A stretch of DNA of 64,000 nt from Sodiomyces alkalinus F11 (Eukaryota; Ascomycota; Sordariomycetes; Glomerellales; Plectosphaerellaceae): positions 976,836 through 1,040,835 of the forward strand of contig NW_021167081.1 of NCBI RefSeq assembly GCF_003711515.1, given 5' to 3'. The notes under the pieces were generated by a model. The model was not told where the DNA came from. It searched no databases and saw only the letters and a list, made by a program, of their open reading frames with translations. Shown one piece after another: positions 1 to 64,000 of the stretch. The translations under genes were made by a program, and so were the position numbers. Numbering within the stretch: position 1 is the first letter of the stretch; each line of letters begins with the position of its first letter.

Positions 1-416
1 AGAGCTTCAAACGGCAACACGGTTGCCGACTGGGACCGCAGCATATTCCAAGCCGGGCTTTTCCTGTTAAGATCACCGGTGAGCAGGCTTGCAATGTCGC
101 CAGCTGGCCGCATTGTCGGTGCAAGAGTCATGACGCTCATAGAGTCCTCGGCATCAACGATATCCCGCCTCGGAGTGGCGGCGCCACTTGCCAGTGACGC
201 CGGAACCAGCCCAGTTGCATCCTGGGCGCCGTCAGAGGCCGAAAAAGTACCCCGCGAGCCGTCTGGAAATGAAAGGGTTTGCACATCGAGAGGGGTAACA
301 GCTGTGGTAGCTAGCTTCGATTCGATGGACGGGTTCTTGATGGCAGCGGGTCGCGGAGGTAAAGGGGGCACCCAGTCTTGGTCCCCTTCATGTGGCGAGA
401 CAACGCTGTTACTCAT
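1..416 (-). CDS. Unrecognised gene, 5' part only (runs off left edge)
   Basis: An open frame starts at an ATG at 416 on the minus strand and stays open for 138 codons to the edge of the window, so no stop is visible. The translation begins [20 protein letters not shown] and is rich in Ser, Thr, Pro and Ala, with a better conserved-looking stretch near the edge ([18 protein letters not shown]). This looks like the disordered N-terminus of a larger protein. I do not recognise the family. It is divergent from DOP1, with about 830 bases between the two starts. The start is the first ATG of the frame, but an upstream exon is possible. Confidence 0.55.
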
Positions 417-1247
417 GGTTACGATGTCTCGAGCTTATCGATTCAATATGAATTCCTCTTCATCTCAATAAGTGGCCGAGTTATATCACTCCTAGGCCCG
501 TGCGAGTCGGAAAGAAGATGCCGCGCTCCTCTGCAAGTCGTAGCGAATATTGACGTTCCATACTGCTACAGCGGCCCTTCTCAGCTGCTCGGTGCCGGGG
601 GAAGCACGAGAACTATCTGCAGGATAGAGAGAGCGAGGCACCTGTACTCAGTAGGAAGAGGCTCAGCGGGAGGCTTCCAGTCAAGGGGTTAAGAGCTGAA
701 CCCTGAACATTTGGTGAAAGGTGTTGGAGCAAGCAGAATGAGGCTTATTGAGGTGAGGTACCTTAGGTTTGACGAGCTGGGACAGGTACGTACCCATACA
801 AAGGCCAAGAGAGCGTGACGTTTTACGCGAACCGGATCCGTACTTAGTAAGTACTCGGTACTCAATACTCCGTCCAGCAAAGGGGTTAGAGCCCCGTCGA
901 GTTACCTACCTGCGTACACGTAAGTAGGTGAGACGCAGGTAGCTCTATCCTCTTATCTCGAGGTACCAGAGACTTTAATGGGTGCCCCACTCACCTATCT
1001 CCCCCAAGTAAACGTCCAGGCACGTCCCAATTTAGTAACAAAGCTACCGTGTCGCATCGTAGCCTCGTGCATACGAAACGTCTGGAGCAGCACATCTGCC
1101 TTGAATCGAACTGCTTCGTCGACGAGACGGCCTGGGCAGCATGCGATGGCAATAGTGCCTCTAACTTGGACAAGTCGAAGTCGCATGTCGTCCAGTCTTA
1201 CCATCACTCTTGGATAACCACCTTCACCACCACCCATTCCCTTGATC
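417..1247. other. Intergenic, divergent promoter region
   Basis: This spacer lies between the left-edge gene and DOP1 and should hold both promoters. It carries short tandem or palindromic GGTACC-type sequence at 755-767 and a CCTACCTGCGTACACGTAAGTAGG patch near 905-928. I see no convincing coding exon; the small open frames overlap in several frames and have no conserved features. Confidence 0.6.
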
Positions 1248-4200
1248 ATGGCTGAGCTTGGTTCCGGACGCCGTTCCGTGTCTCCAGAGAGCTCTGGGAG
1301 AGACTCGCCCATTTCTCGACAATGGAGGAATCAGCTAGGCTCCGAGGAACTGCCCGCCAACGACAAGGCATCGCGGAAATACGCAACCGGTGTCGAGAGA
1401 GCCCTCAGTCTCTTCGAAACAGCCCTGCAGGAATGGGCAGATTACATCTCTTTTCTTAATCGGTTACTTCGGGTCCGTTACAAATACCTCGCCCGTCTCT
1501 GCCACGCCTTTGCGGCGGGGGAGTGCGAGAAAGCTTCTAACATTATTCTCTCCAGGCATTACAAGCTCGGCCGTCATCTACCAACTTTGTCCCCTCAAAA
1601 GCCCTTGTCGCAAAACGACTATCACAATGCCTCAATCCGGCATTGCCGTCTGGCGTACACCAGAAAGCCCTCGAAGTCTACAACTACGTCTTTTCCATAA
1701 TAGGCACCGAAGGTCTCTCCCGTGATTTGCCTCTCTACTTACCTGGGCTGGCGTCGACTCTCTCCTTCGCCTCTCTCTCCGTTCGATCGCCCTATCTCGA
1801 CCTTCTTGAGGGTTATTTTTTACCCTTAGACCCTCGCTCTCTCCGACCCGCCATGAAATCGATTGTTCTAGCTATACTGCCTGGCCTGGAGGACGAAACA
1901 AGCGAGGATTTTGATCGGACAATGAAGCTCATGGAGAGCTTCAAGGTGGCTATGCGACCACCCAATAGCGAGGAGCTGGCGCCAACACATGCCACTGGTG
2001 ACGACTTCTTTTGGCAATGCTTCTTCTTGGCCGCTATAACGAGTCACAGCCGGCGTGGTGGCGCATTGGCATATCTGGTGAAGAACTTGCCCAAGCTGGG
2101 CGAGCCTCTCGTCCACACCTCGTCTACAGTTGATGGGACCAAGAATGGCGTTGAATCTGACCTCGCCGCGCAACTCGGACGGATCGTGACGTCCCCAGAA
2201 CCTGGATTGTTACTCCGATGCTTCGCTGCCGGATTGGCCGACGAGCAGCTGCTGATCCAGAGAGGCTTCTTGGATCTTTTGGTCTCCCATCTCCCGTTAC
2301 ACTGCAAGGTGTTACAAAGCCGGGTCAAGTCCCGAGATTTAGAGCTCTTGCTAGGAGCCGCCGCAGGCGTTGTCATCAGAAGGGATATGAGTCTCAATCG
2401 GAGACTCTGGGCCTGGTTGCTGGGCCCTGACCCTTCCCCCGCGGATAACGAAGCCACCCTCGATTCAGTCACTTCGCCCACTTCCCCCGACACCCAACAC
2501 GCCCTCTTCACGTCCAAAACCAACTACTTCGAAGAGTATGGGCTTCAGCCCTTGACCCGAGCATTGTTAGGCATCATACGTGTAGATGCGGAAACCAGCC
2601 CTGCCGAGAGGGCGCGGCCTTATAGGATCTGCTTGTCACTTATGGATCGCTGGGAAATTGGAGGTCTCGTCGTTCCCGAAGTGTTCCTTCCCATCGTGGA
2701 TAGTGTCCGGCAGTACAAAACCCAGGCACCGCACATGAGCGACTTCAATGAGGTTTTCCGAAGTGCCAGCGTCTTTTTCGACGGAGCGGAGAGTGGCTTG
2801 ATCTATGGCGAAATCATCAGTCTCCTTGCTCAGTCCATTGGTCCCGGCAGCCTCCCTTTTGAGGAACGCCTGGACAAGCTAGACCTTGTCAATTTCATCC
2901 TAGGCAATTTCAACGTGAGAGAGGAAGAGATGGTTACCGTTCATGCTCCGCTTACTGCGCTGGGTGTACTTTGCATGCTAGAAGACGCCAAAGAGAAGCA
3001 GGAAAATCCAGACACGGCAACTGTCAATTTCCATGAGCTGGCCGAAAGAGGCCTGCGCATTGCTCTATCACTTCTAGAACTTGTTCCCGAAAGAGCGTTC
3101 CCATCAGCCTCGTCGGACAAGTCGCGAAGAACCATGGAGCCGGGTATCCTCCAGTCTTTGCCTGTAATGGAGATGCTGAAGCGCATCAGGACCTTTTACG
3201 TCCATGAGCAAGGGAACCTTGATTCAGCTGTCGCGCCATTCTCGCCAGTCGAAGTCGGTGAGCTTCTTGTGCAGAAGGCGGGTAAGCTTGTCTGTGAAGG
3301 GCTTGCCGACTCGGATACAGATCTAGGGACCAGAGGGAGGGTCCTAATGGCCTTGTTGGTGAAAGTCCCTTCCCACTATCAACTCGATACGGCCAGTGTG
3401 ATAGATTGCCTGCGCGAGAGATTAGGCCGCGACTCGACTCTGTCTTTCCCCTCCTTCGCCTCTATTCTCCACCTCTCCATCCATCTCTATTCTACGAAAC
3501 GAGCATCCATCGCCGGCCTTTCAGAGCTTGTAGCTCCTCTTGTACACCATGCGTGGTCGTACCTCTCGGCGTCCGACCCCAAGTATCACGTCGAGACAGT
3601 TCGACTGTTGTGGCAGCTCCAATCATCCCTCACGCCGGAAAACCGCGATATTGAAGCAGCATTATCAAGCCTCATAATTGCCGATGCCAAGGCGGCAGAT
3701 GCTTCTCGGCCATCTGACTCTGGGCGACGCTTTTCCATTTTATGGCTTCACACGTTGCAAGACTCGCAACATGACCGAAGGGGATCTAGAACACCAACAC
3801 TGGAGCGGTTTGCGCCTCCACGACTGTCAGGGGCAGAGCACTACGATGTTTTGCTAACACGGCCGCTCTTCTTGATGCTCGATGCGCTTCTTGACGAGCG
3901 AACTCATCTTTTCATGACAGTTAAGTCCTGGCTACACGGTCTCGTGGGTATCGACAAGTGAGTGAGAATTTTTTACTGCTCAACGGTAACTCAGACGGCT
4001 TGGTACCAAAGCTTCTAATCATTGCGATATGTGGCATATAGGCTATTCCTTATTGTCGTCGCCAAGTTCGCGGCGCTGCCTTTTCTAGCGTCAGTCAACG
4101 GGGACCAGGGCTCCGGGAATGAGACAGGCCAAGGGCAGAGCAATGAGGCACGCTTCTCTGAAGATGACGACCTAGACCTCTGCCTGTACTACCTTCAATC

Positions 4201-7200
4201 CGTTGCCAACGTGCTCCGCTGGGGTCCCGATCCGGTCTGGGGGATTCTAGCCTCCACGACATTATCCCCAGGTGCCGGATTTCCAGCGGTTGTCCGTATC
4301 GGTAAGAAGAGAAGCCCTCATTTCTAACTTACCCCATGACCATAGCTCTAATGTGTCTGCTTAGTTGGAAAAGAAAATGATGTCTCCTTGCAGGAGTTTT
4401 TCCTTCATGTTTGCCTGCGCTGCATTAGACGTTGCAGTGACGAGCAAGGGGACCAGCCAAGCGGCGATATCCTTCGGACCACCCGGCTCTATCGGTTTGC
4501 CCTGGCTCTGCTACACCGGATTCTATTAAACCCATATGCAGCTCCTCTTGCGAGCTTACGCCTGGAGGAGCTTCTCATCGATCGGCTCACTAAGTCGCTT
4601 GAGTGGCCCGACCCCTATATTCAGGTGCTTCTGCTGGACGTGGTGTTCGCCGCTCTAAGCATCCGAAATGTCGCGGCTCCAGAGTTACCCATCTCGCCTG
4701 TTTCTGACAGGAAGCCAAGTTTGGACCCGAAGAGGGGACCAAGGCATTCTACACAGTCCGACACCATCCCACACGTCTCTTCGCCACCGCCGTCACTGCT
4801 TGACTGCATCAAGGCCGGGTTCAGTGCTACCAGTAGCCGGAGCGTTTTGGATAGTTGGGTCAGTTTCCTGACGGAGTGTTTGCCGCTCTACGCCGATACC
4901 ATCTTCCAAGTCCTCATTCCTCTCGTCGAAACGCTCTGCAAACAAGTCTCGACCACCTTCGAAGCCTTGCAGTCTTTGTTCAGACACAAAGATGGCGGGC
5001 CTCAGAATGATTGCGGCGCGCCCGAGTCGACGCTCATCTCGCTTTTGAACGCGCTTGAGCAGGTTTTGGCAAAAGCGCACGAGCGACTCCTCGCTGAAGA
5101 GGCGAGAGTTCAGGTTGTGAAGAACCCGGAACAACACCAGGGATTCTTTGGCAACATGGTGTCCGGCGTCTTCTCCACAGACCCTCAGCAGTCTCGAAGT
5201 GCAACGGCCAACGACCGGCTCACGGTGCACCTAGCCTTCCAAGATGCAGTCCGCATTTGCTTCACTATCTGGTCCTGGGGTCACGGGGCAGACATAAGGA
5301 GTCAAGATCCGGGCTCTACCCTCTCATTCAGCTACACCTCCCTTCGCATGAGGAACAGGGCAAGACGGCTCCTAGAACATCTCTTCGCGGCGGAGACGCT
5401 CGAGTGTCTTGAGACGGTTGTTGGCATATGGCGCACTTCGATCGATAACTCTTTGCAGGCGCCGCAATCTGATGTCTTCAAACTCCTGCCGGCTTTGGAC
5501 GGCTCGAGACCCAAACACACAATTCCGGCCATTTTCAACGCCATCTATAGTCGAACTAATCCTCAGGCTTTGGACCCGTCGAGACGGTCTACGCTCACGA
5601 CCTCCCTACAAGACATCGACCTGGTCACATTTCTTGTAGAATACGCCAGGACGCTGGAGGACGACGCCATGGACGAGATCTGGAGCGATTGTATAACTTT
5701 CTTGAGGGACATTTTAACGAACCCGTTCCCCCACCGACAGACACTCCCCAGCTTGCTGGAGTTTGCTGCCATGCTCGGAGAGAAAGTCGACAACACCAAC
5801 TTTGGGGAGCAGCGCAAAATGCGGCGGGAGCTCGGCGTAAGTATTTCCGCCCTCGTTCACAGATGACCGTTTTGCAGCGTTTTGCAGCTTTCTAACTGCG
5901 ATCGCAGGATCTCTTCCTCCGTTTGTTGACGGCAATCTTCACGACCAAGCCGGTCTCATTCACAGATCCGGTTCCCACCACGGAGAAGGGAGAGAAGTTG
6001 CGCGATACCAATGGCAAACCCTCCATGGGCACAGTGCACAATCCACTGGCGAGGGCAGAGGACGTCGTGGCCATCTTGGCTTCCATAGTGCCCAACCTCC
6101 CAAAGGTCTTGGTGGAGAATGATCGTGTCCTATCCGCAGCAAGCACAATATCCGCGAACGTGATCGGGCCGGCGTTCCGGGCGAAGGCATTCCCAGATAC
6201 GGTCACCGACAGCACGTTAACGTTATTGCACGAGCTGTCAAGGTTACCCGGCAATCAGAAAACATGGAAGAAGGACCTCGGAGACGCTTTTAACGACAGC
6301 AGGTTCTTCGGATCCGGCCTCTCGCTCGTCAGGAGCGATTGGCTGCCACTGTTGAGGCAGTGGATTCAGAGCGACAAGGAGCGCATGCCGGAGATCCTGG
6401 GCCGCATCACGCCCCCGACAACGGCCGGTATCGTCTTTGGTGTTGGGGCGACGTCGGCGAGGCTCGACGCCGACCGGAAGACTCAACTCAATTTACGACG
6501 GATGGCAACTCTGGTTCTTGCTTCCACCGAGGACACTTTTGCTGGGGAGCTGCCCGTCATCTTGGAGAAAGTAGTAGAGCTTCTCGGTGCTACAGCTACC
6601 TCGTCACCCTCGTCTACAACTCGGGCCGACATCTTTATATTGGTCCGGGCGCTCGTCTTGAAGACAAGCGCCATTCATTTGGCCATGATCTGGCCCGTCA
6701 TAAACTCAGAGCTCCATGCCGCCATTTCGTCCGTTGTTTCCCCTGACCACAGCCCGGCCTCCGAGACGTACAACAACACGTCCATCGTACAAGCATGCAA
6801 GCTGCTGGACTTGCTCGTATGCGTGGCGCCCGATGACTTCCAGCTACACGAGTGGCTATTCGTTACCGACACGATTGACGCCGTCTACCGTGCGTCCAAT
6901 TACCAACCTATCGCTCTCGTCGATGAGCTGTCCGAGGAGCTCGGCCAAGTGGCGGTCGTCTCGGCGCATCAGAGTGAAACCGTGGCGCCTTTGGGCGCGA
7001 CCAGTTCGCACAGGCGACCCTTACTAGGTCCGGGAGGAATCAACGATGATGTTACCATTGATCGGAAAGACGAGCTGGTCGCCAAGATCCTTCGGCCCTT
7101 TTTCGGACAACTCAGCATTTTCGCATTCGAATCCACGTACGCGATGGTGCCGGTGGATTGGGAGTTTTGCATTCAGGAACTCATGAAGGATATTTTTGAC

Positions 7201-7227
7201 GAGCGTACTGTTACCAAGGCGCTGTGA
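1248..7227 (+). CDS. DOP1: DOP1 / Dopey-family trafficking protein
   Basis: Five exons join in frame: 1248-1472, 1556-3957, 4042-4301, 4365-5836 and 5908-7227, giving about 1892 residues. The N-terminus holds the Dopey domain (from about residue 45: KYATGVERALSLFETALQEW, then ISFLNRLLR, and after intron 1 VPSKALVAKRL and SGVHQKALEVYNYVF). The length fits fungal DopA proteins. Dopey proteins are very large peripheral membrane proteins that work with MON2 and the flippase NEO1 in endosome-to-Golgi traffic; in filamentous fungi they affect morphogenesis. All introns are 63-84 bases with GT..AG borders; the intron 1 donor (GTCCGT) is weak but is fixed by frame and homology. The ATG at 1248 is the only start that gives the conserved N-terminus. 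It converges with TGS1. Confidence 0.93.
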
Positions 7228-7439
7228 GCCATTTACTTACTGTAAGCAAAATGCGGGTTTATCCTCGGTGCCTATCGGCGAGGGGACGGCGGCATGCGAT
7301 CCTTGGGGGGGAGTGGAGGGCATAGAGAGGCCGACATAAAACTTACTGTCCTCTTTCCCGCCAGTCCCTTCTTCATTTCTTCATAGGTTTCGGAGCCCGA
7401 AAGAAACAAAATATAATAATCAAAAATGAAAAAGGGGTA

Positions 7440-8344
7440 TCAATCTGCTTTCCCTGGAATGTATGCTACTAGGGCTTTGCTAGCGCCCTTCATACAATAC
7501 TGCACTACTTCAATCTTCTCGTCGTCAGGAGCCAGTCTGGCAATCTGTCTCAGGTCGCTCGTCCTCGGCAGGTACAGTGCGTGATCCATTTTCCGACATG
7601 CCTCATGAAGTTGCTGGAGGTTGTAAGGCTCCATCAGACTCAGGTCGAAGACCTCGGCGGTGCGGTACCCAGGTCCACCCCAAGGAGGCGACGCGAAGAT
7701 GACGGCGGAGGCCATATCAACGCGCAAATCCGGGTGGAGGCTCTCGGGGTCATTTTGCAGGCGGTCGAGATAGTCGAAGCAGCTGGCGTGGATCCAGGTG
7801 ATCCGATCTCCCACCTCGTATATGGTGGCGTTGTTCTGGGCGCAGGCGAGGGTGGGGGCGTCTTTCTCGATGGAGATGATCTTGTCCCAGCGATCGGACA
7901 GCGCGAACGCGATCGTGTTGCCGCCTGCGCCGGCGAATAGATCGATGAGGACCTTTTTGGAGGGTTTGGGGCCTGACATGTCGTACGCTACCTGCCTGTG
8001 AGGGACATGTCAGAGCAAGGCTACGGAAAAGGGGAGGAGGTGTTAGGGCGGACTGAGCTTCGTCCATCTTCTCGTTAGGGTAAACATGAAGTGACTAACA
8101 TGGCGACCGGTTCAGGTGTGACACCAAACCAGGCATCATCAGTGAGGCAGATGCCATCGTCGTAGTATGAGAAGATTGAATAGCGCTGAGAGAAATATCT
8201 AGAAGAATTTGTTAGAAAAGGCGAATCCCCATGGAGAAGAGAAACGAAAGAGAAGGCTTACTTTTGGAGATCCCACGGAACTTCGGCCTTTGTTTGATAA
8301 TGATGGCAGTCATCCGACAAAGGTAGAGTGGGAGCTGGATTCAT
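7440..8344 (-). CDS. TGS1: Trimethylguanosine synthase (RNA cap hypermethylase)
   Basis: Three exons on the minus strand (8344-8262, 8198-8100, 7995-7440) give a 245-residue protein, the size of short fungal Tgs1. Exon 2 carries the signature QRYSIFSYYDDGICL followed by TDDAWFGVTPEPVA. Exon 3 carries the SAM-binding motif DLFAGAGGN and the catalytic motif SPPWGGPGY. Tgs1 adds two methyl groups to the m7G cap of snRNAs and snoRNAs in the nucleus or nucleolus. The introns are 63 bases (8199-8261) and 104 bases (7996-8099). The start is the ATG at 8344. The third exon alone would look like a 179-residue protein with its own ATG, so automated annotation could miss the first two exons. Confidence 0.92.
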
Positions 8345-8959
8345 TCTGGTCCGGTGAGTTTTCCCATCCATCACATCATTTATAAATTCGCTGTCTGTCA
8401 TCGTGCCACTACCTGACAAGAGGCTGTGGTCCATTCAGAGCGAAGTCAACTGATTGGTGCATATATTTGTGAGAGTCAAACTTCAGGTCTGTGTACAGCT
8501 AGAGTTTGACTCGTTACACATTCCGACTCCTTATGATAGGTACCTCACAGACACTGGAAGGGCAGAGCTGTACGAAGTACGAGTTGCAATTCAACCCCAC
8601 AATGGAGCTCTGACCATCTCAGTCACCTAGAAAGAGTACACACAATAAAGTACCGATAATGTGTCTTCGCTCGATACGGTACCTGCCATGTAAGTACATG
8701 CCTTGTACTCGAGACGAAACGTGAATGCCAGCTTGACAGCAACGCTTCCATGCTCTGAAGATCTAACCGGAACACCAACTAAGTCCCCATCTCCGTTGTG
8801 CTAGCAACTTGCTGTCCTTTCTGTTGTCGCTACCTGACCCTTACCGAAGCGAAGCTCTCAACAGCTCGCACGACACCCACTCTTCGAAGAAACCGGGCAT
8901 CTTCTTCTCCTGCCGAAGCGACCATTCCCAAGCGCAGCAACGGACGATACCACGACACC
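8345..8959. other. Divergent promoter region TGS1/GRH1
   Basis: This is non-coding spacer between two divergent genes. GGTACC-containing patches occur at about 8539 and 8679. I see no RNA gene or further exon. Confidence 0.6.
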
Positions 8960-10108
8960 ATGTTCAATGCCCTGAACCGGTTCATGTCCCGCCTGGACGG
9001 CGAGCAACCAACACAGAGAAACAGTGGCGGATCTTTCGGTTTCCAGGTGCTTAGAAACACAAATCTCGAGCTCCAGATAGAACCCTGGTTCGATTTCATC
9101 ATCGGCATCAATGGGAGGCCCATAGTATGATCATCCCTTCCCCCTCCCCTAGCTTCGACATACGCCTTCCGCCTGTTCGTTCTGTCCCTTTCGCTCGACT
9201 AACCGTGACAACCCCCATAGGATAACCCCAACAGTGGACTTTTTGCCCAAGAGATCCGCAACTGTGCAGGCGGTACCGTATCCCTCGCCCTCTGGAGCGC
9301 AAAAGGCCAGCGGACCCGCGAGCTGCATGTCCCCGTACCCGCCGAAACGGCCTCGCTCGGTCTCAGTCTACAGTGGACCCCCCTCGCCGCCGCCGCCAAC
9401 ATCTGGCATGTGCTCGACGTTGCTCCCAACTCCCCCGCCGACGCCGCCGGCCTGCTTCCCTACAGCGACTACATCCTCGCAAGCCCCGAAGGCGTGTTGC
9501 ACGGCGAGAGCGGCCTAAGCGAGCTGGTCGACGATTACATCGGCAGACCCTTGCGGTTGTACGTCTACAACAACGAGTACAATGTCACAAGAGAGGTCGT
9601 CATCCAGCCGAGCAGGGAGTGGGGCGGCGAAGGAGCGTTGGGATGCGTGTTGGGCTACGGGGCGCTCCATCGGTTGCCCGCGCCGTTGAATGAGCCCGTG
9701 TCGGCGCCGGGCGAGACCTTGTTTGACGGGGAGAAAGTTGCGGCGGTACCACCATATGCTGAGGGAACGGGCGCGGCACCGCCTCCTCCGACCGAAGCCG
9801 GCCCGGACACCTTCGCTCCCGCTGCCGCTGCCGCCGCCGCTGCGCCACCATCGGCCGACCTGCTCGTCCCCGCACAGATGGTTGCAGCGGTGCCGATGAG
9901 CGCGCCGACGAGGAGTAAGAAGAAGGGACACAATCCGAACAAGGCGTTGATGGACGACTACTTCAAAGAGGGAGAGCAGAAAAGTCGGGAATTGGACAAT
10001 GCGCCTACTGGGAAAGGGGCTACTGTGGCGCCTCCTCCACGGTCGGGAGGGCCCCCGAGGGCCGCATCAGCGGCTTCCACGACAGAACAGCCGTCGCTCG
10101 AGCAATGA
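8960..10108 (+). CDS. GRH1: GRASP-type Golgi reassembly/stacking protein
   Basis: Two exons (8960-9124 and 9221-10108; intron 96 bases) give 350 residues. The N-terminal half holds the two PDZ-like GRASP subdomains: GFQVLRNTNLELQIEPWFDF with INGRPI at the splice, then NSGLFAQEIRNCAGG, and in the second subdomain NIWHVLDVAPNSPADAAGL and YDYIL-like YSDYILASPEG. The C-terminal part (about 140 residues) is Ala/Pro-rich and disordered, as in other GRASP proteins. GRASP/Grh1 binds the cis-Golgi and ER exit sites, tethers membranes through a golgin partner, and is needed for unconventional secretion. The ATG at 8960 (MFNALNRFMSRLD) matches the usual fungal N-terminus; the frame is open upstream but has no conserved sequence there. 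Confidence 0.92.
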
Positions 10109-10421
10109 GGGAAGAAGACTGCTTCGTCTTTTCCATAATCGAACTGTCCTTCTAGATGGGCCAGCGCGTGATTTATGTGTTATTATGTAGCGACCTAGAC
10201 CTGTCCAGAGCCAAGGCGATGGCCTCGGGTGTCTTATTCTCCTTATTCTCGCCCCCCCTGTACCGTGTGACATCCGCGCCGGCCTTTTTTGCCCTCCTAG
10301 TTGATAAAGTTGATGCAAAAAAAGTGCAGGATCAAGCTGCACACAACATAGTCGGCAAAGGCCCTTTTGTCTGGTTGTTAGCAGGTGGAGGGAGTCTCGG
10401 CAATAGCTCTCAATTGTATTC
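10109..10421. other. Convergent 3' region GRH1/OST2
   Basis: About 310 bases between two convergent stop codons, probably both 3' UTRs. The apparent small frames here are read-through of introns and UTR. Nothing else was seen. Confidence 0.6.
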
Positions 10422-10939
10422 TCACCTCTCTTGTGACACCGACGGAAAGTCCGCCTTGTTCGCTTCTGTGGTTTGTATCCGTAGTGAGGCTAGAAAAAGT
10501 GTCAGCGTTTGCGTACAAGATAAGGAGTGTTCCACCTCCTCTTACCCGTCAACACGAACTGGCCAACAGTGGCACCAAAGCCAGAGAGGAAGGAGTTGAA
10601 GGGCTAGAGTCAGTGGCTTCGAGTTAGTTTTCCTGTCCATGTTTCACTGTCCATTGGCGAGCAGGCAAACTGTTTTGCGAAACGTACATAGTTTCCACCC
10701 AGGATGCAGTAGAGGAATTGGACACCACCGGCCAGGACTAGGAACGCCATGAAGACGTCAATGAGTTTGGTTCGCTGCGGCGTCTGGCTCTGATAGTAGT
10801 TGTAGACGCTCATGATGACTTGATCCCAGCTCTGCGCCCCGGAGGACGGCTTGACGGTGATCTTGCTGGGCGTGGAAGCAACTGCTGGTGCTGTCGCTGC
10901 AGTGGGCGTGCCCTCGCGTGCGATGCGCTTCGGCGCCAT
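10422..10939 (-). CDS. OST2: Oligosaccharyltransferase subunit OST2/DAD1
   Basis: Three exons (10939-10688, 10603-10546, 10489-10422) give 125 residues, the normal DAD1/Ost2 length. The family core is clear: SWDQVIMSVYNYYQSQTPQR, then TKLIDVFMAFLVL and VQFLYCILGGNY in exon 1, PFNSFLSGFGATVGQFVLT in exon 2, and ASLRIQT in exon 3. It is a small multi-pass ER membrane subunit of the oligosaccharyltransferase complex, which transfers the lipid-linked glycan to Asn. Exon 3 adds a short divergent tail (TEANKADFPSVSQER). Without splicing, exon 1 would run on into a false C-terminus. The gene is divergent from the TMEM14-like gene. Confidence 0.92.
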
Positions 10940-11434
10940 GGTGTGTGGTTTGATTGACCGGTTCGTAGAGACAAATACACTGAGGACGGTGGAGATATTT
11001 AGGTCGGGGCGAGAAGAACGACCGAGGTCTAGCGCAGGATGGTTTGTTTGTTCGTGTGAAGCTCAAGGAGCTTCTCTGCTTCGAATATTCGTAATATCCC
11101 AGTCGACGAGCTGAGGTGTATGGAGGTACGTACCAAGGTACACAAGGACACGGAAGCGACAAGCAAAGTCTTGATTGGTGACAGGAGATGTATGATTAGT
11201 CACAATGCGGATGAGGTCATCCAATGCCCCAAGCGGCAGGACGATGCTTCCCCGTGAATCCCTCTGAGCTTAGTTAGAGCTACGTGGATAGAACAAGTTA
11301 GAAACTCTCGCGGACATCATCTGGCTTCTTTATTTTTGTCTTCTTTTCACATCCAACGCTTAAAAGAAGATCCAATTTGCAACTTAGAAATTTGACCATA
11401 AGCACGCAAGGCAAGGTCCACCGCAGCATTCGAC
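10940..11434. other. Divergent promoter region OST2/TMEM14-like
   Basis: About 500 bases of spacer between divergent starts. A GGTACGTACC-type patch lies near 11125-11140. No coding exon was recognised. Confidence 0.6.
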
Positions 11435-11917
11435 ATGGTATGCCTCAAATCGCATGTGCCATGGGCGTCCTTCGATTGGCCTATTGCTTACATTCATTAG
11501 GCGACCCGAGATCTCCAGACCCCGTCCTACGTTCTAGGCGCCCTTACTGCCACCGGCGGCATCATCGGTTTCCTCAAAACCCGCTCCTTGCCCTCCATCG
11601 TTGCGGGGTGCACGGTCGGTTTACTCTGTAAGTCCTACGGCTCCCATCTTGGGCCGAGCTCTCTCCTTGCATGATCCGTACTAGGAATAGACAATGGGTC
11701 CGCTGACGTCTGAGAAGATGGACTTGGTGGCTATCGCATCCAAAACCGCGAACCCTATGGCGTCGAACTAAGTCTACTTGCTTCTGCTGTCCTGGGAGGC
11801 TCCGCCATTCCTCGCGCGATACGCCTTCGAAAGCCCGTTCCAGTCCTGCTCAGCTTGCTCTCTGCCTTCGGCTTGTTCACCTTTGGAAACGAATTCCGCC
11901 GCAATTTGCAAATCTAG
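11435..11917 (+). CDS. TMEM14-family small membrane protein
   Basis: Proposed exons 11435-11437 (just the ATG), 11501-11627 and 11718-11917 give 109 residues. The protein reads YVLGALTATGGIIGFLKTRS, then PSIVAGCTVGLLYGLGGYRI and a C-terminal ELSLLASAVLGGSAIPRAIR. This is the TMEM14 pattern: about 110 residues, four hydrophobic helices and Gly-rich turns. Family members sit in mitochondrial or other inner membranes; mammalian TMEM14C takes part in porphyrin/haem handling, but the fungal role is not established. The second intron (11628-11717) uses the acceptor that restores LLYGLGG. The start is the weaker point: the first intron (63 bases, donor GTATGC) directly after ATG is inferred because no ATG lies in frame in exon 2. 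Confidence 0.8.
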
Positions 11918-12261
11918 TGATATTGTACAGCGGGAAGCGGCGATCCTCTAGGGTTGTTTAGGTAGTCTGTATACAGCTACCAAGGGTGGCCGTTGTGTCT
12001 TGCGTTCTCCCAGCGTGAGCTGCCCAGACCATATACCCCGCGCCGTGTAACAATTATCCCGAATCTTGGTCGCGCCATGCTATGGAATCCCATCCCCGAA
12101 CGCATGTCGTGCAAAAATGCAACAGTGCCATAGTGGTATTCGCTGCAACAGTCCTTGTGTCCATAATACAGTCGTAGCGCGTATCGTGTTGTATCGTATC
12201 ATATCGTACAGCCGAGGGGGACGCCGGGTGTATAAAAAAGCCCCCGATTGGGGACGAGGAA
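11918..12261. other. Convergent 3' region TMEM14-like/CMC2
   Basis: About 340 bases between two convergent stop codons. A stretch of ATCGTATC-type near-repeats lies at about 12178-12210 (GTATCGTGTTGTATCGTATC). No gene was seen. Confidence 0.55.
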
Positions 12262-12572
12262 CTAATTGTCCAAGCTGAGCGACTTGTGGAGTTCATCGAC
12301 CCTTCTCTGGTATTCTTCCTTCTTGGTCCTAGCAGCTGCTCTGTTGTTGTCGAGTCGCTTCATGCGCGCCGCATAAAGACAATCCGAAACTTTACGCTTC
12401 GCATCGTTGCAGTTTCCGAGGGACTTGTAAAGGAATCCTCTGGCATGGCACTCCTCGAGTGCATTCATGACTTCGGCGCACTCTGGACGTCGAGAGTTAG
12501 TCGGCGAGTATGTCCAAGGAGAAAGTGGGTGCACTTTCCAATGTTTTCTTCCGTGTGTAGATGAGGATGCAT
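12262..12572 (-). CDS. CMC2: CMC2-like twin CX9C mitochondrial protein (apparent 1-base frame problem)
   Basis: Exon 1 (12572-12535) encodes the highly conserved start MHPHLHTEEN. Exon 2 (12482-12262) encodes CAEVMNALEECH and CNDAKRKVSDC, a twin CX9C pair typical of Cmc2, an intermembrane-space factor for cytochrome c oxidase assembly imported through Mia40. The intron between them (12534-12483, 52 bases) has a good branch region (CTAAC) and CAG acceptor, but exon 1 ends in phase 2 while exon 2 needs phase 1, so the join is off by one base. One A fewer in GGAAAG or in GAAAAC would restore the frame. This may be an assembly error in a short A run, a true lesion, or a splice form I have not found. 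About 85-90 residues are expected. Confidence 0.75.
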
Positions 12573-12967
12573 TTTGACGTGTTGACTTTGTTGGACTCTC
12601 TGATGTGGCGGAAGATTGAGCGGGTAGATAATGGGCTGAGGTTTCAATTGAACGAACGTATGCGGTCGAGATGGTACCTGACTTAACCGGTAAGACGCTC
12701 GGACCAGTCTAGACGTGGCACAGTGGGACGACAAGCCTAATTACCCCATACCTAAGGTACTACTGGCTCTATGAGCCTTCGTGCACTTCACATGATCCAT
12801 GATTGAGGCAGGCATATCAATTATAAGCCGCCTTACGAATTCCACGACCCGTGTGGCTCTTGCGTATTTGTGAAACCGACGCAACTGATTCACTTGTATC
12901 TTTCGGTGCCGACTTGCTCTCGAATCCCTCGCTTTGGGCTACAAGGCCCTTCTTGATCGCATACAAG
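12573..12967. other. Divergent promoter region CMC2/prefoldin 2
   Basis: About 395 bases between divergent starts. A CCTAAGGTACT patch at about 12752-12762 belongs to the dispersed GGTACC family. No gene was seen. Confidence 0.6.
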
Positions 12968-13639
12968 ATGTCAACCCAAGCGGCTTCATCTGCCGCACCA
13001 CAAGGTACGAGTTCAAGAAAACAGCAAGGTAGGTCTACATCCGGCTACAGTCTCAGGACCATGGACTAATGTCGTCCCTTTTAGAAATGCAAAATCAATA
13101 CGCCGTTTACAAAAACACCCTGCAGAAAATTGCCCAGAAAATCGGCGATGTGGAGCAAGAAGCAGAAGAGCACAAGTATGTCTACTCCATGGCTGTCGGC
13201 TGTCGTCCTCATGTCGTACCCCGCGATCCATACTCCTCTGGGCTTAGAATTACGACGACACCTTGGCGGCCATGAGATGTTTTTTTGGGCCCCTCTCGTG
13301 ACCTCACTCCAAGCCGCTTACTGCTCGTCTCGTCTGACAAATTCAATAGACTCGTGCTAGAAACTCTGCAGCCGCTCTCCGGCGATCGCAAAGCGTTTCG
13401 GCTCGTAAATGGTGTTCTCATGGAACAGACGGTAAAGGATGTGCTACCAGCTCTCACAACCAACTCAGAGGGCCTGAGGAAGGTCCTGGAGGACCTCGTG
13501 AAACAGTACAAGACAAAGCAGGAGGAGCTAGAAAAATGGAAGGTAAGCGTAACCCCCTTTGGTTCTTCGCTATAAAGAGCGGAAAAGCTCATACATTCCG
13601 ATGCAGAAAAAGAACAATATCCAAGTTGTCCAGACATGA
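12968..13639 (+). CDS. GIM4: Prefoldin subunit 2
   Basis: Four exons (12968-13028, 13085-13175, 13350-13542, 13607-13639) give 125 residues. The sequence is a beta-type prefoldin: an N-terminal helix (EMQNQYAVYKNTLQKIAQKI), the central hairpin (RKAFRLVNGVLMEQTVKDVL) and a C-terminal helix (LVKQYKTKQEELEKWK). Prefoldin is a six-subunit cytosolic chaperone that hands nascent actin and tubulin to the CCT chaperonin. The first about 20 residues are Ser/Ala/Gln-rich and precede the coiled coil. The last exon is short (10 codons plus stop). All junction phases agree. Confidence 0.93.
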
Positions 13640-16070
13640 GCCCAGTCTGGACGATTAGGATCCGGACGTTCAGATCGGTGCTTGTGCTTTCTCCCCCGAG
13701 ATTGCTACGCCCTGGGAAGGAAACATGCTACAATCCAGGCATCTGGGTTGTAAATAGGCCGGCGTGAGCCCCTCCGGCGGCACACTGCCTGGGCAGTCTC
13801 CTAGGCTATCTTCTACGCTAGGTTTTCGTTGGGACAGGGTCTCGAGCGATTTCGACTAATCCGTTTGTCCTGCGACGCTGTCGACAGAGCAGGCAATGTG
13901 ATGGTAAACGCCGGGTTGGAAGAACCTTGTTTATAGCCATCCCTCTGACAGAGAATAGACAACTGGTCAGGCTGCTGAATGTGATACATTCGTCAAGTAT
14001 GTTGGTTGAGTGAGTAATAAAAAGCCGCATAGTCTTGGGCGTTCTCCACGTTTCTGCCAGAAATTCCCCTTCGTGTTTACTCAGTGCAGTGGGCATGTCA
14101 TTGGGCAACTAAGGTGGCTTCCCTGCCTATGATACAAAACGATTGATTGTCCAATTGTTTTGATAATAATGTCCGTATAAGACTGTTTATGTCAGAGGAC
14201 ATGGGAGAAAAGAATGACCTTGGACTAGACACTGGGTCGGGAGGGCGAAAGTTCACCTGGCAGAACAAAAGCATATCAGCCCAACTGCTGCACCTTTTGC
14301 TAAAATCCCACCCGGCCAATGCGGGGAACTGGCGGTGCGGAGCAGTAAGCTACATGCCGGCGCTGTCGCTGCAGGGGGGCCGGAGAGCCCAAGCGGACGG
14401 CATGGTGGGCAGATGCTTGATGCTACCCAACTTAATGGAGGGCGAAGGGCCGGCAGTCACAGAGTATCAACGCCGCAAAGACTGGGATATAATACTGCTG
14501 TTTTGTCGGAGTCGCTAGAGAACCTCTGAGCTGTCCCCATGATGTCAGGACAAGAAGCATGGCCAACACATGAGGCGGGAGAAGCAACAATAGGTACACA
14601 GCGACCCGATCTCGAGAGTAGGTACCCTCAATCAACATTGGGATTTGCGACGCAAGTCGGTCCAAAACAGCATGCCGTAGCGCAATTACCTAAGGTACTC
14701 CGAGTAGGCTCGTAGGTAAGGTAGGTACTCCGCACTGTCCGTCCTTTTAGTATCAGGCATGACGACAAATGAATGTTGTAGCGAAGTGTCTTCCATAGCA
14801 GCTTCATGTACATTATTTCGTATCGAGAGGCTTTTTGTCGATATGATAAGGTACTTAATAATAGGTGCTAGTAATTCGTATATGGACACACCCTCTCGTG
14901 TCTCCCCAACTTTATTTTGGTAGTCCGAAGTACCTCAGGATCTACCCACGGAGTCATCATTCTGGGAGCTCTTGAGGGACCGTGCTTGATGGTATCGATA
15001 GGCTCCTGTCAGCTTTCACGTTCCCAGAAATCCACTTTCTCCTTTCCATCAACCAACCCCACGTCCTTCTGCCGATTCCTTAAGCGAACTCCTCAACTGC
15101 CTTTACCACCTTACCTTACCTACCTACCTACCCACCTACCTACACGCCCCTCGACTGGACAACAGACTTCACTGTACCGGACAAGTTACAGACAAAACCC
15201 TGTTACCTACAGTATCCACGACCAAGATACTGCGTCAGGCCTCCACTAGGGTGCTTGTCTTGACCCAATCTTGTTCGAGCTTGAGCTCGAAATACGTTGC
15301 AACTTTGCATCCCGTCACTCACGAGTTGGTGCACCCTTCATCCAAGGCACCCGTCCGATTGCTGGTGTAACCCGTAAGCGGAAAAGCCAGCGCTCGAATC
15401 CAGACTCTCACCTATCTTCAGCCCTAATTGACGTTTCCTCTGCGCGTAATCACCCAGGCGCGACTGTCGCGAAGCCCCGATACAACCGCCCATTCGCTGC
15501 GTCCAGACACAACAGCAAAGCGAGCCCACGGCGTCGGATACGGATCCATCCGCCAGTCGGCCCAATAGCTACTGGCCATCTTCCAGCCCAATCTGACTAG
15601 CGGTCCGGAGGCCATTCCCTGACCGGCGATCAACCGTTGCGCCCAATTCACACGGCCAAGTCCAAGTCCCACGAGACCCACATCACTGAGGAACAACATC
15701 AACTCCCTACCTTACTGACGCAAAGGGGACCTCAGAGGCGCACAGCTATTCCCCGTCCCCCCAACCGTCTGCTTTGCTGCCTAGTCATCAATCCTAGACC
15801 AAGAGCCAAGGTCACATTCCCAGTTCAGGCAAGACACCGCACACGGGCCCGTTAGAACCTGAAGTCAAATTAGCGAAAACGGGGTGTGTGTGAACATACA
15901 GAGTAATCAACGAAGCTTTGAGTGAAGGGTTGAGCCGCAAGGCCTTGCAACCCCTACTATTCCTGCTACGTGGCCAGGGGAACACATCATCCCTACCGGT
16001 ACCCGCCGTGTGCAATCTGGAAGTCCAAGCAATCGCAAGAACGCTAGCAGCCGCCTGCAAGTAGCCAAAT
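13640..16070. other. 2.4 kb intergenic spacer and probable HAP3 leader
   Basis: I find no supported gene here. A 123-codon frame at 14147-14518 lacks conserved features. The right part (about 15000-16070) probably contains the promoter and a long 5' leader of HAP3 with several short upstream frames. A CCTA-rich microsatellite lies at 15109-15143, and GGTACT/CCTAAGG patches lie near 14690-14730. Confidence 0.5.
15109..15143. repeat. CCTA/CCTTA-rich microsatellite
   Basis: Pyrimidine-rich tandem tract of imperfect TTACC and TACC units upstream of HAP3. It resembles the CCTACCTA parts of the dispersed intergenic GGTACC elements. Confidence 0.75.
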
Positions 16071-17290
16071 ATGTCCGACTCCCCCCAATCTCCTCCCAAG
16101 GATGTCGACCAAGGTGCACCGTCACCCGGCGACGAAGGACAAATGAACGATCCTCAAGACCCACAGTCCACCGGCCTCTCCTACGAGTTCGAGGTAAAGG
16201 AGCAGGACAGATGGTTGCCTATAGCCAATGGTATGTCTTCTCCCCCGTCAGACGTCGACTTGTGATTTGACGCGGGCATTCCCATCCACACAATTACTTC
16301 TTCCTTTTCATCTGTAATATTACTGGTGTGCCTGGGACTGGCATATCCTGTTCTTGCCGCTGCTGGGGGCACATCTCTAAGGGGGGCTAGGTCCTCATCC
16401 AACGATATGAGCTGGAAACCAACAGCGTGCATGAACCAGTCGTCTGTCCATGTCTCACGCTTCATCCCCCAAGTCGCCGGAAACACCCAGCGTTCACGGC
16501 ACGAAGAAGGACAGTGAAGGTGATCGATACGACGAGCCTGATGCTAACATTCGCAATTTCGCGCCAGTCGCCCGGATTATGAAGAATGCTCTCCCTGAAA
16601 ATGCGAAGATTGCCAAAGAGGCAAAGGAGTGCATGCAGGAGTGTGTGAGCGAGTTCATCTCCTTTATAACCAGCGAGGGTAAGCCAAGCTCACTTTATGA
16701 GAACGTCTCTGCATGACCACTTTCTATGATGCGGGAAGAAAAATATTGTGGCAACCAAGAGGCAATCTGACAATTTTTTTTTCTTCCTTCTTTTTTGCAG
16801 CTTCGGAGAAATGCCACCAGGAAAAGCGAAAGACGGTAAACGGCGAAGATATTTTGTTTGCCATGACGTCGCTAGGCTTTGAAAACTACGCAGAGGCACT
16901 TAAGATTTACCTCTCCAAATATCGTGAAGTATGTGTACCCTCCCTCCCTCCCCTTTGCATTTTCCAAACATCCATCCAGTCGCGCTGCTCTACCCTGTCC
17001 CCTCAGAGCAGCAAACGAATATGGAAGCCTTGGCACACGAGAACTGCAATAAATACCACGAAGCTAAATCCTAGTAGCAGCAGTCACAGTCCAACAGGAG
17101 CGAGGGCCAGGCGAACCGCCCCAACAGTGCTTACGGCAGCCACCCTCCTAGTGGTGCTGGGAATTTCCAGGGCGATACCTCCAATAATCTCATGTCTGCG
17201 CCTCCTGGCGACGGCGGCCCCGACGGCTCTGGCTACATCTATCAGTCGCAGGCAGGGCACAACGGCGCCGGACCGTCAGACGGTTACTGA
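16071..17290 (+). CDS. HAP3: CCAAT-binding factor subunit HAP3 / NF-YB
   Basis: Four exons (16071-16230, 16568-16678, 16801-16928, 17078-17290) give 203 residues. The histone-fold core is complete: [60 protein letters not shown] and [14 protein letters not shown]. This subunit pairs with HAP5 and HAP2 to bind CCAAT boxes in the nucleus and, with HapX-type partners, controls iron and respiratory genes in fungi. The C-terminal exon is Gly/Ser/Asn-rich. The first intron is long for this window (337 bases) and contains an ATG in frame with exon 2. The acceptor of the last intron (17077 or 17080) is uncertain by one codon. Confidence 0.93.
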
Positions 17291-18214
17291 AGGAGGCCCA
17301 TGAGCTACTTGACGTCGTTATTCTTCTATTCCAGCAGCATGGTCCCACTCCGGGATTGGGATCGACGACGGTGGCCACTCCTGGGATTGGGAACGTCTGA
17401 TATGCATTGATACCTGGTTATAGCTTCATATATATGTTCAACTACACCAGCACAGCAAGCAAGAACCAAAGTTGGAAGGGGGTCATCTCCAGTTGTGGTG
17501 TATATGAAGAACCTGGGTTGGTTTTGATGGGATGGTATTTGATGGGAGGACTTGGCTGGGGCGGACTCACTGCTCGCCCTCAACATGTGTGCGTGGATCA
17601 CTCAGGGTCCATGATCCTATGATTGCCTTAGGCTTTAATAAATATTTTCTTTTTAAATTTTATTTCTTGAATCTATCCAGATTGATGGTCGTAACGCGTG
17701 TGTTCCACATGGAGTTTTATATGAATTCATACTGCTATTTTCTGTTGAACTGTTAGCTTTGTTGCGTACCTACTCCCTATACAAGGTACCTTACCTTCTA
17801 AGGTGGGGGCGGTAAAGCGCCTATCCATTTAGTATGTGGGGTGGCACGTGCGCTTTTACCCCTCTAGCACGTAGGTAGTTGCCTGTGAGGTTTGGAAAAA
17901 AAAAACCATTCACCAAGTACCTCATGTATGTTCACCACAAAGAAAAACTATATTCCTTACAAGAAGCCGCGCCTCCGAATCCGAACGCAGCAACAGATAA
18001 TAGTACCGTTACAGCCTGCATATATAGAGATTCAGAATGCTGGCCATGACTTTGGGCTTCTCACCACAGTAGACGCATCCGACCAAGTCATCGCGTCAAC
18101 TGATCTCTCCTCCAAGCCCAACGTCTGATCCTCACCGACCTTCTTGGCAGACAGCGAAACGAATCATTCAACCAGCCCCGACCGACAGAATACAGAATAA
18201 GCCCTCATTTTCCC
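17291..18214. other. Intergenic HAP3 to RRN3
   Basis: HAP3 3' UTR and RRN3 promoter. It contains an AAGGTACCTTACC element at 17782-17797. No further gene was seen. Confidence 0.55.
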
Positions 18215-20272
18215 ATGAGGCCCTTTACAGCGATCGGGGGATCTCGCTCTGAACCTCCTCCGACTACCGCAACTCCGAGCAAGAGCATTCTCCGACCTTC
18301 GATTCTCGGACGTCGGAAGATCGACCATGTTAGCCCCGACGACATACCTCCTCCCCCTACTAAGAGACGGAAGGTTCTCATAGACGAGATGAACAATGAG
18401 GTTATTGAATTCTCGGGACGGTCGCTGGACCAAGTCAATCAGGAAGTGAGAAGAGCACTCGAGGGCCATTTGCAGGGCCAGGATAGCGATTACGACAGCC
18501 TTAAGGAGATGTTCGCAACTGAAAACCGAAGGACTGGTGCGGACGTCGGGGAGGATAGCTCGCCGAAGCCACAGGAACTGAAGCGCTACATTCTGGCGCT
18601 GACAAACTGCGTCCCCCTCTTGAAGAATAGAGCTTGCAACGGGCTTGTCAGGAACATTCTCCAAGTGTCGTGGCTAGGGCGCGACGAGGAGTTCTATAAG
18701 GTCTACCTCCAACTCATGGCCGCTCTTGTCAGCTCCCAGGGCTCCTACCTGTCGCTTGTGCTCACCATGATGGTGGAAAAATTCCCCCACACCAGAGCTC
18801 GCGACTGGAGCGTCCCCGACTGGGCCGCCGTCAGTCGAGCAGTCATGCGTGAGCGGTTACATGCCGGCCTTCGCTATCTGCTGAAAGTATTCCCGGCGGC
18901 GTCATCCCTCCTTCGAACCCTCATCGTCTCCAAGTTCCCCTTCGCCGATGACGCACCGCGAACTCACGTGGCCTACGTGAAGAACCTGCTCAGACTGGGC
19001 GAGTATGCCGAAGAACTGGATCTTGATATGATCGACTTGATTCTCCAACGGCTTGTCGCTATCGACGTTCAGATGCAAGTCGACTTGGAAGATCTAGACG
19101 ATGAGCTCACCACTTCCGTTGCGTATGCACTGGGCCAGTCGTCTCCTTCTGCGTCATGGGAGGGAGACGAAGACGCCCCGGACGACGACGAAGATGACAA
19201 CGAGTCGGTCGACAGCGACGAATCCGATCTGGACGAGCACGAGGAGAAGGTGCGCACCGTGAAGGGTCACATCGAGAAGCTGGACGCTGTTCTGGACACG
19301 CTATTCGAACACTACGCACCGCACTTTGTCGATCCGGAATCAGACGATGCCTATTACCGATACGCCCTCCTTGTGCAGTCTTTCGGCAAGAACGTTCTGC
19401 CGACATACAAATCCCGGCATACACAGTTCCTGCTCTTCCATTTTGGCCAATTGTCTGATCGACTGCGAGACACTTTCGTTGGCAGCCTGATGCACATATT
19501 TACCTCGCAGACGCGGCCGGCATTCGTGCGACAGGCCGCGGCAACCTACCTGGCCGGTTTCGTTGCCAGAGGAGCGCATGTACCGGCGGAACTTGTGCGC
19601 ACCATTTTCAACCTTTTGCTCGCCAGAATGAAGGCATACCGCATCAAGCACGACGCACAGGCTCGCGGTCCGGATATGAAACGGCACCAGCTCTACTACG
19701 CACAAGTGCAAGCAGCCCTATACATGTTCTGCTTTCGGTGGCGAGATCTAATCGTTTCCGCTCCCGAGTTTGTTGACGCCGACGACCCCGCGTCCTACCT
19801 GGGCCACGAACTCGGGTGGATGCAAGGCCTCAAAGAGGAGCTGTCCAGCCACGTCTATTGCCGAATGAACCCTCTCAAGATTTGCTCTCCGGCCATCGTC
19901 GAGGAATTCGCGACGCTGACGCATAAGCTGGGGCTCATGTACATATTCCCTCGGGTGGAAGAGAACAAGCGCATCCGCCTGTCGCAGTTCGTTTCGGACA
20001 CATACGGCAATGGCGGAGCGCTTCGCGATACCGCGGGCGGCCCGCGGGGCGAGGAGGACCATCAGCTCGATCCCTATTTCCCCTTCGACCCGTACCAGCT
20101 ACCGGTGAGCAAGCGTTGGATGCAGGGCAACTATGTGCAATACCAGTCGGTCCCGGGGCTGAACGTCGCCGTGGAAGATGACGACAGCGACGAGAGTGGC
20201 GGGGAAGACGGACATGACACGGACGTGGTGGATGATACGGCCACAGCTAGCGAAGACGAGGAGGAGGTCTGA
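18215..20272 (+). CDS. RRN3: RNA polymerase I initiation factor RRN3/TIF-IA
   Basis: An intronless 685-residue frame. Family features are ALTNCVPLLKNRACNGLVRN (HEAT-repeat start), VERFP-type VMRERLHAGLRYLLKVFP, SRHTQFLLFHFGQ, RQAAATYLAGFVARG and NPLKICSPAIVEEFA. Residues about 310-350 form a long Asp/Glu-rich loop, which matches the acidic insertion of yeast Rrn3. Rrn3 binds Pol I and bridges it to the core factor at rDNA promoters in the nucleolus. The C-terminus also ends in an acidic tail. The N-terminal about 60 residues are Pro/Arg-rich with a KRRK basic patch, a plausible nuclear signal. The ATG at 18215 is the first in frame. Confidence 0.95.
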   Translation: MRPFTAIGGSRSEPPPTTATPSKSILRPSILGRRKIDHVSPDDIPPPPTKRRKVLIDEMNNEVIEFSGRSLDQVNQEVRRALEGHLQGQDSDYDSLKEMFATENRRTGADVGEDSSPKPQELKRYILALTNCVPLLKNRACNGLVRNILQVSWLGRDEEFYKVYLQLMAALVSSQGSYLSLVLTMMVEKFPHTRARDWSVPDWAAVSRAVMRERLHAGLRYLLKVFPAASSLLRTLIVSKFPFADDAPRTHVAYVKNLLRLGEYAEELDLDMIDLILQRLVAIDVQMQVDLEDLDDELTTSVAYALGQSSPSASWEGDEDAPDDDEDDNESVDSDESDLDEHEEKVRTVKGHIEKLDAVLDTLFEHYAPHFVDPESDDAYYRYALLVQSFGKNVLPTYKSRHTQFLLFHFGQLSDRLRDTFVGSLMHIFTSQTRPAFVRQAAATYLAGFVARGAHVPAELVRTIFNLLLARMKAYRIKHDAQARGPDMKRHQLYYAQVQAALYMFCFRWRDLIVSAPEFVDADDPASYLGHELGWMQGLKEELSSHVYCRMNPLKICSPAIVEEFATLTHKLGLMYIFPRVEENKRIRLSQFVSDTYGNGGALRDTAGGPRGEEDHQLDPYFPFDPYQLPVSKRWMQGNYVQYQSVPGLNVAVEDDDSDESGGEDGHDTDVVDDTATASEDEEEV

Positions 20273-22306
20273 AGCGGGGTGTGTTTCTTGCCATTCAAAC
20301 TTCTTTTTCATGATAGCGTCAGCCTGGCGTTGGGTTGGACTAAACTTGGGAAGTATATCGGAGGGTCTCGTCTCGCATATCGGAAAACAGCAAGGGAATC
20401 GATCATTTTTGGTCGGGGGCGTTGGGTGCCGAGCTTGCTAACAATGGTCAATGTACGGCGGGAAAAGCTACTCGTTTTTGTTCATAGCGACAGGCCTATT
20501 TGCTGCGAAATACTACAAAATTGCCACGGCTCCTTTTTATGCGTTAGGGGCCGGTTGCGATGGTGTCGATGGGAACAGGACAAAGTCAGTGTTCTGTTAT
20601 GGTGTTTTTGATTATCACTGTCCCCTCACAAACCCAAGACGCAAGCATCATGCTTTTTTTTTCAGGCGACATAGACAGGCCAGAGAGTAGATGGATGTTG
20701 AAGGCTTGTGTTGGTTAAGAGACAAAAAGAGGTAACCCATGGTCGTTGCTTGGGCCTCTTCTCCTCTGCAGCACTGGTTGTGGCCAGGTCATGCTAAGAA
20801 GGCCTCATTCGATGCAGGACCAACTTATGTCTCTATTTCTTTCTCCTTGTTTTCTTTCCCACAGAGTGCAGTGGTCTGATTCCCAGCAAGTCTAAAGAAG
20901 ATGAGTCTTTCCGTCCGACCATGGCTCGACTGGTTCGATTCCATGTGGCTAAGGTAACAATAAGGAACAAGGCTGTTTCAGGTCATACTGGCGAGAGAAG
21001 CTGATACGGACACTGATATCAAGAAGCCAAGAAACCATCGGCTTCCCAGAGCTAAATAATATCCGTACTTGTACATATGAATATGAATAGCGCATTGAGC
21101 TTTGACAAGAGTGTACTTCGTACTCTGTACGGATAGGAAAGAAAAGTCAGTCAGTTCATTGTCTTTGATGAGCCCATTTCGAGCTGTCACTACCTATGTA
21201 TCTATTCATAAGTGATTACCGCGTAATTAAGGTACAGTGAGAATTCGTACCTTGCTTTTGTAATTACCGTCTTCTACATGAGATGGAGCACAGTAGGTGC
21301 TCTGACCCCAAGGTATGATGCACTGTGGAAGCGCCTGGGTATTTGAACAAAATAATACAGTTCGTCAAGAGGCATGGACACGGTGCCGCTCGAGCCCAAA
21401 TTAAGTTACGGGAGCTTTTGATTGATATTTTCCAGGAACTCTTACGATTGGCTACAACCGGTAAATGCAACGGTCGGAGGACTAAAAAGGGGATACGGAA
21501 ACGGAGTACAGACGACGACGGCGACAAGGACAACCAGGAAGCAGTGCTTATTTTTATTTTCCGTAAGATTTCTCGTCTTGACCGCACGAGCACTTATAAA
21601 TCCTGTCCCGTCAAATTTGGCAGCTTGAGGAGTGTCCAACGGAGTCCTCTTCTAGACCTAATACCGACGAGTCAAGACGTCGACTGTCTTCACAGCTGGG
21701 AAGAAGAAAAAAAATCTGGTTGGTTCTCGCCTTGACCGTTTGTCCTCACCTACCAGATCGGTACCTGCAGCCTTTAATTGTGTTAGCGCAAAGCATGGAG
21801 GATGGGGATTGGCTCAGAGTTAGGATCGAGGCAGGAACGCGCACGATCTTCCTGCCGTGGATGGCCAGGGGGTAAACAGGGTAATTTCCCACAACATTGG
21901 CATGGCCCCTGGAAAACGGGGCCACGTACAATGTACAAACCCTCTCCTTGCCCTGGGCTGGGCAGCGTCCGTCCGTCCCCCGGGGGGTCCTCTTGCCTAA
22001 TGTTATGCTTCTTTTCGACGTCGTCCACGTAATTCTCATGCTCTCCTTTCTCCCTTCACTCTTCACAGTCACTCTTTCACGCCTCGATTCCTCCACCCAA
22101 CTAGAGAGCTTCGCTCTCGATCACACTCATTTTTGGAATAGGGACTGCTTCCATTCATTCGTTTATATATTATCTTCGTTTCGAAGCCGCTCCCGCGACG
22201 AATCGTCTCCGTACTTTCTCGACCGGCTGCTTTTGCGAAACCCGTGATTTTCAATTCAAGCTGTTTTGACGTTTTGCTTGCCGACCACTTCGTTCCAACT
22301 GCCAAT
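20273..22306. other. 2 kb spacer with probable long leader of the SUN-family gene
   Basis: No convincing gene. It contains the RRN3 3' UTR, then an AT-rich middle (about 20300-21300), then a pyrimidine-rich leader before 22307 that fits a highly expressed wall-protein promoter. Open frames of 100-136 codons (for example 21325-21735) have no family features and poor codon bias. Confidence 0.5.
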
Positions 22307-23723
22307 ATGATGAAGTCCATTACGCACCTTGCCCTCGCGGCTTCGCTCATTGCCGGTGTGGCCGCCCACCAGCAGCAGCAGCAGCACCAGCACCAGCGCC
22401 TTCACAAGAAGCACGTCGCCTCCCCCGTCGAGAAGCGCGAGCCGGATGCCGTCACCGTGTACGAGGCCGGCCCCACCGTAACCCACTATGTGCTGGCCGG
22501 AGAGAGGCTGTCTGAGGACGAGGCTAAGGAGGGCATTGCCGATGGTCTCTTAGTCGTCGTCGGTGAGAGCACCCCGAGCTTCAGCCCCCCCCCTCCTCCC
22601 GCATCTTCTTCGGAGCCTGCCACTTCCACCCGGGCCATGGCCGCTCAGTTCTTCGAGTCCAAGGAGGCTTCGTCTTCCACCCCGGCCCCTTCTCCGACTC
22701 CCACTCCCTCTCCGACCACCAGCTCCGAAGCACCGGCTGAACCCACCTCATCGGCTCCCGCCAACGGCGGCGGCAGCGGCAGTGGCAGCGGCGGCGGCAC
22801 CGGATTGGACGCCGAATTCCCCAGCGGCGAGGTCAAGTGCTCTCACCTGCCGACCGACTACGGTGTTGAACCGCTCGACTGGCTCGACATCGGCGGCTGG
22901 GCTGGCATCCAGAAGGTACCCAGGTACCGCCCCGGCCACGCCTCCATCGACTACATTGAGACCGCTGTCGACGGTGGTTGCGAGCCCGGTGCGTTTTGCT
23001 CCTATGCCTGCCCTGTCGGCTACCAGAAGACCCAGTGGCCCGAGGCACAGGGCGCCACCCTGCAGTCCATCGGCGGTCTCTGGTGCAACGACGACGGCTT
23101 CCTGGAGCTCACCCGCCCCGAGAAGGAGACTCTCTGCGAGGCGGGCGCCGGCGGCGTCTGGATCCAGAATGACCTCGACGACATCGCTGCCGTCTGCCAG
23201 ACCGACTATCCCGGCCACGAGGCCATGGTCATCCCCACCATTCCCAAGCCCGGCGAGAAGCTGCCCCTGACCAACCCCTATGCGCCTGACTACTACGTCT
23301 GGAACGACCTCCCCACCTCCGGCCAGTTCTACGTCAACAAGAAGGGCTACAAGGTGGAGGATGCCTGCGTTTGGGACAGCGCCATCGACCCCGAGGGCGC
23401 CGGCAACTGGGCCCCCATCAACATCGGCTCCGGCATGGCCGCTGACGGCAACACCTACATTTCCATCTTCCCCAACGCGCCCACCAGCATTGCCAAGCTG
23501 GACTTCAACATTGAGATCATTGGCGACGTCAACTCCAAGTGCGCCCTTATCAATGGCGTGTACACTGGTGGCAGCACCACCGGCTGCACTGTTAGTTTTC
23601 CTTTTTCTTTTTCTTTTCCTCGCTCCCATTGACACATTTCTTTTTGCCGTCACGGTAACTAACCAAGCGCAGACCACGTTGCCCAAGGGTGCAGGCGAAG
23701 CTATCATCCGATTCTTCAAGTAA
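22307..23723 (+). CDS. SUN-family (SIM1/UTH1/SUN4) secreted wall protein, GH132
   Basis: Two exons (22307-23590 and 23673-23723) give 444 residues. It has a signal peptide (about residues 1-20), a Gln/His-rich stretch (21-30), a Kex2-like KR site at 43-44, a Ser/Thr/Pro-rich linker ending in a GGGSGSGSGGG run, and then the SUN domain from about residue 170. That domain shows the Cys-rich pattern CEPGAFCSYACPVGYQ, GLWCNDDG and KCALINGVYTGG, and the protein ends in TLPKGAGEAIIRFFK. SUN proteins are beta-glucan-active or glucan-associated and act in septation and daughter-cell separation at the wall. Strong C-rich third positions suggest high expression. The second exon holds only 16 codons plus stop. 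Confidence 0.93.
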
Positions 23724-25710
23724 ACGCAATGAAGGGGGGCGACATGTGCACGGAACCGGGCATCTCACCAGCCGGCCGTCCCATCTAGCGTCATGTCAAT
23801 TGAATATGCCATCCCTGTTTTTTTCTTCTTTTTTTTTTCTCCTGCTTTATTGATACCTTGGATAGCGACGTATCCCTTGGATCGAATCGATGACAATTTT
23901 GTTGAGATTTAATGCGATTAATTCCTTTCCCCATTTCGCCGTGGCTATCTTTTCGGGCATCCACGCTGATGGAGGACATTGTTTCGGAGTGAGGCTTTTG
24001 TCGTTTCTCGCCTTCGTAGAGTTGGAATAGGGGTTTCTGGCTCGGCATCTCAAGGCCATATTATTGGGAGTGTCTAGTATCTGACCCGAGTGGAGTATCA
24101 GTCGGCACTGAGGTTCAGCGAGAGCTGTCCTCCAGGATGCCGTCTCCCTCCGTCACCCAACTCCTTGCCGATGGTTCATTTATTAGGGATGGGATATTTT
24201 GGGTCAACTTCTTGCTGCATACCATGGGCGATGCATTCACTGTTTGCTTACATACGTAATAATACGTACCGGGTCGAAGATGTAATTTCTTGCGTGCATA
24301 CTCTTTCTTAATCGATTCGCCTTCAGTCTCTGATGCCATCCCAAGTCTGCCGGGACGACGAAGAATAAATCATTCTCTGGCATTGTCCACGATCTACGGA
24401 TTACTCCCCGGCCAACAGCCGGCCCGCTACGCGGTACATGTTTCCATAGAGTAGATTCGAGACCACTCCGTGAGAATAAACTTCAGAGTATTCATAGGCT
24501 CCATTATTAATGTTATAACAGACCGTGTGCTATGACAGTCGATAGGTAGGTATACAGGTGAAACAGTCATTACATTTACATTCATATCCCATTGACCTCC
24601 TACGGACAGCTTACAATCGTCTATACTTGGGATATTCCCAACACTCGCTGTCACGGTTCTGGCGTCTGCCGATACGACCCTGGGCGGTAAAGAGTCGCTC
24701 ATGATTTCTCGTGTTGTTCTTTCAGGGGGTTCTCCGGCCTCAGTCTCCGTTTCTGATACCTTGTCTCTTTCGTTCCTTGTCATCGTCAGCCTTATGGGGG
24801 CGCAGCTCCCTCTTAACGTTGCAAGCTAGCCCTCAGAGACGAAGTAATACCACCTCGAATATTGGGACACACGGTAAGACTCACGACACCAAAACTTTGG
24901 TTGCGACCAATTTCAAGTTTGTATTTGTATTCTTCTCATTTCCAGCCCGTGACAGCCACAGGGCCTTCGAGAATCGCCATGCAATGAAACGTGGCACGGC
25001 ATGACAACCTCGTCTCTCTACTGCTTGTTGCACTGCCTCATTATGTCGTCTGTCCCCTGCCTAATTACTTATTATAGGGGCTAGTCCCGAGAGGTTCGGC
25101 GTGAGGAGGCCCACCGTGATCCTCCTATCGCGCGTCTTTCGTCTGCCCCTTCGATCCCAACTGGTAGCCTGCCTGATCCCAGGGCCAGCAGCATGAGACT
25201 CCAGCTCCCCGTTGCCGTCCTCTTACCCTCCGTAACTTCTCAGATCCCCTCTCGGAAAGGCCCACTCCCCTGGTCCCAAGGTTTCATCGCATTGCTCCTT
25301 GTTCATCGTCCCCCTTGTTTGTCGTTAAGCGAATGTACTCGGACGGCTCTCTTGGTCGTCAAGTTCCTGCGTATAAACCCCAGAACTCCGATTTGAGGCC
25401 CCATGAAATCAAACCCCGCCGTGATTCTAGAATGCCGAATGCTGATGCCGTACCATGACGCATCTCAAGTACGTCTGATATATTTACACGGCGACTTCGT
25501 AAAAGCTGTCTCCGTTCTGAAGAAAAAAAGATCCAAAAGTAAGTTAAACCCCGACCTCGCAGGGGCCCTCTTGGAATTATGTTGTGCAGAGAATCGAACA
25601 TGAAGAACGGGTAAAATCGGCCGGTGGTAGTAAAAGAAGAGAATAGGATCCGGTCGAAAATTAAGGTAGTCGAAAATAGACGAAAAAATACAAGACCAGT
25701 TCGAAGAACA
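23724..25710. other. Convergent 2 kb spacer
   Basis: The region between the convergent SUN-family and glycosyltransferase genes contains poly-T tracts (23818-23838) and no supported gene. Several 60-120 codon frames occur on both strands without recognisable features. Confidence 0.5.
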
Positions 25711-27959
25711 TCATGCCATTTCTTCAACCGACACCGACTTCGCTCTTTGCCGGGTGGCCTTCATGCTCACGGTGTACACCAGATCAATCGTCCAGAGGTG
25801 GCTTAGTTGTGCGTGGGCGCATGGGATGGAGCCGTAAAGGGGCGCCACCACAGGGACCATGATGTAGTCAATGAAGTTCTTCTTGACGCCGCGGTAGGAG
25901 AAATCCAAGCGGTCGGCAAGGCCCGCTTCAGTCATCTCACGATGTCTGTTTTTGACAGCGACATCGTGGTAACGCTCGTAGAGGAAAAGGATGCAGGCTA
26001 CCTCCATGAAACTCACGGTGCGGAGAACGTTGGCAGCGGTGAAGGCCCACGCGATGTTGTTAGGATCTCCGTTCCCTTCAGCGACCCAAACGTAGAGAGT
26101 CGAAGAAATGACGAGGATGGCCATCTGGACGGGCAGGAAATGCGCTTCATACAGTCGGTGTCCGAGGTAGAAGATGCGCTCCCAGTGAGGGCTCGGCAGA
26201 GTGTCGTGAGTGACGTCAGAAAAGATGCCGCTTTCCCGCGCTTGCTCGGGATTCCGTTCGTCCATTTGACTCTCGGGCACGTAGACGTCTGACGCGTCTC
26301 CAAGAGAGGTGTGCAGAGGTCGAAACGCCCTGGACGTGTGCTTCCGCTCCTGCCAGAGTTCGACAAATTTACGAATGGAATAGCCCGTGTCCAAAGCTCC
26401 CCACATATGGCGGAGAGCCTGCTTATACCGAGCTTGCATGCCAGCATAGAGACCTCGAAGCCCCTTTCCACTGGCAGCTACATTGCTTTGGCTGACGGGA
26501 CTGGGCAAGACACGGCAAGTAAGATTGCCATTGAGGGCAAAGAAACACTTCAGGAACATGTGCAGATCCTCGCCAATGGCCTCGGCGTCGCAATCCCAGC
26601 CTCCCACGCGATCAACCAGTTGTAGAGGGACGGAGTAGACCGAGGTGGGGGGCGCAATGGTCGACCCGTTGTAGAGGCCAGACAGGCCTGCTGCGCCCCA
26701 GAAGATGTCAGCGACGCGCACAATTGCCGGGACGCCGTGGGCATTTCTGTCGAAGATGATGGGCGCCGAGTACATCGTGGTCATGGCAGTTTCGGGATAG
26801 GCAAAGTGCATCGTGGCGATGAGAGCGGTATAGTTGCTAGACAGATGGCTGTCGGCTGGAGACAAGGGGAGTACGTCAGCACACACAAGATCGCAAAATG
26901 TACACATGTCAATGAGGAGATATTTACCGTCAATTCCCGTGATGACGACGTCCTTCCGGACTTCCATGGAGTACCTCTCACTGGCTTTCCGAGCAGCCCA
27001 GGCCATGTTGCTTCCCTTGCCCGCAGATTCCCCTGGGATATCCGCAGGGTGAACTGTATAGTTGATACTGCGGAATTTCTTCGCGTATAGCTGGACGAGA
27101 TTACCGGCCTTGACCTGGACATTCGGTTCGCGCGACTCCATTGCAAGATAAACCTGTGCCAAGTTGGTGTCAGCCGTTACAATGCGAACTCCAAAAACAG
27201 AGATGGCTGAACACATCAAAGCCAACAAGAAGAAAAAAGGCGTAGGAAACTCACGTCATATGAAGCCGTGGCTTGTGGGTGCGAGGCCAAAACGTCGAGA
27301 GTCTCCCGCAATGTGTCTACTTCCTCCTTGTAGTTGGGTATGACGATGGCGTGAATGACGGCAGTGGCGGCCTCCTCGCTGGCTTCGGGATAGGGTTGAA
27401 GGTCGATATCGCCGGCTTCGCTGCTCGAGGCGGAACAGGCGTGAGAGGAGGTCAGCGTTTCGGCGCTCGAGAGAGACGTAGAGGAACCGCGGCGACGATG
27501 GAGCGACTTGAAGTCCCGTAAAATCCTGCTACGGGCCGTCTTCCTGAGTGTTCGCGTGAGGTCGAAGATGGCCCAGCAAGAACGGGCAGGGAAGAGACAC
27601 ATGAGGGCATGGACGAAGAGGCTGTAGTAGGCGAAAAGGGCCGTCAAAAAGCCTGCTCCCTTATCCGGTGACCCATTGGCTGTCACAGCGACACCGGTCT
27701 GTTGGCTATATTCGAAATTATAACGAGAAGCGGCCAATTCTCTCGAAATGACCCAGTAGCACAACATAACCAGGGCGATCATGGCCAGGCCGGGGGCGCG
27801 ACGAGAGCACCATAGTAACAATGACATGACGACGAAGACGACAACCAAGGCCAGGAAAGAGAAACGAACACCCGGGAAGAGGAGAGGCGGGCTGGAAAGG
27901 AGGGAGGAAGGGAGAAGGAGGAGGGAACGGACGAGAGAGAGGTAAGGCTGGCTAGACAC
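25711..27959 (-). CDS. Membrane family-2 glycosyltransferase (N-terminus uncertain)
   Basis: Three exons on the minus strand: 27959-27255 (5' limit uncertain), 27153-26928 and 26855-25711. From the first in-frame ATG (27827) the protein has 647 residues; the open frame extends 44 codons further upstream without an ATG, and those codons complete a hydrophobic segment, so a short 5' exon is likely missing. GT-A motifs are present: HAIVIPNYKEE, the DxD at GIDADSHL, GEDLHMFLK and QALRHMW (QxxRW-like). There are hydrophobic segments at both ends. This is the architecture of processive membrane glycosyltransferases such as chitin or hyaluronan synthases, but it is a separate fungal group; the product is unknown. 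An exopolymer or wall polysaccharide is an inference. Confidence 0.82.
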
Positions 27960-30089
27960 CAGTAGGTATGAAAAAAAGGATGGATAAGAGATAGTCGATA
28001 CCCAATCCTGCTATCTGTAGGGAGTACAAGATTAGGTCGGCATTAGGGGTGTTCGTATAATATTAGGGCAGTCGGAAATACCTAGGTCGAGTGAAAGAAA
28101 GATGACCCTGAAGAGTTCAAGAAGGGGGGCAGTGTCAAAAAGAAGCAAAGGGAAAAGGGGGCGAAGAGGACATAATTAGAGGGTAGAACTTGGGACTGGG
28201 AAATTGGTGGGGTGTTGCCTTGCGAGTCGGTTGATCCTCTCCGATCTAATTAAAGTTGTGCACAAAAAGTGACGACGTAGTAATTGAGGTATCCGTACGT
28301 ATATGTTTAATAATAGTGGGCTTCACAAAGTTCATGGGGCGCGAAGGGGGGGCGGGAAACTTATTAAATGGAGGAGGGCCTACCAGATTGACATGTTGTG
28401 CTCGCGTCTGGCTGCGAAGGTTGGCATAAGGCTTCAGCCGACTCTGGACCTCCACAGTAGGCCATCTCGGCAAGCTCTACCCAGAAACCAGGGGTGGGGT
28501 CCTAATTTCCCTTGGCGATACCTGCCTCAGGAGTGCGGGCTGCCTCCGACCTCCAATAGGGGAAAATGGGAATAGGTAGGGTTGTCCCTTTAGCGGGGAC
28601 GTGCGTCTCGGTCGTCGCCGTATGTACTGTACATCCAGGATAGCACAGATCATCTGAAATATTCTGGCTCTCCAATGTCCAGCAAATAAGCTTCATCCAC
28701 ACTTCTTGTCTTTTCTTTTTCTATTTTATATGGACGTGCTTCAGGGAAAAATTCCCATCTCCTGAGTAGTAACTTAAGCATAACAAGCTTTTCTACGACC
28801 ATGATTCAACATGGAATCGAACGTCTTGCAATCAGGTACGAAATAATTACGAAGTAGAATGAGGGCGGTTTACCCATACGTTTTTAGGACCCTTGCTCAA
28901 GGTCGGACTGACTTTCTCTCTTCTTTCAATATAAGCAAACCTGGTTAGTACGAAGCAGCGGTGCTGACAACTTTGCGAACCCATGTAGTTATTAGGAAAA
29001 GAAAGACCGCCAAGATACAGATACCGGCACATCGCTCATGTTATGTAACTTTCACTGTGAGACCCGTCCAAAACTAATCAATCTTAAGGTAATAAGGTAC
29101 CTTAGGTAGGCACACAGCTTCGCTCTGGGAGCCATTTCGGGTCATATGTAATTATGTACAAGGTACCTTACTTGGAGATGCAGCAGCAAGTCATTATGAG
29201 AAACTGGAAGCGAGGCCCGTATGAAGTACATACCTTCGCATACGCATGACTGATGTATTCATGCAGACGTGGTGTCATTCCGATCCGTGCCACCCTGGCA
29301 AACAATCCCTTGTGGCTCGGTCGGCGCCTGGGACCAATGGAAATCGCGATAATCTAGGACGGGAAGATGTTCAGGTACCGTCTGTTGAACAGACCGTAGT
29401 TTTTACGGTTACGTGATAGGCACGGATTTAACTAAAAGATTATAACCTTAGTAATCCGGGCGAACGGTCACCTACATAATTTTTACTATAGATAAAACGG
29501 CGGTAGCAGTTCTCTGACTGTCTTGGATAGGGAGGAGAAGATATAAGATTATCTTCATCAATTTACCCTTTGATTTTGACCCTATTTTGACGGTTCCAGT
29601 TACGCTGTATCTGACACCTACCTCTCAGCAACGTGTTACTGCGTATCGTGTCATTGGTCGAATACAAATCTCCAGCACCCCCGAGGTGGCTTATCTGGGG
29701 CCTAATTTGGTTGCAATAACTCTTTGATTGGCCATACCCTGGTCATGCTTCAATGAGCAGTTTCATGGTGTCGGCAAGCCAGAACTTCCCGCACGCAGAC
29801 CTACGCACAGTATACGTTGTATGTGTAAAGCCGACATCACCTACCTACCTAGGTACAGTGGGATCTTTTCCTACTCCGGGAGGCGATTGAACATCAAAGT
29901 GGACCTAGCAATACAAAAGAAAAATTTGCGGGTCCCAAATTTGCTGACTTACATACTTCAGCGCATACTGTGCTATTTCACTGTGTGACCATGCACGGGG
30001 GAAGAGACGCCAAAATACGCGTGTGGACGGACGCGACACGCGGAATTGACTTTCGCCTTGCCCGACCTGGAAATGGACAATTACCCTAC

Positions 30090-30099
30090 TACACGTGTA
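30090..30099. promoter_or_regulatory. TACACGTGTA palindrome (copy 1)
   Basis: Perfect 10-base palindrome with a CACGTG core, the type of site bound by bHLH or bZIP factors. Other perfect copies are at 30644-30653, 31119-31128 and 61562-61571. Confidence 0.45.
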
Positions 30100-30643
30100 A
30101 TCTTACGGATGAACGGAACAAATTTTCTCAAGTTCGAGTCTGCTGAGTCATCCTTTTTTTTTATTGTCTTGAGACGGGGGCGCTGACTGAAGACAAACTG
30201 TAATTATTATACGTGTAAGGTGCAGAGTAAGTATATATGTACTCCGTACGTGTATGAGGGATATGAGTGATCACATCTTTCTGCATGTCTTGAACCTGCA
30301 GCATGCATGGCGGTACTCGTGATTTTCCGAATGCTACAGGGCACTACACGCGGTCAGGCAGGAGTAGGTGATTATGAACATCAGTTCCAACGTCAAATCG
30401 TTGGGACTACTCCCTCGCATCGCCCCTCACCGGGATGGCGCTTTCGGCGGCTTCTGGGGGATTACTTGCATCGGCCCAAATCAACATTGATTGGGGAACG
30501 GTCCGAGACCCTCGGTACATATAGATAAGGTAGGTAATAAGGTAATTAGGTGGTGACTCCCTTGCTGCCATAAGCGTTTCAACCCAAGTGCAGAAACGGC
30601 GGAGTAATAAAAAGAGAACCAAAATTCCTATAAAAACTGTATA

Positions 30644-30653
30644 TACACGTGTA
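30644..30653. promoter_or_regulatory. TACACGTGTA palindrome (copy 2)
   Basis: Second perfect copy, just downstream of the proposed small membrane gene. Confidence 0.45.
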
Positions 30654-30668
30654 CTGTGACGTCGAGGA

Positions 30669-31174
30669 CTACTCCAACAGGCCCCTCTTAAACTTGGGCC
30701 AAAAGAGACTTGCCATGTCGTCATCCTTTTCCATGAATCCGGACTCTGTATGCGTATCTCCGCGTTGATCATCAAATTCAATCCACATTCTCCAAGCCCC
30801 TCCAGAGCGGCGTAGTCTACATACTGCCAAGAGATCGATCGATGTACGAATCTCAAAGATATGGCCAGACAGTATTGTTTTTGCTCGGGTGCTTACGTTG
30901 TACTTTGGCTACGTACGTGACCGCGTAATGCCTCATGTTACCTCCGAACCCCGCGGGGAGCGGAGGTCCTTGGCAGTGATTCGGCCGCTCTCTTTACTTT
31001 GACATGTCCATCCTTATTATGATGCAGCGTCTTTGCTTGGCGACGAGCCGAGAAAAGCATGACGAGCAAAAGGCATATGCCCAGAAAGACTTGGGTACGT
31101 GGGGCGAGATAATTACTGTACACGTGTAACATAACGTATTGTGTCCATCCGGACGGGGTATCTCTAGGTATCAT
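30669..31174 (-). CDS. Possible small single-pass membrane protein (hypothetical)
   Basis: Two exons can be joined in frame: 31174-30942 and 30891-30669, with a 49-base intron (GTAACA..AAG), giving about 151 residues. Exon 1 begins MIPRDTPSGWTQYVMLHVYS and contains a hydrophobic segment (QVFLGICLLLVMLFSA), then a basic stretch. Exon 2 ends in a protein-like tail (GGAWRMWIEFDDQRGDTHTE, then DDDMASLFWPKFKRGLLE). I do not recognise a family. The charged, Trp-containing C-terminus in a frame that is not the longest local ORF is what suggests coding. The acceptor is weak and the intron is short, so this is a tentative model. It lies 370 bases downstream of THOC5 on the same strand. Confidence 0.35.
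31119..31128. promoter_or_regulatory. TACACGTGTA palindrome (copy 3)
   Basis: Third perfect copy. It falls inside proposed exon 1 of the small membrane gene, which either is coincidence or argues that this stretch is regulatory rather than coding. Confidence 0.4.
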
Positions 31175-31544
31175 AATATGTGACTTCGCTTTCTTTCCCG
31201 TTTCGCAGATATCCCCTTAAATATCAGGTGGAGGGGACACCGCCTCATGAACCCAGGCGGGGCGCTCGTGGCCCAGACTTCCTGCATGGCTGACAAGCTC
31301 AGCAGAAATCTAGACATGGACTCGTAATGTGTTGCTTCATCGTGGAATGCTCTCCCGGGGTGCGAAATATATCTGTCATCGTCCGAGACGCCAGGGACAG
31401 GACATTAACAGTAGGGTCCCGGCCGTCACCCGCATGCGAGCGAGTCTTTCGTGGACTCGGGCGGGGCTCGTTTTGAACATATCGTTGTGGGATACGTGGC
31501 GCAATTGAGCTGGATAACTGAACCCAGAACTCCTTGGTGAAGAA
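31175..31544. other. Spacer downstream of THOC5
   Basis: About 370 bases between the THOC5 stop and the start of the possible small membrane gene. No feature was recognised. Confidence 0.5.
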
Positions 31545-32340
31545 TCAGACGACTTTTTCGAATAACACCTGGATGGGTTTTGCGGCCTTTAGGGGGTTGG
31601 TCAGTATGTTAACCATTTGAGGTTCCAGGACGAGGCGTAGACAAACATCGATGAATTTCTCCAGATCTCTATCAAGATTGGCGAGATCCTCTTTCCTCTT
31701 CTTGTTCTCCGCGATAAGCTTCTGCTTTCTCTTCAGGAGTTCCTGCCTCTGCTGTTCGAGGGCCTCTCGCTGCGCACGCTCATGTGCAATCCTCGCCGTC
31801 ATAAGCGCGTTCTCGTCGTCCGTAGCGTGTTCGGGATGCTGGTGTAGGAATTCTTCAAGCGGGACTAGGGGCAGTCGCATGTGGGAGTGGCTGCGGGAGC
31901 ATGGCCTATCAGTTGTCTATGCGACAAGACGGGTTCTTCCCTTCTTCCCTAGAGGGCAGAATCGGGGAGAAAAGGGAGGAGGAAACTCACTCGTACGACT
32001 CGCACGCAGCAATTTCGCCTTGTAGATGTCTTTGTTCGTAATAGAGGTTCTGCAGCTGAAGGTGAAGACTGTCGACCTCGTGGCGCTTCTCGGCGGTCTT
32101 GTATTTCGTCTCGCGGGCCGAGAAAATGGCCGCCCGGTGTAGTCCACGTAGATGGGATATATTAGTGAAGAGAAGCTTCTGTTGCTTGGATATGGCGGCC
32201 TCCTGATCCAGAGAGAGGGGCTGGCCCGCCTCGGGCAGGCAGTCGACGAGAAGCTCAGCTTGTTCCCTGGACTGGCTTGATGTCTGGAGGACAGCATCAA
32301 GTTGAAGATCCTTGACAATGTGGTTGAACGCCATTGTCAT
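31545..32340 (-). CDS. THO complex subunit 5 (THOC5/Fmip family)
   Basis: Two exons (32340-31991 and 31890-31545; intron 100 bases) give 231 residues. The family core is the helical segment KYKTAEKRHEVDSLHLQLQN, then YYEQRHLQGEIAACESYDH across the splice and LPLVPLEEFL, followed by a long charged coiled coil (RAQREALEQQRQELLKRKQK). This is the short fungal form of THOC5/Fmip. The THO complex packages nascent mRNA and links transcription to export in the nucleus. Two ATGs, at 32340 and 32334, are both possible starts. It is divergent from the PAQR gene. Confidence 0.87.
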
Positions 32341-33233
32341 TATAATTATCCGATCCGGGGCGTCGAATCGTAAGCTAGATACTTAGCGATTGGCGCGAGG
32401 TAATAATGCTGCGAGGGGAGGTTGTACGCGATTTCGTTCAGTCGTGTTGCCGGAGGGCAAGGCTGAAGGGTGGCTGACGGGCAAGGAGACACCGGTACGT
32501 ACCTCCCTGGTAACGGAGTACCTAACGGAGTACCTTAGTAATCAGATCCTTATTACACCGCATAATAACCGGGATCCTTGGTGCCCCAGATCTCTCTACC
32601 TAGTCGCTCTCTCGATAGTGGAGCCGTCCTTGAAGGGTGGGAAACTTCGCGTAATCCTTTCTTTGAGCGTGAAATGAGCATCCCGCCATCATCCTTGAGC
32701 CAAGAGAATGGGAAATCGCCGAGGCTTCAATGGATCCTTCGCACATACACCCCACCCTCTTCTTCATTTTCGCAGGCGCACACTTCTTCTCCATCTTCCG
32801 CCTTTACTCGGTAATTACGCCATACATCCAACTCAGAACGTTCGCTTTCCTCGCCAGGCCTGCTTAGAACGTAGCGAATGCCTTGGTAGTTGTAACTGCC
32901 TCGGGTCAAAGACTAAACCCCCTTGAATACTCCGTGTTCTGTACGGACACTTGATCTGGACTGCGCAGACAGCCAATCGACAATTCTTGAAACGTCGTGC
33001 GCCACCGCCGCCGCCGGCCTTTGGGGCTTCTACTTTCCCCCGCGAATCGTCCCTCGAACCAATCGCACGCTCTATCCTCAGCTTGTGGGTTCTCTTCCCA
33101 ACGCCTGAACTCGGAATTGTTTCTGCGAACCCCGCTCCCTCACAATCCAACCACATAGTTTGGACGTTACCGCCTTAGAAGTAACCAAAAGCCTTACCGA
33201 GTCCCTGATTCCCATCGGCAATATCACTGCAAA
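32341..33233. other. Divergent promoter region THOC5/PAQR
   Basis: About 890 bases. A short repeat of ACGGAGTACCT occurs twice at 32514-32535. The part next to 33234 is pyrimidine-rich and probably the leader. No gene was seen. Confidence 0.55.
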
Positions 33234-34821
33234 ATGACTACCCTTTCGTCGCCGTCTTGCGCTTGCAGCGTTCAAGGCGACGAACCGGTCGATGTCGCAG
33301 TATCCTCGAGTGCCCAGGCTCAGGGTAACATCCGCCCTCGGAGACGTCGACATTCCTTCTTTCTTCCGAGGAGAAAGTCCATCATCGGCCACATCATCGA
33401 TACCGAGGAAGGCCTTCTTTTGAAGGTTCGTGCTTTTATTCGCAGTCCCACGGTGCATGTCATTGCTTGGTTGCCACTAACTCGCTTACCAGGTCGACCT
33501 CTTCCTGTCGGAACTTGAACGACGGCTCGACTTTATCGAAAACCATGGAGACCCGCTCGATTCCAGCATAAGCAGGGCGTTTTCGACTCTTCAGGCCGTC
33601 CGAGAAAGATGCTGTCAGGCATCCGAAGAGGTTCTAGGCGAGGGACGTCGGCGTCTACATGTCATGGTCGAGACCCTCGAAGCCAGATACCATGAAGGCT
33701 TGACGTCGGGCGAATCCCTACATGAAAAGGCCCGCCTTGGTCTTGAGCTCCTGGAAGGGATGCTCTCCGAATTCGAGACTCGGGCCTATAAGTTCCGCGA
33801 GCAAGGACTCGCCAACGCTGCCGGTGCCGCTGGCGCATTCATGGAGGAGAGCCGAAGGGTCGTCGACAAGGGAATCGAACGCGCCCGAGATGCCGTTGAC
33901 GAAGGTATCGAGCGAGCCATGCGAGCAGCCGAAACACTAGAAGAACATATCCAATACGCCATCGTTCGGGCCAGGGAGACCGGCTTGATTGTATATGACG
34001 AGCTGCCCGTCCCATGGAGGGTCAACCCACACATCAGGAAAGGGTACCGTTTCACCGAAACCAAAATCGAGTGTATCCGGTCTGCCTTCGGCATCCATAA
34101 TGAGTTCTTCAATATCTGGTCACACGCACTGGGTCTGGTTGTAGTTCTCGCCGTCGCCCTATACTTTTACCCTCGGAACGACAACTTTTCTCTGAGCAGC
34201 CAAACCGACATCTTCATCGCCGCCGTCTTCTTCTCTACCGCTTGCTTGACCCTTGTCTGTTCGACCGTTTGGCACACAATGAACGCTGTCGCCGATATGA
34301 ATGCCATTTCCTTATTCGCTTGCGTGGATTACACCGGAATCTCATTGCTCATCGCTGCGTCCATCATGACGACTGAATACACGGCGTTCTACTGCGACCC
34401 CGTCAGCCGTTGGATCTACATGTCAACGACTGCCATCTTGGGAATCGGAGGTGTTATCTTGCCTTGGCATCCGACTTTTAATGGGGCGGACATGGCCTGG
34501 GCTCGAGTCGCCTTCTTTGTCGGCCTGGCTGCTACGGGGTTTGCCCCCATTATCCAGTTGTACTTCAGCCACGGCCCGAACTTCGTGTTGGAGTTTTACT
34601 CGCCCATCGCCAAGTCGATCTGCGTGTACCTGGTGGGTGCTTGCGTGTACGCTAGCCAGGTTCCCGAGCGGTGGTTTCCAGGCATGTTTGACTACATCGG
34701 CGGCAGCCATAATCTGTGGCATCTGGCGGTCCTTGGCGGCATCCTCTTCCATTACACTGCCATGCAAGCCTTCTTTACCGATGCCTTTCGCAGGGCTGAG
34801 GGCCAATGCTCTCACTATTGA
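33234..34821 (+). CDS. IZH3: PAQR / adiponectin-receptor-like protein (IZH3-like, long N-terminus)
   Basis: Two exons (33234-33425 and 33493-34821) give 506 residues. The N-terminal about 240 residues are helical and charged (RRLDFIENHGD, ERARDAVDEGIERAMRAAET), which matches the extended IZH3-type proteins rather than the short IZH1/2/4. The HlyIII/PAQR core follows: PWRVNPHIRKGYR, GIHNEFFNIWSHALG, CSTVWHTMN, CVDYTGI and the C-terminal SHNLWHLAVLGGILFHY, carrying the Ser/Asp/His residues that bind Zn in the family. Seven membrane segments are visible. PAQR proteins are putative ceramidase-like receptors of the plasma membrane or ER, linked in yeast to zinc and sterol homeostasis. Confidence 0.92.
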
Positions 34822-35833
34822 GTGCCGAAACGTGCCGGCGGAGAGCCTGAAGAGGACTCCGTGGGCAACGGCGCATCATTGAGCCATGGCGACACTCCGG
34901 TCAGTCTCCGGGCAACACATCTGATGCCGATGATCACTATTTACGTGTATCAACACGGCGCTTCGGGAACCCATGCGACCCCGCCTATTTATGCTAGCGC
35001 GGCCGACACATGCTTCTCCTCAGACAACAGACATAATTCATCGCGACTGTCCCCAAGGAGGAACTGTATATGGTACAGAAAAGGGTACGGTGGTTCAGTT
35101 TGAGCCGGCCACCTCCGAATATCGACGGAGGTTTATGGATCGATGAGACGTCCCGCAGCGCCGAAGTTCATAGACACTTCTCATACACGCTGCCTTCTCG
35201 TCGTGTAGATCGACGTGGATGGTAGAGGGGTGCCAGAGCTCATTAACAGAAGACTGAGCTCCCTGCGTCATGCACACTGGTGCACATCCTTCTGCATTTT
35301 GCAGGATGGTCTGACGCATGAGACCACCATCTCCGTACCAAGCCCGGGACGTGTAAATCGCACACTGACCACCGAATGTGAGCGTGGCATGTCAAGCAGG
35401 CTGTATATTGCCAGCATATTCAGGGTGATATGTGCCTTGATAGACATTATAGAGGCTACAGACGAGACGGGGGAGAGATAGAGTGATACGAGAGGTGTGA
35501 TACGAGACCGTGTTAAGACTATACATGTGGCATGACTTGGCTGAAGATGGCAACTTCGCATAGCATAGCACGGCGGTAACTAGTAGCATAGCATATCAAA
35601 CAAGAGCATCGATACACGGTGAAAAAGGGGCCTAACAAGAGCAATGGGAAGAGATGTGTTCAGGGCTCACAAGACAGCGGGTAGTCCCTCGTTACGGGGG
35701 ACATGTAGACATTGATAAGATGCGAGACATGCCGGATAGCCTGATTGGCGCACAGCAAGTCCAGTGAGTATCGCTGTCGGACGTTGAACATTTCATGGTT
35801 CAGGTGGCCCCAATAAGCTTAGATAATCCTTGA
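34822..35833. other. Spacer downstream of PAQR
   Basis: About 1 kb without a supported gene. The small frames here lack conserved features. Confidence 0.5.
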
Positions 35834-36160
35834 TTACTCTGGTGCTTCGATATCAATTTCCAGGCCATCAGTCAGTCGCACGGCAACCGACAGCGTTTTA
35901 TTACGAAGTAGTACTTCGTAGGGACTTCTTCTCCCCGAGTCGAAGGCGGTGAACTCGACCCCTGTGCTACCATATTGCGTAGTCGTTTCGATAGGCTGGA
36001 TAAGAAGCTTATCGTTGTAATGCGACCCACTGTCTCCCCATAGTGGGGTGAAAAGTTCTGGCTGGGACAGTGATAAGTCGGCAGAATCGGCCCTGCAGGA
36101 AAGAAAAAGACTGGGAAAAAATTTCTGGCCAAAGCTCTCGAGTTGCGCTTCACCCGACAT
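35834..36160 (-). CDS. Doubtful small ORF, hypothetical
   Basis: An uninterrupted frame from ATG 36160 gives 108 residues (start MSGEAQLESFGQKF, end LSVAVRLTDGLEIDIEAPE). The C-terminal half reads like folded protein (KLLIQPIETTTQYGSTGVEF). A strong pyrimidine-rich acceptor-like site (CTTTCCTGCAG) lies at about 36094-36104, so the first part may instead be an intron and the real start may be elsewhere. No family was recognised. It is divergent from FPR4, with about 150 bases between starts. Confidence 0.35.
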   Translation of the reverse strand: MSGEAQLESFGQKFFPSLFLSCRADSADLSLSQPELFTPLWGDSGSHYNDKLLIQPIETTTQYGSTGVEFTAFDSGRRSPYEVLLRNKTLSVAVRLTDGLEIDIEAPE

Positions 36161-36306
36161 CTTCTTCCATTTCCCATCCCTACCTCGTGCCCACCCTTCT
36201 CTTTCCTCTGCGCGCACATCGGGTTAACACATATCAACTCTTAAGATCTCTTCTTTAGTCCCGAATTAGTTCAAGAATCCCCATTCTTCACTTTATCTCT
36301 ACCGCA

Positions 36307-37995
36307 ATGGCCCCCCAACCCGTTGCCCTCTATGGGCTCGAGATCCCCCCCGGCGTTTTGGTCCCGGCCGCGCCTGATTTCCCGGCTTCTGTAAGTATCG
36401 GAATGCATTTGCTCTGCTCTTTGCCAATTGCGATGCTTGTTCAATTCTTGGCTAACAGGGCATGCAGTTCCACATTACCATGGCTGCCGTCGACCCTACC
36501 GAGCAGCCGGAAGCCGACGAAGATGGCAACGTTCCTTCTGTCCCCCGCTCCACCCTTCGTCTTGTCAAGCAGCGCCTCGGTGATGACCTCGATGATGACG
36601 ACGAGGTTGATGAGGAGTACATGAGGGCGCTCATCGCCGCCTCTGGTGATGATTCTGAGGACGAGTCTGACGACGAGGCCAACGGTGGACCCAGCGACCC
36701 TTCCAAGAAGAAGAAGGGCACCGCCCAGCTCCTCGAGGCCCTCAAGAACGCCCAGGACGATGAGGACTCGGAGGATGAGGAGATGACCGATGCCAAGCCC
36801 AACGGCACCAAGTCCGACAAGAAGGGCAAGGCAAAGGCCTCGAATGATGACGAGGAAGAGGAGGACAGTGACGACGACGACGACGAAGATGGCGCCGACC
36901 TGGAGCAGTATGTTATCTGCACACTTGACACCGAGAGGGTAAGTACACATTGTCCCGCATAGCAGCATATACTCTTTCTCCGGAATGGCTCGCTAACCAG
37001 CTCCCCCCGCAGAACTATCAACAGCCCCTGGACCTCCATGTCGGTGAGGGTGAGAAGGTTTTCTTCATTGTCAACGGTACTCATACCGTCCACCTCACCG
37101 GCAACTACGTTGTCGATGACGAAGAGGAAGATGATGAGGACGAGGACGAGGACGATGAGGACCTCTACGACATGGCGTCGGACGAGCTCTTGGGTGGCGA
37201 GCTAAGCGACGATGAGAGCGACGAGCTCGACGGTGTCGAGAACCCCCGCGTCACTGAACTCGAGTCGGACGAGGAGGAGGCTCCCAAGCTGGTTTCTGTC
37301 GGTGAGAAGAAGAACAAGAAGAAGCGTGCGGCCGAGGAGGCTGACGGCCTCGACGAGCTCATCACCAAGGATGAGGAGTCCAAGCTCTCTAAGAAGCAGC
37401 TGAAGAAGCTGAAGAACAACAAGGGCGAGGCTGTCCCGGCCGAGGAAGGCAAGGGCAAGTCGGACAAGAAGGTCCAGTTCGCTAAGAACCTGGAGCAAGG
37501 TCCCACTGGCTCGGGCGAGAAGGCCAAGTCCGGCAAGGCTGCCTCGGGCGTTAAGGTTGTCCAAGGCGTCACTATCGACGACCGCAAGGTCGGGGAAGGC
37601 CGCGTTGTCAAGAACGGCGACACGGTTGGGGTGCGCTACATTGGCAAGCTTCAGGACGGCAAGGTCTTCGATGGTAAGTCCCTATACTACCTACCTACCT
37701 AGGCTTACTATTCCCCCTATCTCTCTTCTCTTTCTTTCTCTCTTTTTTTCCCTTTTTTTTTCCGAAACTAACTTGTTTTATTTTCACAGCCAACAAGAAG
37801 GGCAAGCCTTTCTCTTTCAAGGTCGGCAAGAACCAGGTCATCAAGGGCTGGGACATCGGTGTCCTGGGAATGAGCGTCGGCAGTGAGCGCCGTCTGACCA
37901 TTCCTCCCCATCTGGCCTACGGCTCCAAGGGTCTGCCCGGCATTCCGGCGAACAGCACTCTGGTGTTCGACGTCAAGCTGCTGGAGATCAAGTAA
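36307..37995 (+). CDS. FPR4: Nucleolar FK506-binding prolyl isomerase (FPR3/FPR4 type)
   Basis: Four exons (36307-36390, 36468-36938, 37013-37673, 37790-37995) give 473 residues. The N-terminal nucleoplasmin-like domain ([11 protein letters not shown], then ATLRLV-type [11 protein letters not shown]) is followed by acidic blocks and a Lys-rich region, and then a C-terminal FKBP domain ([62 protein letters not shown]). The domain order is that of yeast Fpr3/Fpr4, histone chaperones and proline isomerases acting on H3/H4 tails and rDNA silencing in the nucleolus. Residues of the FKBP pocket (Tyr, Asp, Trp, Tyr) are present. The last intron has a long pyrimidine tract. Confidence 0.95.
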
Positions 37996-39545
37996 ACGAG
38001 CTCGCTACCCTCCTCACCTGAGCCGCGTCGGTCCGTTGGGTCCCTTGGCCTGATTGTCGACGCAGCAATGTGCTGTATTCTACATGCCAAGAGAGCAAGG
38101 CACCGTCGGATCGGAGGGCTGGGTCTTGTCGACGTTCAATCGGAACTCGACCTCAAGCTCCGGCCGCCGTACGATCCGCACCTGTCTCCTACCTGGCTCC
38201 TATGAACTTGGTTTTTGGTCTGGTTTCGTCTCGTTCCACTTAATTGTTAGGTTTGCCCCATCATTCAGGAACAAGAGGACCGCTGGGTACGCCTCAACCT
38301 CACCTACTCTTTACGAAATGCCGTGTCGAAGAGTCTCCGACCTTGCGGCAATCTGCGAGGATCCGTGCATCCCCCCCCAAGATCCCTTTGGTGGACGGAC
38401 ATGGTGCTGAGCGGGAAGCAGATTGTGTTGGAATGGGATGACGAGGCGAGGTTTCCGCATTGCATTGGACGGCGTCGGGGAGAAAAAATATTAGGCTTTC
38501 CTTTCTTTGTTTTTCTTTGGTTATAATCGCCTCAGTAAGAAGGATGGATTTCATCTATGGTATTGCTGCTGAACTACCTGAGGGTCCTCCGTTCTGTTAC
38601 CAGAGGCTATGTATGTACGTACTTCAGGACGCAATATGCGCAGACTGCTCAGTAAGGTATTGAATAAGGGATTGTCCATATGTCTTTAACATGCCCAACA
38701 CCTGTGCAATGACTATTGGCCCCAGCATTCTGCAAAGTCAGCGAAGACCATTAGTGGTGAGCAGGTTCCGTTTATTATAGCTGGTCGCGTGGCTGCGGTG
38801 GCCAGAGTCTATGGGTGCGGATCTGTTGTATTATTCGGCGCAAGTGGTATCATATATCCAGACAAGGTGGACTTGGAAGGGCCGATAAACTAAGGTAACT
38901 GATGGGCCAGGAACATGGGCCAAGTCGTTCCCTGGAAGCAACCAGCAATACTTTTTGGGAAGGACTCAACTACAAGACCCCTATCTTTCCCCATGGCGCG
39001 GTGTGGCGAGATGAATTAGGGTTCAAGGGGTGTCTACTGCTCCCGAACCCCTGAGCCCCTGAACCCCTGAACCCCTGAACCCCTGAACCCCTGAACCCTC
39101 TACCTGAGTTGTTCCTGCCTTGTCTAGGTACCTTACCTATACCTAAGGTATCTAGTCCTCCCCAAGGTCATTAGGGTATTTGATACGCCATCCACTTTAC
39201 ATCCTCACGGTAGACGCCTGCCTCCTTGCTTCACTCCCCCTTCTTACTGTGTACCTATATATTTCTCTTTCCACCAATATATACTCTACTCTTCCTCTCT
39301 TGCTCACCCCCCATAGCTTCTCCTCTCCCCTTCATTAGCAGACTTCAATATCGCCTCGTAAGCTGGGAGCAGGACTCTGGCTAGCTTGAACCTCCGTCTT
39401 TCGTTTTCAATGACCATTTCCAGTTCACGATAGTCCTTCAGACTCTATTCAGTCCCCTTCGTCATCCTTTCTACGGGCCCCGGAAACGAGGTCTCTCCCC
39501 AGTGACTAGCACTTATCTACCTAGCCCAGTTGATCCATTTCGATC
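37996..39545. other. 1.5 kb spacer and kinase promoter
   Basis: FPR4 3' UTR followed by the promoter and leader of the interrupted kinase. It contains the GAACCCCT minisatellite (39045-39098), a GGTACCTTACC..CCTAAGGTA inverted pair (39126-39150) and a TATATA/pyrimidine-rich zone (39254-39310). No coding exon was supported. Confidence 0.55.
39045..39098. repeat. 8-base minisatellite, unit GAACCCCT
   Basis: About 6.7 tandem copies of an 8-base unit; the second copy differs (GAGCCCCT). A near-complementary GGGTTCAAGGGG lies just upstream at 39020-39031, so the region could form a hairpin. It sits about 450 bases before the kinase ATG. Confidence 0.85.
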
Positions 39546-42341
39546 ATGACCCATCGGACTCCGGTAAGTAGCCCTGGAACCGGCCGTCTCGACCCTGATT
39601 CTAGCACGAGGGACGAGTTTCTGACAGCTACTCAAAAGCCTTCCGATGGATTTACATTTTTATGCTCCGACGGGGCCTGTACAGATAGTAACCCGTCCTC
39701 AACAACAGTGCCGCGAGGTCAACTTCTCGGCAGAGCAGGACGAGCCATGAACAAGTTAAACCGCGCAATTCATCGAGGTAGCTCTTCTCTCTCTGTTTTG
39801 TGCCTTTCAGACTGGAACCCGCTTGCTGACCATCCATCGTCCTGCTACTAGCTCCCGGTTCTACGGCATTTCGGGCAACCACCGCGGCTCAAGTTACCCC
39901 GTCGGGGCAGAGAGACACCGCGAAAAAGAAGTCGGGCATTCTCAGCCCGTTGGCACAGCCATTCCCCTTCTTCCGCCAGCTCCAAAGTAGCAAGGATCAC
40001 CCGTCGCCTCCGCTTGACCTGTACCCGATCGAAGTCAAGGTCCGAGCTATAGAGAAGGCCGCATTGGCCAAAATCTTCTTCGAGACTTACTACAATGAGC
40101 TTCTGGACGACCGCCCGACGTCACGCTCCGTGCGCCTCAGGAACTTCAGAGACCAACTCGATAACAATCCACTCTTGCGTCCCGAAGCAAGGGAAAGACT
40201 CGAGGCGGCCTTCTTCCACCAGGAGAGTGCTCATCTCCGGGAGTACAGGACCCTACAGTGCCAGAGTCTCAAGGCTGCCACTGGCCGTATCGAGGACGGC
40301 CGTGGTCCCTGTTTGCAGAACTACAAGAGCATCAAGATTCTCGGCAAAGGAAGCTTTGGCGTCGTAAAACTGGCGCGGGAAATCCGTCAAACCCAGACGA
40401 CGAACGATTATGGACTTGGTGGAAAACTGTTCGCCGTGAAGGTTATCAAAAAATCGGACATGATTCGGGGTTGCCAGGAAGGCCACCTGCGTGCGGAAAG
40501 GGACTTTCTCATTGCTTCCGAAGCCTCTCAGTGGTAAGTCTACGCCTGCCCCAAACCCCCGATGTGGTTCCCCGTGCTGAGTCGGACACTTACCCCTTCC
40601 TCAGGATCGTCCCTCTCATTGCCAGTTTCCAGGACGCCACCAGCCTGTACCTTGTTATGGATTATATGCCCGGGGGCGATTTCTTGGGGTTCCTCGTTCG
40701 CGAGAACATGTTGAATGAGAATGTTGCGCGCCATTACGTTGCCGAGATGATCGTCTGCGTGGAAGAGGCCCACCGGCTCGGCTTTATTCACAGAGACGTC
40801 AAGCCCGACAACTTCCTGATCGACGCCCGTGGACACCTGAAGATTTCCGACTTTGGACTGGCCTTCGACGGGCGATGGCCTCACGACAAGTTGTACTACC
40901 AATGGCATCGCGAGTCTTTGCTACGGAAGCTGGGTATCAAGCTCGACGGCGACAGGGAGGACAGAAAGGAAAAGACTTCGAGGTCGTCCAAGCGGCGTGA
41001 GAACCGAGAGGCGAACCGCCGGCATGCGCTGCCGCCCGCCCTCCAGGCCAGCGCGAGTTCCGAAACTTAGGGAGGGATTCCGCTGGTTGGACACCTGCTT
41101 GACTGGCGGGCTACCCGGAATCGCTCCTTTGCACAGTCAGTCGTCGGCACCAGCCAGTACATGGCCCCAGAAGTAATCGACGGAGACGAGTACGATGGAC
41201 GATGCGACTAGTGGAGTATTGGCATCATCCTGTTCGAGTGTCTGTACGGCCATACTCCTTTTCTCGATGTAAACGGTCGGCGCCAGACCAAGTTAAATAT
41301 CCTGGTAAGTCGACTTCCAAGGTTGGCCATTTCGGGCCCCTGTGTGAACATGTTGGCCTCCGAGATGGACGTTTAAGCTCACATCGGCCGAAGAAGCACA
41401 ACCATACCCGTTTCTCGTTCCCCGAAGAGCCCCGGGGCATCAGTTACGAATGCCAGGACTTGATTCTGCATTTGCTGCGAGACAAGAGAGACCGCCTTTC
41501 CTCGTACAAGTACCGGGAACAAGACATCCACATGGCGTTCGACTTGGCCTTCCCTCCTTGCCAATATGTGTTTGACGAGGACGACGCCGTGGATATCAAG
41601 AGACATAGCTGGTTTAGGGGCATCGATTGGCAGAACTTGCACCGCACGCTCCCTCATTTCGTACCCTACTTGCAGAATCCCGAGGACACGCGCTACTTTG
41701 ACGAAGACGAACCCATCGCAGACTGGTCTGAATCGCTCGAGGATGATCAGCACAGCGAGCCTCCCGAGCCCCCTTGTTCGGCCAAGAAAGTGCGTCACGT
41801 CTTGCGTCGCGAGGGATTTGGGAGCAGGAGCATCAATGACTTCTTGAGCTTGATCGGGGAGCCGTTCGACTCGACCAGACTCCGCCAGATTGATCAGGTG
41901 ATCGACACGTTCGCCCGCCTCAACGAGAAGGGCAAACAGCTCCTCAAACATTACGTCCGCAAGTTCGGCCAGATGGAGCGTAAGCGGGCACGAGATATTC
42001 TCCTCCGCGACCGACGCACTCGGCGAGATGTCATGGCCATTCGGAAGCAAAAGGCGTTCACTGGGTACACGTGGAGGCGAGCACCGTCTCCGCCTCGCGT
42101 CCCGACGCTTGAAGGGTCGGTCCAGGTACCGCTAGGCTGTGATGGGAGTCAGCAGTCAGGGGTACCCTTCCGGGAACAGTTCATGTACGATGGTTACCCG
42201 CCGGCGTACGGGATGCAGCCACTGTACTGGGACGGAAATGGCCAGTGCGAGATTGCCGGGAGGCGGTGTTGGGATCCTGCTTCATACCAGCAACAACAGC
42301 CTCTGGGGAGGTCGTATTACTGGGAAAGGGGGTTTCTGTGA
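39546..42341 (+). CDS. NDR/LATS-type AGC kinase, PUK1-like, interrupted by in-frame TAG codons
   Basis: Four exons (39546-39777, 39852-40533, 40605-41304, 41397-42341) join in frame to 853 codons. An NDR-type Mob-binding region (KAALAKIFFETYYNEL) precedes the kinase domain: G-loop GKGSFGVV (about 242), AVKVIKK with Lys274, HRDVKPDN with Asp369, DFGLA (387), a kinase insert, GTSQYMAPEV (about 487-495), and a C-terminal hydrophobic motif FTGYTW (759-764). Two TAG codons interrupt it: codon 460 (41068-41070) in the insert and codon 507 (41209-41211), where it replaces the first Trp of D-W-W-S-I-G. No TAA, TGA or frameshift was found. From family knowledge, Fusarium PUK1 has TAG stops in its kinase domain that A-to-I editing turns into TGG in perithecia. 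Recoding is my inference; a young pseudogene is the alternative. The acceptor at 41396 could be one codon earlier. Confidence 0.85.
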
Positions 42342-42697
42342 GCCTTGTCCTAGAGGAGGGAACAGGGATAAAACGGCACAAAAGGGAATGCATGGCCAGT
42401 GGCAAGAAAAATGGGCCAGAAGGTTTCGAGGGATCAGATGGATCATGGGAAGCAGAACGAGGTGTCGGAAGACATGGTGTGCGATGTCTTGCTTTCTTTG
42501 TTGTCTTGTTGTAATTAGTAGCATTAGGCTATATCCTTCCTCCTTCACACGTCAACTATTTCTCCCTATCAAATGCGTCGTGTGGGTTTTCTGGGTTTTC
42601 ATGGGTGAGACAGGACAGTGGTAAGGTTTGATATGTTTATGTTTCCTACCATACTCACAATCCATCGTGATCGACTGACTGATTCCACTCCCACACT
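42342..42697. other. Convergent 3' region kinase/ISC1
   Basis: About 355 bases between convergent stops, presumably both 3' UTRs. No other feature was recognised. Confidence 0.55.
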
Positions 42698-44635
42698 TCA
42701 CCAGCCTCTTTCCCACTGCACCTTCCCGTCCTCGCCGACGACTCCGGGCCCTGCGCCCCCGGCGGCGGAAGCCTTGGCGTTTAGGATCTCCCATTCGAAC
42801 TCGCGCAGGGCACGCAGCTCAGAGCCGAAGAAGAGCAGGGCCATCAGGCCGTCGACGACGCCGGCGACGAGGCCAAGGGAGCCCAATAGGAGGAGCAGGA
42901 AGTTGAAGAACCTGAGCCGGGACGGCACGAACCAGATGCCGGCGAGGGAAGCGAGCCAGAGGGCGAACCAGACGAAGAAGTGCGCGGCGCGGAGGCGGCG
43001 CTGGGATTGCTCGCGGCGGACGTAGGCGCGGATGGTGGACAGGACGTCGTCGTAGGCGCTGCTGGGGAGCGGGGCGTTGTCTTGGTGGGCTGGGTAGTGG
43101 GTGGGGTCTAGTTGGAGGTCGAGGTCCGACTCGCTGGCGAGTTCCGGGGCGGGGGTTAGGGGGGCGGAGAGGGGACGGGATTGTTGGGGTGGGCGGCGTT
43201 GGACTGCGTGGCGGTGAGAGGAGCGCGGGTTGTTGTTTTCGGACTGTGAGGCGTCTCGGTCGTGAGTTGGCGGGTGGTCGGATTGCGAGCCCGTTTCGCT
43301 TGCCGTGGGGCTCTGGAGGTATGAGGTTACGTTGTCGATGGCGGCTGTACCGTGGGCTACTTTGGTTGTCCCTGTCCCGGCTTGCGGCCTTGTCGGAGGG
43401 TCGTCTCGTGTTTGAGGCGAACGTCGTTGGTTGGACGAGGTGTGGTAGGCGATGGTCACTTCGACGGAGAAGTGGTCGCTCAGGGAGCAGCCGAGACGGG
43501 GATGAGGCTCAACCATGCCGACTTTGGCGGACTTGACGACCCAGCCGGTCCTCGTCGAGGCACCGTCCCGGGCATTTCCGTGCCTGCGGGAGGGCGAGGT
43601 TGCGCGCTGGCCGTCGGCGACGAATACGTAATCGAGACGCTTGCCCTTGGGGTCCAGGGCGTGAGGCGGGACGGCGTAAGGATCAGAGCCGGACTTCTTC
43701 TTGGAGGAGAGGCGGCGCTGCTGGTCGGCGGACCAGCGCCAAGTGCAGTAGACGCTGTCGGAGGTGGCGCCGTTTTCGAGAAGGTTGAAGTCGGCGGTGG
43801 GGACGGGCCGGCGGCGAGCTCGTTCGAGGGGGTCGTCCGGGGTGCCGAGGGAACTGTCCGGGTGGAGGAGGCGCCAGGCGTCGCGAACGAGGGTGGCGTG
43901 GGCGGTGATCAGGCGGTGGGGCAAGGAGGCCGGTCGCATATTGAAGTCGCCCAGGCCAAGCACGAGATGGCCGCGCTCGGTGGCGCCTCGGAGGAGTTTG
44001 GACATTTCCCAGGACTGAGCGAGGCGGTGACAGAGGTATGAGTCTTCGTAGGGTGCATGGGTCTTTTAGAGTCGGCGCTACAAGTCAGTACGCGATGCAT
44101 CGCAGACCTTTGGTGTAGTGGTGGAGAGGTGGGGGGAGAAAGGGCGAAGGACGAAGGGGGAAGGGGTTTTAAGTGAGGACCATTCTGGGTTACGAACATG
44201 AGTGTTGAAGACCTCGATTATGTCCTTGGGGCCGGGACCATATCGAATCTTTGCGCAAGCGATGCCTTTGCCAACGTACCAGTCGCCGCGCCAGAAAGCG
44301 GTAGGACGGCCATTGAGGGGGTAGCGGAGCATGGTGCTCTCCTCGATGGGCCAGTGCGAGAGGATGGCGAGGCCGCCGCCGAAGGGCCCGCTGAAGTAGA
44401 ACTTCCCATAAGGGAGGATACTGCGGGTTTCGCGACGGACGGTCTCGTAGTCCTCCTGGGTGAAGCACTCTTGGAGGGCGACTATGTGAGGCCTAGGGGC
44501 GGCAGAGGCGATGCGACGGCCGATCTCGGTGAGACGTTCATCGCGGAGCTTTGAGATGAACTTGAGGCCCCAGCAGTTGAGAGTGATGATGTTGATTTCG
44601 GTGGGCAACGTTATCCCCATTGTCGCATGGGGCAT
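42698..44635 (-). CDS. ISC1: Inositol phosphosphingolipid phospholipase C (neutral sphingomyelinase)
   Basis: Two exons (44635-44198 and 44062-42698; intron 135 bases) give 600 residues. The endonuclease/exonuclease/phosphatase fold is clear: LNCWGLKFISKLR, ALQECFTQEDY, GGGLAILSHWPI, FNTHTHAPYEDSY across the splice, LVLGLGDFNM, RLDYVFVADG and SLSDHFSVEV, with the Glu, Asp and His residues that bind Mg. A low-complexity insert (about residues 380-480) precedes two C-terminal membrane segments (FFVWFALWLASLAGIWF and FFNFLLLLLGSLGLVAG), as in Isc1. The enzyme cleaves the headgroup of complex sphingolipids to give ceramide at ER or mitochondrial membranes. A second ATG at 44620 is an alternative start. 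Confidence 0.93.
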
Positions 44636-45482
44636 AGAGCTTTGTGAGATTTGTGAGAAGACTTGGCGATTTGAAGGTCTGAGTTGCAGGTGCGATGTAA
44701 TACAGGAGAGGAGGAGAAGGGGTCGGAGAAACGAGGTGGACCGTGGGACGGGCGCCAGATGGCAGATGCGTTCGTACTAGCCGGTACACCAACTCTTGGA
44801 CGAGGATAAGGGAACAGTGCCTTTGTCAGTTCCGATATTACACTGAGACCTCGGTGGACCGAAGAGCGGCGACACGAAGTGTACGAAGTTCACGAATCAC
44901 ATAATACATCACGATGTACGGATTTGGTGGACGGCGGCGGAGTACACAGTACGTATTAGGTATAATATGTATAATACATACCGTGCAGCCGTCGGGGTGT
45001 CGTGCATGACGAGGCTGAGGCTGTTACACGTACTATCAAGGACCTCCTATTGGTGAGTATGTGGGCAGTGTATTTTAAACTTCCTAGTCCTTGTTCTCAT
45101 AGGACGCCCCACTAAAGTGTTGACGCGACAGACCACGAACTTCTCAGCCTCGTCCACCACCGTGACCGGACCATTTACCACCCTTCAAACACGCTCATGA
45201 TCATATGCAGTGACTCAACAAACCACGACTTGAATCAACCCTTCCACCTCTGTCTTCTGTCACCCCGATTTATGTTTACTTTTGGGATCGACCTTTCTGA
45301 ATCAAGTAAACAAAACGCCCCTTCGACACTCTGTTTTGCTTTCCTCTATCCCCACGATCCGTCGTCTGGGCATCGGTCAAACGTCCATCTCATCCAACCT
45401 TTCTCGAACGCACCGCTTTGTCCGCCCCCATCCGCCTATCTAGATTGTTACGGCCATTCCAGTCTCCTCCCGACACAGACAA
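44636..45482. other. Divergent promoter region ISC1/SWD3
   Basis: About 850 bases. It contains AT-rich ATAATACATA-type sequence at about 44900-44985. No coding exon was recognised. Confidence 0.55.
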
Positions 45483-45807
45483 ATGGACGACTTGGATCTC
45501 CCCGATGCTCCTCCCCTTCCTGAGCCGGTACCCAAACGTCGAAGGGTCGCGACGGCTCGCACAAGTCTCAGCTCCGTCCCCCGCTACAGCTCGCCCGACG
45601 AGCTTACAACAGATATTAGGGAAACCGCCGCTACTCGCCGCATCTCCATTAGGCGAGGGAGGCTCAGCAGATCCCCGCCAGGCCGATCCAGCGAAGATGA
45701 GCTCAACGGTGCATTCTACTCCCCTCCCCCCAGGTCAACGTCTCCCGGTCGCTCCAGACCAAAGTCGTCCAGGCCAAAGCCACAGTCGAGGTCTAGGTCA
45801 AAGTTAA

Positions 45808-45850
<43 letters not shown>

Positions 45851-47599
45851 AATGAGGCGAAGATCACCCACTTCAGTCAGGTCAACGTCGCCGGGAGACG
45901 TAAGATCGAGACCTCGAAGGAGGAGTCAGTCCCGATCCTCGATGCCGTCCCATTCTCGCTCTTCTTCCTTCTCCCCCGACCGGCGCTCGTCTCCTTCAAG
46001 GTCGGGCAGCCCGTCGAGACTCAGCGCCGGGTCGCCATCACGGTCACCATCCCCATCCCACTCCGAGCCGAGGTCACCTTCCGTTACATGCTCTCCGCGA
46101 AGTCTCACCGAGAAACTACAACACCGCCTCCACCTCTCTCCCGAACCTCCACCCCCACCGCCGCCACCGCCACCTCGCCAGCCCGCCCGCCCAGATTACC
46201 ATCCCCACATGACACTTTCCGGCCATAGACAGGCCGTCTCTCAGGTCCGAATCTCCCCAGACGGCCGCTGGATCGCCAGCGCCTCAGCCGACGGCACCGT
46301 CAAGATCTGGGATGCAGCCACCGGGGAACACATGGATACTCTCGTCGGCCACATGGCCGGTGTCAGCTGCGTCGCCTGGAGTCCCGACGGCGGCACCCTC
46401 GCCACCGGCTCCGACGACAAGGCTATTCGCCTCTGGGATAGGGTCACCGGTCGCCCCAAGCTCAGCGCCAAGGGGATCCCCCGCGGCAAAGAAGGCGTCG
46501 CGCGCCCCATGCCTCCCTTGCTCGGACATCACAACTACGTCGTCAGCCTTGCCTTCTCTCCCAAGGGGAACATCCTCGCCTCTGGTAGCTACGACGAAGC
46601 CGTGTTCCTCTGGGACGCCAGGGCCGGCAGCTTGATGAGGAGCTTGCCGGCCCATAGTGACCCGGTCAGCGGCATCGGTTTCTGTCTCGACGGCACCTTG
46701 GTCGTCAGTTGCTCGACCGATGGTCTTATGTATGTTCTTTTCGTTCTCTTTTTTCTTTTGGACTGTCACTCCCCCTTCCCTCTATCCCATGCCGCTTGAC
46801 ATATTTCATGCCGTCTTTTTTTGCTGACATTTCCTCGGGGGTCTGTCCCCCCTGCCTTAGTCGCATCTGGGACACATACACCGGCCAATGCCTCCGAACC
46901 CTCGTCCACGAAGACAACCCAGCCGTGACGTCTGTCTGCTTCTCTCCCAACGGTCGCTTCGTTCTAGCCTACAACCTTGACAACTGCATCCGGCTCTGGG
47001 ATTACGTCTCGGGCACCGTCAAAAAGACGTACCAGGGCCATCGCAACGAACAGTTCGCCATCGGGGGTTGCTTCGGCCTCCTGCCCCTCGAAGAACCGGA
47101 ACAACCTGAAGCCAGTCCCGATACCAAAATCAATGCCCGAAACGGGGATTCGTTGAACGGCACAGTGAGTGACGGTGGCCGCGGCGGCGGCGGAGGAGGA
47201 GGCAGCACCCGTACCACCGCCCAGGGGCAGCTGCAGGTCCCGTTTATCGCCAGCCCCAGCGAAGACGGCGACGTCGTGCTCTGGGACGTGACCTCCAAGG
47301 AGGTAGTGCAGCGTATCAGCGCCCACCCGGGTCACGTCTGCTTCTGGGTCGACGTGCTCGGCGACACCATGGTCACTGCGGGGCAGGACGGCAGTATTGG
47401 CGTCTTTAAGCATCGGAGCTCCGCGGCCAAGTCTGCTCTTCCTGGGAATGCCGCAGAGGAGGAGCCTGTTCTCAACGGGCATGCCGGCATGGCGAATGGC
47501 GACAGTGCTATGTTGGATCCGGCCATGCAGACGGGTGAGGGTACAGATCTGCGCATCAAGATGGAACAAGAGATGGATGTGGATGTAAATGGCTCTTAA
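45483..47599 (+). CDS. SWD3: SWD3/WDR5-like WD40 protein with SR-rich N-terminus
   Basis: Two exons (45483-46729 and 46861-47599) give 661 residues. Residues about 1-235 are disordered and rich in Arg-Ser dipeptides, ending in a proline run. The WD40 propeller follows: TLSGHRQAVSQVRISPDGRW, SADGTVKIWDAATGEHMDTL, TGSDDKAIRLWDRVTG, SGSYDEAVFLWDARAGSLMR, STDGLIRIWDTYTGQCLRTL (across the splice), NLDNCIRLWDYVSGTVKKTY and SEDGDVVLWDVTSKEVVQRI. The order and spacing match Swd3/WDR5 of COMPASS, which methylates H3K4. Typical Swd3 is 320-450 residues, so this one is long, partly from the SR tail and a Gly-rich insert near the sixth blade. Assignment to SWD3 rests on blade similarity; a spliceosomal WD protein is less likely. 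Confidence 0.82.
45805..45850. repeat. Hexamer repeat AAGGTC inside the SWD3 coding region
   Basis: About 7.5 tandem copies of a 6-base unit. Read in frame as AGG TCA it encodes an Arg-Ser dipeptide run. Because the unit is a multiple of three, length changes keep the frame and only change SR tract length. Confidence 0.9.
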
Positions 47600-47930
47600 G
47601 GGAGATAGCGAGAGAATCCTACTTTCGTCAGTACGAGGCACGCACGCCCAGAGACAATTCAATGCAGTGATCCCTCTTATGGCAGCCGATGGGTCTAGCA
47701 GTTTGTTTATTTTCATCCTCTCACTCCCAACCTACTAGAGAGCAGAAGACAATGCCAATATAAAGACGTCCAACCCCAGTTGCCCCCCCCTATAACTCAC
47801 CCACGCGCCCTTGCTGGTATGCCTTTCATATTGAGATCTAATGCGTCCTCCTCCCAAGAAACCATCAACCAACCTCACCACCTCACCACTCTCTCCTCCC
47901 CTGACCCAGGGCAAGCCCCCCACCCCAATC
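47600..47930. other. Convergent 3' region SWD3/UBR1
   Basis: About 330 bases between convergent stops. No feature was recognised. Confidence 0.5.
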
Positions 47931-50900
47931 TTATATCGTATCCCAACCGCCAATGTTGACCTCAGCCTCAAGCTTACGGCTGATAAAACTGGGGATGCCA
48001 TGGCTGAGGAAGGCCTTGCGGAGCATAGAATCGTACCGCCGTTGATTGAGGAACAGTTGCCGGCCGTGGCGGAGATTGGGATCCGTCTCGCCGTACTTGT
48101 CCATGTAGGGGGCAGTACTATATGAACCAGACATGCGGAAGAAAAAGATTGTGCTACACTTGCGGATGTTGAGGAAGAGCCCTATGTTTTTCTGACACCT
48201 GAAGATTTGGGACGCCGAGTCAGCATATCGTTCCATGAAGAAGGGGGGAAAAAAGAAGAAGAAGATAAAAGAAGATATAAGGGAAACGTACTTGCGCATG
48301 TGCTGCTGACAGCCGCCGATGCGTTGCGGTACCTGGTCGCTCGGCGTCGACTCCTCCTTCAAGCAGCACACGGCCTGCGCACAAAAGACGTCGCCGCAAA
48401 ACAGACAAATGCTGGGGTCAGTCAAGTCCATGCCCGTCGTGGGGCACTTCCTGCGCGATGCCTCCTCGATGAGCATGTCGTACAACTTGGGCAGGCCCAC
48501 GAGCTCGAATATGCCCGGATGGCTGAGCTGCGCAGACGGCGGCAATCCCTGCTCCTCGATGGACCCGGGCCACATGATCTGGTGTCTCACCCAGCCGCTG
48601 ACGAGGCCCGACGTGGATGCCGGCCAACCAAACCGCGGCGCGTACTCGGTCAGCGAAGTACACATCTCATCGAACGTTGGAATGCGCAGCGCGCCCGTGA
48701 GGCGCTCGAGCTCGTCCGCGTCGGGTTGGGGGGATATGTGGCTGTTGAAGTCCAATCCGCACTTGACGTACAAGAGGACGGTGCACTTTCGAAGGAACGT
48801 GAGGGCGTACTTCCTGGTGAAGGCGTAGTAGCTTTCCAGGCTGTCGAGCTCGGGCTGCGCAAAGGCAGGGTTGACGTCTGCCGGCGACGTCTCGTCCAAG
48901 GCGGTGATATCCACGCCCATCCTCGTGACGGCCAGGCAGAATTCCGCGAAATTGTCCAAAGCAGCGTCTCTGCCCTGGCGGTTGATGAGATGGCTGACCC
49001 AGATCCTCAGAGGGACATTCCTCGCCAGGTGGTAGACGACCTTGACAATCTCGGCCAAGTAGCAGAGCCGGAGAACGTGCATGACGTCGAAGTCCTGTGC
49101 CACAACGACACCGAACACGCACTCGGTGAAGAAGATGAAGTTGTCTTGACTCATCAGGGGCGGGTAGATATCCACAGGCCGCCTCGTGTTGTCCGTCTCC
49201 TCACCGAAATACTGCGACATGAATAGCTGGCAATGCTGCCTTTCGCTGTCTCTCCGGAACTCCTCCTCGATCCGGTTATCGCCTCCGGCCTTCAGACCGC
49301 CGATGGAAATGTACGACGACGTCGTCTCGGCCAGGATTCGCAGGTGGGTCAAGGTCTGCTCCGGGGTGCTGTCCAACAGCGTTTTGCCATACTGGGCCTC
49401 CACGCCGCGCTGTTGGATCTCCGTGGCGGAGACGGAGTACCCAACTGCCTGGACCAGGACGTCGCTGTAGAGTATCTCGTCGCGGTCTCGCACCTCTCTG
49501 GGGTCGACTGGATGCCGCGTCCGGAAACTGTTCTTCTGAATGGTATCCCGAAGCCGCCTGTAGACTCTGACTAGCTCGCCCACGATGCCGACTTGTTCAT
49601 TGCGCCGCGACCGCCGCGACAAGAGCGGTGTGTTTACCACAGAGAAGACCGAGTTCAGCGGGGTAACGGCTGGGAGACCTTCGGACAACTCCTCCGTGGA
49701 CCAGGCCTCCTCGACAAGTTGCGACGTCTTCTCCGCCACTGTGCTTGTAACATCAGCCTTGGTATAATCCGTGAAGGCATCCTGAATTCTGTCAGGAGGA
49801 CGCGCGGCACCACGTATGTAGTAGCCCGAGCGCATTTGTGTGTCCAGGAACTCCCCGAATACTCTTTGCGACTGCGCCACGCCAGGATACGACTCCTCCT
49901 TGCCTTTCCAGATGACGGGGAGGAAGGCATTGCCAAGAGCCTTGCAGAGCGGGCAGATGAATTCTTTTTGTCGTAGGTTCTCGGGATGGTGTCGGGCGAT
50001 TTGATGCTGATGCCTCCTGTGTGTCGCATCGATGTACGTCTCGAAGCAGGAGAAGTGCATCATGTGGCCGCAGCCGACCGACAAGGGGCCCTGCCGACAC
50101 AGCTTGGACGGAAACCCCTTGCCAATGGTCTGCCGCTCCGTAGTGAAGAATTCCCCCCTGGCATTGACCTTGGTTACCTCCTGTCGGTTCTCGCGCGCTA
50201 CACCGAATGGCCTGATATCCTCCGCGGACCGATCCAGGTTGCTCGGCGTGTGGAACGCCTCACGCACGAAATCCGGATCCTGCAAGTCGGTCTGTCGCAG
50301 AATCATGCTTTCATTGATCATGGCGAACGTGCCATAGAGGCGACGGTCGTCGGTATCTTCCTGGCAGAGGATGCATGTTCCCGCGGGATACTTCCAAATA
50401 TTCTTCCGGTCTTCCGCTTGCTCGAGTTCTTCATCAGAGCCCAGGTCGGAGCCCCAGTCAATCTCGCACTGGTTATCCATGAAGCTCTTCTGTTGCTGTT
50501 GGAACTGGGCCATGACTCTAGCCTGGCGACTCAGTGCTGCCCGCTTCTTCCTCTCGCGCTCCTCTTCCGCCGAGGCGATAGCCGGAGAGGCAGCGTGGAT
50601 CCGGTCCACGGGAATACCCAGGCGTATGTATGCGCCCTCAAAGGTGCGCGGCCTCTTTTGCCTCATCCGCTTGAGGATGAGGGCGATCTTCGAGTGGCAT
50701 GCCTTAAACTCGTCGTCGGTCGACATCATGTCCAACAAGGCGACAATCGTCTTGGCATTCGGCGCCTCCGGCATGAAATTGCTTCGCCCATGTCTCGTGA
50801 GTGCCAGAGAGACGAACGAGTTGGGGGACTCCTCTTCCATCATGTCGTTCTCATCCGTGCGGTCCTCCGCAATGGCAATCAAGACTAGGTGGAGGACGAT

Positions 50901-53900
50901 CTGCAGGAACGTCTCGACCCGCGTCGAGGGGACGGTGGGGGTGAACTTGGGGGCGACGAGGGGATAGAGCAGCGCATAGTAGATAATCTGCGCGAACATG
51001 CCGGTAGCAGTAAAGGCCGAGAGGTCCTTGAAGAGACCCGAAGGTATCGGCCTGAGTTTGGGTTCGTACACGACTTCTTCGACGGGCTTCCCGGTTCTCA
51101 CCGCCATCTTGTTGCGGTACACCGTCTCCGACTCTTCTCTCTGGTTCTTGTTGAAGTGGGCAATGTACGGATCGACAGAGTCGAGGTATTCCGCCTTGAG
51201 CTCGAACATGCCCACATCAGAGTCACCCTCGGGAGGCTTGAATACCGCCATCTCGTCGAGGATTTCATGGAAGTCCTCCGATTCCTGGAACTTGTCGGGC
51301 ATCTTATTGGAGATCTCGTTGAAAGATAATGGTCTGCAGCAGAGAGTGTGGACGATGTCGCGACGGATGGCCATGGCGGTGGGGTTGGGTTCATCCTCCA
51401 AGGCGATGAGCGAGGTGCGGTCGCTCAGGAGTACAATCAGAAGATGGATCATGTCTTCCACGACATCCAGGTGTTGGGAATCGTCTTGCCCCTTGGTCTT
51501 TTGTTCGAAGATCCCCTTGACCCATTTCTCCATGCCGAACCTGTCGATGATGGAGGCCAAAACCCGACTGGGATCGCAGACAACCATCGCGGTCTGCAGA
51601 AGGAAGATGTCACGATGGTGTGAGACATCCCTCTGGTTGACGCCGCGATAGGTCCCCGCTTGATGCCGGAGGCTCATGCCGTTTCGAACCCACATGTTGG
51701 CCTTGATCTGCGCTAGCCAAGCGCACACGCGCAGCGGATAGTCGAAGGCGGCCATGAGGTGATCGTCGGGGGTATTCTCCCGCCTCGGCATGGTCTTGCG
51801 ACCCATCGACTTGGGCTGCATCATCAGCTCCTGGGTCGTAAAACTGAGAAGTGCCCGCATGCTCAAGGCGGGGAGCGACTTGCCGCACTCGACCAGCCAC
51901 GACAAGGTGTAGTGGAGCGCATGGTGCAAACTGATGGGTTCCTCTTCCACGACGAACTTGACCACGTCGTACCTGCTCGACTCGCCGTCAAACTCGAAGT
52001 CTCCCAGTGTCTTGAACCGGACTTCGTCCTTGATCTCGGACGGCTTGAAGCGAAGACGCTCGGCACCGATGGAATTGAGAATGACGGCCTTGGCGGTCAG
52101 CCGTATGGCTCGGGCGACAAAATGGCTTTCACTTTCGGGAACGTTCTTGAACGATTCGGCGAGCTGTCTTGCGAGCCTGTTGATTTCGCGCGTGACAATG
52201 GAGGCGGTTATCCAGCTGTCCGTCTCGTACTCCACGTGCTCGCCTACAGCGCGCGTGTTGGGGCCGATGCCCTGGTGCAGCTTGACGAGATCGAGGAACT
52301 GCATCAGGTAGCGCTCCTCGCATCGCAACTTGTCCTGGACGTGGGGGGAACCGAACAGGTATTTCAGGTGCAAGTAGAGGTGGAACATTCGCCTGTTGGT
52401 CACCGAGCCGGAGTCGAAGGCCAGAAAGGCGTTGGACGAGACGTCCCAGGGATAGCCGACTTGCCTGGTGGTCAAGAAGGTGTAGAGAACGGCGAGTAAG
52501 GTCGTCAGAAAGTTACCACGCTCCACGATCTCGGCGGTGATGGAGGGCGTCGTCAACATCTGGAGTGACAGATTGATAATGGAATGGTCGGGTTCTCGAT
52601 CCCCGATCAAGTACAGTTGGGCCAGGGTAGTGTACAGGCCGGCGAAGCGCAGACCAAGAATGCGTTTGAACTCGGGAATGGATACGACAGTTGATATGTA
52701 GAGAGACCGCAGGTCGTTCCTCATCTTCTTCCACATGCGCAGGTCAAACAAGATGAGCCAATCGAGGCGGACTCTCTGGAAAACGTCCTCGGCAGGAGGG
52801 ACGTTACCGCGATCCATGTACCCTGGTGGCGTCTCCAGCCAGTAGCGACCCGGCTTCGGCGGCGGTGACTTGTCGGTTTGGCCTAGGATTCTAGGAATCT
52901 CCAAGTTGGCTTTGGCGTAGATGGCGGGCGCGATCAACGGTTCGGCCGTGTCGGAATCGGATGGTGTGACGTCCCTCTCCCTCCCAGCCCTCCGCGGGAC
53001 GGCAGCCGGGGCTGGCGGCGGCGGAGGAGGAGGCGGCGGAGGAGGAGGCGGCGGCGGATAGCCGGCCATAGTGGCCTCGTCTTCCTCCAGGGCCTGATCC
53101 GGGCCACGCCAGTCTACGGCGGTGCCAAGGTCTCCTCCTCCCGCTGCTTCAACCCTCACGTCGACCATCATGACATCGTCGTCGTCGTCGTCTTCGTCAT
53201 CCTCGTCGCCATCTCCACCGGCATCGGTAAATGGCGTTATACCACCCTCGACCCTACCCATATCGATATCCTCTTCGTCGGAGACGTCGCCGTCATCATC
53301 TGCCGGCTGTACCGGCAGGTCCTGCATCTGAAGTATCTGCATAACAAAGCGATGGGCAACGGTGGCTTGCATGTCTTCCCCCCGAGCCAGTCCTTCTTCG
53401 TCGTATATGCCGTCTTTCCCCACCTTGGCGTGGACTCCAGAGCTGCCTTTGCGCCAGGGCCTCATCATTTCCTGGCAAACAAGGATCCGCAGGATGTTGT
53501 GATCGCTGCCGACGCTGCAGCCGGAAATATCGCTCAGCCACTCGACCATGGTGCCGCACATTTGCTCTCGGAAGGTATCACGAGCCGAACGTATTGTCAC
53601 GGTCACCTTGATCTCTTCGATTTTCTTAGCCATCTCGAGAAGGCGATCGAGATTGTCCAGATGCTTGAGAATGCTCCGGCCGATGGCATCCGTCTCGGTG
53701 GCATGGGCCAAGCCCACGGCCTCGGTGGTGGAACAGGCACGGGCGACCTGCTTTTGGACGTCTTCGACGCTGTGCTTCTCGTCGTTCCAGAGCACGAGGG
53801 AGAACTCGGACGAGCCTTCCGGTCCCTTCCCGTAGGCCTCGGGGGAAAGCTGGGACATCTGTTCGTCCTGGCGAATGGAGTCGGCGGTCTTGGTCTGGCG

Positions 53901-54530
53901 GAGCTGCTCGGGGGAGCACGAGATGACATCGCAGATGTAATCGAAGACGCGGCCGATGGTCATACGCATGCTCTGAACTAGCTCGTCGGGGAGGCCGGCA
54001 CCCGGGCCGGCACCGGCGGCCTGCTTGCCCTTGCCACCGTTGCGCAAGCCGGAGGGATCTTCGGAATGGATGGTGCAGAACATGGGCACCCTCCAGGCCT
54101 CATCGTCGCCACAGTCGCAGCAACCGCTATTGCCGACCGAGATGGATATGCGAACCATATGGCCCTCGTGGTCGGTGGCATCGAAGCATCGACTGCAGAG
54201 GACGCAGGTCTCGTCGGTGCTGCAGGTGCGGCAGGAGTAAGAGGCCTCGCCGGCTTTGAAAATGTGACCACATCGCTTGCCGCGGGCGGCTTCAGTATAT
54301 TCAGCGCCTTCAACAGCACCCTGGGCGTCGTGAAGCTTCATGTTGTGGGAAGGGCGACCCTGGGGGAAGAACAGGCCCATGTAGCGTTCACCCCCCGCAA
54401 GAGACCAGAAGAGACTCTCTAGGAGGTCATGGGCGGCAGACGGCGAATAGCGGTAGTTGTATTGAGCAGGCATGTCTCTGAGAAACTCGCAGAGCTGCCG
54501 CTCCTGCGTAGACATGGGAGACTCCATCAT
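47931..54530 (-). CDS. UBR1: N-recognin E3 ubiquitin ligase UBR1
   Basis: Two exons (54530-48292 and 48198-47931) give 2168 residues. The order of domains is that of Ubr1: UBR box at about 85-158 (GKRCGHIFKAGEASYSC, CVLCSRCFDATDHEGH, CCDCGDDEAW), a ClpS-like N-degron pocket near 242-285 (FSLVLWNDEKHSVEDV), an acidic stretch and a 15-residue proline run near 490-507, the RING at about 1383-1525 (CILCQEDTDD, GCGHMMHFSCFE, FICPLCKAL) and a C-terminal autoinhibitory region (NIGLFLNIRKC, GSYSTAPYMDKYGETDPNLR). It ubiquitinates proteins with destabilising N-termini in the cytosol. The intron (48199-48291, 93 bases) is a multiple of three without a stop, so unspliced RNA stays open. The long open frames on the opposite strand are shadows. 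Confidence 0.95.
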   Translation of the reverse strand: MMESPMSTQERQLCEFLRDMPAQYNYRYSPSAAHDLLESLFWSLAGGERYMGLFFPQGRPSHNMKLHDAQGAVEGAEYTEAARGKRCGHIFKAGEASYSCRTCSTDETCVLCSRCFDATDHEGHMVRISISVGNSGCCDCGDDEAWRVPMFCTIHSEDPSGLRNGGKGKQAAGAGPGAGLPDELVQSMRMTIGRVFDYICDVISCSPEQLRQTKTADSIRQDEQMSQLSPEAYGKGPEGSSEFSLVLWNDEKHSVEDVQKQVARACSTTEAVGLAHATETDAIGRSILKHLDNLDRLLEMAKKIEEIKVTVTIRSARDTFREQMCGTMVEWLSDISGCSVGSDHNILRILVCQEMMRPWRKGSSGVHAKVGKDGIYDEEGLARGEDMQATVAHRFVMQILQMQDLPVQPADDDGDVSDEEDIDMGRVEGGITPFTDAGGDGDEDDEDDDDDDVMMVDVRVEAAGGGDLGTAVDWRGPDQALEEDEATMAGYPPPPPPPPPPPPPPPAPAAVPRRAGRERDVTPSDSDTAEPLIAPAIYAKANLEIPRILGQTDKSPPPKPGRYWLETPPGYMDRGNVPPAEDVFQRVRLDWLILFDLRMWKKMRNDLRSLYISTVVSIPEFKRILGLRFAGLYTTLAQLYLIGDREPDHSIINLSLQMLTTPSITAEIVERGNFLTTLLAVLYTFLTTRQVGYPWDVSSNAFLAFDSGSVTNRRMFHLYLHLKYLFGSPHVQDKLRCEERYLMQFLDLVKLHQGIGPNTRAVGEHVEYETDSWITASIVTREINRLARQLAESFKNVPESESHFVARAIRLTAKAVILNSIGAERLRFKPSEIKDEVRFKTLGDFEFDGESSRYDVVKFVVEEEPISLHHALHYTLSWLVECGKSLPALSMRALLSFTTQELMMQPKSMGRKTMPRRENTPDDHLMAAFDYPLRVCAWLAQIKANMWVRNGMSLRHQAGTYRGVNQRDVSHHRDIFLLQTAMVVCDPSRVLASIIDRFGMEKWVKGIFEQKTKGQDDSQHLDVVEDMIHLLIVLLSDRTSLIALEDEPNPTAMAIRRDIVHTLCCRPLSFNEISNKMPDKFQESEDFHEILDEMAVFKPPEGDSDVGMFELKAEYLDSVDPYIAHFNKNQREESETVYRNKMAVRTGKPVEEVVYEPKLRPIPSGLFKDLSAFTATGMFAQIIYYALLYPLVAPKFTPTVPSTRVETFLQIVLHLVLIAIAEDRTDENDMMEEESPNSFVSLALTRHGRSNFMPEAPNAKTIVALLDMMSTDDEFKACHSKIALILKRMRQKRPRTFEGAYIRLGIPVDRIHAASPAIASAEEERERKKRAALSRQARVMAQFQQQQKSFMDNQCEIDWGSDLGSDEELEQAEDRKNIWKYPAGTCILCQEDTDDRRLYGTFAMINESMILRQTDLQDPDFVREAFHTPSNLDRSAEDIRPFGVARENRQEVTKVNARGEFFTTERQTIGKGFPSKLCRQGPLSVGCGHMMHFSCFETYIDATHRRHQHQIARHHPENLRQKEFICPLCKALGNAFLPVIWKGKEESYPGVAQSQRVFGEFLDTQMRSGYYIRGAARPPDRIQDAFTDYTKADVTSTVAEKTSQLVEEAWSTEELSEGLPAVTPLNSVFSVVNTPLLSRRSRRNEQVGIVGELVRVYRRLRDTIQKNSFRTRHPVDPREVRDRDEILYSDVLVQAVGYSVSATEIQQRGVEAQYGKTLLDSTPEQTLTHLRILAETTSSYISIGGLKAGGDNRIEEEFRRDSERQHCQLFMSQYFGEETDNTRRPVDIYPPLMSQDNFIFFTECVFGVVVAQDFDVMHVLRLCYLAEIVKVVYHLARNVPLRIWVSHLINRQGRDAALDNFAEFCLAVTRMGVDITALDETSPADVNPAFAQPELDSLESYYAFTRKYALTFLRKCTVLLYVKCGLDFNSHISPQPDADELERLTGALRIPTFDEMCTSLTEYAPRFGWPASTSGLVSGWVRHQIMWPGSIEEQGLPPSAQLSHPGIFELVGLPKLYDMLIEEASRRKCPTTGMDLTDPSICLFCGDVFCAQAVCCLKEESTPSDQVPQRIGGCQQHMRKYVSLISSFIFFFFFPPFFMERYADSASQIFRCQKNIGLFLNIRKCSTIFFFRMSGSYSTAPYMDKYGETDPNLRHGRQLFLNQRRYDSMLRKAFLSHGIPSFISRKLEAEVNIGGWDTI

Positions 54531-55936
54531 GGGGTTGAGTGGTGCATATGCACCATAGCCTTCCTGGTAGTCCTATCCGGAGGGTAAATGTACGGTGCTT
54601 TCTCAGTTCGGATTCAGGGCTCGTCGGGGGGTAGCGTGTGGATGTAAGGTAAAGCTTCGAGATGAGCGTAACTTGCGGGGGGAGGTCGGGTCGGGTCAAG
54701 ACTGGGAGCTTGTGTGACGACTCGGCACGAGTACGATGTCGTGGGTATATTTATGTGCATGTAAATCGCAGCGCTGGTAACACCGACAGTTATCGAGCTG
54801 CAGGATACTTCGTACTGATGCCAAAGAAGGTGTCAGTGAGGAGATATTACAGCACAACGGCGGCGGCGGCGGCACGTAAATCTTGGTGGAAGCTGTTGCA
54901 GGCAAGGTAGTAAAGTAAGGCAAGGCAAGAAGATGGTAACATGATCTTGATGGGGAGTCATGGTCATGTCATGGTCAAAAAATCCACAACGTGGAGGAAC
55001 AGGCGGGCAGTTAGAGGGAAAAGGAGTCATGAGTGGTTGTAGCCAGTTGCTGCATCACTTATCACTTACCAGAGCAATAGGAAGACTGGGAAACACTGCT
55101 TCGTCCTTGGCTGTCGTCTGGGTTAGGGAGTACAGAAGTAGTCGTCGTAAACGGAAACGTGGTAAAAGGGAAGATGTGAATGTGAATGAAGCCTAGGCGG
55201 GCGAGCGTCATGGACGTTGGGAACCTGGAGGAAATCCACATCTACCTTCGTACGCTAATTTAGTACTACCTCTTATCTGTACTGTACCTGTATCTGCCCC
55301 GAGGTGGGTAGACGAATTTACGGTGTAACGACGATGTTCCGTGCTACTCCGTACCTACCTACCTTAAGGCAGTGGCGGTGTCGGACGAAGAGGGTAATTA
55401 CGATGTACGAAGGAAACTAGCAAGTAGACGTACCTTACTGCCCTATAGAATCTGAGCCTATAAAAGGTACTGATACTTGATTTCCTCGGCAAGTGCATCG
55501 CTCCTAAGGTACCTTAAGGTACTGAGCATTCCGTATAACTAAGGTAGCGCACCTCTTCCCGCCAGACCCCGCTGTCCTATCACCCCACCACACTGACTGG
55601 CAGGCAGGCAGTCAACGTCTAAACTTCTATGAAAATTCCGAAATAAGTAAATGTACCTAATACCACATGGCTCCTGTTTGGTGGTTAACGTGGTGTGTAC
55701 TAGCTACCTTACTCCTCATGACGGTTGAAACGGTTGAAGAGAGAAGCCCGTGTCCTATCTGCCACTGCCCTTCCTTATAACCGATCACGTCAAGTCGACC
55801 GAATAATTCCACGTCTGTATTCTCAACAAGCGTTGTCTTTACACACTAAACAACCGCATACCATAACTCGCCTAATGAGGCGACAGAGACCTCAGGACTT
55901 CCCCGGCAGTATCGCCATTTCCCCCATTCCTCACCC
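54531..55936. other. 1.4 kb spacer, UBR1 promoter
   Basis: UBR1 promoter and the 3' side of the next minus-strand gene. It contains an AAGGTACCTTAAGGTAC element (55505-55522) and ACCTACCTACCTTAAGG (about 55352-55368). Small frames here are unsupported. Confidence 0.5.
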
Positions 55937-57103
55937 TCAATGGCCCTGGTCGGGACCCAAAGCCAAAACGTCAATCTCTCTCCGTCCATCAAAATCTCCC
56001 AGCCAAGCACACAGGTTCTTCCCCGCCGTCAAGACTCGATTCACATCCAGCTGCTCATTCTCAGCCTCCCGCTCACGGAGCCGCGAGTCCGCCCCAACCT
56101 CGGCGTCTCCCAAGACGATCGTCTCGGCCCACTCGAGCAGATGCGTCATGTTTTCCACCGCCACCCGCTCCGTGTTAGGCACATGAAGCCGATCCCGCTG
56201 CGACTGGCTCCAGAGTCCCGAGCAGACCATGCTGATGTTGGCCAAAAGCGAGTCCGTAGGGACCGCCGCCGTTGAGCCCGTCCTGCGGTGATGATGACTC
56301 GGCCCGTCCGCCTTCCTGCGGCCGCCGTGTTGGTGGTCCCGCGAATACGGAGACCATCGGTGCTGGTTGCGAGAGGGAGCCGAACAGCTGGGGTGTTCGT
56401 CGTCGTCTTCGGAACCCTCGTGCTGCTCGCACAGGCTGTGGAAGGCGTTGCTGTCGCGGAGGCGGGAGTTGACGAGGCGCTCCCCCAGGTAGGCACGGCT
56501 TGCTTCCAGGCATATCTTATGGACCTGGCGGATCGTCGAGACGTACTGGCTCGACGCTGCGCTGGTTCCCGAGACCACACTAGGACGGGATCCCACTTCC
56601 GTATTGCTGTCGCTGGATGGATAAACAGTTTCCGAGACGCTGTCGGTGCTCATAGGCACGGGCGAGTACCCGAAACCCTTGCTTCTGTCGGAGTACCCGG
56701 AGCTCTGGTCCAGGGTTATCTACCAGATCGCTACGCTAGGCTTGGGGATTTTGGCCACTTCACCTACCAGGTATATGCAATCCTCGTCCATGTGACCAGG
56801 AACCGCCGAGCCTGGCTCGGGCAAGTCGAAACAACCAGAAAATCCGATTCCGCCGTTGTGGAACAAGGTGAAGTTGGAATTAGCCTGTCCCATGAGTGGA
56901 GCCGAATGGTAGCCATGATTGCTTAAATTTCCCTGCTCCGCTCCTGTTGGGATCACCTGGGCGGGATGGTTGCCAGAAGGTGTAGATGTGCCATAAAGCC
57001 CGTGCCGCGTCTCCGCGTCCTCGTTCATGGCGTTAACAGATGATCGTGGGGCGTATATAAAGCTGCTGGGGGAATCCCTGCGCTTAATTGGGTCGGTGTC
57101 CAT
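55937..57103 (-). CDS. Unrecognised fungal protein
   Basis: Two exons (57103-56768 and 56704-55937) with a 63-base phase-0 intron give 367 residues. Without splicing, the frame is the same on both sides and is broken only by a TAG inside the intron. The N-terminal third is low complexity (MDTDPIKRRDSPSSFIYAPR). The C-terminal two thirds contain helical, conserved-looking segments: STIRQVHKICLEASRAYLGE, a His/Arg-rich acidic linker, LLANISMVCSGLWSQSQRDR, VAVENMTHLLEWAETIVLG and LTAGKNLCAWLGD. I do not recognise a named domain. A nuclear or regulatory role would be a guess. The donor GTAGGT is strong; the acceptor CCAG is acceptable. Confidence 0.75.
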
Positions 57104-57389
57104 AGTTTGGATGGTCAGGGACTAGATATCTGGAGTTATTCTGGTAAAACTTTGTTATATCAACAAGACGGTATGCCGGTATATAAGTATAAGATCAGCA
57201 AGAAAAGATGGCCACAGACCAGAGCAGTCTATTATAGACTCCAGCCATAATGGGGAATGCTCGAGAATGCACGCAGGCGAAACAACGATGTAACACTGGC
57301 AGACAAGATGTGAGATACAGAAAAGTCCAGGCTACCAAATCCTGAGACAGGAATCCTGGGAAGGCTTTCATTGTACTATAAAAAAAGGT

Positions 57390-58625
57390 CTAGGTGGCCC
57401 AAATGACAAGTCTTCCATCGACACCGGTGGCTGAAAGGTTGAGGTTAGCAACAATGGTGGGCATAACAAAGGGCCCATGTTGAAAGCACTTACAGGTGAA
57501 CTTTGTGACGCGGTCGCCAGAGGTTTCAAACGGCCGGATGGTAGTAATGGTGTTCTGGTGGACTGTCTTGAGCTGCGTGTCGTCTTTGGCCTTGCCTCTG
57601 AGGTCCATCTGCCTGAACATGTTCAGCGCGGATTCTTCGCGCGCCTCCCCGAGGCCAGGGCGACCCTTCGCCTCGAGGCTTCCAGCAAGTTGCCACCCTC
57701 CCTCTCCACCTTTGAAACGGAAGGCTTCACAGTCATAGCCGGCAGCGATGATCTCGTCTTCAGCGCTCCACAAAAGGCTCATGAAGGGCAGAAGTTGGGC
57801 CGTGATAGTGAGCACCGCTCGCGGCGGCTGCTCGGGGCCGCCGGGATAGACCACCGTGACGCTGCTGTCGTGCGCTGCGAAGGCCAGGGCGTCTCCGCTA
57901 GGGGAGAAGGCGACCGAATGCACCCATCCAGCCGAGTTGTTCAAGTACTCCCCGCATACGGTGTTGAAGGGGAGCCTCTCACCCCAGAGCGTGGGCTCGG
58001 GGCGGGCATCGGTGCCCTTGATGAAGCTGGAGAAGACCCTGGCGTGTGCGTCGGTCGAGCCTGCAGCGAGGAGCACCGAGTTGGGGTGCCAGGCCACCGA
58101 GGTGATCGTGCTCCGGATCGGCTTCTTAAGATGCTTCGAGACCCACCAGTCGTTCTCCTCCTCAAAGTAGCAGATGGCAATCAGCCGGTCTCCCGAACCG
58201 ACGGCGAACTTGGTCTCGTTGGGCGACCAGCGGACGAAGGTCGCCGCTCGGGTGATTCGAAGCAGTACGAGGGTCGGCTTGTACCCGGTAGGCGATGGCT
58301 CCCACACGAGGGCATTACGGTCTGTGTAGTAGCGATATTATATTAGCTGGGTTCTGACGGTGGTGGAGCTGCTGTTTTTGAAATGGGGCGACAAGCTCTT
58401 ACCCTGAGAGCAGGTGACAATCCGTCCGCTGTTCGGAGCAATATCCACGCTGGTGACCAGCTTGTCGTGGCCCTTCAATTCATCCTTGAGTTTGAAGGCG
58501 TTGCCGACCTTCCCATACAACTCAATGGTCGAGTCGCGAGCGACTGCAACGGTCGTGCGATCGGCTGAAAACGAATGATCGGCGATGGGATTGTGGAAGA
58601 GGTGGTGGATTTCTGGGGATGCCAT
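57390..58625 (-). CDS. ARC40: Arp2/3 complex 41 kDa subunit (ARPC1)
   Basis: Three exons (58625-58403, 58321-57494, 57430-57390) give 363 residues, the family length. It is a seven-bladed WD40 protein: LFHNPIADHSFSADRTTVAV, LKGHDKLVTSVDIAPNSGRI, CSQDRNALVWEP across the splice, VRWSPNETKFAVGSGDRLIA, the ARPC1-typical VSKHLKKPIRSTITSVAWHP, AGWVHSVAFSPSGDALAFAA, ITTIRPF and the last blade TSTGVDGRLVIWAT. ARPC1 is part of the Arp2/3 complex that nucleates branched actin at cortical patches during endocytosis. The last exon is only 41 bases. It is divergent from the U2B'' gene. Confidence 0.94.
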
Positions 58626-59191
58626 TGTGACGAAGCCGTTTTCTGTGATAGGAGTAGCTCTCTACTATCACTCTGGTTGTCACAGGAGATGTGCGAAGGC
58701 TGGGAAGTGTAGCTTTGGTGCAGGTGTGCCGACGTGACTGACAAGGAGGGGTTATGTAGGCGGTCGGACACTAAGGTACGTAAAGTAATGGTACCTTGAT
58801 AGAACTTGTACACTACGGAGAGCCACCGAACATAAGGTACATGATATCAGGTGTACATATGGCAGCAGTACGAAGTATCTAGGTACGTAATAAGTATTTC
58901 TAGTGCAAATGCGCAAGGTACCTTAGGTACGGGTACCTAGGTAGGTAGCCTCGCTGTGGAGTCAGCCGACTCGGTGAACAAGTGATTTCCACCCAGCATC
59001 TCCACCACAGCAGATTTCCAGCATCCTACTCATTATCACAACTATTACCAACGTGACGGAATACGAAACGCATCCATTATTCCACCGATATTCGGGCGCC
59101 ATTGTATCAACGCCATTCAGAACCAATTGAGACATCATCAAAAAGAGGCTTTTCTCAGCCTTCCCGTCGCCCTCAAAGGGTAGCTGCGATT
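58626..59191. other. Divergent promoter region ARC40/U2B''
   Basis: About 565 bases. It contains a dense AAGGTACCTTAGGTAC..GGTACCTAGGTAGG element at 58914-58948. No coding exon was recognised. Confidence 0.6.
58914..58948. repeat. Dispersed GGTACC-type intergenic palindrome (densest copy)
   Basis: Overlapping palindromes built from AAGGTACCTTA, GGTACGGGTACC and CCTAGGTAGG. Related copies occur at 755-767, 17782-17797, 29093-29110, 29158-29171, 39126-39150, 55505-55522 and 61600-61636, all outside supported coding exons. Confidence 0.6.
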
Positions 59192-59915
59192 ATGACCACC
59201 GCTGCACCATCTCGCGGCCTTCAGCCCAATGCTTCTCTCCCTGCGAAGGTCACCCCGATACCTCCCAACCAAACGTGAGTTATCCAAGGATCTTTATCTT
59301 GATTCTCCGCCTCTCTTCTCGCGCTAACATTGGCATCCAGTCTCTATGTCACCAACCTCCCATCAGCCAAGATCCAGAAAAGCGACCTAAGGACAGCGCT
59401 GTACATGCTGTTTTCCGCCCATGGGCCGGTTCTCGACATTGTGGCGATGAAGACCATGAAGATGCGCGGCCAGGCGCACGTTACATTCCGGGACGTGCAA
59501 ACAGCCACGCAAGCAATGAGGACACTGGAGGGCTTCGAATTCCTCGGTCGTCCGTTGGTGAGTTGCCATCCGTCACCGCCTCGCCGGCTTCTCGCCGCAT
59601 GCCACTAGTAACAGAACTAATGACAACGCGGTATACCTACAGAAAATCCAGTACGCCAAGTCCAAGTCCGATTACATCGCGAAGCTAGACGGATCGTACA
59701 AGATGCCGAACACCGGTGCGACCAGCGTTGAAGTCACACAACTCCAACAGAGTATCTTCAACGTACCCGCGCCTGGGACCGCGAAACCAGCGGCGGGTGC
59801 GGACCTTGAAATGAAAGATGCCAATTCGCCGGAGGGTCGTGGCCAAAAGAGGCCGAGAGACGAAGAGGAGGAGGACAGCGACGTGGCGATGGAGGAGGAC
59901 AGCGACGAAGATTGA
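59192..59915 (+). CDS. MSL1: U2 snRNP B''/U1A-type RRM protein
   Basis: Three exons (59192-59274, 59341-59557, 59643-59915) give 190 residues. One RRM spans about residues 28-110: RNP2 LYVTNLP, RNP1 RGQAHVTF, and the family signature GRPLKIQYAKSKSDYIAKLDG at its end (across the splice). The C-terminus is acidic (EEEEDSDVAMEEDSDED). The single RRM with this tail fits fungal U2B''/Msl1, which binds U2 snRNA stem-loop IV with U2A'. U1A is the alternative, because fungi often have one protein serving either role. It converges with ATG10, with only 39 bases between stop codons. Confidence 0.9.
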
Positions 59916-59954
59916 TCGTCCAGGTTATAGGGACCCGGCCAAACTTTTCAACTC

Positions 59955-60846
59955 CTAACCCAGGGCCATCTCCTTGGGCACCCAGAGGCCCACGCACCCG
60001 CCTACCAAGCCCAGCCAGCCCATCAGGTAATTCTCCTTGGTGCAGTCGAAACCGGCCATCGCATCACCGAGGAGGCAAGGATGGATGAAGAACGAGGGGA
60101 CTCCCGTGATGGGATGATGCTATCGCTTTACGTTAGTATAGACCTACAGACGGTCGCCAGAGAGTCGTTTTCTAATTTGACCAAAGATCACAGCGCCGCC
60201 GCTTCCCCGCGTGACTTACATCTCCGGAAATGCCGCCGATTGGCCCTCCGCTGCGGAGGGCATCCTTGTACTGGTCAGGGACGAGTCTTCGAAAGACGGT
60301 GTCGATGTTGAACGCCGGCTCATCAGCTGGCAAGCCGTGCAACGTGAACCACAGGCACGGTATCTGATACGTGGGATGATGGTGGATCTCATAGACAACC
60401 TGCCCGATATCTGATGTAGCCTCTCTGCGGAGGGCAGCCTGCCAGAAGCGGGATCAGTCTACGGATTTCCCATTTATTTGAAAATCTAAAGATTGGTGTT
60501 TCACCTCGTCATCTTCCTCGGCGTTTATCATGGCCTGGTCTTTGGCACCAGGCTCTCCCTCTGCCTCCCCGTCGGGGCGGTTACATAATGAGAATCGGTC
60601 TAGATGTGATGAAAGATCTCCGTGGTCCAAGGATGCTTCGAGGGGCCGAACAATCTGTATAAAAGTGGCGTACTCGGCGCCCACAGCAAATGAGGCGCCC
60701 AGAGACGTGCATACTCGCATCCTCCATCGTTGCCGGACGGGGCCCAATGTGGCCTGACGATATCGCCGGTCAAAATGATGACAGACTTCTGAGAACTCTT
60801 CTTGAGTCAAGTGGGGAAAGCTGTAGAAGTTTGCAGATCGAGTCAT
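59955..60846 (-). CDS. ATG10: Autophagy E2-like enzyme ATG10
   Basis: Three exons (60846-60505, 60438-60220, 60119-59955), all phase 0, give 241 residues. The N-terminus (FYSFPHLTQEEFSEVCHHFD) is the Atg10 start. Exon 2 carries VVYEIHHHPTYQIPCLWFTL and the DTVFRRLVPD segment, and exon 3 carries HHPITGVPSFFIHPC with the catalytic Cys of the HPC motif. Atg10 is the E2-like enzyme that passes Atg12 to Atg5 in the cytosol. The two introns are 66 and 100 bases. No single exon shows the whole domain, so the gene is easily missed or truncated in automated calls. Confidence 0.9.
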
Positions 60847-61255
60847 GGTCTAATAAGCTCGGGCGTCGCAAAAGAAAAGAAGAAAAACAAAAAGAAGGAA
60901 AGGAAGGAAAAGGAACGTGACTACGAAAGCATTTACCGAATTAAAAGAGAGGCCTAATCTGGGGTCAAGTCGCGAGTTACGGTTTACCCCCTCTTGCATT
61001 GCTGACGGAGAACGGTGTAGTAATAATAATTCTCCGTAATAGTTCGCCTTGGATGTTACCTGCGTACGTGTACTTTTGGCAGCGGGTTGGTGGTGACTAC
61101 TCCGGACGGCGCAGATATACATTGAACGCCGTGCTCTCGTATGTTTGATTTCTTGACCTGTTATGAGTGGTTCGATAACCCGTGTTGATGCCAGGATGAA
61201 TTAAACGCTCTATTAATACTCTGTAAAAGGTAAGGTAGCAAAAGACTTTTAGATT

Positions 61256-61531
61256 TCAAGTTGGGCCCACGGATGTACGCCGGAGGCCGGGGACTAATGC
61301 TGCCGTATGCAGGTGCCAGGTCCAGTACACATCGAGGTCATTAATTGGAATTAAATTCATAATATCTCTTCTAACAAACAGTATTAGTGGGAGAGGCAGC
61401 AGGAGAAACAGCAAAATACCAGTGACAGCAATGGCAGGAGCAATTACAGCGAGTGCGGGTGATAATACCCAACATTTACTCGTAAGATAAGGTCGCGAAA
61501 GATGCCCCCGGGGTCCCGGAATATTCTCCAT
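61256..61531 (-). CDS. Very doubtful small membrane ORF
   Basis: An ATG-to-TGA frame of 91 codons with one strongly hydrophobic stretch (ALAVIAPAIAVTGILLFLLL). No family was recognised, and it lies in an AT-richer spacer. It could be a remnant exon of a membrane protein or a chance frame. Confidence 0.2.
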   Translation of the reverse strand: MENIPGPRGHLSRPYLTSKCWVLSPALAVIAPAIAVTGILLFLLLPLPLILFVRRDIMNLIPINDLDVYWTWHLHTAALVPGLRRTSVGPT

Positions 61532-61561
61532 CTCATGTGTTACTGCTAGGTACTTACGAAG

Positions 61562-61571
61562 TACACGTGTA
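61562..61571. promoter_or_regulatory. TACACGTGTA palindrome (copy 4)
   Basis: Fourth perfect copy, in the ATG10/GH47 divergent spacer. Confidence 0.45.
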
Positions 61572-62051
61572 TTATCGCCCTACCCGCATCTGATTACGTA
61601 CCTACTACTTACCTTACCTAAGGTAAGGTAAGGTAGCTTGCATCGACCTGCAAAAGGTACTTCCTAAACCCGTCAATGTGCTGACTTTCTTCAGGTAAGG
61701 TATTCTTTAGCTGTCCTTTTGCTACTCCGTACATACCTAAGGTACACATACATCTTCTTCATCTGCTTTGCTACGCTTCTCACTTAATTCAATATGTGTC
61801 AATGACATTTGGATGACATTGAGAAGCTCAAGATATTCTTTTTGCTGAGTCTTTACTGGCTAACCCAGCAGAAAGTTGAGTAGCACTCTGCGGACCATGC
61901 TTTGACATGCGATAAACGTTCGAGATCACTGCATCACCGGAATACAAACCTGAACATCCTCGAGGCCGCTCCCTCCAACACCGCATCTTCTCAGACTGCC
62001 CACCACATTCGAAACAAGGCAGTCTAAGTAGGGACCAGCCCCCTAAACGAC

Positions 62052-64000
62052 ATGTCTTCCTTCACGGTCCCGCGCAACGTCCCGTCTTTCGGAAACCCGC
62101 AGCGACTCGCCGAGGACCGTCTTTGGGCTTCCTCTGGAACGGCCTCGCGCAACTCGCGAGGCCCTGGGCGAGTCTTAGACAACGTTCAGCACAGTGTCGA
62201 CAGCTTCCTACGACCAAAGGGCCAGCTACCCATGTACAAAGACAAGCCATACACATACGCCGGGTCGAGAAGGATCCAGCCACACTGGAGGAGGAAACGG
62301 TCCTTGCTGGGCCTTTTGCTTCTCTCCACATGCGGTCTGTGGTTCTTCGGCTTCTTTTCGGGTGACTCGAGCACCCGTCTCGGCGCTTCGCAATGGAACT
62401 GGCTGGGGACTTCGGAACCGCCCGGCAAGAAGGTGGACTGGTTGAAGAGGAGAGAACGAGTGGTTGAAGCTTTCGAGCTCAGTTGGGACGCTTACGAACG
62501 CTATGCTTGGGGTATGTCCTATGTTCTATGTCCTATGTCCTATGCCCTATGCCCCATACGATAAGTTGAGACACAGACGCAGGGCTTTTGTCTCCTGTCT
62601 TGAATGAACAGATCGCTGACGTGTGTGTATGCCGATCTGCACTGAACAGGCTACGACGAATACCACCCTATCGCGAAAACGGGCAAGCAGATGGCACCCG
62701 AGGGCCTAGGATGGATCATAATCGACGCTCTCGACACTATGATGCTGATGAACCTCACTTCGCGGCTGTCTCATGCCAGGCAATGGCTATCAGAATCCTT
62801 AACATGGGATCAGGACCAGGACGTCAACACGTTCGAGACTACCATCCGGATGCTCGGCGGGCTGCTGTCGGCACACTATCTTTCGACCGAGTTCCCCGAT
62901 CTAGCTCCACTGGCGGACGATGACGAGGGGGCGCCGGGGGAGGACTTATATCTGGAAAAGGCCAAGGACCTAGCGGACCGCCTGGTCAGCGCCTTCGACT
63001 CCACATCCGGCGTCCCCTTCGCGAGCGTGATCCTATCCAAGTACGAGGGCAAGCTGTCCCACGGGGACGACGGTGCCTCATCGACGGCCGAGGCGACGAC
63101 AGTCCAGCTCGAGTTCAAATATCTGGCCAAGCTCACGGGCGAGAAGTTCTACTGGGACAAGGTCGAGAAGGCCATGCAGGTGGTGGATGACAACGGTGCG
63201 CAGGACGGTCTCGTCCCCATCTTTATTTACCCGACGAGTGGGAAGTTCAGGGGCAAGAACATCCGGCTGGGGTCTCGCGGCGACTCGTACTACGAGTACC
63301 TCATCAAGCAGTACCTGCAGACGAACAAGGAAGAGGAGGTGTACCGGGAGATGTGGGAAGAGTCCCTTGCCGGCGTCCGCAAGCATCTGATCACGTACAG
63401 CACGCCGTCGCGGTTCACCGTCCTGGGCGAGCGCCCGTCAGGCTTGGATGGGGCCCTGTCTCCCAAGATGGACCACCTCGTCTGTTTCTACCCGGGCACC
63501 ATCGCGCTCGCCGCCACGGGCGGACTGACGGAGGCCGAGGCGAGGAAGCTCCCGAGCTGGAACCGGCAAAAGGAGGACGACATGCGGCTGGCGCGCGAGC
63601 TGACGCAGACGTGCTGGGGCATGTACAAGTGGATGGCCACGGGCCTTGCGGCAGAGATTACGTATTTCAACGTCGACAACCCGCCGCTGCCGGAATCGGC
63701 GCCGCACAACCCGCCGGAGGGCTTCGACCCGGACCCGGAGGCGGAATGGAGGCAGGACTTCGACGTGCACGGCAACGACGTGCACAACCTTCAGCGTCCG
63801 GAGACGGTGGAGAGCCTGTTCTACATGTGGCGGATCACGGAGGATCCGAAATACCGGGAGTGGGGGTGGGAGATGTTCAAGTCGTTCGTCAATCACACGG
63901 CGGTGGACGAGGGCGGTGGTTTCACGAGCCTGAGTAACGCGAACCGTATTCCCCCGGTACCACGCGACAACCTGGAGAGTTTTTGGCTGGTGAGTGCAGA
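62052..64000 (+). CDS. GH47 alpha-1,2-mannosidase, 3' end beyond window
   Basis: Exons 62052-62511 and 62650-63989 are visible (600 codons); a GTGAGT donor at 63990 shows that the gene continues past the edge. It is a type II membrane protein: about 84 cytosolic residues, one membrane anchor (LLGLLLLSTCGLWFFGFF, about 85-102), and then the GH47 domain (ERVVEAFELSWDAYERYAWG, DEYHPIAKTGKQ, LGWIIIDALDTMMLMNL, EFKYLAKLTGEKFYWDK, LGSRGDSYYEYLIKQYL, RPETVESLFYMWRIT). This is class I processing mannosidase, MNS1-like, acting on N-glycans in ER or Golgi. The final blade of the (alpha/alpha)7 barrel with the Ca-binding Thr is not in the window. The intron between the exons carries a heptamer repeat. 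Confidence 0.93.
62517..62558. repeat. Heptamer repeat CTATGTC in a GH47 intron
   Basis: About six imperfect tandem copies of a 7-base unit (CTATGTC, CTATGTT, CTATGCC) immediately after the donor of the first mannosidase intron. Confidence 0.8.

Follow-up and report, generated by a model that had tools for sequence, protein, structure and literature searches.

A PUK1-type kinase gene of Sodiomyces alkalinus with a stop codon at the known recoding site and a second in-frame TAG

The PUK1 gene of Fusarium graminearum (FGRRES_01058) carries a stop within its kinase domain that is corrected from UAG to UGG in the mRNA, and it is needed for normal ascospores (Liu and co-workers; PMC4817773). The stop is a tandem TAGTAG in this species. 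The likewise NDR-type kinase gene stk-21 (NCU03242) of Neurospora crassa reads TAG-TGG at the same motif, F. verticillioides reads TGG-TAG, and all three are edited in perithecia (PMC4817773). Two genomes, those of Magnaporthe oryzae and Claviceps paspali, have TGG TGG at the PUK1 site according to the same source, and the literature consulted names the site for a few species. The expression of the PUK1/STK-21 kinases and their role in ascospore formation have been published for both F. graminearum and N. crassa (PMC4817773, PMC7306014), and non-editable alleles fail to complement (review PMC7306014).

Editable stops of this kind also mislead annotation. Faced with an in-frame stop, gene-finding programs postulate a spurious intron or close the gene there, as with CHE1 of F. 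graminearum, whose conserved editable TAG causes automatic models to leave out the site or terminate at it (PMC11169179). CHE1 differs from the kinases in that it encodes a zinc-finger factor, is edited in hyphae, and has its conservation reported for closely related Fusarium.

Here we describe an NDR/Cbk1-type kinase gene from Sodiomyces alkalinus F11 (Sordariomycetes, Glomerellales, Plectosphaerellaceae). The gene lies at 39546-42341 on the forward strand of the window, which is the whole 64-kb stretch of DNA that was analysed, within a host genome of 43.4 Mb in 22 contigs. Its four exons, with borders inferred from sequence, join into a frame of 853 codons (Table 1). A sequence-only reading of the window had proposed four exons in one frame free of TAA, TGA and frameshifts, with the catalytic motifs, the APE and the hydrophobic motif all present. 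Reconstruction of the frame agrees on each of these points: no TAA, TGA or frameshift precedes the terminal TGA, and HRDVKPDN, DFG, APE and FTGYTW are found in frame. The same reading was wrong to call the gene otherwise intact, because there are two in-frame stops before the terminal TGA, both TAG. One is at codon 507, as had been noticed, and the other is at codon 460, 47 codons upstream.

Table 1. Features of the kinase gene and of other genes in the window (positions in the window)
Feature	Position	Strand	Remarks
Exon 1	39546..39777	+	ATG at 39546, open frame, GT donor at 39778
Exon 2	39852..40533	+	kinase domain starts here (GKGSFGVV); Pkinase for this piece at E 0.13 only
Exon 3	40605..41304	+	HRDVKPDN, DFG, TAG-460, APE, TAG-507
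Exon 4	41394..42341	+	C-lobe remainder, AGC tail, hydrophobic motif FTGYTW, terminal TGA at 42339
TAG-460	41068..41070	+	in frame, SSET-TAG-GGIPL, activation-segment variable insert
TAG-507	41209..41211	+	first Trp of D-W-W-S, context GRCD-TAG-TGG-SIGIILFE
Possible 78-nt in-frame intron, unlikely	40997..41074	+	GTGAGA..GGGAG, would remove TAG-460
Predicted RNA hairpin, A41069 of TAG-460 in 12-nt loop	41042..41091	+	-26.2 kcal/mol
Predicted RNA hairpin, A41210 of TAG-507 in loop	41187..41236	+	loop probability 0.81-1.0
Dopey	1643-3961
RRN3	18215-20272
SUN-family	22244-23632
Glycosyl transferase	25711-27228	-
HlyIII	33664-34821
WD40 protein	45483-46799
UBR1-like E3 ligase	47931-54530	-
WD40 protein	57390-58307	-

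The pieces of exon 3 on either side of TAG-460 match the Pkinase family separately (E 3.1e-23 for 40606-41067; E 4.8e-05 for 41071-41208), and exon 4 matches Pkinase_C below the family cut-off (E 0.0048). A TTTAAG acceptor ending at 41377 is the more obvious one for exon 4 and was rejected when, worked by hand, it proved to break the frame. The acceptor chosen is an in-frame AG ending at 41393, preceded at a distance of 11 nt by a branch-like CTCAC motif, and it gives a spacing equal to that of Verticillium when read by eye. The Dopey, RRN3, SUN-family, glycosyl transferase, HlyIII, WD40 and UBR1-like genes of the window are ordinary neighbours. Tandem copies of the 8-nt unit CCTGAACC occupy 39042-39106, some 450 bases before the start codon of the kinase.

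Comparison supports the identification of the gene as a PUK1-type kinase of the NDR/Cbk1 kind, as had been proposed, through the published TAG sites, the protein models of relatives and the conserved residues. The product has an NDR-type kinase domain, an AGC tail and a hydrophobic motif, and the solved structure that it matches best is that of yeast Cbk1 (PDB 4lqp; E 4e-67), which has the NDR fold in common, lacks an internal stop and is a relative at the level of a paralogue only. The 459-residue product that precedes the first stop has its nearest models, among the matches listed, in Verticillium and Sodiomyces alcalophilus (the latter 83% identical over 61% of the query), followed by Colletotrichum, Fusarium and others. 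These best listed matches, on which the comparison rests, are Sordariomycete models of one kind, and membership of the PUK1 orthologue group is putative. The gene is single-copy, its identity to the second-best match in the genome being 46%.

Among the matches listed there is no S. alkalinus protein model of the kinase, even though the Ame1 protein of this species is in the database, and its annotation there is probably missing or split for this locus. The S. alcalophilus model (P0002) ends at GRWPHDK, upstream of the equivalents of codons 460 and 507, perhaps through a further stop or as an artefact of the model. Positions 36950-37702, upstream of the kinase, are occupied by a nucleoplasmin-like/FKBP gene. 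A Stachybotrys model (P0137) has the kinase fused to the same two domains, which hints at a conserved neighbourhood.

The sequence-only reading had placed TAG at codon 507 in the context GRCD-stop-WSIGIILFE, and the frame bears this out. The published PUK1/STK-21 stops take the place of one or both Trp codons of D-W-W-S; here the first is replaced, and codon 507 with its neighbour has the Neurospora form, TAG-TGG. Judged by its place in the motif, codon 507 coincides with the editing site known from PUK1 and stk-21. The recoding site itself is therefore not new, since N. crassa stk-21 has the identical TAG-TGG (PMC4817773). The string alone carries no meaning, because TGYGAYTAGTGG occurs in the genome at chance level (five matches, and six for the reversed control). 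What goes beyond chance, on the evidence of the relatives listed, is the position of TAG-507, which is the codon where Sordariomycete models break. There are 17 in-frame introns that would take out codon 507, and all were rejected because the catalytic DWW motif would be deleted with it. Stops within the kinase matches of the genome were set aside as evidence, introns there having been read through.

Protein models of relatives provide an indirect view of this codon, in which a skipped motif is taken as a sign of a stop and species with several models are counted repeatedly. Our survey comprised 220 related proteins, drawn from the best 120 of 1747 matches in one search and the best 120 of 2425 in another, with 20 common to both. 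The first search admits only proteins of about 252-803 aa and the second favours complete models, so the fractions below are biased by these limits, the place of the gap less so. Classes and orders were assigned from printed names, and the class counts exclude 49 proteins without a name (40 intact, 5 ending at ..RCD and 4 at ..RCDW).

Alignment of orthologues had been suggested as a way to see whether a stop is kept at codon 507, and the Sordariomycete models listed mostly break there. Only 22 of 138 keep DWWS (one of them, P0121 from Colletotrichum tofieldiae, being labelled LOW QUALITY PROTEIN), while 92 skip it, 8 end at ..RCD, 2 end at ..RCDW and 14 end elsewhere. An end at ..RCD would correspond to a stop at the first Trp, and one at ..RCDW to a stop at the second. 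Among the 92 listed models that skip the motif, the sequence picks up again precisely at the second Trp in 16, at the following Ser in 28 and further on in 48; where a model resumes at the second Trp or the Ser, it looks as if the AG of TAG had served as the acceptor. Model coverage reaches its minimum at codon 507, at 0.24 for the 113 Sordariomycete models that remain when 25 early-ending ones are excluded, and it is 1.0 in Leotiomycetes.

The intact motif is unevenly distributed among the models listed. It is present in 8 of 9 from Diaporthales, 6 of 6 from Magnaporthales and 8 of 123 from other Sordariomycetes, as well as in all 32 from Leotiomycetes and the single one from Eurotiomycetes. 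Seven Claviceps models listed skip the motif, whereas PMC4817773 gives TGG TGG for C. paspali. Taken together, the models indicate that a stop at codon 507 is probably widespread in Sordariomycetes.

Fungal editing favours U at -1, 62.4% of the sites are in hairpin loops, and the more highly edited sites sit in more stable loops (PMC4817773). Both TAG adenosines of the S. alkalinus gene have U at -1 and a predicted hairpin loop. That of TAG-460 is unusually good, with a loop probability of 0.98-1.0 and a z-score of -2.40 over 61 nt, where 4 of 200 shuffles do as well, or -2.75 over 41 nt, where 1 of 200 does. For loop probability and energy jointly, TAG-460 is the best of 67 U-A sites at three piece lengths; for loop probability alone, 5 to 17 of the 67 equal it. 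Its flanks (U at -2, G at +1 to +3, A at +4) fit weaker published preferences, except for C rather than G at -3. The hairpin of TAG-507 is ordinary in stability, with a z-score of -1.40 over 41 nt and of -0.13 over 61 nt, where 86 of 200 shuffles do as well, and its loop probability and energy are equalled by 3 to 11 of the 67 sites, TAG-507 included.

The second stop changes what editing would have to accomplish. Because TAG-460 is upstream, translation would stop there first, and with two in-frame TAGs a single edit is insufficient: both must be passed for a full-length product, unless codon 460 is spliced out. The proposal that editing of TAG-507 yields the full-length kinase thus survives as to the recoding site, which the comparison supports, and falls short as to the single edit. 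Around codon 460 a conserved Trp is missing from the relatives, whose models show gaps or different residues, and a counterpart of this stop was seen in none of the relatives compared; TAG-460 is apparently lineage-specific. Here PUK1 and stk-21 differ, since the available accounts describe a tandem TAGTAG for the former and one stop for the latter, in place of TAG-TGG and a distant codon 460.

Splicing would make a single edit at codon 507 suffice, and 13 in-frame GT..AG introns of 45-220 nt would remove codon 460 and leave only TAG-507. The 78-nt example in Table 1 resembles a stretch that is missing from one V. dahliae model (P0005, 22 members), but another from the same species (P0003) retains it. 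Among the listed models that include the position, His-445 within this stretch is conserved in all 105 from Sordariomycetes and in 28 of 30 from Leotiomycetes. With GC at 0.69 and T at 0.10, the stretch is also richer in GC and poorer in T than the three introns accepted for the gene (GC 0.51-0.61, T 0.23-0.35), and it lacks a branch-like motif. Another candidate, a 74-nt intron that ends at TAG-460 and has the best-looking acceptor, was rejected since it breaks the frame (worked by hand; it is absent from the in-frame list). Codon 460 is very probably exonic, and we regard removal by splicing as unlikely.

Two premature stops, one of them at a place where relatives show none, could instead mean that S. 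alkalinus has lost a working kinase, and the model from S. alcalophilus likewise breaks off early. A decaying gene could well acquire two TAGs: among one-base routes from the kinase coding sequence to a stop, 160 of 308 yield TAG, and that both stops are TAG is no evidence by itself. Relaxed selection after the stop had been named as a sign of a pseudogene, and we examined conserved positions and rates for it. At positions at least 98% conserved, the gene keeps 35 of 35 residues after codon 507 and 17 of 17 between the stops, compared with 79 of 83 in the N-terminal kinase part. The Sodiomyces branch is no faster after the stops than before in six relative-rate comparisons with three Verticillium models and Colletotrichum or Clonostachys as outgroup (Fisher p 0.47-1.0). 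Because the Verticillium models skip DWW, these comparisons set two probably stop-bearing lineages side by side, and only the outgroups, one of them the low-quality P0121, are intact. Third-position GC is steady at 0.65, 0.63 and 0.70. Very recent decay would escape both the conservation and the rate tests, but what they find supports coding constraint retained downstream of the stops and lends none to decay. With 853 codons free of frameshifts, TAA and TGA, and with the 507 stop shared with an edited orthologue (PMC4817773), a pseudogene is an improbable explanation.

Full-length protein could also arise without editing, by translational read-through or a UAG-reading tRNA, which would account for two TAGs without TAA or TGA. 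Read-through is known for a CTA-type context, from which TAG-GGA and TAG-TGG differ. Published orthologues, moreover, are edited (PMC4817773), and we consider this route very unlikely. Scarcely to be credited is an origin of the stops in assembly error or RIP. A change of TGG to TAG is RIP-like on the opposite strand, but the RIP indices of the gene (0.69 and 1.03) are ordinary beside those of the window (0.74 and 1.10), the gene is single-copy and 12 Trp codons are left in its coding sequence. The 507 stop also agrees with published relatives (PMC4817773).

Tad2-Tad3 acting with Ame1, a DUF726 protein, was shown to edit mRNA (Feng and co-workers; PMC11087585), and this requires, in Fusarium, MV at Ame1 residues 500-501 in place of an ancestral KN (PMC11087585). 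DUF726 matches occur at four places in the host genome, in three genes. One gene (L015, protein P0221), assigned as the Ame1 orthologue by similarity, carries MV some 30 residues ahead of its catalytic Ser, and a TAA inside it falls within a 75-nt in-frame intron. Another (L014) has RN at the MV position, counted by hand, and the third (L016/L017) is more distant. Of 37 rows of Sordariomycete Ame1 relatives, 17 have no motif readable by pattern; the other 20 comprise 18 with MV, 1 with MT and 1 out of register by one residue. The MT row comes from Plectosphaerella, a member of the host's own family, and MV is therefore not universal. The 44 rows from Leotiomycetes read KN (38), KS (5) or KR (1). 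By their motifs, the genome also has a Tad2-like protein (HAE and PCVMC) and a Tad3-like protein of the catalytically dead type (HCV replacing HAE). These assignments support the conclusion that the genome encodes the Sordariomycete A-to-I editing machinery.

We therefore favour, as the likely explanation, that the gene is the S. alkalinus orthologue of PUK1/STK-21 and that both TAGs are edited in fruiting bodies to give an 853-residue kinase. Unedited mRNA would be translated up to codon 460, giving a 459-residue product from which the portions of the kinase domain with APE and DWWS would be missing. While fruiting bodies develop, Tad2-Tad3, directed to the mRNA by Ame1, would deaminate the A of UAG-460 and of UAG-507, and both codons would then be read as Trp. 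This mechanism would equal that of PUK1/stk-21. The editing itself, its stage, its occurrence at both sites on one molecule and the full-length protein are what we infer. The fungus is alkalophilic and forms cleistothecia with ascospores (PMC5706713), and in the open-access literature searched we found no paper joining Sodiomyces and RNA editing. The known PUK1 recoding site is here described in a new species, where its editing is predicted.

A broader history can be proposed, to which we give slightly less than an even chance. The DWW stop would be an ancestral Sordariomycete recoding site, fixed about when Ame1 gained the Tad3-binding MV, kept in most of the class while shifting between the two Trp codons, and lost in Diaporthales and Magnaporthales. 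S. alkalinus would have gained one more stop that depends on editing, placed in an exceptionally favourable loop, making a two-lock gene whose kinase is produced only where both sites are edited efficiently. The Verticillium models (P0001, P0003-P0007 and P0138) skip the DWW codons, yet their downstream part is conserved. The main Verticillium species have no known sexual stage. The skipped codons may point to cryptic sexual reproduction, or to editing that is not tied to the sexual stage.

The gene extends the best-known fungal recoding event to an alkalophilic, cleistothecium-forming fungus. Protein databases misstate this kinase gene, in that most Sordariomycete models listed are without the motif. 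Beyond annotation, the survey suggests that a single stop-correction site has been kept across much of a class, which runs counter to the published impression that individual editing sites turn over fast (PMC5381528). The two-stop form found in S. alkalinus would directly test whether two far-apart sites of one mRNA are edited in a coupled way.
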